64,000 bases of DNA from Austropuccinia psidii (lineage: Eukaryota > Basidiomycota > Pucciniomycetes > Pucciniales > Sphaerophragmiaceae), in NCBI GenBank assembly GCA_023105745.1, contig JALGQZ010000007.1:52619569-52683568 (forward strand), read 5' to 3'. This document shows, in pieces, positions 1-64,000 of this stretch; within the stretch, counting starts at the first letter, position 1, and every line of letters begins with the position of its first letter. The notes under the pieces were generated by a model. It searched no databases, had not been told where the DNA came from, and saw only the letters and a program-made list of their open reading frames with translations. The position numbers and the translations under genes were made by a program.

Positions 1-430
1 TCCAATCAATAATGGGATACAAATGGTAAAGGAAAGCATAGCCCACTATCAGGTCTTCTCCCTTGGGTGAATCTATGTTAAAGAAGTCCCATTCAAAGCT
101 TGGAAAAGAAGGCAAGTCAACTACCCACTTGGTATAATGGGTGATGAACAAGGCAGGGGATTCATTAGAATCCAAAATGAAAAGAGGAATCCTTTCAGGG
201 GGGCCTGACATAGTCAATGAGTACTTGAGAACAAAATTCTTTGCAATAAAAGAGTTTGTAGCACCAGAATCAATGAGAATACTATAGAAAATATCAGAGA
301 CAGAAGAGAAAAGAAGAAACTTCAAGGATTTCTTGACACTAGTATTAAGAGTGCACAATTGTGCTCTTGAAGGAAATAAGTGAGAACCATTGAACACAAC
401 ATGATTACCACTCAGGCTTTTCCCTGCTTG
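1..430 (-). pseudogene. Gypsy element H: protease-region fragment of pol, cut by window edge
   Basis: Read on the minus strand, this stretch continues downstream of the H gag. It contains a retropepsin-like active-site motif LIDSGATNSF around positions 250-290, where D-S-G is the expected catalytic triad of a retroviral aspartic protease. The stretch after it, up to a GYAFLYH segment near the window edge, has the length of a protease domain. In this family the protease separates Gag from reverse transcriptase and matures the polyprotein in the virus-like particle. Reverse transcriptase and integrase should lie left of the window. A frameshift separates this frame from the preceding gag. The assignment as a retropepsin is firm; its activity is unlikely given the damage upstream. 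Confidence 0.75.
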
Positions 431-2366
431 CTAGGGAAGCCTCTTGATGATGACCCAACCTAGTTCTGAGGTCTCTTGAAGCTTTTTTTTGATTGGGTGC
501 TTTCCACCACAATAAGTACACAAACCTTCTTTAATCCTCCTCTCCTTTTCAGAACCAATTAATTTATTGTCCTTATTGGGGAGAGCAGCATGGGGCTTGT
601 CCTTTGAAGGTTGAAACTGCTTTCCCTTCTTGTTCTTCTTCTGGTGAGGCCTCTTTGGAAATGAGATTTGAGGAGGCCTTGAGGGATTGGATCCATTAAC
701 AGGAGGCTTCTTCTCTTCATTACCACCCTTTTCCTTTTGCCTCTCATGATACCTTGTGTCTAATTCTAAAGTGACATCCATAATTTCTTGAAGAGTATTG
801 AAAGTTCCAGGGTGAGAAGCCAACTGATCCAATAATGTTGTTGCCAATCCTCTTCTGTAAACATGGATAAAAGCTCTTTTCCCCCAATCTTCAATTCTTG
901 ACATTAAGCTTCTGAAATGAGCAATGTACAAGGATACATGACCACTTTCCTTCATCCTCAAATTGTCCAACTCTTGTTCAGCTTTCCTGACTTCATTGGG
1001 GTCACCAAACAGAGTGTTAGCTGGTTCCTCTTTCGTGGCTTCCAGGCTAAGATATTAGTAATTTAATAAACTAATAAGGAGTGGAATACTATTATTAAAA
1101 GTAATAGACGCGTCACTGGTGTTAAAGTGATGTACTGTTGGAATTAAGGCTTCAACAGTATTAATAAAGTGTAAAAGTGAATTTAATCACTCAAGAGGTG
1201 AGAGCGCTAATATTTCTAAAATAAAATGTAAGTAATTTTAATTGTAAAAATATATTTGGTTAAGAGCTCTGAGGATTAATTCAAAGAGAATTAATCTTCT
1301 TTAAGTATTGTAATTACAAATTCAAATTCAAAATAATATGAAATAACTTTGTTTAAATGAAGAAAGATCTGTTATAGCAACATGAGCAGATATAAAAACA
1401 AGATTGATGAAATAGTGGGAACTTTATACTATGACATATTTAGGAGTCAGTCATAGTAACAAGATTAAATTCAAATTATAATATAATGAATTTAAGTATT
1501 TGAATTTTATACAAAATAATGAAAGAAAATGAGACAAAATTATAAAGAAAGTAATTGGAGTCTGTATAGCAAGTAAAGGTTGACATGCTTCGACGCTCAC
1601 ACAGAGTAAATAGCTGAGATTCAAATAATGGCCAATTATTGAGGAGATAATAAGGGTCTTCATTGGAATTATTTGAGAGATAGGGTTAAATCCACTTTCC
1701 AGGTCTACCAGTGAGAAAAGAAGTTGAGTAAAGAACTTTTTTCCTCTCAGAGAAGAAATTTGCTGGATCATTATTGAAGATTAATTTTCAGGATTGGATA
1801 AATCCTCTCAATTTATGAGCTTGATTACCATCAAAAGAATTAAGTGCCTTCATGGATGGAGTCTTGAAAGCAGGGGCTTTGGAATTGTCCCTGGGGGCAA
1901 CTGCTTGAGTGAGTTTCCCCATTACTTGAGTCATTTGCTCCATCATCTTGAGGAGACTTGGATCGGTTTGAGAGACAAGAGATTGACTAGAAAGGGCTAG
2001 ATTAGAACCCTGAGGCACCTGTGGAGCATTTTCCAAGGCATCTGCCACTTCAGTCTCCCCACAATCTTCCTCTTACACACACTCTTCCCCCTCTTCATCT
2101 TCAACTTCCCCTAATCTTGCTCTTGCACCTTCAGACATGCCAGGGTAGCCACCCAAAAGTCCACAAAAGGATATTGATCTTCTAGATTTCATTCCACCTC
2201 TTCTTGAGGGTGCTGCTTCTTCCATTGGTGGTCCTCTGTCCAAGTTTGCACTCAGTTGATGAACTGATGGTGTGCGGTCAAGAGGAGCCCTTGCTGTAGG
2301 AGTGAGAACAGCTGGAATGCTTTGGGATCTAGTGCTCTTTGCTGGGGGACTATGCTAAACTGGCAT
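431..2366 (-). pseudogene. Gypsy element H: gag pseudogene, interrupted by a solo LTR
   Basis: This is a structural capsid/nucleocapsid (Gag) gene of a Ty3/gypsy element. The start is placed at the ATG at 2364-2366 because the sequence after it (MPV, stop, HSPPAKSTRSQ) resembles the N-terminus I remember from abundant A. psidii gag proteins. Codon 4 is TAG where that protein has Gln, which fits a C-to-T change. Further in-frame stops follow. A solo LTR at 1015-1601 splits the capsid part, and the frame resumes exactly in register once the LTR and one target copy are ignored. The C-terminal zinc knuckle begins CTYCGGKH, but a run of A residues (481-490 on the plus strand) shifts the frame and the last Cys is lost. 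The gene is clearly non-functional. Confidence 0.85.
1015..1601. mobile_element. Solo LTR (family S, 587 bp) inserted in H gag
   Basis: The unit begins TGTTAG and ends CTCACA, the TG...CA termini of an LTR. It is flanked by a perfect 5-bp duplication, CAGAG, at 1010-1014 and 1602-1606. Removing the LTR and one target copy restores the gag frame across the junction (...LFTL then FGDPNE...). No internal domain is present, so it is a solo LTR left by LTR-LTR recombination. No second copy of this LTR was recognised in the window, so its orientation and superfamily are unknown. Confidence 0.88.
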
Positions 2367-3056
2367 TATGAACAGAAGTAGAATAAAAACTTGATGGTAT
2401 TGAGAACAGAAATGAAAGCTTGGCCAAGTCAATCACAAGAAAAATCTTGATGAGTCTTGAGGAATCAATTCAATTCTTGAGGTGAAAACAACTTCAATCA
2501 ATAATCAAACAATTCAATCAATAACCAACACTAATTCAAATTCAATATCAATAATATTGAATAATTCAACAATCACTCAATGTCTTCAAGGTCAATTCAA
2601 GGTCTTGAGGAATCAATCAGTCAATGAATATCTTCAGGAATCAAACTCAATCAATAATCAATAATCAATTCTTGAGTAATAAATCAGTTATCTTGAGGAA
2701 TTCAAAAGTCAAATAAATCAATCCAAATAGATCCCAAATCGCTTAATCAATAACCCAAATGAATCCCAATCAATAACAAATCAATAACTCCTGATAAGGC
2801 ATGAATAAACAGACAAAGAAAAATTTGAACGAAATAAAATGAAGTGAAATGAGATGATCAGCAATGATTGAGAAAAATAGGAAGATTCAATTTTCATATG
2901 AATGAAATGAATGAGATGAAAATTGATGAGAGAAAAATCATAATCATGAAAAATCATAAGATCATCAAAGAGTCATAATTAATGAATGGGAGAAATGAAT
3001 GAAAATTAATGAAAATTAATGACAATAAAGAATCAAATATTAGTTAGTTAATTTAA
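2367..3056 (-). repeat. H leader with AATCA-rich low-complexity repeats
   Basis: This is the untranslated leader between the H LTR and gag. It holds no credible gene. Positions about 2,470-2,790 are made of irregular repeats of TCAATCAATAA-like units, and 2,870-3,050 is ATGAAAAT-rich. An Asn/Ser-rich plus-strand frame here only reflects the repeat. Confidence 0.6.
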
Positions 3057-5026
3057 TGTCACATGGGCTCTTCTAGGTGAAGAGGGCCTGGCACTCAGTA
3101 AACTGGGACTCATGTCAGCCTGTGACTCAACACCAGAGCACAAGCATGACAGCCAATATACCATAAATCAATGGTATAGTCAAGATACAACCGAAACATG
3201 GATCTGAGCCAAATTAGCTCAAAAGGTATCAAAGGAAAGGGGAAACTCACCTCTCTCTGAAAATATAAGTCACATCACCATAGGACAAAGAATAACAAAG
3301 TTATTGCTGAGCATAAACCTTAATTTTCACCTCTCACCTGAAATACAGAGTAAGAGGCTTAACCCCATCAAATGGGTATGCAAAATGAAGCTCTAAGCCA
3401 GGGCTATCCAATGGTACCAGCCAAACTGATCTAGCACCAGTATTACTGAAGTTATGGTCAAATTCAGGCCAAATAAGGGTGAACAAAACATTCACCTCCC
3501 ATCTAACTTCTACAGTTTTAGTGTGAGATACCTGAAGTGGGGTCTTTTTGGAAAGAGCACAATCAGGGCTATCTGATGGTGTCATCAATTTCCTCATATT
3601 CCAATTAGAACAAACGTTATGGGGCAAACAAGCCCAATACAGCTTTTGGCCAAAACATACATATGTACAAAAAAACTTGTACATGGAATAACTTTGCCAT
3701 TTTGAATGATAACCATATCAAATGAGGTACCATTGTGTAGAACACATTCAGGGCTAAACACTGAGCCAGTTTTGAGGTTGATATCTCAAAGACTGAAAAA
3801 GGTATGGCTGTTTTAAGGTCAAAGTCCCACAGTCTGGCCAATACAGCCTTATAGTGGGATACTATCCCATAAGTATGATTATGAGGTGTCAAACAGACGC
3901 TGAAGCGTATTTATACTTCAATACCTCATAGTTAAGTCAAATACAGAGGTGCATACAGGTTCTGTACAGTTTCTGACGCGTCAGAAGCACCAGAACACAC
4001 CTGTAACCTCCATTGGTGAAACTCTTCACCCTGTATAGGGTAAAAATGACTACTTGTGGTTCTAAAACCACATTTCAACCCAATACTAGCCTGTATTGAG
4101 TGTATGGAACCACAAACCAGCCCACAGTAGTGAAACCTTTCACTCTGTGGTCGTGTGCAGAGGTAAACCACCTCCCACTACCCCAGAACAAGATAAAAGG
4201 AGGCTTTGCCTCACCAGGAAGCAAATCCAGCATCCTGTTCTTGATATTCTTACGTGGTATAGCTTCTCAAAAAGGAAGTGGTACCCTTAGAATTTAACAG
4301 GTATACTTTAAGTTTAAGTATTTTAGGGTTTGCTATTGTAAACCAACAGGCAAACACTGTAACCAGGGCTATCAGCAGTACTCACCATCACTAAATCATT
4401 TTAGTATAGCCATTTTAATCATATTCTCACTCTAATATCATCATTGTTTTCGTGTCACACTCAGAGTTATAGCTTTTATTATCAGTCTGAAGCTATATCA
4501 TAGAGTCACCCTGACAACACACTCATGGAGCGCTCAAGGATATGGTAAGAAAGAATATGTTTAAGAGTGCAAAGAGATGAATTACTAAAATAAAGAATAT
4601 AAGAAAGCAGCAACAAAAGAAATAAGAGTAAGGAATAAAAGAGCCAACCACCAACAAGTCCAAGTCCACTGTTTCAACCTGTCAGAATGAAAAGAGAAGG
4701 GCTAATAAGGATATGGCCACCCAACTCATACTGTACAGGAAAAGAGTGAGAATGCAAAGACTAACTTAATATTAAATCAATATAATACTCAAAATAAGGA
4801 TAATAGTATTCACGAAATAATATATAAACTAAATTAATTAACTGGGGAACAGTCCCCAGGGGGGAGTACAGATGTTGACAGGCTGTATTGAAGTACCAAG
4901 CTGTATGCATGTTTCAGCAAGGAAGATTGTTGAAACTGAATGCTGATTCAAATAGTGGATCTGCTGATTTGAGGTGTTTGAGTGGGTGTATTGATGAATA
5001 CCCTTACCCCTGGTGAGTGGCTTTTA
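3057..5026 (-). mobile_element. 5' LTR of gypsy element H (LTR-A family), interrupted; right end approximate
   Basis: Seen on the plus strand it begins TGTCACATGGGC, the reverse complement of the LTR-A 3' end (...GAGCCCCTGTGACA) found at 7,221-7,233, 33,309-33,321 and 35,410-35,422. After the inserted solo LTR-B, 4,526-4,860 again matches reverse-complemented LTR-A, including the AATTAACTGGGGA segment near 4,837. Its position next to the H leader identifies it as the 5' LTR. The outer end could not be fixed because LTR-A copies vary and no duplicated target was found; 5,026 is an estimate. Confidence 0.6.
3113..4520 (+). mobile_element. Solo LTR-B (about 1.4 kb) inserted in the H LTR
   Basis: It begins TGTCAGCCTGTGACTC and has the LTR-B terminus GAGTCACCCTGACA at 4503-4516. 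The same ends occur in both LTRs of element F (12,529 and 20,574) and in the solo copy at 22,616-24,028. The 5-bp ACTCA stands at 3108-3112 and again at 4521-4525, four bases (ACAC) beyond the canonical terminus. Those four bases are either an unusual LTR extension or a small insertion. LTR-A continues on either side. Confidence 0.82.
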
Positions 5027-5680
5027 CAGGTATTTATTAATTGAATTGAAATTATTCTTGTTAAAACTTTAATCTTCTTGATTTCCAAAAATCTTGATTA
5101 TGCCCTAGGATTTCTTCACAGTTTGATTTACATAGCTCCAGATTTCTGAAATTTTATTTCCTTTTCTTGAGTTACTCTGGAATTTTCCTTTCAGCTCCAG
5201 AGTTATTCCATAACTTTGTTTCTTTTCCAGAGTTGACCTGCAATTTCCTTTCCATCTTTGGGGTTATTCCTGAATTAAATTTTTATTTCTGGAATTATTC
5301 CACACTTCTTCTATAATTCTTCAATCCTATTGCCGTATCTGAAATTATTCTGAATTTCAAGTCCTTCTCTGGAGTTTTTATGGTATTTGTCTATAATTCA
5401 CAATCATATTTCCATCTGTGTAGTTATTCTGCAATTTGATTTCCTTCTCCAGATTTATTCTGCAATTTTCTTTCCAAACCCAGGGCTATTCATCCATTGT
5501 ATTTTGATTTCTGGAATTATTCCACAACTCTTGTGTAGTTCTGAAATTATTCCACAGTTTTATTTCCTTCTCCAGAGATATTTTGAAATTTGTGTATAAT
5601 TCTGCAGTTTTTATTTACAATTATTTGGTAAGCTTTAGACTGGTATAATTGGTACAGAATACCACAGTGGGAGAATTGCC
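5027..5680. repeat. Degenerate short tandem repeats, no gene seen
   Basis: From about 5,080 to 5,625 the sequence repeats variants of the phrases TCTGGAATTATTCCAC and TTCCTTCTCCAGAGTTATT at irregular spacing of roughly 45-55 bases. I see no coding potential. The stretch lies between the H LTR and the pogo transposase fragment and could be either the flank of that transposon or older host sequence. Confidence 0.5.
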
Positions 5681-6292
5681 TTGAACACATTGAGCAATAA
5701 CTGGGATCTATACTTCAAGTCATTAAATAAGCTCACTCAGGTACAATTTCATGTTGAAGCCTCTGAGGGAAACCCTGAACAAGTAGAAAGAGAGATTGTA
5801 TTCTTGAATTACTTTCTCAAGCAATATGAGAACAAAGATGTCTTTAATATGGACAAAAATGGCCTTTTCTGTGCATCAGTCATTTACCACCTCTTGTTAT
5901 AGCTTCTTGAAGGTTTTTAGGATTCTCCCTGATAGGGGCTATATGTCATAGTGCCTTGTATAATTGAGGCTCATAAAGAAGGCTTGTTAATATCCTTTAA
6001 TTTAATTTTTTTTGGGACAGAAAAATAAGCACCCTTATCCATTGGCAGATTTGAAACAAAATGCTGCTTCAAAACAAAACATTCCCATTAAATGGGCTAT
6101 CAGTACTACCACAACTTTAAGGCATGGATGACATCCAAAATCTTAAAACAATGGATTCTTGGATGAGATGAACAGATGAAAGCTTCCAGCCTTTGATTGT
6201 CCTTCTTGTAAGAAAATTCAAATGGCACACTTTCCCTGAAGATCTCACCAACATTTGATCTGACTTTATATCATATGTTCAGCGCCTTGATG
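5681..6292 (+). pseudogene. pogo/Tigger-type DDE transposase, first fragment
   Basis: This is a remnant of a cut-and-paste transposase of the Tc1/mariner superfamily (pogo/Tigger branch, DDE_1 fold with CENP-B-like relatives). The segment KDVFNMDKNGLF corresponds to the family motif around the first catalytic Asp. After several stops the frame continues with FFFGTEK, PLSIGRF and KAWMTSKILKQW, which match the conserved core between the first and second catalytic acids. A DCPS segment follows where the second Asp is expected. The frame breaks at 6,292 where an LTR-A-type element enters, and the rest reappears at 29,129. The N-terminal DNA-binding part was not recognised to the left. Many stops make it a pseudogene. 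Confidence 0.72.
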
Positions 6293-6484
6293 TGTCACAA
6301 TGATGTCTGCAAGACCTCAACAAAGCAAACTTTTTCCCAATAAGCTATCAAACCAGTTTGAAGAATTGTTAATACTGGCAATTTTTAGATCCCATTCTGG
6401 TCACAACCATGGAAATTAGCCCCATGGGTGGATTTATGAAAACTCCTGTCATAACCACTGTATTGTAAATTGGCCGTACTCACC

Positions 6485-7565
6485 TTCCATAACAACCACA
6501 ACAAGGGTAACATGGTATATGCAGTCCTATCTTTACTCATACCAACCAGATTAGAAATTCAGTAGCACCAATCAGAATTCAGCTTCAGAAACTTTCTTGA
6601 ATGACTCAATACAGTCTAGAATCCCTAATAAAGCCCGTTCTTATTCATACAGGCTGTGGCCTCTAAAACAGCATTGAATTTATCAATCCAGGGATTTATG
6701 CTCACCAACTCCTACCAAACCTCCTCTACAGACCCTGGGCATCAATACAGGGCCTGTATTATCCAAAAGAAAATAAGACAATGATTTATCTCAAGGAAAA
6801 TTACTCTTTGGATCAGGAGTGGTGGATTCTTGCATATATCAGCCCCTCATTCTCGCCTGGCAAGTTTTCCCCAGTTAATTGATATATTTGATTTAATATT
6901 TAATATATATTATTATTTTTATATTTTGATTATCTGATCTATTGATATTAAGTTAGTGTTTGCATTTCCTCACCTGTTCATTAGAGTAGTGGTGGCTATA
7001 TCCTTATTAACCCCTCTATTTCTTTTTGACAGGTTGAAACAGTGGCCTTGGACTTGTATGTGATTGGCGTTTTTATTCCTTACTATTATTTATTTGTGTT
7101 TTGACTTTTCTTATATTTGTTTTATTAGGAAGCACAATTCTTATTACACTTATAATTTTACTCTACCTAACCATTTCTGAGCCCTCCATTAATAAGTTCC
7201 AGGCCCTTTTCAGTTAGGAGAGCCCCTGTGACATTCCTGATCCAAAAAATGAATTTTCTTTAGAGGCCTCATTGATTGAATTGATTTTGTATCTTACATA
7301 CCCTTTATTGGTTCCCAGGGTCTTTACAGGAGTTATGATGGGAGTTGATGATCACACTGTTCAGGATTGATTATTCCAAGGCTGTATCAAGTGAGCACAG
7401 CCTGTATGAATAATAAAAAGCTGTATTTGGGATTCCAGACTGTATTGGGCTCTTCAGGAAAGTTTCTGAAGCTGAATTTTGATTGTTGCTACTGATTCGC
7501 TAGTCTGGTTGTTATGATTAAAGATAGGACTGCATCCCATTTTCCCCTGATTGTGGCTGTGAAAC
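6485..7565. repeat. Inverted repeat, arms of about 330 bp (6,485-6,817 and 7,234-7,565)
   Basis: The left arm read in reverse complement matches the right arm closely. Shared phrases are CCTGATCCAAA, GACTGTATTG, AAAGTTTCTGAAGCTGAATT and AAAGATAGGACTGCAT, in the same order. The roughly 420-bp spacer is the 3' end of an LTR-A copy. Identity by eye is around 80-90% in the best part. Confidence 0.75.
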
Positions 7566-8465
7566 CTGCTTTTTGGCTGTTCTGGCTCAAAATGTCTGTT
7601 ATGAAGGGTCTGGCCCAAAATTTCTTTTATGGCCTCACAGGCCATATCCTGCATTTTTCCAAAATCCCTGGCCCCCAGGCTATCCCACTGGAATTGGGCC
7701 TTAGGGGACCTGCCAGCCACCTAGATGCCTATGTCCCCTTGCCTCACCCTTTTTTCAGAGTAATTCTGGCCCATTTAGGCCCCCATGCTGTCTACAGCCC
7801 ATAGGCTATGTTCTTTATTCTGTTTAGTATAGGCTGCAGTCCATATATTATATATTATAGGCTGCCATCTGTAGACCCCTCTGCTCCCTGTTTGGCCGAG
7901 ATCTAATCAGGCCAAAGGAGGCCAATGGGCTATGCCTTTTGGCCACCAGTCCCTTAATGACCAAATTGGCCATTTATGGTGTTATACACCATTATTAACC
8001 ACCTTTCCCCAAAAATCAAATTAATCCACTCTTAGGACTAAAATCTTGAATCTTAGATGGGTCACCAATGCTCAATTGTATTTTTCAAGGCTGGTGTTCA
8101 AGGGCATCAAATCACATACATGAATTGTGATGTTCATTACTTCAAGAAGGCCACTCAAGAACTTGAATAATTGATTGCACCCAGGTATTGGTATTTTCAT
8201 TGATGCAATACTTTCCCTGGGGGAATATTGGTCAAGGATTTTCAAGTATTCTTTTAATAGGTAGTGATTCACATCAGGTTTAGAGGTTCCTAAGCTCCAC
8301 CACTCTTTGGACAGCTGAATCCATCCATACAGACTGTATTCAATTAAATCTGTATGGCACTGACCCTTTTTGATAAATTCAATTCCACTAATGTGGTTGT
8401 CAAAAAACCACCTTCATTTCAAAATATGTCCAAGATGTATTTTTCAAAGTAATAAATAAAGCCAT

Positions 8466-8784
8466 TGTAAGGTGTGTATATGAAGCTTTTATTAAAAATC
8501 AAGTACTTTTCCTGTCCTCCAAATTTTTATAAGGTAAAAAATGATTAAAAACAGTAGGAAATAGTTTTTTTAAGGGAAAAAACACCAATTTTATTGTTTT
8601 TAACTTGATAAGTATAAAAAAATAATATTATAAAGATTTATTGTTTTACCAACAATAAAACTTTATCCCAAAATACTCTACAAGAGATATTTAAGGCTAC
8701 AAAAGAAATTTCTTTAACAGAAATTTCAATCAAAATTAATTGAGAAAAGAATTGAAAGAAATTAAAGAAAAAAGTCCTCCCCCT
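8466..8784 (-). mobile_element. 3' LTR remnant of element G (about 320 bp)
   Basis: This copies only the last part of the 26,853-28,661 LTR: TGTAAGGTGTG, then ATCAAGTACTTTTCCTGTCC, then the TTAAAGA...AAGTCCT phrase. The missing first 1.5 kb (in element sense) was lost, leaving the remnant next to a purine tract (TAGGGGGAGGA on the minus strand, near 8,775-8,786). Confidence 0.75.
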
Positions 8785-8789
8785 AAAAA

Positions 8790-11700
8790 AAGAATATTCC
8801 TTTGTAATATTGTTATTTATAGTGTGTCTGAACCTTCTGAGAAGTTTAGTAGCTTCTGGTATGTCCTTTTCTGCTAACCATTCATCTTCACATTTTGTGT
8901 AAGGTTTTTCTATGAAACTCTTGATAGTAGTAGCAAAATCAAGAGTACTATGACTGTCCTCAGTAGAAATATATAATATAACAAAATATTATAACCAAAA
9001 ATTTAAATATAATTATTAAAAATAATTATATAAAAAAAGAAATTTAATTATTATTATAAAAATATAATAATAAAAAAACAATAATAATTATGATAAATTA
9101 TAATTATTCTATTACTGTTATAGTCACTGACAGTTATAACAATAAAAAGTGCAAAGCTCTTAATGAGACAATTACATGTGGAAATATGAATATTAACCAC
9201 TTATAAATAATATAAATATTATTTATAAAAGAACTATAACACACACTGTGCAGAAATAATTCTTATAGAATTCAAAATTATATATAAAAAAACTAATACT
9301 AGATAAAAAAGATATAGAACTTTAAAGAAAACTTACTTATAATATTGATTTAATACAACAAGTCAAACAAAAACAGTTATTTTATTAAATAATAATTATA
9401 AGTTAAAAACACGCCAAAATTCAATAATTTAAAAGTTCAAGCAACGTTTTATAATAAAAATTGAGATTAAAGAGTTTTTAAGAGGAATTTGTGGACTTTA
9501 AAAGATATTTAAGATGATAATTTTATAATAGAAAATATATTATTTGATGATTACAACAATAATCTGAATTCTATGATTTCAATTCTTTAATTTACAATTA
9601 ATAAAGAATAAAATAACTTAAGAATTACTTTAATAATAAGATTTTGTAAATAATAAAACTTTACCTGTTTAAATTTCTAATATGATTGGATTGATAATGA
9701 ATGATGGACAACAACAGTGATGAAGAGACTCTTTTTATGTCTTCAGAGCAGCTCTCATGATTCATAATGAATATAGAGGGCGTGCTCAGGTCAAAACTGA
9801 AAAACCATACTTAAAAACAAAGTTCTTAGCTTAAGGCAACTTGTTTTTAATTCCAATTTAAAGTTACCAGTGTTATTCTTAACTCTATGTAACTTTAATC
9901 CGCATTTAAACTAATTATTTCAAGTTTTCAATATAAATAAACTTATTTATATTAACGTTCATCGCATGAGCAACTTAAAAATATATTTTCAAGCAGAAAT
10001 CTCTTGAACTCAATTTTTAATTAATTTTTAAAGAAATCATAATTTTATTTGAGCTTAATTAAAAGAGTAAATTTCCAGGCTAATTACCCAGGAAATTTAT
10101 TTATAAAAGATACTCAAAATTTAATTTATATGTAGATAATATTAAATTCTAAGCTGTGTGAAATTTTCAAGCAAATCCATTAAGAATTGGATTTTGAATG
10201 AATCTTTGAAGTTATTGCTATTTTTCCATGTAAAATAGCAATACACACCAAACCTTAACTTTTGATAAGGTATTAATGCTTGTAAACTTAAAGTTGTAAG
10301 CTTATTTAAGGTTTTTAAGCTTGAATAAGCTTTGACAGTTCTTGAAACCTTGATTTCAAGCCTGCATATTGGGATTTACCCTTTGGCAGCTTGAAATTCC
10401 TGTTCAAATTGGGATAAAACCAGTTTAAACCTTAACGTTGGATCAAAGTCTAATCTTAAAGTTAAAATAAGGTTGAAAATCCTCCAATAAAGGTGGACAA
10501 CCTTAACTGAATCATTGCAGATCCAAAAAGCTGGGTACCCCAGCTCTATTCGGTCTTTTTCCTTTGTCCCACCTTTTTGCATGGATTTTGCCCTTTTATT
10601 TATTTAAAGCCATACCATGGCTTTAAACCCTTTCAAATTGAGCTCACGCAGGATTTACATTCTGTATGGCAAATTGTTAGCCAATTCAGTAAATATACAC
10701 CACACCTCAATTTTAACTAAAATTTTGGTAAGTTTGCATTAACCTTATGCAACTTTAAATTTAAGCTTATTTAAGCTTAAATTTAACAATTTTAAAAAAA
10801 ATGTTAAAAAAGTTACATTAGTACTGTGAGATTCTTAAATATTCTAATAACACAAGAAATAAGTGTTTTTGGGTATAACACCTTATGGATGTACCCTAGG
10901 TCATTTTTGGTGTAGAATCCAAAAATGACATAATATTTATAACTTTGTTTATCCAAAAAAAAGTTATACTTATTTTTTGTTATTTTTTATTTTAATTTCA
11001 ACTAAAAAGTCTGTTTAAGACAAAATTAACTGTTTATAAAATCATTTGTGGCCTTATGGGTATGTTATACTTACCTCACTGGCTCACATTTTGGGTCACT
11101 GTACCTAACAAGGTATTCCCTTACTTCATTGGTTCTCAACTTTCTTTCTTTGAGAACTTTGGTAATTTTCTTAATACAAGATAATTCAAGAGGAGGTATA
11201 AATTTGGGAACTTTATTCCTCAAGGGAAATTTTTCAGTATCACTTGATGTATATGGTTTTATCAAGCTCACTGGAAACTTAGGATTCTTATTTCTAAGTT
11301 CTTCAGATAATTCTACTTCAAAATCATTTTCTCCATGGAGGGCCTTAATAATAAAAGGTCCTGCAAAGGAGTCTCTGAGAGTTTTACATCCTTTGATTTT
11401 ATTGAATTAGTGGTGGATACAACTACTAAATCCCCCACTTTGAAATCTGGCGTGGCATGTGATTTGTCCCATTTGTCCTTAGCATAGGCAAAATAGTCTT
11501 CCATGCACCTCACGGAATGATTTTTAGTTTTGTCTAGCATTCCTTTGAGGCTACTAGCTGTGGGATGTCTTTCACCCAAATCCTCCCTTGATTAATCTCA
11601 GGGTAATTTGGGATTCAATCCCTTCTCTAGAATAAAAGGAGTTTGATTGGTACTGGCATGAATGGATGTCTTATATGCCAATTCCATTTTTGGTAAAAGA

Positions 11701-12528
11701 GTACACCAATCATGGGTAAATCCATCACAATCTTTAAATTCAAGGCCATATGCACAAAATCTTCATACCATGTCTTCAAAGGTTTGGATCATCCTTTAAG
11801 CCAGACCATCAGTTTGTGGGTGGTAGGCTGTAGAGAAGGATAATTTTGTCCCAAATAGCTGGTTAAGATTTGTCCATAGTGCTGAGGTGAATTTGGGATC
11901 TCTGTCACTAATGATGTTTGTGAATATGCCAGTCCATGATACTACTCTATTCCATATCATAAGATCTGTATCCATGGCTGTATCATCCTTGTGACATGGT
12001 AGGAGGATCGGAGTCTTTCTAAATTTTTCAACACTAACTAGGCAAGCATTATTCCTTCTATCACCCCCTGGTGGCAGGCCAGTTACCCAATCCACATGCA
12101 CAACTTTGCAAGGTCTGCTGGGTTCTTTGGTCTTGATCACAATTCCAAGTCTTGTGCCAGTGGACTTATTTTTTTTAACATCTGTCACAGTTTTTGAAAT
12201 ACTCTGCAGCATCATTCTGCCACATTGGCCACCATATGCAAGTTTTTACTTTTTCTCATGTTCTGTCTCCAGACAGATGTCCTTAGCAATGGCTGTCATG
12301 GCATTCTTCAAGTACAATATTGATTAAAGACCTGTCCAAAACTGTCATTACACAGGTATGCTTAGTTCTGTGGTATATTATACCATTCAGTAGGTGGAAT
12401 ATTCCTTCATCATATGATTTTTTCCATATCTCATCTAAGGCATGTATCAAAGAATTGTCTTTACAGTCCTTGGTAAGTCATTGGCATCAAATAATACAAT
12501 TCCTATCCTGAGTATAATTGTTTCTTAC
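8790..12528 (-). pseudogene. Element G: integrase and chromodomain end of pol, split by a solo LTR-C
   Basis: Integrase starts in degraded zinc-finger sequence near 12,500 and is well preserved from 12,215. Catalytic residues are visible as VHVDWVTG (first Asp), IISDRDPKF (second Asp) and AYHPQTDGLAER (region of the Glu). Downstream frames give WDKSHATPDFKVGDLVVVST, typical of the gypsy integrase C-terminus, then SLIKPYTSSD. The chromodomain-like tail EYLVRYSDPKCE follows. The LTR-C at 8,898-11,098 cuts this tail, and EDEWLAEKDIPEATKLLRRF appears on the far side at 8,801-8,892, completing it. A chromodomain can direct integration to modified chromatin. Stops at about 11,800 and 11,590 and several frameshifts inactivate the gene. 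Confidence 0.88.
8898..11098 (-). mobile_element. Solo LTR-C (2,201 bp) inserted in the G chromodomain
   Basis: On the plus strand it begins TGTAAGG and ends GGCTCACA, flanked by perfect TTTTG duplications at 8893-8897 and 11099-11103. It is homologous to G's own LTR, so a relative of G inserted in G. Its interior is AT-rich and noncoding. Confidence 0.9.
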
Positions 12529-15500
12529 TGTCAGCCTGCGACTCAAAACCAGAGAACAAGCATAACAGCCAAAAACCATTCACCAGTGGTAAAGCCAAGA
12601 TACCGCCAAAACATGGAGCTGCAAAAAATTAACTCAAAAGGTATTGAAAGAAAGAGGAAAATAACCTTCTTCCAAATATACAAGTCCCATCATCATAGGA
12701 CAAAGAATAACAAAGTTATTCCTGCTCAAAGCTATTGCTGAGAATAAATCTTAATTTTCACCTATCATCTGAAATCCAGAGGAAGAGGCTTAACCCCATA
12801 AAATGGGTATTCAAATTGAAGCTCTAAGTCAGCGCTATTGAATGGTACTAGCCAAACAAAGATAGGACCAGGATTCCAGAAGTTATGATCAAAAAACGTC
12901 AAATAAGGGTCATTAAAATATTCACCTCCCATCTAACTTCTACAGTTTTAGTGTGAGATACCTAAATTGGAGTCTTTTTGGAAAACACATAATTAGGGCT
13001 ATCTAATGGATCCATCCATTTTTCCATATCTCATCTGGAACAAATGATATGTAGCAAACAAGCTGCATGCAGTTTTTGGACAAATCATAAATGTGTACAA
13101 GAAACCTTGTACATGGCAACACTTTGCCATATGTAATGATAGCCATACCAAATAAGGTCCCATTGTGTAGATCCCATCCAGGGCTACACAATGAATCAAT
13201 TTTGAGCTCAATATCCTAAAAAATGGCAAAGCTGAAGTGGTTTTAAGGTTAAAATCCCATAGTTTGGCCAATATAGCCTTATAGTGGGATACTATCCCAT
13301 AAGTATGATTATGAGGTGTCAAACAGACAGAGAAGCTTGCTTATACTTCAATACCTCATATTTAAGTCAACTAAAGAGGTCCATACAGGTTCTGTACAGC
13401 TTCTAAAACATCAGAAGCATCAGAACACACCTGTAAGCTCCATTGATGAAAACGTTCACCATGTATACGGTAAAAATGACTACTTGTGGTTCTAAAGCCA
13501 CATTTTCTCTACGATTTGACTATGAAACTGATGATAATAATACTATTAATCAACAGTACTATGTCTGTTCTTATAAAATATAATAATAAAATATTATTAT
13601 AACCACAATTAAATAATTAAAGAATTATTTCTTTCACGTGTTAAATACTACTAGTGATTTTAACAGTGAGCAGTAATTTTCTACAAGAATCAATTACAAG
13701 AAGAATTTAATAATAAAATCTTCTTTTATCAAAATAATAAAATTCTTTTAATATATAATTATCTTTTGCAAGAATAATTACAAAGATAATTCTTGAAGAA
13801 AACTAATACTAGAGAAAGACTTTAATAATTAAAAACAAAAGACTCACTAATATTCGAAAGAGCTTATTGAAAGATAAGAGTAGAGAAATTTGACGTAGAA
13901 TTGTGGATTTAAGGGATCAAAATGATTTATAACAGTATTACAACAAATTATAGTTGGATTCTATGATTTGGCGCCTTTCTGATTGATTCTGGAAGAATAA
14001 AACACTTAAGAATAGTTTAACTAATCCTTACTTGTTGGTAACAAAGATATAATTGATTAATAAGATGATGATTTGGAAAAAACAGCAAGAGGAGGCCTCT
14101 TTTAATTCAACAACAGCTCACAGAGGCGTGCCATGGAGCAGACTGAAAAAGCAGTGAGTGAGAAAACAATAAACCTTTTTTGATTATTTTTTGCATCATC
14201 TGTTGTCATGTAAGATTATCATAATTACTTAGTTGATGCTTTTATGTGACTACCAACCCCAATATGGTTAAGAATAAAAGGAGTAACATCTGTAAATCTT
14301 CTTTTATTCCAAAATAATCATTGATTTCTAAAAGTAATCAATGTTCTTGGCAATTTCATCACCGGTTTTAATTACTGGAATTTTTGAAGATTCAGTGTTT
14401 CACGTCAAATAGTCAAAAATGAACTGTACTGAAAACTTTTAATTTTACTAGTAAAACAATAACTCTTATTGGTTGTACCATAGAGAATACAGTTCTCTAT
14501 TAGTCATGAAAGTTTCAGAAATATTCATTAAGAATTGTATGTTGAATGAATTTTTGAAGTTTTTACCTCATTTCTACGTAGAATTGCAAATATCAGTGTT
14601 TCACTGGTTGCTATGAGGTAAATCAATGGATAAAAGTCCAAAAAGGGTTATAATTACTCTTTTGGGGTTTATCCATGGAAAATCATTAAGAATGGACATG
14701 GTTACAGGATTCTAAGTGGCCTTTTACCTCCTTGGCATGTCAAAATAGCAGGTTATTTGCTATTTTCTTAAGATTTACAGTAGTTGTAACATGGTAACCA
14801 AGTTCCCAAAAAGATTTTAGTTTACCAATTAGGCCAAGATCAACCATGGATCCAAGCTTTGGAGCTGTCCATGCCTCTGAGGCCTCAGAAGTTGGGTACC
14901 CTGGCTCTCTTTGATGTCTTTTGTCCCCCTTGCTTATTTTTCACGTCAAAATAGAAATTTAAGCTTAAACTGAGATATCCACTATGGGTGTACCAAAGGT
15001 CCATGTATGAATATCATGATATTAAGTGCCCAAAACATGAATAAAACTACTCTTAGTGTATATGTAACATGGGATTCCTCACATTCCCATTATTTTGGCG
15101 TGAAATTAAGATAAACAAAAATTTTCAAGGATCTTTTATGTGGTATTGATGATGTGGTATTGAAGTATTTTCCATTTTACCACCTCAAAGAGTTAATTTG
15201 TGCTTATTCACTCTATGGAGCTACCCTAGGTAAAGTTTTGTGTAGAATCCAAATCTGGCCTTAAATCCATGGATTTACCTACTCAATAAAAAGTTATTCA
15301 TCTTTTCTGAAATCAAAAAAGATGAATTTTGGATATATGCATGACTTATGAGTTATGCATAATTCAAATTTTATTTTTAAGATAATTGTGGCCTATTTGG
15401 GTATGTAAAATATACCTCAAGGCTCACATTTCCACCCAATACTAGTCTGTATTGAGTGTATAGAACCACAAACCAGCCCACAGTAGTGAAAGCCTTCACT

Positions 15501-15874
15501 CTGTGCTCGTGTGCAGAGGTAAACCATCTCCCACTACCCCAGAACAAGAGAAAAGGAGGCTTTTCCTCACCAGGAAGCTAATCCAGCATCCTGTTATTAA
15601 TATTCTTACATGGTATAACTTCTCGAATGAAGTGGTACCCTTGAAATTCAACAGGCTATAATTATAAGTCTTAATTATTGTAGGGTTTGTTATTGTAAAC
15701 CAACAGGCAAACACTGCACCCAGGGCTATCAGCAGCACTCACCATCACTAAATTATTTTAGTATAGCCTTTTTACTCATATTCTAACTTGAATATCATCT
15801 TTATTTCTGTTTCACACTGAGAGTTATAGCTTTTATTATGATTTTGAAGCTTTATCATAGGGGTACCCTTGACA
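12529..15874 (+). mobile_element. 5' LTR of element F (LTR-B), interrupted by LTR-C
   Basis: It begins TGTCAGCC and ends CCCTTGACA. The LTR-C at 13,508-15,428 and one 5-bp target copy are extra; without them the length is 1,420 bp, the same as the 3' LTR. LTR-B sequence continues across the break (GCCACATTT then CCACCCAATACTAG). Confidence 0.88.
13508..15428 (-). mobile_element. Solo LTR-C (1,921 bp) inside the F 5' LTR
   Basis: On the plus strand it begins TCTACGATTTGACTATG, a mutated form of the LTR-C start TGTAAGATGTGACTAT, and ends CAAGGCTCACA. The flanks are TTTTC (13503-13507) and TTTCC (15429-15433), matching at 4 of 5 bases. The uninterrupted F 3' LTR at about 20,128 shows the empty site CCACATTTCCACCC. 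Confidence 0.82.
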
Positions 15875-15890
15875 TTTTGGGGGCCTGGCC
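15875..15890 (+). promoter_or_regulatory. Primer-binding site of element F
   Basis: The 5' LTR is followed directly by TTTTGGGGGCCTGGCC, similar to the element G site. The primer tRNA is not identified. Confidence 0.55.
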
Positions 15891-16084
15891 TGGTTTTTTT
15901 ACCCATTTTAGACTAAATTCTAACTTGTTTTCACTATTTTTAGCTTATTTTCATGCTTGTTAGAGCTATTATACTTGTTTTATTTCTTATTTTTACTTTT
16001 TTTAAACCAGAAGAAGCCTTGAAGGGGGTTAATTTTGTGGTTTTTCTCTATTTTAATTTTTTTACTCAAAAACAAAAAAATGAA

Positions 16085-16940
16085 AAAAACTGTATACATA
16101 TTCCTTTTGAAACATAATATTTTTCATCATTTTTAAAGAGTTATAAATATATAATTTATATTTATAAAATACTCTCTTTTCATAATAAAATAAAAATCAT
16201 ATTTTATTATTGTTTTTTTTTCATGATATATACAAAGTATATATTATTTGAAGTTTTCCTAAAGAGAAACTCTGATAATTCATTTTTTCACCGAAATTAG
16301 CGTGAAAAATTGATTATTATCATTATTATTGAAAATGTCCATAATAATACTTCATAATAAGATAAAAATCATGTTTTATTATTGATCTTTTCTTTCATAA
16401 TATATACAGAGTATATATTGCTTTGGATTTTTCTTAAATAAAAACTGTTATAATTCATTTTTTCAACCTAGTTGGTGTGAGCAATTGATTACTATCATTA
16501 TTATTGATAATCTCAATAATAATACTTCATAATAAAATAAGAATCATCTTTTATTATTTATCTTTTTTTCATAATATATACAGAGTATACATTGTTTGAA
16601 TTTTTTTTAAAGAAAAACTCTTATAATTCATTTTTTTCACCCAAATTGGCCTCAAAAATTGATTATTATTATTGATAATATCAGTAATCATACTTCATAA
16701 TAAAACAAAAATCATATTTTATTATTGATATCTTTTTTTCATAATATACACAAAGTATATATTTTTTGAATTTCTCTCAAAGAAAAACTCTTATAATTCA
16801 TTTTTTCACCAAAATTGGCCAAAGATTTTATGATTATCATTATTATTGATAAATCCAATAATAATACTTCATAATAAAATACAAACCATATTTTATTGAT
16901 ATTTTAACATAATATTTACAAATTATATTGGGGAAAGCTG
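16085..16940 (+). repeat. Tandem repeat, about 5 units of about 171 bp, in the F leader
   Basis: The phrases ATCATATTTTATTATTG and TTCATAATATATACA recur near 16,195, 16,365, 16,540, 16,710 and 16,885, always followed by GTATAT...TTGAA, then CTCTTATAATTCATTTTTTCACC and an ATTATTATTGATAAT stretch. Units are imperfect and AT-rich, and each holds short inverted segments. They sit between PBS and gag, where leader or packaging signals are found in retroelements; that role is inference. Confidence 0.85.
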
Positions 16941-17040
16941 ATTTGATAATTATTATTTCAATAATAACTTGTCCAAAGTGAATTATAGATTCCTAGCAAA
17001 ACAGGAATTCAATCAACTAGCTGAAACTTTCACTTCACAA

Positions 17041-18957
17041 ATCAAAAATGATACCACCTCATTTCAAAGAGTTTGGAATTCCAAGGGAGTATTCCTCACA
17101 AAGAGAATCAACCATTAGTAGGAATAGAGGCGTGGAAAGGAGAGAAGTTGAAGTTGTTCAAAGTCATATTACATGGCAAAATGAACCTCCCTACACTTTC
17201 CAGGATGGGCTTCAAACCTCCAGGAATGGCTTGCATAGAAAAGTTTGTTCTAACCCATCAAATCTTCCAAGAACTTCTCCAATGCAAGAGCTTGTAGAAA
17301 GTATTCAGAGGATTTCCCTCAAAGATATATTCTTCAAAGAACCTATTTTAGAAAGGAAATGGAACCAGAGATAACATACTTTGACCCTTTCAGGCTCATG
17401 AGGACTGGTAACCCAATCAGACTCCCTAGTGGCTTCAAACCACTCAGGCACCAGCAGATCAGTGACCAAGAGTCACCATGATTTCCAATCCCAGATGGAA
17501 TCCAGGAGAGGAAGAGGATCATAGTCCAAGAGAAAGACTTCTTTCAACCAGAGGCAGAAAGATTCAGATCCTATGATCCAGAAATTGCTGGACCTGTTTC
17601 AAGAAGTACAAATAAACAACAAACAGTTGTAAATACTTCTAATGCAGCTAGCAGCCCTAAGATAAGGACTGATATCTCCACTCAGATGAAACACAATGTT
17701 GTGATACCTGAGAGTACCATAAGCAGTAATACTCTATGGTTACAATTGTCCCAATTTGTAGAACAAACTCAGAAAGAGTTTGAAAGACTCCATGGAATTA
17801 TTTCAAGTTTACACAAGGTTTGTACCTTACAAACTAAAACTATTCATACTTTTCAAGAGGACCATACTTAATTGTGTAAAAGCTCGGAAGATTCCAAAAG
17901 AAGACTAAATCAAGTCTTAGAGGAGCAAAATTAGTGCAAAAGGGATAGGGAATACCTGGATCAAAATATTGACAAATTATTGAACTTCTGCCAAAAAATG
18001 CAACCCCAAACACAAGGGAATGTTTCTGGAGACACACCATACCACCAGGAAGACATCAAACCAGATGCGTTGTTGGAGAAGAGGCCATGATCTCAATAAA
18101 AATACCATGATTAAGATAAGATGACTTATTCAGAGAAGGAAGAATTAAAACAGCTTCCAGAGGCTTCAAGTTGGCCCAAATTCTCTGGGATAGGAGAATA
18201 TGATCACATGGAACTCATTGATTTTATTGATGGAGTCTTTACTAATGTACCAAGTATACCAGATTACTGGATTACTGCCAGATTAAATACAGCTTTCAAA
18301 GGACATGCTAGTATTTGATACACAGAAATGAAAGAAATCCATGGCAGACAAAACTGGCCATGGTGGAGGAGCCAAATAATCCAAAAGTACAGAAATGATA
18401 CATGGATATGGCAGAAAACCCTTTCATTTGGAAATGATAGATACACAGTGGACAAAGATCCATATTATTAGTGTCTGAGACAGACAAAAAGGCTCATAGC
18501 CATTGACCCTAATGTAACAACAGAAATGAGAAATCATAAACTGTTGACCAAACTACCAGGAGACTTAGAGCATGCAATAAAATTCAGATTCTACAAAGAA
18601 TCCACCTTGGATGAAATATCAACTACTTTGCAAGAAGTAAGGATTAGAACATCTATTGGTAGATATGATGCCCATAGTACTGGTGATAAAAGTGAGAATC
18701 CAACCCTGGAAGCCAAAGGAACTCATGATTCAGAATCTGAAATCACAACAGTATTTCAAAACTGTGAATCACCCAATCACTATGCAGACAATTCTCCCAA
18801 ATACAGGGAAAAGATATTTGCAAGAGAGGAAGTAACAAGGAAAGACCAAGAAGGTCATGAATCTGACTCTGATAATCTGGGGAATGGCTGTATAAAATAT
18901 TCATACAGTCAGCCCACCTGCATGAGGAATACTTGGTTGAATTTAAGAACCATGTAA
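17041..18957 (+). pseudogene. Element F: gag-like pseudogene
   Basis: Several plus-strand frames belong to one damaged Gag gene. The best-preserved part starts at 18,121 and reads EASSWPKFSGIGEYDHMELI, the same capsid-like block as in the G gag (WPHFSGEGEYDHMEFI). It is followed by NWPWWRSQIIQKYRNDTWIW and LTKLPGDLEHAIKFRF. A partial zinc knuckle (FQNCESPNHYADNSPK) has one Cys, one His and an Asn where another Cys would be expected. In-frame TGA and TAG stops fall at GHASI* and DPYY*. The frame ends about 200 bp before the 3' LTR, so there is no room for pol. It is related to a second A. psidii gypsy lineage, from memory. Confidence 0.78.
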
Positions 18958-19141
18958 CAGAGCAAATTGGTTCAGTTCACTCCAAAAGAAGGAAACCAAT
19001 TACCAAACACCTGGATGGTTTGGAACATTAGCCACCAGAAAGGGAGGGTATGACCACAAGAAAGTTGTTTGATCAAGTTCCCATGAGCCATACTAATACC
19101 TCAAAAAAGACAGGAAAGTCTCATCAATGATGAGCATTTTT

Positions 19142-19154
19142 GAGGAGGAGGGTA
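19142..19154 (+). promoter_or_regulatory. Polypurine tract of element F
   Basis: GAGGAGGAGGGTA stands immediately before the TGTCAG start of the 3' LTR, the expected site of plus-strand priming. It confirms the plus orientation of F. Confidence 0.75.
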
Positions 19155-20574
19155 TGTCAGCCTGTGACTCAAAACCAGAGCACAAGCATGACAGCCAAAT
19201 ACCATAAACCAATGGTAAAGCCAAGATACCACCAAAACATGAGACTGATCCAAATTAACTCAAAAGGTATCAAAAGAAAGATGAAAATCACCTCTTTCCA
19301 AAAATACAAGTCTCATCATCATAGGACAAAGAATAACAAAGCTATTCTTGCTCAAAGCTATTGCTGGGCATAAACCCTAATTTTGACCTCCCATCTGAAA
19401 TCCAGAGACAGAGGCTTAAGCCCATCAAATGGGTGTTCAGGTTTAAGCTCCAAGTAAGGGCTATGCAATGGTACTAGCCAAGCTGAGCTAGGACCAGAAT
19501 TTCAGAATTTATGACCAAAATAGTGTCAAATAAGGGTGATTAAAATATTCACCTCTAATCTAACTTCTACAGTTTTAGTGTGAGATACCTAAAGTGGGGT
19601 CTCTTTGGAAAGAACAAAATCACGGCCATCTAATGGTTCCATATATCTCCCAATATCTCATCTAGAAAAAAAGATATGGAGCAAAAAAGCTCCATAAAGT
19701 TTTTGGACAAATCATAAACGTGTACAAGAAAACTTGTACATTGCATAACTTTACCATATTCAATGATAACCATACCAAATGAGGTACCATTTTGTAGATC
19801 CCATCCAGGGCTACACAATGAATCAATTTTGAGCTCAATATCCTGAACAATGAAAAATTTATAGCAGCTATAAGGTTGAAACCCCACAGTTTGGCCAATA
19901 CAGCCTTATAGTGGGATACTATCCCATAAGTATGATTATGAGGTGTCAAACATACAGAGAAGCTTGCTTATACTTCAATACCTCATATTTAAGTCAACTA
20001 AAGAGGTTCATACATTTTCTGTACCGCTTCTGACCCATCAGAAGCATCAGAACACACCTGTAAACTCCATTGGTGAAAACGTTCACCCTGTATAGGGTAA
20101 AAATGACTACTTGTGGTTCTAAAGCCACATTTCCACCCAATACTAGTCTGTATTGAGTGTATAGAACCACAAGCCAGCCCACAGTAATGAAAAATTTCAC
20201 TATGTGGTCGTGTGCACAGGTAAACCACCTCCCACGACCCCAGGACAAGATAAAAGGAGGCTTTTCCTCACCAGCAAGCTAATCCAGCATCCTGTTCTTG
20301 ATATTCTTACCTGGTATAACTTCTTTAAAGAAGTGGTACCCCTAGAATCTAACAGGTTATAAGTATAAGTTTTGATTATTGTAGGGTTTTTTATTGTAAA
20401 CCAACACTCAAAAACTGCACCCAGTGCTATCAGAAGCACTCACCATCAGTAAATTATTTTGGTATAGGCCTTTTACTCATATTCTCACTTTAATATCATC
20501 ATTACTTTCGTGTCACACTCAGAGGTATAGCTTTTATTATCATTTTGAAGCTACAACATAGAGTCACCCTGACA
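19155..20574 (+). mobile_element. 3' LTR of element F (LTR-B, 1,420 bp)
   Basis: It begins TGTCAGCCTGTGACTC and ends GAGTCACCCTGACA, with the purine tract before it and the CTTAC target copy after it. This uninterrupted copy serves as the reference for the other LTR-B copies in the window. Confidence 0.9.
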
Positions 20575-20579
20575 CTTAC

Positions 20580-22615
20580 CCCTTCAAAGAAAGTGGTGTT
20601 CAGGTCTGTAACACTGATTCCTTCTTTGGGGATCTGTGGAAAAGCTTCTTCTGGTACATAATCAGGGTTATCAATATTTTCTGATAGTGGCCGCCTGCTC
20701 CATCCTTCTGCGTTTTTATGAATATTCCCATCTTTGTGATCAATAGTCATATTGCCCCTATACTCTTATATGGCTATTTTCCATCTGTGTATATGTCTGT
20801 TAGGTTTATTCATGTTTAAAAGTTACTTAACAGTGGTACAATCTGTTATCACTTCAAAAACACATCCCTCCAGGAATTAATTTAATTTCCAAGGCACAGA
20901 CAAGGCATAAACACTCCATTTGAATTGCTTCATATCTGGATTCAGTTGGTTTTTTTTCCTGGATATGAAAGCTATGGGTCCTTCCAAATGTGTATCATTC
21001 ATAATCTCAACTTGTTGAATTTCAGCACCCAGCCCATCCCCTGATTCAACAATATACATTTTAAAAGGAAGTTTAAAACCTGGAATCAGTATGAGTGGAG
21101 CAGCGGTGAAGGCTTGTCTCAAAGATTCAAAGGCTTTGACTGTGTCAAAAGTCATTTCAAAAGCTGTGTCTTTGTCACATAATTTATAAAGAGGTCTTTC
21201 TATGGATGCAAAATCTTTAATATATTGCCTGTAATATCTGGCAAACCTCAAAAATGACTTAATTTCTTTATTGTTCTGAGGCATGGGTCTCAGCAATACT
21301 GCTGCAACCTTGTTCTTGTCAGTTCCAAGAGACAAACCAGATACTACATTTCCCAGTTCTTTGAGCTCTTTAAATCCAAAATGGAATTTCCTCAAAGAAA
21401 TTTTCATATTCACAGATTCAATTTTTGTCAAAACTCTGAATAATTTGTATATATGTTCTTCCCAAGTCATCAAACAGACAATAATGTCATCAATGTAGAT
21501 GATTAAACATCCTTCTGAAAGCTCTTGAGGAAATATTTCATTTATCATTCTTTCGAAGTGTGAAGGTGCATTCTTGATACCAAAAGGCATCCTCAAATAT
21601 TCATATACTCCACAATGAACAATAATTCTAATGTATTTTCTTGCCCTTGGTGTCAGCACATTCTGATGAAATCATTTAACAGCATCCATAGTGGTTATAT
21701 AAACTGCTTGAAAAATCTGGGTAAGGGAAATTCGGATTCTTGGTATTGGGTATCTGTCTGGAACATTGTAAGTGTTCAGATCTCTCAAGTCCGCAACCAT
21801 TCTAGATTTTCTATTATGGCATGCCATTACAACTGGTGTAGTTATTTCTACTTCCTCATTTTGGCCAAAATTTCTTATCACACCAAGCTCTAGAAATTCT
21901 TTAATATGAATTTCAAGAGCTTCTCTTGATTTAGGACTTTCTGGATATGCAGGTCTTCTTAAGAGTGGTGGAAAAGGTCTCTCAATATTAAGGATGATTT
22001 CAATTTCATGACCAATAATTGCCCCCAAAGGTTGTTTGTTGGAAGCAAGTGCTTCTCTAAGGTCATATAAAAGGGCAGAAAGTTCATTCTCCTGTTTATC
22101 AGTCAGATCAAGGCTTATTTCTGCTTCATTTAACTGTTCAGATTTGAATTTCTCAAACTCTAAGCTGAGTTGTGCTTCTTTGCTTACAGTAATTTGTCTT
22201 TTAAATGGTAAAAGGCGAATTTCTGATGCTTATTATCTGCAATAGTAAAGTATCTGTCCTTGTTGTTATGTAAGTTTATTCAATACATGATGAAATAGTC
22301 CTTTCCCAATATAAAATGGGTAATAAAGCAATTTTCCATAACAACAAATTCAACAGTGGCTTTTTAATTTCCATTAATATGTTGAAATATGACATTGGTC
22401 TCAAAGATTACCAATGCTTTCATTGGATTACTTGCATTATTGAATTTTATGCCATCAATTGGTAACAATTGGTCTTCAACATTTGCTGCACAAGTTTTAA
22501 GAAAAGATTTGCCAACACAGGAGTAGAAGGCTCCTGGGTCAAGTAAAAGCTTAATGGGTTTGATGTCAATCACCACTTCTGTTATACAGGAGTTACCAGG
22601 TGTATAACCTTTTCC
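20580..22615 (-). pseudogene. Element G: protease, reverse transcriptase and RNase H part of pol
   Basis: Protease comes first, with LLLDPGAFYSCVG near 22,540 (D-P-G-A in place of the usual D-S/T-G-A; the variant also stands in the relatives I recall). Reverse transcriptase follows: RMPFGIKNAPSHF near 21,580 and the catalytic box IIYIDDIIV near 21,490, both intact. The connection and RNase H region then runs to about 20,880, with ...SFLRFARYYRQYIKDFA as the usual gypsy marker. The last stretch (HKDGNIHKNAEGWSRRP) corresponds to the end of RNase H. Several frameshifts and stops break it into at least four frames. It is interrupted at 20,579 by F and continues as integrase below 12,524. Confidence 0.88.
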
Positions 22616-24028
22616 TGTCAGGCTGAGTCTGTAAAGAGGTGATAATAAAAAGTGTTTAAAACCTAAACTATTACTGTGACATGGATAAAAATGTTTCAAA
22701 TAGGTTTCAGTCAAAAGAAAAGGGCTTTAATAATGATTATTAGTGGTGGTGAGCACTGTTGAAAGCCCTGGGTGCAGCTCTACCTGTTGGGTTACAATAA
22801 TAAAGTCTAAAATACTAAAGTTTATAGTATAACCTGGTTATTTTCCAAGAGTATAAGCTTTTTTTAACAGTTGTACTAAGTAGGAATTCAAGAGAAGGAT
22901 AAGGAAACCTTGCTGGTGGAGAAAAGGTCCCTTTTTAACCTAAAATTGGGTGAAAAAGGCTTGTAGACCTTTCCATGTAGAGGAAGTGAGGTTTTACACT
23001 TCCAGATACTGGCTTGTGGCTTTCATAGTGCCTATATGCTCTGTATTGGGCTAAGATGTGGTTTTGAAACCACATGTGGGCAGTTTTCACCAGGACAGGG
23101 TGAAAACTTTCATCTGCGGACCACATAGCCCTTTTCTGATGTGTATGATGCGTAGAATGCTGTACAGAACCTGTACAGGGCCCCAGTATTGAACATGATA
23201 TGAGGTATTGAGGTATAAACCAGCTCCTTTTTCTGTTTGACACCTCATAATTATAATTATGGGATAATATCCCACAGTAAGACTGTGTTGGCCTAACTGT
23301 GGGATTTTGAGGTTAAGACTGACATAACTTTGTCAGTTTTTGAGATATCAAGCTCAACGTTGGTTCATTGTGTAGTTCTGGATGTATTCTAAGCAATGGT
23401 ACCTCATTTGATATGGCTATCGTTAAATATGGAAAGGTTATGCCATGTACAAGATTTTTTGTACATATGTATGTTTTACTTAAAACTGTATGGAGCTTGT
23501 TTTCCCCATAAGCTTGTTCTAGAGGAGATATTGGAAAATGGATGGCACCATCAGATATTCCTGATTTTGCACATCCCAAAACACCCCATGTTAGGTATCT
23601 CACACTAAAAATCTAGAAGTTAGATGGGAGGTGAATGTTTTATTCACCCTTATTTGACCTTATTTTGGTCATAACTTCTGTAATTTTGGAGCTAGCTCAA
23701 TTTGGCTGGTACCATTAGTTAGCCCTGACCTAGATATTAATCTTAAATAACCATTCGATGGGGTTAAGCATCTTCCTCTGGATTGCAGATGAGAGGTGAA
23801 AGTTAAGGTTTATGCTCAGCAACAACTTTGAGCAGGAATAACTGTGTTATTCTTTATCCTATGATTATGGGACTTGTTTATTTGGAAAGGGGTTAGTTTC
23901 CTCTTTCTTTTGATATCTTCTGAGATGATTTGGCTCAGCTCCATATTTTGGTGGTATCTTGGCTATACCATTGATTCATGGTATTTGGCTGTCATGCTTG
24001 TCCTCTGGTTTTGAGTCACAGGCTGACA
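22616..24028 (-). mobile_element. Solo LTR-B (1,413 bp) inserted in element G
   Basis: In its own sense it begins TGTCAGCCTGTGACTC and ends GACTCAGCCTGACA. It is flanked by a perfect duplication, TTTCC on the plus strand, at 22611-22615 and 24029-24033. Excising it with one target copy joins KPNRGK to KGYTPGNSC, which is the continuous order in the related polyprotein I remember. Confidence 0.9.
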
Positions 24029-26102
24029 TTTCCCCTGTTTGGTTTGGTCTTCATAAGTTGTTCATCTTGAATTTTTGAGAAATCAAGTTGACCATTTCTT
24101 AATTCTGGCAAGTGGGAATAAGATTCCATGATGTCAAAGGTGGCATTGATATTTTCTATATCTTTTGAAGATTCAGAAAATATTGATGACTTATCATCTA
24201 AATTTTATTCAATTATATTATCATCTTTTTCAACATCAGGTTATTTTGCAATGTCAACTCCTTCATTTTTCCTCTTTTTACACTTGTATTGGCTAAGTGG
24301 GTGGTGGTTTGGTAAATATAAAACTTCCTGATTATATCTGCAGATTTTTACTTCATATTATTAGAATTTGTTTTGGGACTTTTGTCCACAGAATCCTTCC
24401 AAGGTGTAGTGAACCTTGTTTTGAGTTTCACTCTACTAGAACCAATTCTGATTCTGTTGATTACTTCTTCTAATATATTAATAATATCTTCTGCTGAAGA
24501 TTGTTCAGTAGTCATGCTTTTGAAATCATTCTCTAAGTCACCTCCACATTGTCTCCAAATTTTTGTGTGGATCATAAATTCTCACATGTCAGGATACAAT
24601 GCTGTTAATTTGTCATTTTGTTGGCAAAACCATGGTAAATCTTTGTCTTTATCAGTTTTAAATTTGGCAGATTCAAAGGCTGTTTCTACTATAAGCCTGC
24701 TAGCATCATTGGTCCATTTGTTGATAATTTGGGTTTTCCCCCAAGTCCAACTTTGGTGTCCACATGCTTGTCTTAATTTGATATACCATCTGTGGGCTGA
24801 TCTGGTAAACAGGGTGTTAAATCTTTCTGTTACCAATCTGTTTGGTAATCCAAAATCTTCTTTAATCATGTCAATACCTCCAATGAATTCCATATGGTCA
24901 TATTCTCCTTCACCACTGAAGTGAGGCCAGTCTTTAAGTTTTGGTACTTCTTTTAAAAGTGCTTGGCCCCTTGATGGTTCCAAGTTATGAAAGGAAGTGG
25001 AAAATTGATTTCTCAACTGTGAATTTTCAGCATCCAGTACTTGTGGATTTGGAAATCCTGTACTCTCATTTTGATTCAGAGTTTTAGACATTCTTGGTAA
25101 GGTGCTTAGTATCTGTTCAATATCATTCATTTTACTGTTGCTACATCTTTTGGAACTTCTGAATTCATGTTTGAAGGCTTGTATCAAATTTATTCCTTCA
25201 ATTTTATACATGTCTTCTTTATGTGTCAGTTCTTGCCATAACTCTGTTTTTCTTGTATTATCAGCAGTGATTTGATTCAATTTCATTGTTAATTTTGATA
25301 CTTCTTCTTGTGAAGCATAAAAACACTTTTTAAAGCCAATTTTATATGTCTTTGCTTCATTAAATCAATTTGAAATTCCATGAAGGACTTTATTTTTATC
25401 TATCTTAATAATATTTATTGCTTTTCTAATTCTTGTTTTAATTATTTCATCAATATTGAATTTAGAAAATTGTCTGTTAATTCTTTGATAATGGAAGATT
25501 GTTCATTTATCTTATTTCTGAAAGAATTTTCACTATTAGAAGCTTTCATTGTTCTTAACACTTTCTCAAAACACATAAGTGCTTCATTTATTTGGCTCAG
25601 ACTTGAGTTTTATCCTTTAAGATTTTTACAAATGAAATGAATTTTTATCAGAAGCATGGCTTTGCATGTCATTTATAGCTTCATACAACTCTGGGATAGA
25701 ATAAAAAATTTCATAAATCATTCCTGATATTTCAATCTGGCTTCCTTCTTTTTCTGGTATTCCATCATTGTTCTGGCCATACGGGATACATTTTTCATGG
25801 CATACTGTGAAATCTTTGGGATTCTGTGACCGTGTCTGTATGGCTTTGTGGCTGGTGCCTTGCCTTTTCCCCTGTTCTGACATTGTGGCTGATTTTTCAT
25901 GTTGAAATTGCTGCTTCTGGCTACTGGGGCTGTTTTTGGCACTTGCGTGGGCGTTAGAGGGTTGTTTTTCCTCCATTCTGCTGTTAAAAGAATCATGTTC
26001 TTCTTTTCCATCAATGGATGCCATCCATTGAGTAACTTGCAAGTGCTGGGATGGCCCAAGAACTTTCTCACAGTCAGGTAAGAGTTCATGAAGTTTTTCC
26101 AC
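24029..26102 (-). pseudogene. Element G: gag pseudogene
   Basis: This is the Gag gene of G, starting at the ATG at 26,100-26,102. An N-terminal hydrophilic Ser/Gln-rich part (residues about 1-150) is followed by frameshifted coiled-coil-like sequence and then by a well-preserved capsid-like segment with WPHFSGEGEYDHMEFI and SAHRWYIKLRQACGHQSWTW. A tail with PWKDSVDKSPKTNSNN follows. The sequence matches the A. psidii gag-pol family I remember. The frame is broken at several points, including a stop after LTALYPDM and a gap between the frames at 25,300-25,620. The gene ends abruptly at 24,029 where a solo LTR-B entered just before the protease; the coding sense resumes at 22,615. Confidence 0.85.
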
Positions 26103-26836
26103 AGATCTGAAAAGATCTGGTACTCTTTGTGCTGTAATGCATTGTTGTATGCCTTCTGGCTGCCTTTTTATATGTCCACTGAGGCTTCTTGTGGTGGTTA
26201 CAGCTCTTTTTGAAGGTAAAACAGTATTATCAAATTTAGAATGAAATAATTTATTAATTTGGAAGTCATCAACTGACCCTTCTCCTTCTGTAACTTCTTG
26301 GCTTCTGCCATAATCATGTCAATGAACTTTTTGCGTGCTGCTTGAGGGGTTATATGTGGCTCCTGATCTGGTTGAAGGCATATTTTATGATTAAAAAACT
26401 TAAAATAGTAATTTTAGTTCAAAAAACTTACTATTGGCCAAATTCTTTGCCTTCTGAAGTGTATTACTTATATCCAAGTTAATTAATTCAGAACAAATTG
26501 GTTCTAGTTGAATATTTTGAGTTTTCATAATTGTACTATTATGGTCAGAATTCACAGTACTTTCAGGAATAATGCTTGTTACTGTTGAGGCTGTTTCAAT
26601 ATTTTCTTATCTTACCACATTGTAAGACACTAAAATTAATAGACAAGCCAATTGATTAAGTAAAAAAGTTTTTTTTAAAAAGCAAAATAAAAAAGAAAGA
26701 CTCACTTATAATATGGAAAAAGAACATTTTTTATAGATTTTTTAAATTATGAGGATTTTTTATATGCTCTTAAATTTCTCAATATAAGAAAAAAGATTTA
26801 AAAAGACTAAAGAATTATTCCACAGGTAAAATATCA

Positions 26837-26852
26837 CAGCTGGGCCCCCAAA
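26837..26852 (-). promoter_or_regulatory. Primer-binding site of element G
   Basis: Immediately inside the 5' LTR the minus strand reads TTTGGGGGCCCAGCTG. A TGG start is expected for complementarity to the CCA end of a tRNA. Element F has a similar TTTTGGGGGCC at the same place, but I could not name the primer tRNA. Confidence 0.6.
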
Positions 26853-28661
26853 TGTAAGGTGTGGATATGAAACTTTGATTAAAAATCAAGTACTTTTCCT
26901 GTCCTCAAAATTTGTATAAGGTAAAAAATGATTTAAAATAGTATGAAATAGTATTTTCACGCGAAAACAAGCCAATTTCATTGCTTTAAACTTTATAAGT
27001 ATAAGAAAATGACATCATAAAGATTTATTTTTTTACCAACAATAAAAATTTATGCAAAAATACTCTTCAAGACATATTTAAGGCTACAAAAGAAATTTCT
27101 TCAATAGTAATTTTAATTGGAATTAATTGATAAAGGAACTGCAAGCAATTGATTAAAGAGCAAAGTCCTTAAAAAGATCTTTAAAGAGAAAAAACGCCCA
27201 AAAGTGACCAGAGTGAACTTGGAAACAAAGTGACAAAGCTAACAGTGAAGAAAGATGCTTTAATTCACTTGTGGGGTGGTTCAAGGGGTAAAAATGATTA
27301 TAAGAGTTACAAACCATGATTATGATAATTTTTTCAAATTTTTAAAAGGTGTAAAGTTATATAAAAAATGTTTTATTTATTGGTTTAACTGTGTTTAAAT
27401 TAATCATAAAAGGAAAAGATTTTAACATGAAGAGAAAAGTGGGGCAAAGAAAAAATTCTGTTATAGCCATCAATTTTCTCACTACATAAGTAAAATTTAC
27501 CCTTGTCAGTCGAAGAAAACACTTTACAACAGCAAATAAAATTATGGCATCATCAAACGCTGGTTTACACCAAAAAGGGCTGGTTTTCGCCATTTTTACC
27601 CATTTCTAGGCATTTTTAGACCCTTAAATCAGCCATTACGCTAGTCATACCTGGTCTAGTGCCTTCAAAACATGTCAGAATGTGTGTAGGAGGCGCATAA
27701 ACCAGTTAAAACTGTTTTTACTATGATTGTTTCATCTTAAGGGTGGTTTTACCCTCTTGGCACCAGCTAAAACTACCCCGGTTGGTATCAAAACCTCAGC
27801 ATCAATTGAGTCACAGACCCTGTGACTCAATTCAAGGCCAAAAGTAATGAAACTTTGCATGGACTTTGATACCCTACACCAGTAAGCAAGGATTTTGGGT
27901 GTCTGGCTCCCTCTTAGAGGTAGAGTTCCTTTTCCCCCACAGAATTAATCTTTCCAATTTATTTTTTCTTTAATTCCTCATCATGTAATACACTTGTAAT
28001 TTAAACATGAAATTCACTTGAGTTTTTGCAGTACACAACTGTGATAATTGATACCTCATATGTAAATTACACTTCACTTATGTAATACACACACATTTTG
28101 ACATTTCAATTGAAAATACTTCAATTCCTCATAATTTCTAAACTACACACAACACCCCAATTTTGACAAACAATTTGATGGTTCACACCACATGTGATGT
28201 AATTTAAATTAAGGTTTTGAGGATTTTCAACTTTTGTACAGAAAATACTAAAAAGTTGATTTAAGCTTATTTAGAGTTGAGTTACAGGAATTTTACCCAG
28301 AGGTGACCCCATCTTAATTTTTATGAAGGATCCAATGATGAGATAATTTTCTTATGCTTGATTGGATAAAAGGTTATAATATATTTTATGTAATGTTTTG
28401 TAAAAAATATTTTAATTCTATTAGTTTTATTAAAGGTCATCTTCAATGAATCTTTTTGAGTAAAAATCCATTTTCATAATCTTAAAATTCAATATAATTT
28501 TTATTTTAAATTATAGATAAATTTTTATTTTTGTATATAAATTTTTATTTATATTTCAATTTTCATTTTAAAAATAAAAATAATTTCATTTTATTTATAT
28601 TTGTATCTTTTCTTGTTATTTGTGGTCTTTTGGGTATATTAAAATACCTCTAAGGCTCACA
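26853..28661 (-). mobile_element. 5' LTR of element G (LTR-C family, 1,809 bp)
   Basis: In the element's sense it starts TGTGAGCC at 28,661 and ends CCTTACA at 26,853, directly followed by the primer-binding site. It is the founding match for the solo LTR-C copies at 8,898-11,098, 13,508-15,428 and 52,787-54,732, which share both ends and internal phrases such as TATGAAAC near one end. Plus-strand frames within it are short and not credible. Confidence 0.82.
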
Positions 28662-29128
28662 GCCATACACCAATCATACATCTAGATTTTCAATAATTTA
28701 GGATAAATTGCTCAAACCTTCACATATAATGGCTACTCTTTCATTCCTTGGGAACTTTTTCCCCAGTTAATTTATCTCATTGGATGTATTTTTTAATTAT
28801 TATTTTATTTTAATTTTTAAAGTAAATACTTATGTTATTAAGTCACTCATTTGCACCTTCTTGTTTTCCTGTCAGTGAATATTGGTGTTCATATCATTTA
28901 GTAATTCTATTATTCTTCCTTGCAGGCTGAAATCGCGAATTGAGGCCTTTGTTGGTTTTTTGGCTTTTGATTTCCTTACTTTTATTTCTGCATATCTTAT
29001 ACTTTCACTTCTTCATCATTAAGGAAATTTATCCTTCCTTATTTCTTTGACTCTTTGGAGTATTCCCAGTGAATTACTGACTCCTGAGTGCCAAGCCAGT
29101 CTCTTTTTTCTCAAAAGCCCCTGTGGCA

Positions 29129-29420
29129 TGAAGCCAGGACAACCCAAACTTTCAAGGCTTACTACCTCTAGCAATTTTCATCCTATGAAATTCACAACTA
29201 TCATGCTGAGCCTCCAATTGTAAGGATGCTCAATATCCACCTCCTGGAAGCCATGAAAATTTTAAGGCTTGCATGGGTCTCAGTTAGCCTGTTGAAAATC
29301 ATTAATTTCTCAACAAAGATCATCACCAACAGGTAAAAAGCTGCTGAAATTACCATTGCCTCAAGCTGAACAGGCAGTTGAATAGAAATTAAACTTCGTC
29401 ATAAAATTAATGGTTATCCA
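29129..29420 (+). pseudogene. pogo/Tigger-type transposase, second fragment
   Basis: This stretch resumes the transposase interrupted at 6,292. It reads TTQTFKAYY, typical of the region after the family's LDAG motif, followed by LNIHLLEAMKILRLAWVSVS, which resembles the helical segment near the C-terminal end of DDE_1. The last bases before the break at 6,288-6,292 (TGATG) and the first here (TGAAG) are the two copies of the target site, with one mismatch. In-frame stops are present. Its end is not sharply defined. Confidence 0.65.
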
Positions 29421-30644
29421 TTCCAAGAAAATTATAAGCATGGACAAGCTACACAACCTGCATCATGAAGCAAATTCAAAGGAATAGTTGTCCAAGATGA
29501 TCTTCAGTTACACCTTTGCTTAAATTCTGCTTTTCATAAAAACAAGTCACAAGGTCAAAGGGATGGGAAAAAAAGCAGACCAAAAAACCATATGCTTCTT
29601 AATGGAGTTCATCTCCAATGAGAACTTCCAAAGGCTGACTCTCTACATGACTAACTGAAGTCAAATGCATGTGAGTATCATTACTCTCTGCTCAAAAACT
29701 GTCAAAAGAAATCCATATGGGACTTTCTTGATCCTACAAGATTGAGATTACTAAACAGATATCTTTTAATATTTTTTTCATTTTATTTGACTATGATTGT
29801 AATTATACTCTGAGTCTTTTTTTGATGAAATATATAAACATGAAGGGATTTGAAAAAACATAATAAAAATGATTATTTTATAAAAGAAAAGAGAGAAAAA
29901 AAGCCATATTTATGGGTTAGAGGAGGTATTAGTATCAAACCCAAGTATATGGCTTAGGGAAGGCTGATATGGTAGCCCGTACCTTTTTTTGTCTACCAAC
30001 AAGTAGTTGTTACAAAAGTGTCTACTGTATATAGTATTTTATTAGTGATTAGCAGAGAAAAGGAAATTAAGATCAAAACTATAAAAAGAAGCTCCACATA
30101 GCCTCAAAGTCTCACAGTATAGGTTTACTTTATTTATATTCATGTGACTAGTAGCTTAAAAGGCACTCAACTTGTTTTTGTATTGCATCCATGTGATTTG
30201 GGAAATGTGGGGGTGATTTTCCCTCTAATATAAAATAGCAGAACCAAAGTTTGTGGGAATAAAAGAAAGTGAGAACCATTGAACATTCAAAATCTTACTC
30301 ATGCACAAAGAAACTCTCCACTAAATGAGTCTTGATTTGTGGCTTCACTGAAAGATATATTCCTCAATAGCCTGGACTAATTCAGAATTTGAATTAATGA
30401 TAGGATTACTAAATTTGAACCTCAAAGAATATTTTCTGTTCATTTTCTGCTCTACTATAAGGGTTTCCCCTGAACCTGGTCAATGGGATAATCCCCAATA
30501 GAGACCAATTTGTGGTAGGGGGCTTGGGGTAATTGTTTTGGGAACAATTGTTGTGTCCTCCCTAGGGGACAAGGATAGGTAGTTGTCTTATTTAATTGGG
30601 TCTCCAAATACTTTGGATAACAAATAATATGAAACTAATAAGAA
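29421..30644. other. No gene recognised; probable pogo tail and flank
   Basis: The first part may hold more of the pogo C-terminus but I cannot follow a frame. Positions 29,760-30,640 are AT-rich with stops in all frames. At 30,405-30,440 the phrase GGATTACTAAATTTGAACC occurs, and it recurs at 62,411-62,429 just right of element E1. No terminal inverted repeat of the hAT element was identified. Confidence 0.4.
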
Positions 30645-31880
30645 GAGAGGCTTAAGAATACAATTTATTAGTTAGATTGCCAAAAGCCTGAGAACAATTC
30701 CTTAAGAATTCCAATTTCTCTATATTTGTAGCAGATAATGTGGACTGCTGATATTTAATGATTTTCCTCCCACCAGAAAACAGCCATTTGGATGGTTCAC
30801 TGGTGGCAGGTATTTCTAAGTACTCAAATTCCATCTTCACCAGTGTTTAAAAATCACTTTCTCTTTATATCCACAACTAAAAAATGTTGGTTGACTTGGG
30901 CTCAGAAGGTTTGGAAAAAGAAATTGATAATTAATTTTGTAAAGTACTTGCATCATGTCCAGTTGAGGTATACACTTCATTGAATAATCCTGTAGGCTGT
31001 TTTTCAGTATCAAGAAAAGCCAAATTGGTTATGGTGAAGTGGAACTTTGCTTATTCCTCAAAAAGTTTCATCATTTGACTTGCTGATATCCCAGATTCTA
31101 TAATTGTTGAGTTATGAAGCAGTGTGTGAAGGTATTTTTTCAACTTTGATGTAATTAAAACTGAAGATGGTCTGTTTTTTTGCACCTCAGAATTATCATA
31201 CTCCAAAAAAAAAGCTAAGAAACTTGATTAAAATGAAACAAGTAACATGTGAAAACTTACCTCATGAATGCATTTAATCAAAATAATATACAGAGGTAAG
31301 GTATATTTCATTTTTGGATATTTAGAGCTACAAATAATTTTGGTTTCTTAACAGAGGGGCCAAAGAATATTAATAATCACCTTTACTTTGTCCCATTCAC
31401 AACTAGTGAGACAATACTGCTCCATATAATCAGGGGGAAAGAACTGGTTATATGCACCCTTTAGCAATAATGTTTTTTGAGGAATTTCATATGTTTAGTT
31501 CCATTTGGTAAAAAAATTCATCATAGGAAACTTGGGTTTTGATTTGTAACATAGACTTTGAATGGTTTCCAAAAAATATTTTGCAAAGATGAGGACTTTG
31601 GCACAAGTAGAAGCCAAGACTAGTTATACGGGTTACAATAAGGCTGTACTCCAAATAGATACCCTCAGGTGGGTCAATCAGATTCAAAATTGAGAGTGGT
31701 TCAATGCTTTGATCTTCTTGTAGAACAGATGGATGACTTCCCTTTCCTAAAACATTCAATACATTTTTTTCCACAAGGTGAATTTTGTGGGCCATACATC
31801 CAATGGCCTGAATATTGGATGTGAACCCATTTGTGTTTGCTTGAACTTGATCGGACATAATTGAGCTCACAGAATCATCA

Positions 31881-33321
31881 TGTCACAGCCATCGCAATCA
31901 CCCTGTTGGAATTCAAAATGGCATATCAATGCCATATCCAACATACTTGGCCAAATTGGCACTTTTATCTTTCTTGAGCTTTTATGGCCATTTCAGCATT
32001 TGGGGCCAACCTGGCCCCTTCATCATAATCAAGCCCTTCCTGGCCATCATCTGCTTTTGGGAGCCTTTTGGTATTTCCAATTCAACAGGGGACATACAGC
32101 CCAAAAATCTGTATTTGGATTTTTAAGATTTAAATACAGATTTGCACATTTAGCCCATTTTATCCCATTTTACCATGTATTATAGGAAATATGCTTAAAT
32201 CGCCATATCAGACCATTTGGGGCTTAAATGAAAGATTTGCACATTTTTGCACACTTTGTGAATTTTGTGCAAATAAATCTTTAAGAATGTAAAAGCTGTG
32301 TTTGGCCAAAACACCCCAGAACATTTCTAAAACTCTGAATCCACCCAAAACACAACTTTTATGCATGATTCTCCTGGAGCCCTTTCAAAGACCTTTGGCC
32401 ACTTTCATTCTTCAATAACCAAAAGTGCCATAAATCGTGTTATACACCATTATGCATATTTTGTCACCAGAAATTCAATGGTTCCCATATCAGATGGGTA
32501 TTCAAAAAACCCATAAGTCATCTAGAGGATTCATCAAGGCTCAAGGAAAAATGTTACTCTCAAATACCAATGACACCATCAAGCAGTCATTGGGTATTCT
32601 CATTCACGGTATTCCTCCAAGGGAATACTGGAAGTTCATTCTCAAGGGGTATTAAAGAGGCAGTTCCAAAACAATTTTCCAAATGTCAATTCTCCCTCAA
32701 TCTACCTTGGCCACCACATTCATTCAATAAAGTGTGGATTCATCAAGACCTGTATTTTCAACCATACACCATTGGAGGATCAATCAACCCAGTTCAATTA
32801 TCATTTCGGGAAGGTATACATTCCATCAGACACTAAATACAGCTTCCAGGATCCAATAAAGATCAGCTTCCAGCCTGAAGGAGCAAAGCTCTCAGCGTTT
32901 CAAATATACCAGCCTCCCTTGACCCTGTTTGGGTTTCCCCTGGTTAATTAATATATTTTGATTTTTTCTTATTTTTATTTATCTTTTCATTTTTTCAAGT
33001 TAATAATGATGTTATCAAATCAGTCATTTAGCACCTTTACTTTTCTATCTTTTCCTGTCAGTAGATATTGGTGTTCATATCCTTTACTAATTCCATTGTT
33101 AATTCTGGAAGGATGAAACCGTGATTAAGTACTTACTTGGTTGGCTCTTTGGCCATTTGGCTTCCATTTCTCTTATTGAATCTCATGGTGTACTTGCATA
33201 CTTCTTGGAGAAATTTATTATTCTTTTATTTTACCTCCTTCAATATTTGGAGTGTTCCAAGTGATTTCCATGATTACTGAGTGCCAGGCCACTCTTGCTT
33301 TTCCCAACAGCCCCTGTGACA
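31881..33321 (+). mobile_element. Solo LTR-A (1,441 bp) in the hAT transposase
   Basis: It begins TGTCACAGCC and ends CCCCTGTGACA. The flanks are CATCA (31876-31880) and CATGA (33322-33326), 4 of 5 identical. The hAT reading frame continues across the empty site (...ITTAH then DSVSSIMSDQ...). The unit has GGCC-rich patches and the CCTGGTTAATTAATATATT phrase of LTR-A. Confidence 0.82.
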
Positions 33322-33851
33322 CATGAGCAGTAGTTATTGATAATATGATATTGTAGTTCATATTGTTTTAGAATTGCTAGAAAGTGGTTTGCAAGTAACA
33401 CACCAGCTGCAGAATGATCACCTGCCCAATCAACCATTATCTAGTGATAGTCACTCTGTGAAGCTGTAAAATAATCTAAAAGAACAAAGTTTTTATCATG
33501 AATTTCTGTTTGATCTAAAAGGAATGATTGAAACTGGAATTCTTGATTTTCACAGTGAGCTGTGACAGAAATAAATACTCTCACATTTGCCCTGGTCCAT
33601 GTCATGATGGTGAAAGAAGTAGTGATTCCTTTTAGTGATATTAATTTTTGGAGTTGTTCTTGATGGAAGAAAAAGATATTGGATAAGTGAGATGTAAATT
33701 CCTCCCTTCCCAAAAAAATGTTCACTACAGTTGGATTGCATAATTCTAGAACAGAATGAAAAGATGGTGATTGGGGTAGAGAAATTGGTAGATCAAAATC
33801 TAAAATGAAGTAGACTAGTTCCATTTTTAATTTCTGTAAGCCACAACCATG

Positions 33852-35422
33852 TGTAATGACCCCCCCAATAGGTGTTTACGGAAATCCTAGCCTGGAACTA
33901 ATCTATGGCCAATCGGACATGTCATCTGCTTTATGGGAAATTGGGCCCCTTTTGGTGTTTATTGCTTTTGGTCCATATACCCTTTCAATGGTCACTCATG
34001 GCCTTAGGCAATATCCTGCAACCATTGGCGCTTTTGGCCAATTCTCCACCTCACCAACCCCCAGGCCAATGGGTTTTTTTCCCTTTAGCCATCACCAGTT
34101 CCTTTGGCCCAACCCCTTTGATTATGGGGTCTATGGCCTAAATGGCCTTTTTGGGCCATTTAAGCCCCCTATGGCCTCTATGGCCTGTGGTCTGTGGGAC
34201 CCTTAGCCCCCTTTTGGCCTAAATTAATGAGGCCAAAAGGGGCCAAGGGGACAGTCCACCAGCTACCAAACCACAAGTGGGCCCAACTGAGCCCAATTTG
34301 GTCCCCAATTATCAACAATCCCAAAATGGCCAAAAGGACTGCAGGACCCAAATTGGCCAACTTAAAGCAATGGCCTCTGGAAAGCAACAGAGGCCACCAG
34401 CTTGATTCCAGAAAGGTTTCCCCTCAATTCAGGGGAAGACCTCTCCTTCAGCAATGTACCCCATACCAAAGGATCCAGGCATGGTGCACATATGGTATAA
34501 TATACAATTATGCACCATTTTTGCTCAGAAATCCAATGGTTATGCTTTCAACACCCAATTATGTCTTTTAAATTCAAGTCCCCAAATCCATTACCCGTTT
34601 CCAAGGAAGACTTTTCAGTCATTCAGTATTGCAATCCCTGGAGGCTACCAGAAGACCTCTCAAGGACCCCAACCACCTGGCCCCGCAGGAGTTGGGTTGT
34701 ATTTTCTTTTCAGGATTATTCCAAGAGTAATGCCACAAGGTTATCTATCATTCAATTAGCTTTCAAGGCATCAAGTACTTCAGTATTCCTTGGACGACTC
34801 AATTGGTCCATACAGGCTGTGTTCAAGCAACCTGTATGACCTTGGCCCTTTTGGGCCAATTCATATTCCAATGTGGAAATTCAGTCACACAATTCAATTC
34901 TCAAGATGGAAAGATCTGTATTGACCAAAAACAGTAAATACAGCCAGGAAATCAACCCTCCAGGATCAGTCTTCAACTTTTCACATATACTGGCTACCTT
35001 TTGCTCCCTGGGGACTTTTTCCCCAGTTAATTAATATATTGGATTTTTTTTATCCTTATTTTATTTTCATTTATTAAAGCAAATACTTGTAATCTTAAGC
35101 CAGTCATTTGCACCTTTGCTTCTTTGTCTGTCAGTGGATATTGGTGGTCATATCCTTTACTAGTTCCATTTTTCTTTCTAGCAGGTTGAAACAGTGAATT
35201 GAGGATTCATTTAGTTGGCTCTTTGGCTTTTTGCTTTCCTTGCATTATCTTTGGCCATTGGCTTCCTCCTTCTTTTATCATTGGCATATTTTTCCTTACT
35301 CTTATCCTTCTTTAAAGAAATAAAATCCTTGTTATTTCTTTATTCTTTTGGAGACCTCCAAATGAGTTCTTGATTCCTGAGTGCAAGGCCACTCTTGCCT
35401 TTCAACAAGAGCCCCTGTGAAA
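33852..35422 (+). mobile_element. Solo LTR-A (about 1,570 bp) in the hAT transposase
   Basis: It begins TGTAATGACCCCCC and ends GAGCCCCTGTGAAA, where other copies end GTGACA. The 34,000-34,330 part is unusually rich in GGCC and CCATTGG-type words. No matching 5-bp flanks were found (CCATG against TTTGA), so the exact ends or the flanks have changed. Long open frames in this unit on both strands follow from its GC content and are not genes. Confidence 0.75.
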
Positions 35423-35804
35423 TTTGAATTCATTTCATTTCTATGTACAAGAAAAGAAAAAATTGATTAACTTTCTGGGTAACAATTTTGGACAGATTTG
35501 TCAGGTGTTCTGGAGGTTGAAGTTATCTGTTTGGGTTGATAAAAAGATGTAGGGCATTAAGATGATTTCTCATTGACTTTTTGCTTCCTGTGTGATCTTG
35601 TTTCAACTTTTTGCATTGGTTTCCAGCTTGGTTTGTTAGGGGAAATTCAACATGAGTTTTATCACAATTGGAAAAGTATTCCCATATGCAGCAGTACTTA
35701 TTATTAGAATTTGATTCGTTCAGGGATTGCTGTGTCATGTATTCTGCCTCAGTGTGCCTTGTTTCTTGTTTTGATGCTGCTACCCATGACATTTTTTGTT
35801 GCAT

Positions 35805-36203
35805 CCCTTTTCAAGAAAGCTGAAAAAAAAACAAGAAAGAGCAAAAGGCTGGTGAATTTTTTCCAAAAGGAAACAAAAGGTGAAGTGAGAAAAATTTGAA
35901 AAAATGGCTGGGGTTGAGCAAGAAGGGACATGAATATATAATCCCTGCAGGCCCCACCCGACCCCTATTGGCCCCTAGGAGAAAAAGGTAACAGTTCACA
36001 AATGAAAATACAAGAATATGATCATTCAGAAGGAAAATTCACTTACCAAAGTCTTGAACTTGACCATAATTTCTCACTCATTGAATTGGTTGCAAGTGGT
36101 TAAATTGGAATTTAATGGATCAAATTGATGCAGTCAAAAAAGAAGTGGTCAAGCAGTGAGAGGGCCAGCATAGTGAGAGATGCACATCAAATAACCAGAA
36201 TTA
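35805..36203. other. hAT upstream flank, no gene seen
   Basis: Upstream of the BED-finger fragment lies mixed sequence with a GC-rich patch at 35,945-35,975. A hAT terminal inverted repeat was looked for but not found. Confidence 0.35.
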
Positions 36204-36523
36204 GGGCCTGTTCTGCACGTGTGAAAATCTGCTTTTCTGATTGTAAGTAACTTATTTCACAAGTTACTTATGAGATCATAAGTTGCATGTGTTCCAAGCA
36301 ATAAGCGCAACCATAAGTTCCTTTTCCATTTCCGGAGGGTGAAAGCCAAAAATGGATAAGTTTATTTTTACAACTTTTTATTTGATTCTTTGCCCATTTC
36401 AAACAAAAATACTACCAAGACAGGATCACAAGGGATCCAGCCCTTCTGGATTATGCAGTCAGCCTTTGTAATTTTATCCCCACAGCTAATCTCTAATCAA
36501 CTTAATCAAGCCAGAACACACCT

Positions 36524-37048
36524 TTGACTCAATCTTATACAAAAACAGCTTCTGCACACACATGGTCATCTGAACAGACAGCCTTCTTCCTGGAGAAATA
36601 TGCTGAAATGTGTGATATTGGCAAGTACACAGATGGCGGAAATTTGGAAAAGGAGGCTTGGACCATATTGGTCAATCAAATTAATGAGAAATTTGGGCTC
36701 AGGCTTGAAAACACTCAACTAAAAAATAAGAAGGATTCTGTATGTGGCTTACTCCTTCATTTTTGCATTATAAATACTAATATACTGAGTTGTACCAGAT
36801 AAAACAACTCTATACTAAATATGAGTTTTTACACTCCCTCAGTGGAGCTGGATGGGACAAAAAAACAAATAATAGTGGAAGATTACAACTTTTTGTATAA
36901 GCTCAAATCACAACATCCTAATGCAGGATACAAAAAATTGTGTGGGGTCCAGTGCCCTCATTATCATCTTTGTGCAAACGTTTTTGGTGGAACCTATGCC
37001 ACTGGGAAGTTGGCACAGTCTGTACCCAATCTTTATGCTGAAAACTGA
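36524..37048 (+). pseudogene. Harbinger Myb/SANT-like DNA-binding protein
   Basis: The first frame (36,524-36,802) begins with a Myb/SANT-like domain: WSSEQTAFFLEKYAEM, LEKEAWTILVNQINEKF, then LRLENTQLKNKKDS. The second frame (36,821-37,048) continues with ELDGTKKQIIVEDYNF and LCANVFGGTYATGKLAQS, the second half of the domain family found in plants and fungi. GTATGT at about 36,739 and CTCAG at 36,837-36,841 could bound a short intron, but the reading frames do not join cleanly, so a frameshift is also likely. In active elements this protein helps the transposase bind the ends and enter the nucleus. It is probably inactive here. Confidence 0.72.
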
Positions 37049-37576
37049 GTTTTGCAGAGGGTCCAACACAATTCAGAAGACTCATTGTTATCAGACCAGG
37101 GGAGCAAGGCATTGCTGAAAAGGCAGAAGGGTAAGGAAGCACAGAAAAGATCCCCTCTCAAAACGGTGACACCACCATCAGCTGAAGGACGTTCACAATC
37201 CAAATCACCCTGACCACCAAAGAAGGAGGTTATTATGAATGTTTTGGCTGGGATTGGGGAATCTCTTCAGAGAATACTTGATGCACCGTAGAAACCATCA
37301 GCTTCCATATTTAATCAAAGAAAGAGTCATGAAATATTGTGCAAGGAAATTGAGTTTTTAAAGCACAATACATTGGCTTGTTAATTGAAGATGAATATGT
37401 AGATTGTCTTACCTTACTTGAAAATTATCACAAGGCTGTGTTTGTTCTAGCTATGTCCACTTATGTTTCAAAAACACTTAAGTGGATTCAGAAACAAACA
37501 AATTTAGCAAAGCGTTGACTTTTAAGAACAGTTTCAATATAGATGTTTTTTTAAAAAACATGATTAGTTGAATGTT

Positions 37577-38824
37577 CTATTTCAGTTTCCTACAATGTCC
37601 TTCACACATCAAGAAAAGTCCTATAGTTATTCCACATATCTTTTGCCATTCGTGTTTGGACCGATGACATTTGGCCATCATCGGGTTTGCCAGGTGTTTG
37701 TCTGGTATCCACAGGGACTTCTTCAGATGCTTAGACTTGCTGTCTTGATGCATTTTGATTTGACCCTTATGTGATTGATAGTTATTCAGGAATGCAATGG
37801 AAAAGATCATTTGATTTTGCACTGGAACAAATTATTCACTTGGCCTCTGCAAGATGGGGTATTTCATTTTTAAAATCCCAAAAACCCTTTCAATTGCATT
37901 CCTTAGTGAGGCATGTCTCAAGTTAAATAGCTCCTCCTTTGCCTGAGACCTTCATTCACAACTACCAAAAATAGTAAGTGTACAATTACTTTCCAAAGTA
38001 CCATGATTCAAATCACAAACCTCATATGAGCCTGGGCCTGCTCACGTAGATGGTAACATGTCCCCCCATAAGGAGTTAAGAGTGCTCTTGTAAGTGGGTA
38101 TCCTGCATCAGCCAGGTATTAGCCATTGAGTGGGACAAGCAAATTGTTGTTTAAAGAATTTGTCAATACCCTAAAGTCATGAGTACCACCCTCCCACCCA
38201 ACACACACATATGAAATGGACATGTCAAAATTCACTGCCATAAACACATTCTGTGAGATTATACCTTTACGGCTGCGCCAAGGTCCCTGATCTCTGAGAG
38301 TACCTTCGCATGAATGAATGTGCCATCTATGACACCAATGCAATGACAAAACTGTGAGTATTTGTCATCTTGTTAAATTTCTTTTGGAATTGTATTCCCT
38401 GTTGGCTGGGTGACATATTCAAAATAAAGTGAGCAAAGTGCTTCAACCACTCCATGAAAAGATTTGTATATTGTTTCCTGCCCTTTTTGGAAACACTCTC
38501 CAGCTTGTCGAGTTGATTGACCATTTGAGATTATGTAAAAGAAGTGCATCATCCTTTCGGTTGCCTTGATGTATTTTCAATTATTTAATAAGCCTTTGAC
38601 TCGTAGTTCATCTATAAGCTCTAAAAAAATTTCTTTCCTTATGCGAAGTACTTGAAGAAATCTATCAGGGTGAGCTGCAAGAAGATCTTGCACATATAAT
38701 TTCCACAAAGAAAGCCAGTGTGGAATGGTTGGCGCTCTTCAAGTTCCAGAATGACTATGCATGCCAAAATGAAGTACAATGATATAAGGAGGACTTTTTG
38801 GTGCTTAGTAAGGTAGTAGGACAT
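37577..38824 (-). pseudogene. Harbinger DDE transposase (DDE_Tnp_4-like)
   Basis: Catalytic regions can be followed on the minus strand. CIGVIDGTFIHAK (near 38,345-38,305) holds the first Asp, in the family pattern G-x-I-D-G-T-x-I. WRSRKGIISQNVFMAVNFDM and VGWEGGTHDFRVL (near 38,275-38,155) hold the second Asp. HASLRNAIERVFGILK (near 37,915-37,870) holds the Glu. A one-base shift lies between the first and second blocks, with more breaks elsewhere. The C-terminal stretch IFSIAFLNNYQSHKGQIKMH fits the A. psidii copies I remember. The N-terminal helical part starts at about 38,824. The transposase would cut at the 12-bp ends, but this copy is broken. Confidence 0.82.
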
Positions 38825-39016
38825 TTTGAAGGGATAGTCTTTCCGTCATTCCAATGCAAAGTTTAATATAATTTGCTTTCAGGTACCTGTGCGCTTTTTG
38901 CTTGGTACGCGCAGGAAACTTGAGCTTTCCATGTGAAAGTTGTTTTGTTTTTGTCCTTTAACTTTTTGTCAAAAAGCTAAAAAGGAATAAGTTGCGCGGG
39001 GATTCAGAACAGGCCC

Positions 39017-39244
39017 TTGATGTAGGGGAAAAATGATGGGGCAAAAAATGTAAAAAGCAAAATGATTTTGTTGGTTGGAGGGGTTAGCATGCTAAGTTAA
39101 GATACAGCTTGTAGCCATTTTGGGGGTTCCGGATTTGAGTATATTTGTGACGGATATTGCACTTTCTCATGACTGTTTGGGACCCTATATCCGCAAACTG
39201 ATTTCTTGCCTTTCCGGTAAGAACTGAAGCCCCCTAATGACAGG
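39017..39244. other. Short flank between Harbinger and E1
   Basis: No gene or repeat was recognised. The last five bases, ACAGG (39240-39244), are the left target copy of E1. The sequence may be the continuation of the host DNA seen right of 62,407. Confidence 0.4.
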
Positions 39245-39630
39245 TGTCAAAGCTGAAGGAATTCCTCCAGCTTCTACCTCTATAAATAACTCTTATTCCT
39301 GATATCCTCTGGAGGGGATCATTAAAAAAACCTTTGTATCTTTTCTCTTTACTAAAATTACTTTCATTCTTAAATTATCTCTCCTACTTCTGGTTGTGTG
39401 TTGTGGTGTGGTAAGAACTCTTAAACATGGCTTACTATTACCAGCAACATTCTTATTCTTTACCTTGTTTTATTACTAGTGCTATGTCAAGGGATTACCT
39501 TGTTATTTATCCATTGTGTTCGCTTAGTTATTAAATTTTTACTATCCTTTAGGTACTTCAAGTATTCTGTATGTTCCTACTTATCTAGTGTTACTGAAGT
39601 ATATCTTTAGTTTCTACGTTGAATTTAACA
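39245..39630 (+). mobile_element. 5' LTR of E1 (386 bp)
   Basis: It matches 55,916-56,179 joined to 62,282-62,407. It holds a TATA-like TCTATAAATAAC at about 39,281, followed by a TTGTATCTTTTCTC pyrimidine stretch, a plausible start of transcription. It ends TTTAACA next to the PBS. The 3' copy is preceded by about 118 bp (55,798-55,915) starting TGTTGGAATC after a purine tract; the target duplication argues that these are internal, but a truncated 5' LTR is possible. Confidence 0.78.
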
Positions 39631-39644
39631 GATTTACAGTCTTG
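39631..39644 (+). promoter_or_regulatory. E1 primer-binding site complementary to the tRNA-Tyr anticodon arm
   Basis: GATTTACAGTCTTG directly follows the LTR. Its reverse complement, CAAGACTGTAAATC, equals the anticodon stem and loop of eukaryotic tRNA-Tyr (anticodon GTA) up to about position 40. Primer and PBS would pair as in Drosophila copia, which uses the 5' half of initiator tRNA-Met. Confidence 0.75.
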
Positions 39645-39687
39645 AAACGAATAATCAAGTACAAACTAAAGGATAGGACAGCATATA

Positions 39688-42600
39688 ATGGCATCAGAAG
39701 CAGACAACAAAAACAGAAGTTGTCCTCTCCCAACCCTCTCTGAAAACAACTATCCAGAGTGGAGAAGGAGGGTGGTTATGCTCTTAAAACATAAAAAACT
39801 TTACCAACATTGTGTTGATGAGACATCACCGTTTGTAAACAGAAACTCCAGACCATCAGCAGCAGATAATAAAATCATTGATGCCAATGCAGAAACCTGC
39901 AACCTGATTTCAGGGACTCTAGACTCTAATACATTCACTGAAATTTTTGAGAATGATGAAACCATTGAAAATGTGCATCTTTTATGGAATAAACTAACAA
40001 ACAGCTTTGCATCCTCCACGTTCAATAACCAAGCGAGAATGTGGATGAGATTCTGTAGGATCACTTGCAATGGTAGCCTACAAAGCTTTATCTCAGAAGT
40101 TATACAATGCCTAAATGAAGTAATCACTGTTAAAGTTGAGGTTGGAAACCTACACTAGCTTTCACTATTCTAACCAAACTACCGTAGGACTATCACAACA
40201 TAGTTGAAAAGGTAACAGCAAACACAGAGACTCTTAGAAACACCAATGCCATCCGCAACCTATTACATGACGTTGTGCTGAAAGAAGAAGCACTCAACCT
40301 TCAGAACAATAACCAATCCGTAGCATTAAATAGAGAAATATTCTGCTCAAAAACAATACATTATTGTAGGGATGGAAAGCACAACCCACTAGCAAGTCAC
40401 CCTGCCGACAGGTGCTGGCAGCTGCATCCCAAGCTCCGACCAGAAAGACACATAAGAAATCTAAAGGTTAATCTGACAATTGCTCAAGCACTGATGACAA
40501 CTCAGACCAGAAGCCAGATGTGCTTCATTGTTCTGGACACCGGTGCATAGAACCACATGTTCAATGACATGTGTTTCTTCACAGACATTAGGCGTGAAGT
40601 AAACATGGCAATTTCAACAGGTTGTGATAAGTAAACACTTAATGCTGCAGGAGAGGGGACTGCTAAGCTGATGGACAGAAACGGAAAGATCTGGACATTA
40701 AAAGACAGTTTGTACGTACCAAATTTAACAACAAATCTGGTGGCACTTTCTCGACTAGCCAGAGAAATAACCATTAAGAATAAAGGAAGCATGTATGAAA
40801 TCTTTCTGAACAACTACAATAAACCAGCGTTTCACTGTGCAACAAACAGTGGTATATTGGAAAAAAGTGTTACATTATCTAAACCAATAAGTTTGGACAC
40901 TACAAATGAATCCTGGAATGACAGACTGGGTCACATGCATGAAGAAGGAATTAAAAGACTGATTCCCAAATTCAAGCAAGAAGGTACATGCAAAATTTGC
41001 ATGCAGGGCAAATTTCCAAAGTTTCCATTTCAACACAATTTCCAAGAACCAAAACATCCACTGGAGAATATCCATCTGGACCTATGCGGTCCAATGCAGA
41101 CTGCGTTGATTAGGGGAGCAAGGTACTTCATGATTATAATCAACCAATTCACAGGCTACATCAACATCAAGTTCCTGAATCACAAGAGTGAGGCTTACAC
41201 ACACTTCCACAACTTCAAAGATCATGCAGAAAATAAACAAAAAAGAAAAATCCTCAACATTACGTCAGACGGAGGAGGAGAGTTTGTAAAGATCAACTTC
41301 AAGAGATTAAATGACAAAAGTGGAATCAATCACATAGTCAGTCCACCATACACACCACAGCATAACGGGATAGCTGAAAGAATAAATCGGGCTGTCATCA
41401 AAAAGACTTGCTGCTTGCTACTGCAATCAAAACTTCCACCATGTTTCTCGGCAGAGGCAGCAACTACCACCACTATGCTATGCAATTTAGTACAAAGATG
41501 GGAGAAGACACCCTATCAACTCTGAAATTCCCAAGTACCCCCAATCAACAAACTACGACTGTTTGGGTGTAGAGCATGGGTACAAGTACCTGAGGCAAAC
41601 AGAAGAGGAAATTTTGACCCTGTGGAATGGGAGGGCATATTTCTAGGTTATACCAACCAAGCCACAGCATATCGAGTGCTAAGAAAAGTAGATAACACAG
41701 TGATAATAAGCAGGTATGTCAGATTTGAAGAATCTGTCTTTCCTGCTCTCGCTACAAATTTCCCAAGTGTTCCTCTGCAGTTTCCAATTTTCAATTTCTC
41801 AGTCAAGGACAATAATTGGAATCTGAGTGCTGACACATCTGATTTATCCTCTGACAGCGCTACCAAAGGAGACATCTTTCATGATGCTTTGGAAGAGCTA
41901 CCTGCAAGGCGAATCAGAGTGATAGGGCCTAGGCATCCCACTTTAATCTCCAGTGAAATTAGAACCAACAGCATCCTACCATTTAGCAGAAGACCACAAA
42001 AACTGATCTATTAAAGAGTTCTCAGGCGCCAACCAGCTTCAAAAAGGCAATTGAAGGCAATGACAAGGAGGAATGGATCCTAGAAATCAACAAAGAATTG
42101 GATAACATGAAGAGGCTAGGTGTCTGGAGTATTGAAGACAAAGAGGCAAATGATCATCTTATTGCTACAACCTGGGTCTTCAAAGTAAAAAGGGACCACA
42201 ATGACAAGGTCCTCGAACACAAGGCGCGACTATGTGCACAAGGTTTTCATCAGATAGAAGGCCACGACTATCTTAATACTTTCTCACCAACTGGGAGAGT
42301 CAGTTCATTAAGAGTATTAATCTCTCACGCAGCATTTCAAGGTTTTCAATTCCATCAGATGGACGTGAAGAGTGCTTTCCTCAACACATCTCTGGATGAA
42401 GATCTCACACCAAAAATTCCATATGGGTTAAGCAAGGATTCAAAGTAAAAATTACTCTTATTACACAAGGCAATTTATGGCCTAAAGCAGGCTCCACTTG
42501 CCTGGTACAACTACCTATTGAAATGGTTGAAAGATATTGGCTTTGTGGTTGCAGTGTCAGATCCATGTGTGTTCTTCAGGAAGGGAATTAAACCAGTGTG

Positions 42601-42799
42601 GATCTAAGTGCATGTTGACAATCTGGAAATATTTGGACCTGATCTGTTAGATTTCAAAACAGACATAAAAAACTCTTTTGAGATGAAAGACCTTGGGGTA
42701 AAGATTACCCACATCAACAATGGGTTCACTTTATCACAGGAGCACTACATCAATACCTTGGCTCCGGAATATGACCTTGAAAAGTATTTTCCAGTAAAC
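39688..42799 (+). pseudogene. E1 gag-pol, first part (gag, protease, integrase, most of RT)
   Basis: Gag begins at ATG 39,688 (LPTLSENNYPEWRRRVVMLL, the UBN2-like copia gag start). A frameshift lies between 40,158 and 40,275. A CCHC-like knuckle is degraded (HYCRDGKHN). Protease shows VLDTGA, then a stop, then NHMF. The integrase zinc finger (WNDRLGHMHEEG, CKICMQGK) and catalytic residues are visible: HLDLCGP, TSDGGGEF, PQHNGIAER. Reverse transcriptase gives ATTWVFKVKRD, HKARLCAQGF and FHQMDVKSAFLN. Its catalytic box reads VHVDNLEIF, so the second Asp of the D-D pair is replaced by Asn. Another frameshift lies between 42,014 and 42,098. The frame stops at YFPVN where E2 enters and resumes at 55,008. 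Confidence 0.86.
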
Positions 42800-43352
42800 T
42801 GTGATGATGCAAAACTAAACAATAGTATTTTATTAATAATTATAACATAAACAATAGTGGTTTTAAGAATGAAGAAATACCTAAACGGTGCGCTGTAATT
42901 AACTATCAAATAAAGTACCACACAGCAACAACAAGATGGAACAATAGCCAACTAATAATGGATGAGTAAGATTAGTAAACAAAACAGTTATGATTTTAGA
43001 TTTTAACAAGACTAGACAATACCTGAATCAGAACAAGATCAATTCAATTAATGATAAAATAAAAGAAAAAGAAAGTAGTTGAAAGAGAAATAAAAGTAAG
43101 GAAAGGAAAAAGTAAATGATATAAAAGTAAAAGCAAAAGATTTTAAGATATGGGAAAGGAGAATTTTGAGAAAAAAGAATTGAATTCTGGTTGATAATGT
43201 TGGGGTAAGGTGCTCGTCTTATATATTCGAAAAGTAGAGGTTTTGTTTATGCGCAGTGATCTGCGTGGTCAGTTGAGTGTGGTGATGTGGAGTATTACGA
43301 ATAGGAGTGGCGTTCAGACAATCAGGTACATTCTTGATTGATATTTTCAACA
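42800..43352 (-). mobile_element. 3' LTR of E2 (553 bp)
   Basis: It is bounded by the TAAAC target copy on the left and, on the right (upstream in element sense), by the purine tract GAAGTGAAGGGGTG at 43,353-43,366. It is the uninterrupted copy and shows the empty site for the LTR-C found in the other LTR. Confidence 0.9.
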
Positions 43353-45406
43353 CACCCCTTCACTTCTAGTCGCAATACACCCAGGGAAGAGAGCAAATTT
43401 TTGAGAATTCGTCGATTGACCAATTTAGTGAGGAAATCAGCAAGCATGAGATTGGTGGGGGTATATACCAGTTTAACCTTTGAGGAGCTTACCACTTCCT
43501 TGATGAAGTGAAGCTGAATGTCTATATGTTTCATTTGCTTGTTATTTAGATTACTGTTGCCATTGACGGTGTTTATACAACTTTGGTTGTCTTCATAAAT
43601 CGGAATAGGCTTGTTGATTCTTGACAGGATACATTCCTGACACCACTTCTGAAGCCACAAAAGCTCCGAGGTCAGGTCACATAAGGCCTTATACTTGGCT
43701 TCTGCAGTGGAGAGGGACACCGTTTATTGCTTTCGAGTCTTCCTTAATACAAGTTAGCCATCAAAGGTTGCTAGATAACCAGTCACAGAGCGCCTGGTTA
43801 ACTGGCAATTGCCCCAATCTGCTTCACTATAGGCTTCAATGCCTTGTGCATTTGTTTTTGAGTAGACGAGCCCAATGCTTTGTGTTCCTTTCAAGTACCT
43901 CAACACATGTAAGAAGCCGTTCCAATGCTGAATTCCTGGATTCTCCAGAAATTGCAACAGTGAACTAACACTGTGGGCTAAGTCAGGCCTTCTTGCAGTG
44001 CTCAGGTAGTTGATGCTACCAATAGCGCTACAATAACTGACACCTAGGAGATTGAACTTTGAAATTTCTTCTCCGGTCTCTGGAGACAAGTGAACATTTG
44101 GAAGTAGCAGAGTGGACACAGACTTACTTTCAGACAAGCCATAGAGATCAAGCAACGACTTGGTGAAATGTTGCTGGTCCAACGTAATTGACAAACCAGA
44201 CCTTGAGACTTTCACTCCTAGCATTAAATCAGCAGGGCCTATATCTTTGATGTCAAATTCTCGCGCTAATTCTTCTTTAAAGGAGGATGCACTGGAGCTG
44301 AAGATGGCGATATCATCAACATGGACATAAAGCCATGTTGCGACTTGTCCCAGACAACAGAAGACACATGGATCAAGGATGCAGGAAATAAAACCGACTC
44401 CTAGAAGCCATTTTCAAAGCCGTTCATACCAAGCTAGCGGAGGCTGTTTGAGGCCGTAAATGGCTTTATTCAGCCTGAGGCAAAGCTTCCTTTGATCAAG
44501 TACTAGTCCTTGAGGGATACAGAGGTACACCGTTTCAACCAACGGTGCATTGAGGAATGCACTTTTCACATCCACTTGGTGAAATTCAAGATTATTTGAG
44601 ACAGCAAAAGCTATTAGGGTCCGAAGAGAGTTGAGTTGGCCAGTCAGTGCATAAGTCTTGTTGAAATCAAGTCCTGGAGTCTGAGTGAAACCTTGGGCAC
44701 ACAAGCAAGCCTTGTATTCAGTGATCTCATTTAGGTGTTTTTGCTTGATTCTGAAGACCCATGTAGTCCCAACCAGCTTGTAGTCCGGTTTGAGATCAAT
44801 AACGTCCCATACCTTTAAGGTATTCATCGATGCAAGCTCTTTTTCTATTGCTGAAACCCAATGGTCTTTATCGGCAGAGACCAAGGCCTTCTTATAGGTC
44901 CTTGGACAATACCCTGGGTCTTTGAGAAAAAGGAAGAATGTTGCTTTTATGGATGTCAGCTGAGTATATTGTAGGATGCCTAGGTCCAATAACCTTTATG
45001 CAAGGATTCACTACTGGATGGCTGTTTTCATCCCCAAGACTATCATCAGAAGAAGAATGGGATTCAACTACCATTTCTTGATCTTCTCTTGTGATGACAG
45101 CAGGTTCTTCAGGTTGGGGTTCATCTACCGACTCTGCCCTGACTGGATGGATTTCATCTACCACCTCAGTCCTTGACAGATTACTTTCCCATGCTATCGT
45201 TAATTGTTCTTGAGACTGAGGACTATCTTTTAATGAAGGAAACACGGTTTTGTCAAACTTAACATGCCTTGAGATCAGGATTCTTTTGTCGGAAAGACAA
45301 AGAATCTTATAGGAGCTATTGTCGTTTTCGTAACCAAGCATGATGCCTTCTGTTCCTACTGGGCCGAGCTTCCAATCTCAATGGTGCTTGGGGATTAAGA
45401 CCACTG
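43353..45406 (-). pseudogene. E2 pol, last part (integrase C-terminus, RT, RNase H)
   Basis: After E3 the frame resumes with the integrase C-terminal phrases KLGPVGTEGIMLGYENDN and ILISRHVKF. An acidic linker leads to IKVIGPRHPTI. Reverse transcriptase is recognisable as LVGTTWVFRIKQ, FHQVDVKSAFLN and the catalytic box WLYVHVDDIAI (frame shifted, near 44,330-44,300). RNase H is seen as AYSEADWGNCQLTRRS, STAEAKYKALCDL and EDNQSCIN. The ADFLTK phrase occurs near 43,430. At least three frameshifts break the gene. Confidence 0.86.
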
Positions 45407-45961
45407 TGTTAAACTTTGAGAACTTTAAAGTTGGAATGCATTAACAAGTAGGTTTAGGTTTTACAGAGGTAAGAGCAGTAAGTACCTTTAAAGGTGGGAT
45501 GCGGTAACGCAACAATATGATGCCGCAGCGATGGTCTTTGATTTCTTAAATAAATGTAATAAAGAGAAAAACACAATGTATCTACTTACAGAGATGAGCG
45601 ATAGATGAAAAATAGTTAATAGAAAATGTTCTATTGGCCCAAGGACTTCGTTCCTTCTCGTCGTGGAGAAGAGTTGCCTTCTTATAGGCTATCATCTTTG
45701 TCCTTGAGTCGTGATTTTAAGAACCAGGATGTTCCTGCTGGGCAGTGCCCGCGTAAATACTAATCCTACGGGATGTTACTGCTGGACGGTGTCCGTGTAA
45801 ATACTATTCCCGGTTTTTATAGGAAAGTTACTGCTGGACGGTGTCCGCGTAGATGCTTATCCGAGCAAGCAAGACTCAGTTAGTCTTTGGTAGTTCTTTA
45901 TGCTTTTACACTGGGTATGGAGCCGTGCTTACCTAAACCCTTTTGGGTAAATATTTCCACA
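45407..45961 (-). mobile_element. 3' LTR of E3 (555 bp)
   Basis: It differs from the 5' LTR by about 17 substitutions and one 17-base gap between two CAACAAT words. It contains a triple repeat of TTACTGCTGGACGGTGTCCGCG-like units near 45,730-45,860. The gag-pol frame runs about 60 bases into this LTR before its stop. Confidence 0.9.
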
Positions 45962-48900
45962 TCACCGCTCACACCCAGTCGCAAAAGATTTAAAGCGCGT
46001 AGTGAGTTCTCAAGCGTGTTCTTGTTAACAGATTTCGTTAAGAAATCTGCTAGCATTTGTGTTGAGGGAGTATAATGTAGGTGTATCAGATTTTTTTGAA
46101 TCGCCTCCTTAATGAAGTGTAGTTGAATATCAACGTGCTTCATGCGTTTGTTGTTCAGGTTGCAGTCCCCGTTAGCTGTTTTAATGCAACTCTGATTGTC
46201 TTTGTATATGCAAATGGGCTCATTGAAGGTGATTAGCTTTGCTTCTTCACACCACTGTTTGAACCACAAGAGTTCTGAGGTGAGGTCGCACACGGCTTTG
46301 TACTCGGCCTCTGCCGTGGAGATGGAAACTGAGGGTTGTTTCCGTGTTTTCCATAGAACAAGGCAGTCATGAAAACGGGTAAGGTAGCCAGTGGTCGACC
46401 GCCGTGTTACTTTGCAGTTTCCCCAGTCGGCATTGCTGTAAGCAGTGATGTCGCTGTTTTTGTTGATGGGGTACCATAGTCCTATGCTGGCGGTTCCTCT
46501 TAGGTATTTAAGGATATGTAAGAATGCCTGCCAGTGTTTGATTCCTGGCCGCTCTAAGTATTGTGACTGTGTGCTTACTGGAGAAGACAGGTCGGGTCTG
46601 GTTGCTGTACTGAGGTAGTTAATACTGCCAATTGCACTCCTGTAGTTTACCTTTAAGTTTTTAAAGGCAGTTATTTCATTGTCTGTGGCTGGACAGAGAT
46701 GTTCATTGGGGGTCAGTGGTGTTGCCACTGTCTTGCATGTGTCCATGCCGTATTGTTCTAGGAGTGCCTCCGTGAAGTGTTGTTGGTCGAGGCTGATGCC
46801 GTTCTCCCTATGCCAAACCTTTATACCCAGCATCAAGTCTGCCTCACCGATGTCTTTAATGGTGAATTATTTTTGTATTTCCGCCTTGAATGGAGCTGTA
46901 TTTTTGCTAAAGATGCCAATGTCGTCTACATGGATGTACAGCCAAACTGGAATACTGCCTGTCCTGTAGAAAACGCAAGGGTCAAGTGTGCAAACGGAGA
47001 ATTTTGCTGACTGAAGCCAATTCTTGAGTTGTTTGGACCAGGCTAACGATTCTTGCCTTAAGCCGTAGATTGCATTGTTCAGTCTAAGGCAGAACTTTTG
47101 TTTGTTGAGTTGTAGGCCTTGGGGTATTGCTAGGTATACTGTTTCCTTTAACTGAGCATTGAGGAATGCGCTTTTTATGTCAATTTGGTGAAACTGTAGT
47201 TTGTTGACGCATGCAAAAGCCACTAGTGCTCGTAAGGAGTTTAGGCGCCCAGTTGATGCGTATGTTTTGCTGAAGTCTACTCCCATGGATTGTGTGAAGC
47301 CCTGAGCACAGAGTCGTGCTTTGTGCTCAATTGGTTCATTTAGTTCGTTTCTTTTTATTTTGAATACCCAAGTGGTGCATACCAATTTGTAGTCTTCATG
47401 CAGATTGACTACGTCCCAAACTTTTAGGAGGTGCATGTTTTCCAGCTCCTTGTTGATTGATTCTTTCCACAGGAGGTGATTTGCTGATTCCAGTGCACCA
47501 AGATAAGTTTTTGGGGTCTTGTTGGATGTTGTCAATAACGCAGCTGTTCGCCTTTTGTAGGGCAGGATGTTTAGGTTGTTTAGGTTCGATGTAATCAAAG
47601 TTGGATTCTGTGGACCAATAATTTTTATACGAGGAGCTTGTGCTTCCTTAGCTGTTGGTGTTGTTTCCAATATATCTTCCTCCAGTTGCCTTGTGTCACT
47701 TGTTTCTAGACTTTGCTCGTCTTCCATTGGGTCTTGAGGTTCGCTACCTGTTTGGTCAATGTTTGGCGCGTCAGGCTCATTCAGTGAAATGTTGAATGTT
47801 TCAGTTGTGTTATTTTTGGGGATAGAGGGGAACACCTCCTCATTGAACGTTGCATGGTGGGTGATTGAGACTTTCAAGTCATTTAGTCGAAGAATTTGAT
47901 ATGCTGTGTTGTTATTTTTGTAGCCAATAAATATACCAGGTTGTCCAGGTGGGTCTAGTTTCCATCTTACTTGTTGGTTAAGGTTGTGTATTACTGCTCT
48001 ACAGCCGAATTTTTTAAGCCTTGAGAGCCTTGCGGGAGTGTTGGTCCACAGGAAGTGTGGAGAGTGATTTCCTCTTGACGCTGTTGGTGACATGTTGGAT
48101 AGGAGCACTGCTGTGTTTACAGCATCAGCCCAAAAATTTGCAGGGAGATTTGATCCTCCCAGTAGGCAACGTGCCTTTTTGAGTATTGTTCGATTTGCTC
48201 TTTCCGCAAAGGTGTTGTGTTGTGGTGTTTCAGGTGGTGAGAATATGTGTGTGAAACCACATTCGTCCAATAGTTTCTTGAATGCGTTGTTGAGGAATTC
48301 TCCTCCTCTGTCTGATACTAGCTTCTTTAACTTCTTGTCTTGTGTATTTTCCATGGCAATCTTTGTCGTTTGAAATTGTTCAAATACTTCGGATTTCTTT
48401 TGTAGAAATTTGACGATTTTGTACAATGATGATTGATCTACTATAGTGAGAAAGTACCATTTGCCTGACACTGACGGAGGGTTGATTGGTCCAACTACGT
48501 CCATGTGTACACAGTCTAGGGTTGAAAGCACTGGTTCAAAATGGTTCTTGAAGGGTTGCTTGTGTGCTTTGTTTGTTTCGCAAACAAGGCAGTTGTCATT
48601 TGGGGTTGGTAGTCCCAAGTGTATAAGTACTGAGTCTCCCGGATGGCCTAATCTATCATGCCAGAGATTGTTGGTTTGATTGGTGAGAAATGTTTTAGGA
48701 AAGGTGTAGTCGATAATCATCAATTTATTTATTATCTTGCCATGCATGATTTTTTTTTCCATTTGAGATGAGGCTGAAAACATTTTCTTTTCGATTCACT
48801 GTCAATTTCTGTTTAAACAGTTCTAGGAGGCTGATGAGGTTGCACTTGAGGTTTGGTACATATAGACACTCTTTAAGTGTTATTGTATTGTTATTATTAA

Positions 48901-49909
48901 GTATTTTTACTATACCTATCCCAACCGCAGAGAGCTTACTGTTTGCATCTCCTGTTGCCACGTGTATGCTGGTAGCTTTTGGAGTATTAACAAAAGCTTT
49001 TAAGGAGTTGAACATGTGGTGGGTTGCCCCACAGTCTAGTATACGCTGATCCTCTCTTGGTTGGAGGAGTGCTGGCGTTGTCATGAGAGCTTGGGCAATC
49101 GTAAGATGGGCAGTGGCATCGAAATGTCGACGTTTCTTTTCTCTTCTGGGAGGTCTTAAGTGTGGATTCTCTGACCAGCAGTCTTTTTTTTTGTGTGTGG
49201 TGCACTTAGAGTTGTGTTTTCCTTTTACGCAGTAGTAGACTATTTTGTGTGGCTCTTCTCCATTGGTCAATAAAGCCGTTGGTGAATGATTTTTAGACAC
49301 TTCCATGTTGTTCAAGTGTGCCAGGTCTTGAAGTTGTGTTAATATTTTCTCGGGTTTTTCAATAATGTCTTTGTTCAAAGTAAGATTCTCAACAAATTGA
49401 TGTAAATTTGTGTCTCCTCCTAACTTTCCTAACAAGGAGTATGAGAGAGGTTCTGCTGGCACTATGATGCTAACTGCGTCAAGTTCCATCATCAACTTTC
49501 TGCATGTATCAATGTAATTTTGTAGATTACCATCATAGAAACTCCTCTGACAATCCATCCATACTCGGCCTCTATTTACTGCTCTCTTTGAGGCATATTG
49601 GTCCTCAATTTTTGCCCATAGTAAGTTTGCCTTTTCCATGGTTGTAGCATTGACCACTTCTCGAAAAACTCGTTCTGTGAGTCGGGTTGTTATTAAGTTA
49701 ATTGCTTCATAGCTTGCCTTTGACCATTTGTTTACTGCATGTGTTGATACGTCTTCAGGGGGAGATTTTTCGCACACATCAATGAGGTCTTTGAATCTGA
49801 GGTGAATTTTTATACGCATGTGCCAATGGCCAAAGTTGGTTCCATCAAGTAATGGAATGTTGCTAATGTCTTTTATGTCAGTCAATCTTTCGGCCATTAT
49901 TCCTTGCAA
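45898..49909 (-). pseudogene. E3 gag-pol polyprotein gene, one frameshift and one stop
   Basis: Gag starts near 49,909 (a second Met, MAERLTDIKD, lies four codons on), with PLLDGTNFGHWHMRIKIHL and RGRVWMDCQRSFYDGNLQNY. A knuckle-like YYCVKGKHNSKC and the protease motif ILDCGATHHMF follow. A length change in the A run at about 48,751-48,759 shifts the frame. Integrase then shows WHDRLGHPGDSV, CLVCETNK, HMDVVGP, KLVSDRGGEF and PQHNTFAER. Reverse transcriptase has CTTWVFKIKR, FHQIDIKSAFLN and IHVDDIGIF, all catalytic Asp present. One TAA follows EIQK at about 46,866. RNase H has SNADWGNC, STAEAEYKAVCD, KDNQSCIK and ADFLTKSVNK. The total length is typical of copia (about 1,340 codons). Confidence 0.92.
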
Positions 49910-49933
49910 ACCACCTTGAGTTTTTGGAGCTTG

Positions 49934-49945
49934 AGACTGTAAATC
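49934..49945 (-). promoter_or_regulatory. E3 primer-binding site (tRNA-Tyr anticodon arm complement)
   Basis: GATTTACAGTCT follows the LTR end TTTAACA in element sense, 25 bases before the first gag ATG. Confidence 0.72.
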
Positions 49946-50517
49946 TGTTAAACTTTGAGAACTTTAAAGTTGGAATGCATTAACAAGGAGGTTTAGGTTT
50001 TACAGAGGTAAGAGCAGTAAGTACCCTTAAAGGCGGGATGCGGTAACGCAACAATAATCTAAATACAACAATATGATGCCGCAGCAATGGTCTTTGATTT
50101 CTTAAATAAATGTAATAAAGAGAAAAACACAATGTATCTAGCTACAGAGATGAGCAATAGATGAAAAATAGTTAAGAGAAAATGTTCTATTGGCCCAAGG
50201 ACTTCTTTCCTTCTTGTCGTGGAGAAGAGTTGCCTTCTTATAGGCTATCATCTTTGTCCTTGAGCAGTGATTTTAAGAACCGGGATGTTCCTGCTGGGCA
50301 GTGCCCGCGTAAATACTAATCCTACGGGATGTTACTGCTGAACGGTGTCCGCGTAAATACTATTCCCGGTTTTTATAGAAAAGTTACTGCTGGACGGTGT
50401 CCGCGTAGATGCTTATCCGAGCAAGCAAGACTCAGTTAGTCTTTGGTAGTTCTTTATGCTTTTGCACTGGGTATGGAGCCGTGCTTACCTAAACCCTTTT
50501 GGGTAAATATTTCCACA
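49946..50517 (-). mobile_element. 5' LTR of E3 (572 bp)
   Basis: It is bounded by the PBS and by the CACTG target copy. It carries the extra 17 bases (between two CAACAAT words near 50,050-50,075) that the 3' copy lacks. Confidence 0.9.
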
Positions 50518-51780
50518 CACTGCCCTGCATCCAAAGACACAAAGCTTCTTAATTCGGGGTGAAGCTTTCCTCCAGAGGCTATAGGGGCTGAGATTCTTTC
50601 TTGAAGGTGTAGGAACAAGATTGCACAAGGTGGTTGAAATGTTGATGGCTTCCGCCCAATAAGTGTTGGGAAGATTTGAATTACTGAGAATGCATCGGGC
50701 TTTCTCCAGTATAGTTTGGTTAGCTCTTTCTGCAAAGCCGTTATGCTGAGGAGTGTTTGCTGGGGAAAACACATGGATAAATCCATGAGTTTCAGAGAGT
50801 TTTTTGAATTTTTTGTTCAAGAATTCTCTGCCACAATCTGATATCAATTTCGTGAGAAGTCGATCATGAAGTGTTTCCATTTCCTTTATGACAATTACAA
50901 ACTGATTGAAAGCATCAGATTTATGTTTCAGCAATCGTACAATTTTAAAGGAAGTGGCTTGATCTACTATTGTAAGAAAGTAGCAGAATCCGGAGACAGA
51001 AGACGGAGTAATAGGTCCGACAAGATCAATGTGAACACAGTCCAGAAGATGACTTACGTGTTCAAATTGATTGCTGAAGGGAACCATGTGCATTTTATTA
51101 ATGTCACAGGTTGGACAATCGGATGCAACTTCAGGGAGACCCATGCTCTTGATGACCTGATTTCCTGGATGTCCTAACCTTTGATGCCAAATGTTTTTTG
51201 TGGCTTGGGTTGACAGTGCTTTTGGAATGGAGAATTCAACTCGCATTATATTATTGATTATTTTTCCTTCAATTAGAGTTTGGTGATTCAATTCTAGCTT
51301 GAAGTTCCCATTATCTTGAGTGATGATGAGTTTTTCCTTACAGATTGCAAGTAAACTAATGAGATTACAGTTTAGTTTTGGAACAAACAGGCAATCATTT
51401 AAGGTGAATATTTTATTGTTACAAAGGAGAACAACTGTTCCGATACCTTCAGATAGAAGAGAGCTGGTAGAGTCTCTGGTGCACACCTCTAAGTGTGGAG
51501 TTTGTTCAAGCGTAGATAAGCATGATTTTGAGTTGAACATGTGATGCATAGCACCACAATAAACTATGAATTCCATGCTGTTAAGGAGATATGCTCTACG
51601 AGTGATTAGTGCTTGAGCAGTTGAAATGTGTGCAGAGGCATTCTGATTGTAACCAGCCTTTCTTTTGTTGTTTTGACGATTCAGAGGTCTTAGTTCTGGG
51701 TGCTTGGCAAAGCATTCTTCCTTTGAGTGGGAAGTACAATTTGGATTATGCTTCACATTTGAACAATAATAAGTGATCTT
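50518..51780 (-). pseudogene. E2 pol, first part (zinc knuckle, protease, integrase)
   Basis: A long frame starts in the knuckle region (KHNPNCTSHSKEECFAKHPEL). The protease motif reads VYCGAMHHMF, with Tyr where the catalytic Asp of the related DCGA motif stands. Integrase follows with WHQRLGHPGNQV and CPTCDINK (zinc finger), then CVHIDLVGP, KLISDCGREF and PQHNGFAER for the two Asp and the Glu. The frame stops at FGCRAV where E3 enters. The first Met of the open frame (51,756) is internal, not a true start. Confidence 0.88.
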
Positions 51781-52420
51781 GTAAGGTCCAGATGATTCAG
51801 CTATTAAGGCTGTGACAGAGGAAGTGGAGGTGGTACTTGTGTTTTTGAATTGTTATGGAAGTCTTGAAGTTTTGATATGACAAGTTTGGGTTTTTTGACG
51901 AGATCTTCATTAAGACTGAGGACTTCTACATATTGATGGATTTTTGGATCTCCTGAAATTTTCCAAGAAGCATAAATGTATGCAGTTTGGCAGGAACATG
52001 AATGTTGACTGTTTTGAGAGCCATCATAAACTTTTGGCTGTTATCAATGTACTCTTGAAGATTTCCGTTGTAAGTTGATTTCAGCCACTGCATCCATACT
52101 CTTCCTCTATTTATTGCCTTTTTTGATGCATATTTCTCTTCAAGTTTTGTCCAAAGAAGATGTGAGTTTTTTGAATAGTGTTTGACTACCTCAATGAAAA
52201 CTCTATGGCTAACTCAAGAGGATATGAGACTGATGGCATCAAAACTGGCTTTGTTCCAGTTATTTTTTGCTGTTGCAGTTGTGTCAAAAGGTAAGTCCTT
52301 TTTGCATACCTCTAATGATTCTCTTGACCAAAGAAGAATAGTGATACAAGCATTCCATTCCCCATAATTGGTGCTGTCTAGTATTGGAATGGAAGCTGCT
52401 TCAATGTTAAATTTGGTCAT
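51781..52420 (-). pseudogene. E2 gag
   Basis: Gag starts at ATG 52,420, 60 bases inside the LTR end, with PILDSTNYGEWNACITILL, the copia gag N-terminus (UBN2 type). A stop after ISLISS and later frameshifts break it. The motif KKAINRGRVWMQWLKSTYNG can still be read further down. It would form the particle shell. Confidence 0.8.
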
Positions 52421-52468
52421 GATAGTTTAGAATTAAAGTCCACCGTTGTTTTGTTAATTAGAGCCTTG

Positions 52469-52480
52469 AGACTGTAAATC
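52469..52480 (-). promoter_or_regulatory. E2 primer-binding site (tRNA-Tyr anticodon arm complement)
   Basis: In element sense GATTTACAGTCT directly follows the LTR end CATAACA. It is the same 12 bases as in E1, E3 and E4. Confidence 0.72.
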
Positions 52481-55002
52481 TGTTATGATGCAAAACTAAA
52501 CAATAGTATTTCATTAATAATTATAACACAAACAATAGTGGTTTTAAGAATGAAGAAATACCTAAATGGTGGGCTATAATTAACTATCAAATAAAGTACC
52601 ACACAGCAACAACAAGATGGAACAATAGCCAACTAATAATGGATGAGTAAGATTAGTAAACAAAACAGTTATGATTTTAGATTTTAACAAGACTAGACAA
52701 TACCTGAATCAGAACAAGATCGATTCAATTAATGATAAAATAAAAGAAAAAGAAAGTAGTTGAAAGAGAAATAAAAGTAAGGAAAGTGTGAGCCTTGAGG
52801 TATATTTTACATACCCAAATAGGCCACAATTATCTTAAAAAGAAATTTTGAATTATACATAACTCATAAATCATGCATATATTCAAAATTCATCATTTTT
52901 TATTGCAGAAAAGATGGATAACTTTTTATTGAGTAAGTAAATACATGGATTTAAGGCCAGATTTGGATTCTACACAAAAATTCACCTAGGGTAGCTCCAT
53001 AGAGTGAATAAGCTAAAATTAACTCTTTGAGGTGGTAATATGGAAAATACTTCAACACCACATCATTAATACCACATAAAAGATCTGTGAAAATTTTTGT
53101 TTTTCTTGATTTTACACCAAAATAATGGGAAAGTGAGAAATCCCATGTTACATATACACTAAGAATAGTGTTATACATGTTTTGAGCAATTAATATTATG
53201 GTATTCTTACATTCACTTTTGGTACACCCATAGTGGATATCTCACTAAGCTTAAATTTCTATTTTTGACATGAAAAATAAGCAAGGGGGACAAAAGACAT
53301 CAAAGAGAGCCAGGGTACCCAACTTCTGAGGCCCCAGAGGCCTGGATAGCTCCAAAGCTTGGTTCCATGGCTGATCTTGACCCAATTGGTAAACTAAACC
53401 TCTTTGGGAACTTGGTTACCAAGCTACAACAACTGTAAAACAGCAGAAAATAGCAAATAACCTGCTATTTTGACGTGCCAAGGAGGTAAAGAGCTACTTA
53501 CACTCCTGTAACCGTGTCAATTACTAATGACTTTCCATTGATAAACCCCAAAAGAGTAATTAAAACCCTTTTTGGACTTGTATCCATTGATTTACCTCAT
53601 AGCAACCAGTCAAACACTGATATTTGCAATTCTACGTAGAAATGAGGTAAAAACTTCAAAAATTCATTCAAAGTACAATTCTTAATGAATCTTTCTGAAA
53701 CTTTCAGTACCAACTGAGAACTGTATTATCTATGGTACAACCAAACAAAATTTAAGTTTTACTAGTAAAATTAAAAGTTTTACTAGTAAAATTAAAAGTT
53801 TTACTTACAGTCCATTTTTGGTTATTTTACATGAAACACTGAATCTTCAAAAATTCACAGTAAATACAACCTGTGATGAAATTGTCAATAACATTGATAT
53901 CTTTGGGAAATCAATGATTACTTTGGAATAAAAGAAGATTTACAAATGTTACTCCTTTTATTCTTAACCATATTGGGGTTGGTAGTCACGTAAAAGCATC
54001 AATTAAGCAATTATGACAATTTTACATGACAACAGATGATGTAAGTACTAATCCAAAAGGGTTGAATGCTTTCTCACTCACTGGTTTTTCAGTTTGCTTC
54101 ATGGCACGCCTCTGTGAGCTGTTTTTGACTTAAAAGAGACCTTCTCTTGCTGTTTTTTCCGCATCATCATCATCTTATTATCATTTTATATCATTATTAC
54201 CAACAAGTAAGTATTAGTTAAAACTCTTCTTAAGTGTTTTAAATCTTTCAGAATCAATCAGAAAGACGTGAAACATAGAATCCAACTATATATTTTTGTA
54301 ATCCTGCTATAAATCATTTTGATCTCTCAAATCCACAATTCTACGTCAAATTTCTCTACTTTTATCTATCAATAAGTTCTTTGGAGTATTAGTGAGTCAT
54401 TTATCTTTAATTCTTAAAGTTTTTCTCTAGTAATAGTTTTCTTCAAGGATTAGCTTTATATTTATTCTTGCAAAAGATAATTATATATTAAAATAATTTT
54501 ATTATTTTAATAAAAGAAGTTTTTATTATTAAATTCTTCTTGTAATTGATTCTTGTAGACAATTACTTGCTCACTATTAAAATCACTAGTAGTTCTTAAC
54601 ACGTGAAAGAAATAATTCTTTAATTATTTAATTGTGGTTATAATAATATTTTATTATTATATTTCATAAGAACAGACATAGTACTGTTGATAAATAGTAA
54701 TATTATCAACAGTTTTATAGTCACATCTTACAGAAAGGAAAAAATAAATGATATAAAAGTGAATCAAAAGATTTTAATATATGGGAAAGGAAAGTTTTGA
54801 GAAAAAAGAATTGAAGTCTGGTTGATAATGTTGGGGTAAGGTGCTCGTCTTATATATTTGAGAAGTAGAGGTTTTGTTTATGTGCAGTGATCTGCATGGT
54901 CAGTTGAGTTTGGGTAATAAAGTTGAGTGTGGCGATGCGGAGTATTACGAATAGGAGTGGCATTCAGACAATCAGGTACAGTCTTGATCGAGATTTTCAA
55001 CA
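52481..55002 (-). mobile_element. 5' LTR of E2, split by a solo LTR-C
   Basis: The parts 52,481-52,786 and 54,738-55,002 together match the 42,800-43,352 LTR. It starts TGTTATGATGC on the plus strand and ends TTTTCAACA. Confidence 0.9.
52787..54732 (+). mobile_element. Solo LTR-C (1,946 bp) in the E2 5' LTR
   Basis: It begins TGTGAGCCTTGAGG and ends CATCTTACA in the plus (element) sense, flanked by perfect GAAAG at 52782-52786 and 54733-54737. The intact E2 LTR near 43,117-43,131 shows the empty target AAGTAAGGAAAGGAA. Confidence 0.93.
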
Positions 55003-55007
55003 TAAAC

Positions 55008-55760
55008 ACCCCCCTCAAACCAAAGCTTCAATTAAACAAGGCCACCAAGGAGGAGGAAGCTGAGTTCGCTAATCTTAACATCAATTATTGAAGCGCTATA
55101 GCTGCTCTTAACTACATAAGTACCAACACCAGAACTGACATCACATTTGCAGTAAGTCACTTATCTCATTTTTTAGAGAAACCTGGGATGACACATTGGA
55201 CTGCATGCTTACAGGTACTAAGGTACCTATAACACACAAAAGATTTATTGCTGCACTACTCCAGGGAAGGTAACAAGGGAATAAAAGCATACACAGATGC
55301 TGACTGGGCTGACTGGGGTAACTCGGTAGTTGACAGGAGATCGACATCTGGCTACATTGTGACAGTTAATGGACACCTGGTGTCTTGGAGAACTAAAAAA
55401 CAGCCCACCGTATCACACTCAACTACGGAAGCGGAGTACAAGGCTCTGTCCGACATGACTAAGGAAGTGGAATGGCTGATTCAGCTTCTGAAGGAAATTG
55501 ACTTGAACAGAGAAAACTCAACTCCACAATTGTTCAATGACAATAAAGGAGCCATTGATTTGGCATTATCTAACACAAATTACAACGGATTCAAGACCAA
55601 ACACATGGACATTAAATATGACTATATCCGTGATCTAATCAGGAATTCAGTCATCAACTTAAAATACATCTCAACTAATTCTATGGCAGCTGATTTCCTA
55701 ACTAAGTCAATTGGAAAAATGATCCTATTACGTTCTTGGTGTTTCCTGAATCTTTGCTAA
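55008..55760 (+). pseudogene. E1 pol, last part (RT end and RNase H)
   Basis: Reading resumes in register after the E2 target copy, with TPLKPKLQLNKATKEEEAEF. The copia marker SAIAALNYIST and the RNase H core AYTDADWADWGNSVVDRRSTSGY, STTEAEYKALSD and NDNKGAIDLAL follow. It ends with ADFLTKSIGK near 55,715, the usual C-terminal phrase. Stops at INY* and YL* damage it. The 3' untranslated part carries a purine tract AAAGGGGGC at 55,788-55,797. Confidence 0.86.
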
Positions 55761-56910
55761 AATCTGCTTAACTCCAAAGTCATTTGCAAAGGGGGCTGTT
55801 GGAATCTGTGATAAAAACCACTATAAGCTAGCAGTTCTCCACTCAGACACTATCAATGAGTGTGCCTAAAAACGTGTCAGGTGACTGACCATAGATATCT
55901 CTATCCAACAGTTTATGTCAAAGCTGAAGGAATTCGGCCAGCTTCTAGCTCTATAAATAACTCCTATTCCTGATATCCTCCGGAGGGGATCATTAAAAAA
56001 CCTTTGTATCTTTTCTCTTTACTAAAATTACTTTCAGTCTTAAATTATCTCTCCTACTTTGGGTTGTGTGTTGTGGCGTGGTAAGAACTCTTAAACATGT
56101 CTTACTATTACCAGCAACATTCTTATTCTTTACCTTGTTTTATTACTAGTGCTATGTCAAGGGATTACCTTGTTATTTATGATGAATTTAACGTATAAAA
56201 TAAAAGACAATACAACTGTGTAAATAAGTAATGAGACTGAGAACAGCAGGGTAATCCCTTGGCATAGTGCTAGTAAAGAGATACATGATTAACCAGAAGG
56301 TTGACAACTATAGTAAGGCGTGGTTGAGAGATCTTACCACAATACACACACACAACACGTAGCAGGAAAAATAGGAAAAATATGAGAAATAAAAGAATAA
56401 GGAAGAGAGAAAAAATATGGGTTCAGATGTGAGAATAGTAAGTAGTACAAGATTTTATAGCACACAAGGAATGAGTTAAATCAGCTTTGTCCTAAGCCTG
56501 TTGGACAGAGATGACCATGCTCTGTCATCTGATGTGTGATTAGTGTTCGATACGAACTGCTAGCCCGTAGTAGTTCTTGAAAGTTTAAGCAAACTAAGAG
56601 TATAGTATTAACATCACAATACAACCTGAAATGAGACATAGTAAACCAAGAATGGTTAAGTACCTAAGAGTGAACAAAAGCACTAATATGTTTAACAAGT
56701 CTATCACCACACAAGACACAACTCCTAACACAATAGATAAGGTGAATGGGTTAGTAGAGTGCTCATAACATGAGAAATAATGACAAACCAACCTAACGCT
56801 ATACAACACACTAATATAAAATTGTAAATAACTCAAATGTTTATCTATTAATAAATCAGTCGTAAAACACACACTAATTTCTTGAGTGAGTGTTTTTCAT
56901 ACAATAATCT

Positions 56911-57470
56911 TGTTAAAAATCAGACCAACTGACACTCCAATGGCCCAAAAATGTCCGAGCAATTAACCACTAAAACCGGATATGCGCCACAATTATCGTC
57001 GTCATTTGTCAACCGCCACATTGATTGACAAATATCCTAACCGCCACAATTACAGTCAATGCTCATCATTACTGATGATCATCACTACTTAAACCTCGCC
57101 TCTCAACTCTTAACAAGAACCATTATTGACCTTTCTACCTTTCCTACTTTCTTGACTCTCAAACTCTTTCCTTTCTTTCCTCTTCTTTTACTTATTCGCT
57201 CACTCTCCTTTACATTCATATTCACAATCTCTTGTTCTCAGTTGTTCAGGTATAGTAAAAACCAAACATGTTATCACTCCTTAACTACAAACTATTAACT
57301 AACTAATCTTGTTGTTCTAGCTGTTTGTTGTTCTAAGTTGTTGCATCGTTGTCCATTATTTATCATTGTTGTTCACTTGTTATCCACCTTTAGGTATTGT
57401 CACCATTATCCTTGTGATTCTAGCTACGTGAAAGACTAATGAAATGCACCTTTAGTTCTGCATTCTAACA
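56911..57470 (+). mobile_element. 5' LTR of E4 (560 bp)
   Basis: It begins TGTTAAAAATCAGACC and ends CATTCTAACA. The pyrimidine-rich stretch CTTTCCTTTCTTTCCTCTTC at 57,165-57,190 may mark the start of transcription. A 79-codon frame occurs in both LTR copies and is not a gene. Confidence 0.93.
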
Positions 57471-57484
57471 GATTTACAGTCTTG
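57471..57484 (+). promoter_or_regulatory. E4 primer-binding site (tRNA-Tyr anticodon arm complement)
   Basis: GATTTACAGTCTTG follows the LTR directly and is identical to the E1 site, although the LTRs of E1 and E4 are different. Confidence 0.75.
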
Positions 57485-57530
57485 TCGCTACGCTCAAAAG
57501 AAACAGAACAGGTGGATTTCAAAATTTACC

Positions 57531-60500
57531 ATGGCAGAAAAATATAACGAAAAGGATAACACTTCTATACCAATCCTAGATGGTACCAACTACAGTGAAT
57601 GGTACCTCAGGATGTGTTTCCTTCTTTGATCAAAAGACCTTTTAGAGGTCTGTGAAAAAGCCATTGGACAAGATGCAACTCCTTCCGCAGTCAATCGGTG
57701 GACCAAATCAAGTTTTGAAGCAATCACTACAATTACCTCTCGAATTAATCGACCTGTATTCTTGGAAGTCATCAACTCTGAAACTTCTGAAAAAGCTAAT
57801 CTTTTATGGTCCAAGATCAACGAACAATATGCCTCAAAAAGGGCTATGAACAAAGGTCGAGTTTGGATGAACTGGCAAAAAGCTAACTATTCTGGAAATC
57901 TCCATCAGTATGTTGAAGAAACTCGAAAATTTCTCCTTGAACTCGAATCTGTCAGTGTCAAGGTGCCATCTGAAATACTGTCGTATATCATCCTGGGGAA
58001 ACTGGCAGGAGATCCAAAACTCACTCAAATCGTTGAACTACTCACTCTCAACAAAGATATTATCGAGAAACCTGACCAGATCCTCTCACGTCTACAAGAA
58101 TATGCCAATCATTGCCAAACCAAAGATGCTCAACCAAATTCATCAGCACCGGCATCAGCACTAGAATCATCAACAAGCAACAAACCTTATTGAATAATCT
58201 ACTTTTGCTCGAATGGGAAGCACAACCCAAAGTGTTTAACCCACAGAAAGGAGGAATGCTTTGCCGAAAACCCACACCTGAGACCACAAAGACGAGATAA
58301 TAAGAGGAAAGCGCCTAATCCCAAGCCAGCAGCCCATATTTCGACTGCTCAAGCTCTCTACACCAATGCGAATCACCGATTATCCCCTGGACAATTGGTA
58401 GTAGACTGTGGAGCAACTTACCACATGTTCTACTCAGAAGATGCATTTGTTTCCTTATCCAAGGATACTACGTTCACAGTCACCACAGGAGATTCATCCA
58501 GCAATCTGATGGCTGAAGGCACGGGAACAGTCAACCTCCTCAGCAATAACCAAGTTCTGACACTTCCGAATACTCTTTTCGTACCTCAACTAAATTGCAA
58601 CCTTGTCAGCTTGTTAAAAATCTTCGATAAAGAGCTAACCATTAATCGCGACGGGGACTCATTCACGCTCACCGAACAAGGCAAAGAAATTCTGCAAGGA
58701 AGAACGGAAAATAACCTCATGAAAGTCGATTATCAACTTCCAACTGCCTATAGGACAATTACCAGAGAAAACCCATGGCATGAAAGACTTGGACATGTAG
58801 GTAGCTCTGTTATTAAATCAATGGGTCTACCACCATCGGAAGAGGCATGCAAAATCTGCGACCTCAACAAGATCCATCGCCTCCCTTTTAAAAGCCATTT
58901 CGAACCTGTTAATCTCCCTCTAGACTGTATTCACATAGATTTGGTAGGACCTGTCTCTCCTCCATCAATCTCTGGGTTTTGTTACTTCTTAACTGTTGTA
59001 GATCAAGCCACCTCTTACAAAGTCGTCCAACTCCTGAAGAACAAATCGGATGCCTTCAAACAGTTCACTGTAGCCAAAAAGAAGATGGAGACTCAACAGG
59101 ATAGATCACTGAAGAGGCTGATATCCGACTGAGGCGGAGAATTTTTGAACTCGCATTTCAAGCAGCTCTCAGACGAGTGTGGATTCACTCACGTCTTTTC
59201 TCCAGCATACACCCCTGAACACAATGGCTTTGCCGAAAGGGCTAATCGTACGATTCTTGAGAAGGCCAGGTGTATGCTCAATGCTTCAAAACTTCCAAAA
59301 TCCTACTGGGCCGAAGCCGTCAGTACTGCGACACTTGTGTCCAACTACATCCCTACTCCCTCTAGACACAATCACTCTCCCCATGCGATGTGGACAAAGC
59401 TGTCTCCAAGAATTAAAAAACTCCGGGTTTTTGGCTGCCAAGCCTTTGTCATGACCCCCAAAGAACATCGACAATGGAAGCTTGGTCCTACGGGAGAAGA
59501 AGGGATCCTTCTTGGATACAAAAATGATTCAGCTTATCGTATCCTTTGCCTCTCGGACAGGAAGGTTGTTATATCGAAACACGTCAAATTCAATGAGTCA
59601 ATCTTTCCTGAGTTGAAGCAGCAATAATGAGATATTGCTCCTCTGGATATCTCCTGGGATGCAGTTGAAGGGCAGGAGGTGGTAGATGAACCCCACTCTC
59701 CGTCTGAGTGTCCTCTGGAACCGGTAGATGAAGTCCGGATGACTGGTTCTCAAGACACTACGCCCACATCCAATCCGGATCAAGTAGATGAAGTCCTTCC
59801 GGTGGATGAAACTGACTCCTCGCCTCTTCGCACTGTTCAATCTAAACCTCCTGGTCGAATCAAAGTCATTGGCCCACGCCATCCGACTCTTATCTGCAGC
59901 AATATCAATCAGCAGAACATACTTTCCTACCCCAGGCGAGCTGGAGCCCTCTTGACGTCTGCAGATGAGACACCTCGCACTTTCAAGCAGGCGTTAAACT
60001 GTGACGCCAAGGAAGTCTGGACTGCAGCCATCAACAAGGAGCTTCTGTCAATGGAAAAGCTCAAAGTCTGGGATGTCGTCAGTCTTGATCCATCTTACAA
60101 GCTTGTTGGTACCACCTGGGTCTTCAAGACGAAGAAAAATCATCTGAATGAAATCATTGAGCACAAGGCCTGTCTCTGCGCTCAGGGATTCACTCATACC
60201 GCAGGAATTGACTGCGACAAGACGTATTCTCCAACTGGAAGGCTAAATTCCCTGAGAACGCTGATTGCCTTCTCAGCCTCCAATGGCCTTCTGTTTCATC
60301 AAATTGAAATCAAGAGCGCTTTTCTAAATGCTCCTCTCTCGGAGACAGTCTACCTCAGCCTTCCTCAAGGCCTCAATGAGGACAGACGAAAGTTCTGCCT
60401 TTGTCTTAATAAGGCTATTTCCGGACTAAAGCAGGCTCCCTTGGCATGGTATGAAAGGCTGAAGCGCTGGCTGACCACTGTTGGATTCAAGGCTTGTACT

Positions 60501-61547
60501 CTCGATCCATGCGTATTCCATCGACAGGGGAACCATCCCCTTTGGTTGTACGTACATGTAGACGACATAGCAATATTCGGTAAAGAAGTTGAGGATTTTA
60601 AGACTCAGATTGCCAGTGAATTTGAGATCAAGGATATTGGGATGGCTGATCTTATGCTTGGAGTAAAAATATCTCAGGAAGGTGGGGTCATCACTCTCGA
60701 TCAACAACACTACACCGAGTCACTCCTGGAGCTATATGGTATGGGGAAAAGCCGCCCAGCGTCAACTCCTCTCGTTCCGAATAGCCATCTCTTGCCAGCC
60801 ACCTTGGAAGAAATAGCTGAGTTTGCTTCCCTAGGAGTTAGTTATAGAAGTGCTATAGGGAGTATTAACTACCTCAGCACTGCCACTCGCCCGGACTTGT
60901 CATTTGCCGTCAGTACTCTCTCCCAGTTCCTGGAAAAGCCCGGCATAAAACATTGGCAGGGCTTCCTTCAAGTCTTACGATACCTTAACGGTTTTCAAGA
61001 CTTAGGGCTGGTGTATGGGGGAAAGGAGCGATGTGGTATCACAGCCTACAGTGATGCTGATTGGGGGAACTGTCAAGTCACTCGACGTTCTATCACAGGC
61101 TACCTTGCCTGTTTCGATCAAAGTTTGGTAATTTGGAAGACACGGAAGCAGCCTACTGTATCGTTATCAACAGCTGAGGCAGAATATAAATCTCTGTGCG
61201 ATCTCACTTCGGAGCTTCTCTGGCTGACACAATGGTGTCAGGAGTCCGGCATCTCAGCATGCGAGGACCCAATTCCAGTTTATGAAGATAATCAAGGCTG
61301 TATCAACACGGCAAATGGGGACAGTAATGTTAATGGGAGACGCATGAAACATGTCGACATCCAGCTTCATTTCATCAAGGAAGCTATCAAATCGGGCCGA
61401 ATGCGGTTGAAATACGCACCGACTAAGGACATGCTAGCAGATTTCCTCACCAAATCTGTGTCAAAACCTGTCCTCACTCATGCTTTGGACTCTTTGGGAG
61501 TTTTGAGCCTGGGAGTGAGGGGGGGTGTTAAAAATCAGACCAACTGA
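57531..61547 (+). pseudogene. E4 gag-pol polyprotein gene, single frame with five stops
   Basis: One frame of 1,338 codons plus terminator runs from ATG 57,531 to the stop at 61,547 and is broken only by TGA at 57,627, 58,191 and 59,130 and by TAA-TGA at 59,625-59,630. Gag has PILDGTNYSEWYLRM and KGRVWMNWQKANYSGNLHQY. Protease reads VVDCGATYHMF. Integrase has WHERLGHVGSSV, CKICDLNK, HIDLVGP, a stop inside LISD-GGEF, and PEHNGFAER. Reverse transcriptase has GTTWVFKTKK, FHQIEIKSAFLN (Glu where the first catalytic Asp is expected) and YVHVDDIAIF (intact). RNase H has YSDADWGNCQVTRRS, STAEAEYKSLCD and EDNQGCIN. The gene is closed by ADFLTKSVSK and VLSLGVRGG. Confidence 0.94.
61511..61525 (+). promoter_or_regulatory. 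Polypurine tract of E4
   Basis: GGGAGTGAGGGGGGG lies directly before the 3' LTR and inside the last codons of gag-pol, so coding and priming functions overlap. Confidence 0.85.
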
Positions 61548-62085
61548 CACTCCAACGGCCCAAAAATGTCCGAGCAATTAACCACTAAAACCGGATATGC
61601 GCCACAATGATTGTCGTCATTTGTCAACCGCCACATCAATTGACAAATCTCCTAACCGCCACAATTACAGTCAATGCTCATCATTACTGATGATCATCAC
61701 TACTTAAACCTCGCCTCTCAACTCTTAACAAGAACCATTATCGACCTTTCTACCTTTCCTACTTTCTTGACTCTCAAACTCTTTCCTTTCTTTCCTCTTC
61801 TTTTACTTATTCGCTCACTCTCCTTTACATTCATATTTACAATCTCTTGTTCTCAGTTGTTCAGGTATAGTAAAAACCAAACATGTTATCACTCCTTAAC
61901 TACAAACTATTAACTAACTAATCTTGTTGTTCTAGCTGTTTGTTGTTCTAAGTCGTTGCATCGTTGTCCATTATTTATCATTGTTGTTCACTTGTTATCC
62001 ACCTTTAGGTATTGTCACCATTATCCTTGTGATTCTAGCTACGTGAAAGACTAATGAAATGCACCTTTAGTTCTGCATTCTAACA
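61526..62085 (+). mobile_element. 3' LTR of E4 (560 bp)
   Basis: It has the same length as the 5' copy, with 9 differences, 7 of them transitions. The gag-pol frame ends 22 bases inside it. Confidence 0.93.
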
Positions 62086-62407
62086 AATCTTATTAAGAAC
62101 TAGGAATTGATCACAATACTCCCGTTTTCCATTCAACAGGTCATGCTCCTTATAAAGGTACGCATGACCTTATTCCCACGGCATAATACTTTTGAAGTCA
62201 GTCTTAAGTCCTAGCAGATTCGCTACTCGGCAATAACGGAGACTTATAGTTGCTCACAGACTGGGAGAGATCATGTATCTCATTTATCCATTGTGTTCTC
62301 TTAGTTATCACATTTGTACTATCCTTTAGGTACTTCAAGGATTCTCTATGTTCTTACTTATCTAATGTTACTGAAATATATCTTTAGTTTCTACGTTGAA
62401 TTTAACA

Positions 62408-62972
62408 ACAGGATTACTAAATTTGAACCACAGAAAATATTTTCCGTATGCCGTCCGCTATCCTCGGATTGAATTTTGAACATCTTATGAGATAGCAATC
62501 AAGGGAAATTTCTCAGTCGATAATTTGAGAACCTATATACGCTGCTGAGCTGTTCTCTTGAGTGTTTCTAACAGATTTCCTTTAGAGCCAGTAGTGAGTG
62601 GATGACAAACCACGGCCCGAGGCGTTACCGCACCAGTTGAGAGGCCGAAGTCAAGAAATATTATGTTCTCCGAGAGTGTAACTGTTACTGTACAGTTTGT
62701 ACATCACTTGAGTTTACACTGCAGCCTCGAGCAAGCAGCTGTTGGCCATCCCTCATTATGGGAACTTGGCACAGCCGTACTCTGCAAGAGAGCGAGGGCA
62801 AGGCAAGTCACTAATATAAATAGGACCTGTCTCTGCTCTGTGGCGGCCCCACAAACGTCCTCCCCTGTCTTACGTTGGCAACGGCACAGTTAACGTTGCT
62901 TCTTTGATACGCTTGTATCTTTTGATAATTTGCTCTCTGATAAAATCTTTCAAATCCAAATTACCAATCAAG
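62408..62972 (+). promoter_or_regulatory. Probable promoter and 5' untranslated region of the secreted-protein gene
   Basis: This stretch is richer in GC and less repetitive than the transposons to its left. A TATA box, TATAAATA, stands at 62815-62822, 151 bases before the ATG, and a CAAATCCAAATTACCAATCAAG leader-like segment directly precedes the ATG. E1 was inserted about 400 bases upstream of the TATA box. Only the first 20-30 bases (GGATTACTAAATTTGAACC) have a match elsewhere in the window, at 30,405. Confidence 0.6.
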
Positions 62973-63795
62973 ATGGTTTCTCCTATGTTTATCTTGTTTC
63001 AAAGTCTACTTGTCATCGTGGGCCTCGTCGCCAGCGCACCGCTTCAAGTTGGAAACAAGGTAAGAAAGACAATTCCATGAGAAATAACCGAGTGATTAGA
63101 ACTGAACCAAGTAATTGTGAAATTTTTAGAACTTAAAAAAGGTGGACTGATCATTAGCACAACTACGTAAGAATAGGACTGTAGTTTAAGATATAAATTC
63201 AGTACCTTAAAAAGGTGGACTGATCAATGTAGTCCTACAAATCGACAGTACAGTACAAATGCCAGATGATGGTCTTAAGTATGATACAGAAAAAAATCTA
63301 AGTGAACTAAGTCGAAAGAGTAAGAGACTAGAGACCACTTTTTCGTGTCTATGTATTGAGTTCAATTCTAGTTACAAGTAGGTCTTTTTATAATGAAATA
63401 GGAGCTGGTCTCATTCTTCCCAACTATGTGAAAAGGAGAGTAATTTTCTTTCCTTATTCACGACAAGTTTTCTTGTGATCATGTGCCACAAGGAGACATG
63501 AACATTTTTGTAGATCACGGACCTGTTATTAATTAACACGGTCAATTTATTTTTGTTGATTATTCGGCAAGTAGGAGAGTAGATTATTAACCTTACTCTT
63601 ATTGATAAAGTAAACAATTAGGCTCATATTGGCCTATTGTTTGACAGTAATGTTCTGCGAAAGGTTGAGAATACCTTAGTTTCACGTAGCCCCGATGAGT
63701 ACCAACAGTCTGGGGCTTCCTGGAGCAAGGGTGGCACTACAAGATTTCGTGAAGCTTCTGATAGCGCAAAGGCAGGATTTAACTCTTACAACTAA
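62973..63795 (+). CDS. Putative small secreted protein, two-exon model (effector candidate)
   Basis: Exon 1 (62,973-63,059, 29 codons) encodes a clear signal peptide: MVSPMFILFQSLLVIVGLVA, with a likely cleavage after the following S-A. It ends at a strong donor (AAG|GTAAGA). A phase-0 acceptor ATTAG at 63,617-63,621 opens exon 2, which reads AHIGLLFDSNVLRKVENTLV and continues to TAA at 63,793, giving about 86 residues. The mature part has no Cys in this model. After the TAA the same frame stays open for 37 codons that look like protein: Tyr/Asn/Glu-rich, 7 Tyr, ending DDDDYRFW at a TGA (63,907). The TAA may therefore be a recent mutation, or an unseen intron may remove it. No known family was recognised. 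Secretion is well supported; the splice model is tentative. Confidence 0.55.
63060..63621 (+). other. Proposed intron of the secreted-protein gene
   Basis: It is bounded by GTAAGA and ATTAG and is 562 bases long, long for a fungal intron, so a small internal exon may be hidden in it. GGTGGACTGATCA occurs twice (63141-63153 and 63214-63226), each after CTTAAAAA. A better acceptor by pyrimidine content, TTGACAG at 63,641-63,647, would put exon 2 out of frame with exon 1 unless an extra exon intervenes. Confidence 0.4.
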
Positions 63796-63909
63796 CCATA
63801 TGCTGAAAAATCATCTCAAGAACTGGAATACTACAACAAAAGCTACAACAAGGGCAAAATTTACAATGAGCAAAGATATGAAGATGACGATGATTACCGG
63901 TTTTGGTGA
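63796..63909 (+). other. Open Tyr-rich frame downstream of the predicted stop
   Basis: This 37-codon stretch continues exon 2 in frame after TAA and ends DDDDYRFW before TGA. Its composition (7 Tyr, 5 Asn, 5 Asp) is unlike random translation. It is listed separately because whether it is translated is unknown. Confidence 0.4.
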
Positions 63910-64000
63910 GCACGACCGTCCTGTCTCATCAACGGCGTTGATTTGGGAGGTTTTCAGTCCATTCGGATGACCCCAATGATTAAATCGAATTTCTTTCCAA

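Follow-up and report, generated by a model that had tools for sequence, protein, structure and literature searches.

Among the described systems, the closest ones come from a rust, Puccinia hordei, whose Copia elements have been reported to carry primer-binding sites (PBSs) for the anticodon loops of tRNA-Tyr and tRNA-iMet (Kojima 2024, PMC10886601). According to the text of that study, Copia-50_PHord and the fungal Helenus TRIMs of Pucciniales share with the elements considered here the mature, intron-free tRNA-Tyr anticodon loop as the primer, 5-bp target site duplications (TSDs) and rust hosts; as in the present genome, further families of P. hordei use the anticodon loop of tRNA-iMet (PMC10886601). 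Priming from a tRNA that is cut in the anticodon arm is also described, in the texts cited, for Drosophila copia and yeast Ty5 (PMC5371799, PMC10886601). In these two the primer is a half of tRNA-iMet, in contrast to tRNA-Tyr in the rust elements discussed below. To our knowledge, the tRNA-cutting activity behind half-tRNA primers is not settled, and this mode of initiation is poorly understood. In Ty1 and Ty3, unlike in half-tRNA elements, the whole tRNA primes from its 3' CCA end; their PBS is bipartite, its second element pairing elsewhere on that tRNA.

How does the present locus compare? In the window, i.e. the whole 64-kb stretch of rust DNA that was analysed, there are four copia elements (E1 to E4), each with a pair of LTRs, TG..CA ends and a 5-bp TSD (Table 1). 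They are nested: E2 is inserted in E1, E3 in E2, and E4 resides within the insert that splits the 3' LTR of E1. Pfam copia domains are present in all four, distributed in E1 and E2 over different disrupted frames; the copia gag and pol domains, the PF07727 reverse transcriptase (RT) and the position of the integrase before the RT identify the elements as Ty1/copia. The exact 12-mer GATTTACAGTCT abuts the end of each 5' LTR, directly preceded by the LTR end ..TAACA, so that the claim of the first-pass annotation, namely that four copia elements have a common site just inside the 5' LTR, is borne out. The LTR K2P distances of the nested copies range from 0.016 to about 0.08; hence, insertions of different age share one primer site. 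With up to one mismatch allowed, the window contains five matches against 0.51 expected, a number reached in none of 100 shuffles; the fifth match (at 10652, with one mismatch) was discarded as lying in an unrelated repeat, its flanks resembling those of the genome matches L050, L070 and L072.

Table 1. Positions, in window coordinates, of the features of the four nested copia elements
Feature	Coordinates	Strand	Remarks
E1 5' LTR	39245..39630	+	TSD ACAGG 39240-39244
E1 PBS	39631..39642	+	complement of tRNA-Tyr 29-40; next two bases TG
E1 U5/leader stem	39605..39671	+	39605-39613 pairs with 39663-39671, PBS inside; z -1.33, alone not significant
E1 3' LTR	55916..62407	+	parts 55916-56180 and 62282-62407; TSD ACAGG 62408-62412
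E2 5' LTR	52481..55002	-	split by a repeat of ~1.95 kb (about 52787-54732); TSD GTTTA
E2 PBS	52469..52480	-	next two bases CA
E2 GCTC box	52461..52464	-	
E2 3' LTR	42800..43352	-	followed by TSD GTTTA
E3 5' LTR	49946..50517	-	TSD CAGTG
E3 PBS	49934..49945	-	next two bases CA
E3 GCTC box	49927..49930	-	
E3 open frame, integrase, SH3-like and RT domains	46867..48795	-	Pfam
E3 3' LTR	45407..45961	-	LTR pair
E4 5' LTR	56911..57470	+	TSD AATCT 56906-56910
E4 PBS	57471..57482	+	next two bases TG
E4 GCTC box	57492..57495	+	7 nt behind the 14-nt match, more distant than usual
E4 U5/leader stem	57447..57514	+	57447-57451 and 57455-57460 pair with 57504-57514, PBS inside; z -2.70
E4 open frame, RT domain (PF07727)	59631..61547	+	Pfam
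E4 3' LTR	61526..62085	+	98.4% identity to E4 5' LTR

The site is by no means confined to these copies. The host genome (1.015 Gb) contains 1,178 exact copies of the 12-mer, as compared to 37 of the reversed word, and 645 copies of CAGATTTACAGTCTYG, against 0. Slices of sequence positioned by their distance from the RT, that is, independently of the motif, gave the same picture: the exact 12-mer is present in 35 of 40 slices, none of which carries it with 1-3 mismatches, the remainder being four slices without a Tyr-type site and one with a site of the initiator-Met type. In a second copia clade, all 20 such slices have the initiator-Met half-tRNA PBS. The PBS type tracks the RT phylogeny and, among the rows sampled, the Tyr site is confined to one RT clade, where the 12-mer is nearly invariant across divergent LTRs. 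A candidate switch of PBS type within the Tyr clade (L151, C3:69504452) was dropped, since both RTs cluster with other initiator-Met rows. The 12-mer is followed by CG, TG or CA in 54 of the 57 matches that have CA in front of them and in 35/35 of the RT-placed slices that contain it, a set that corresponds to CG plus its CpG-decay products; the TG found in E1 can be read, likewise, as a decayed CG opposite tRNA-Tyr positions 27-28. A scan of viral contigs yielded the site in three stretches, two of them with common flanks, which were taken as chance matches, and no relatives of the E4 RT were found in these contigs. Separately, 175 database proteins were screened for peptides that read through the PBS; P0149 and P0163 are possible cases and were left out of the argument.

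The first-pass annotation held that priming from tRNA-Tyr would be a distinctive trait of this rust lineage, and deduced a conserved cleavage of tRNA-Tyr, which would indeed follow from half-tRNA priming. Within this genome, the Tyr site is present in one copia clade and not in the other sampled clade, which is of the initiator-Met half-tRNA type. The distinctiveness cannot be upheld, because a tRNA-Tyr anticodon-loop PBS is already reported, by the text of the respective study, in P. hordei Copia (PMC10886601), and a similar match is described for two bivalve TRIMs (PMC6934838).

Four tRNA-Tyr(GTA) genes were found in the host with one search pattern, and all four contain an intron in the anticodon loop and lack a contiguous complement of the 12-mer. 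With the intron removed at the canonical border, tRNA positions 27-40 (the last being C40) are complementary to 14 nt of the site, a match that is uninterrupted in the spliced tRNA only. The mature sequence hinges on the reading of the splice border adopted here: with the split proposed by ARAGORN (38-39), two of the genes yield this same mature sequence, and the other two have a different base at position 38. The assignment of the site to the anticodon arm of tRNA-Tyr, ending near position 40 and not at the 3' CCA end, stands. A PBS for a 3' CCA end was rejected for lack of TGG, which is absent 0-5 nt from the LTR end and from the first eight bases, GATTTACA, because the letters of the 12-mer themselves exclude it. 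A fungal GalEa-type hairpin site was set aside as well, since, compared by eye, the PBS is neither CTGATCAGT or CTAATTAGT nor palindromic. What is seen, a site without TGG that adjoins the LTR and complements an internal segment of a host tRNA's anticodon arm, is the arrangement of half-tRNA copia elements. Thus, GATTTACAGTCT(CG) is very probably the minus-strand PBS of one copia clade, with the 5' half of the host's spliced tRNA-Tyr(GTA), positions 1-40, as the primer.

Given that all the tRNA-Tyr genes found contain an intron, and that introns are also described for all four tRNAs that prime fungal Helenus elements (Kojima 2024, PMC10886601), one could envisage priming by the 5' exon (1-37) that tRNA splicing sets free, in which case GAT would merely separate the LTR from the PBS. 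This appears improbable: GAT pairs with A38-U39-C40, directly abuts the LTR end and is retained in 35/35 of the RT-placed sites, and a near miss sparing only the other nine bases is found in 0 of the 40 slices. The initiator-Met class likewise starts flush with the LTR, opposite what we take, in the tRNA numbering, to be the canonical C40.

The surroundings of the PBS show further regularities. A GCTC box, the complement of the 3' strand of the tRNA-Tyr D-stem (GAGC, 22-25), occurs in 23 of the 45 families of a first sample (shuffles: mean 0.5, maximum 3) and is absent from the other 22, as it is from the leader of E1. In a second sample, it was found in 9 of 22 families (shuffles: mean 0.3, maximum 3), seven of these 22 families overlapping with the first sample; among the 15 that do not, only four have the box. 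In addition, the U5 and leader regions can form a stem around the PBS. Judged by single-sequence folding, only E4 stands out (z is +0.25 for E2 and -0.43 for E3; for E1 and E4, see Table 1). When duplex energies in fixed windows were compared between own and swapped arms, own arms of the first sample outpaired swapped ones, with none of 20,000 permutations attaining the observed mean; a control region gave no effect in the same test. The second sample yielded 2 of 20,000 permutations, or 3 of 20,000 without the families shared with the first. By a looser measure, the longest perfect run, the gap is modest (7.4 bp vs 6.25 bp in swapped arms), and the initiator-Met class gave a weak signal (136 of 5,000 permutations, nine families). 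These statistics support a co-varying U5/leader stem that would enclose the PBS, as well as potential pairing of the GCTC box with the D-stem.

The location of the motif within a conserved stem-loop would also suit a packaging, dimerisation or integrase signal whose likeness to tRNA-Tyr is coincidental. We consider this very improbable, since 14 nt fit a host tRNA that is contiguous only after splicing, and the sister clade has, in the same place, the complement of the anticodon arm of another tRNA. Tf1/sushi-type self-priming, whereby the 5' region of the transcript itself would fold back on the site with no tRNA involved, is predicted for 12% of the plant LTR elements surveyed in one study (PMC6317226) and might be suggested by inverted repeats in the leaders, but it is hardly credible here and was rejected, as no complement to the PBS was found in the range tested: in the 200 bp that precede the PBS (57 matches) the best complement of the 12-mer has 3-6 mismatches, the same as for the reversed control word, and in the window elements, for which the search extended further than 200 bp, the longest runs are 5-7 nt in the LTRs of E1, E3 and E4 and the PBS-side part of the E2 LTR.

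Under half-tRNA priming, the following cycle can be envisaged. The tRNA-Tyr would be cut 3' of C40, a cleavage that we infer for this rust from the sequences, and the half would anneal to the PBS and the GCTC box; starting from the 3' end of the half, the RT would synthesise DNA into U5, and a fresh PBS would arise in every cycle as plus-strand synthesis copied the tRNA back. A stop of copying at a putatively modified G26 would account for the match ending at position 27; just 4 of the 45 families have a C opposite G26. It is tempting to combine these elements, although we do so tentatively and with some doubt, into a joint reading: half-tRNA priming in rust copia might rely on a two-part, pre-folded docking site, in which the 14-nt PBS (27-40) lies inside the co-varying U5/leader stem and a separate box base-pairs to the D-stem of that half; the Tyr and initiator-Met PBSs would both start opposite canonical position 40, implying one cut position for different tRNAs, and the PBS would end opposite 27 owing to the stop at modified G26. 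The general interest of the case is that, in one genome, two copia clades have sites complementary to halves of two distinct tRNAs, with exact copies numbering in the hundreds; this yields a clear prediction, namely tRNA-Tyr 5' halves ending at C40.

Several known systems share single features with this one. The FunCo1 Copia elements of filamentous ascomycetes have ATT and AGTCT around three anticodon bases, as does the present site, but theirs is ascribed, in the description given, to tRNA-Lys (PMC5445492). In two bivalve species, TRIMs resemble the central part of tRNA-Tyr right behind their 5' terminal repeat; in contrast to the rust elements, these are non-autonomous animal elements, and a canonical PBS is, by the wording of that report, not accepted by its authors (PMC6934838). 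The plant Copia lineages Osser, Bryco, Gymco-II and Bianca are described as using half-tRNA primers, with the PBS type mostly characteristic of the lineage, but the halves are those of tRNA-Met or tRNA-Ile, not tRNA-Tyr (PMC6317226). With the bipartite PBS of Ty1 and Ty3, as outlined in PMC5371799, the rust site would share a second short element next to the PBS that pairs elsewhere on the same tRNA. The study of P. hordei differs in being based on Repbase sequences, its likeness to the present site being drawn from the description in the text and not from the PBS letters, and its passages on these elements describe no PBS-enclosing stem, D-stem box or RT-clade test (PMC10886601). Taken together, probable half-priming by tRNA-Tyr has itself already been described in a related rust; the present analysis adds how widespread the site is within a single genome and how the surroundings of the PBS are structured.

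Each of the four nested copia elements of the window (E1 to E4) carries one of the four exact window copies of the 12-mer GATTTACAGTCT, the complement of tRNA-Tyr positions 29-40, directly downstream of a 5' LTR with a TAACA end. In all four, the LTRs have TG..CA ends and the target duplication measures 5 bp, and copia gag, integrase, SH3-like or reverse transcriptase (RT) domains were recognized in every one (Pfam), in frames broken to a varying degree; the borders come from self-comparison and boundary reading.

Nested copia insertions of the window and K2P distances between their LTRs
Element	Window positions	Strand	Nesting	LTR K2P distance
E1	39245-62407	+	hosts E2, and E4 within an insert of its 3' LTR	0.040 and 0.079 (two parts)
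E2	42800-55002	-	nested in E1; hosts E3	0.024 and 0.074 (two parts)
E3	45407-50517	-	nested in E2	0.035
E4	56911-62085	+	nested in insert within the 3' LTR of E1	0.016

The 5' LTR of E2 hosts one copy (52787-54732, minus strand) of a ~1.95-kb repeat whose second copy, 90% alike, lies at 13506-15424 within another repeat, of 1.4 kb. The 3' LTR of E1 contains the remnant of a ~0.93-kb insert, divided by E4 (56181-56910 and 62086-62281), with ATTTAT on both borders, resembling a target duplication. The bases just before this LTR (55890-55915) are not purine-rich, so that the polypurine tract of E1 is degraded or unusual; its E4 counterpart is purine-rich (GGGAGTGAGGGGGGG).

The first-pass annotation had read the four sites as primer-binding sites (PBSs) for the tRNA-Tyr anticodon arm. 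The sites are confirmed and the reading is in the main correct; their position and their complementarity to the spliced host tRNA are established from sequence. A pattern for the 5' part of tRNA-Tyr found four places, all of them tRNA-Tyr(GTA) according to ARAGORN, with anticodon-loop introns of 20, 20, 58 and 10 nt. The unbroken complement of the 12-mer is absent from all four loci; when spliced behind base 37 of our numbering, which is the canonical border, all four read GAGCGCGAGACTGTAA followed across the junction by ATCTTGAGG, and the dependence of the match on the spliced form is, at the level of sequence, established. With the ARAGORN border (38-39), L032 and L033 give the same mature sequence, and L034 and L035 differ at base 38. 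The identical 12-mer is contained in a yeast cytosolic tRNA-Tyr probe given in PMC7200024.

The complement of tRNA-Tyr 27-40 is GATTTACAGTCTCG. Among the 57 sites preceded by CA, the two bases behind the 12-mer are CG in 25, TG in 15 and CA in 14 (54 in total); in 35/35 RT-placed sites, located by distance from RT rather than by motif, they are CG, CA or TG (31, 3 and 1). As TG and CA are the products of CpG decay, this pattern fits an ancestral match of 14 nt, and all four window copies have a decayed form. Since the base opposite G26 is rarely C (4 of 45 families, with A in 30), the match stops at position 27. G26 is modified in eukaryotic tRNAs, and a modified base that halted plus-strand copying would explain this end. 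In a second copia clade, with half-tRNA-iMet sites (the initiator-Met class), C occupies the corresponding position in 5 of 9 families and the match end is less sharp.

Alternatively, the primer could be the splicing-derived 5' exon (positions 1-37). This is improbable, since the GAT that adjoins the LTR is complementary to tRNA-Tyr 38-40 and is conserved together with the rest of the site. Self-priming found no support when the complement was sought in the 200 bp before the PBS of 57 sites, in the LTRs of E1, E3 and E4 and in the part of E2's LTR next to the PBS. In the favoured reading, with a tRNA half as primer, tRNA-Tyr would be cut after C40, and the half would anneal to the PBS and be extended, the PBS being renewed through copying of the tRNA.

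The host genome as searched (1,015,390,075 bases, 84 contigs) contains 1,178 copies of the 12-mer versus 37 of the word read backwards, and 645 occurrences of CAGATTTACAGTCTYG versus 0. Sequence was taken for 68 of 100 listed places, which makes 72 sites with the four of the window; CA precedes the 12-mer in 57. Of the 15 others, nine continue with CG, TG or CA and, as read by eye, resemble PBSs whose LTR has a mutated end, and three (L050, L070, L072) are members of an unrelated repeat. The same repeat, without LTR signs, explains a one-mismatch 12-mer at window 10652-10663. The E4 RT frame has 477 matches; among 120 listed, 111 are from Austropuccinia psidii MF-1 and 9 carry a JGI label only, the best listed match having 86% identity. 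The E3 gag region has 55 matches, every one of them in A. psidii MF-1. The host is probably A. psidii or a very close relative. The published A. psidii genome is described as slightly larger than 1 Gb, and its transposable elements as depleted in CpG (PMC8063080).

The genome has 6,251 candidate places for a copia RT, of which 150 were scored; 15 of these fall where the 12-mer listing is complete. Seven of the 15 have the 12-mer ~2.5-2.65 kb upstream (compared by eye); among the other eight, two are without an LTR pair in the pieces taken, and in all six with a pair the copia-type half site for initiator Met, GGTTATGGGCCCAG, is present either exactly or with one mismatch. The word CAGGTTATGGGCCCAG, which by its CAT anticodon context we take to be the initiator tRNA-Met site, occurs 224 times in the genome versus 0. 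Omitting 15 rows (rows of contig C1, two known rows of C2, three tandem copies of C19) narrowed the first 103 of these 150 to 88, which were ordered by RT length, 40 with an RT match of <=720 bp and 48 longer. In slices of all 40 short-RT rows and the first 20 longer ones, set at previously seen distances and reaching only sites at those distances, the short-RT rows gave 35 exact tRNA-Tyr sites, one exact initiator-Met site, four without a site and none with a tRNA-Tyr site of 1-3 mismatches, and all 20 longer-RT rows were of the initiator-Met type (17 exact, 3 one-mismatch). As far as sequence goes, the tRNA-Tyr site is nearly invariant.

In an RT tree of 24 rows, a 100/100 branch parts all 16 Tyr-site rows from all six initiator-Met rows; in a tree of 43 rows, 30/30 Tyr rows are likewise separated from 8/8 initiator-Met rows, and the remaining five, which lack a site or an LTR pair, nest within one side or the other. 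The tree program warned of long branches meeting at the L182/L183 (initiator-Met) and L094/L195 (Tyr, kin of E1) joins, so that the exact placement of these loci is unsure. Given this separation, PBS type is a clade character in the sample, the tRNA-Tyr site being restricted to one clade.

Six initiator-Met-class LTRs (L076, L078, L080, L082, L086, L090) repeat their own last ~50-75 bp (3' end) a second time within the LTR. Behind this extra copy stands GGTGAG, GGTGAT, GGTGAA or GGTAAG, in place of the PBS at the real end, so that it looks like a splice donor or a former end of the LTR. Fourteen of the listed initiator-Met sites cluster in ~0.7 Mb of contig C2 (22.18-22.91 Mb), possibly a hot spot or segmental array, and four consecutive copia RTs on C19 (4591925-4606045), at an exact spacing of 4,469 bases, apparently form a tandem array of one element.

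Two structural features around the PBS are supported statistically. The most frequent 4-mer just behind it is GCTC, which is complementary to GAGC, the 3' strand of the D-stem in host tRNA-Tyr. It occurs in 23 of 45 families, where shuffles gave a mean of 0.5 and a maximum of 3, in 9 of 22 RT-placed families (mean 0.3, maximum 3) and in 4 of the 15 RT-placed families not common to the first sample; E2, E3 and E4 possess it, and E1 is without. An unbroken complement would need a gap of 1 nt to the 14-nt match, whereas the 23 families have 0-4 nt (E4: 7), so that the box would be a separate annealing block. The second feature is a stem formed by the U5 and leader arms around the PBS, with a mean duplex energy of -12.5 versus -9.7 (sd 0.41) when arms are swapped between families (0/20,000 permutations as low); the corresponding values are -12.9 versus -10.5 (2/20,000) in the RT-placed sample and -13.0 versus -10.0 (3/20,000) in its 15 unshared families. 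Since swapping retains whatever is common to the families, the own-arm excess is evidence of co-variation. A control region gave no arm pairing signal (3,777/5,000), and the nine initiator-Met families gave a weak one (136/5,000). Folds of all four window elements place the stem around the LTR end and PBS, several drawing the PBS itself as a small hairpin; in single-fold z against shuffles, E4 alone stands out (-2.70; E1 -1.33, E2 +0.25, E3 -0.43).

Kojima reported tRNA-Tyr and tRNA-iMet anticodon-loop PBSs in Copia elements of Puccinia hordei (PMC10886601), a statement that, with the CAT context, underlies our initiator-Met assignment, and A. psidii appears in the host table of that paper; hence, the main idea of half-tRNA-Tyr priming is already in print for rusts. 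The text of PMC10886601 mentions neither the D-arm nor a hairpin in connection with the PBS, and, judging from a limited literature search for such structures, the GCTC box and the stem may be new. As in the rust copia sample, PBS type is reported to be in most cases lineage-specific in plant Copia (PMC6317226).
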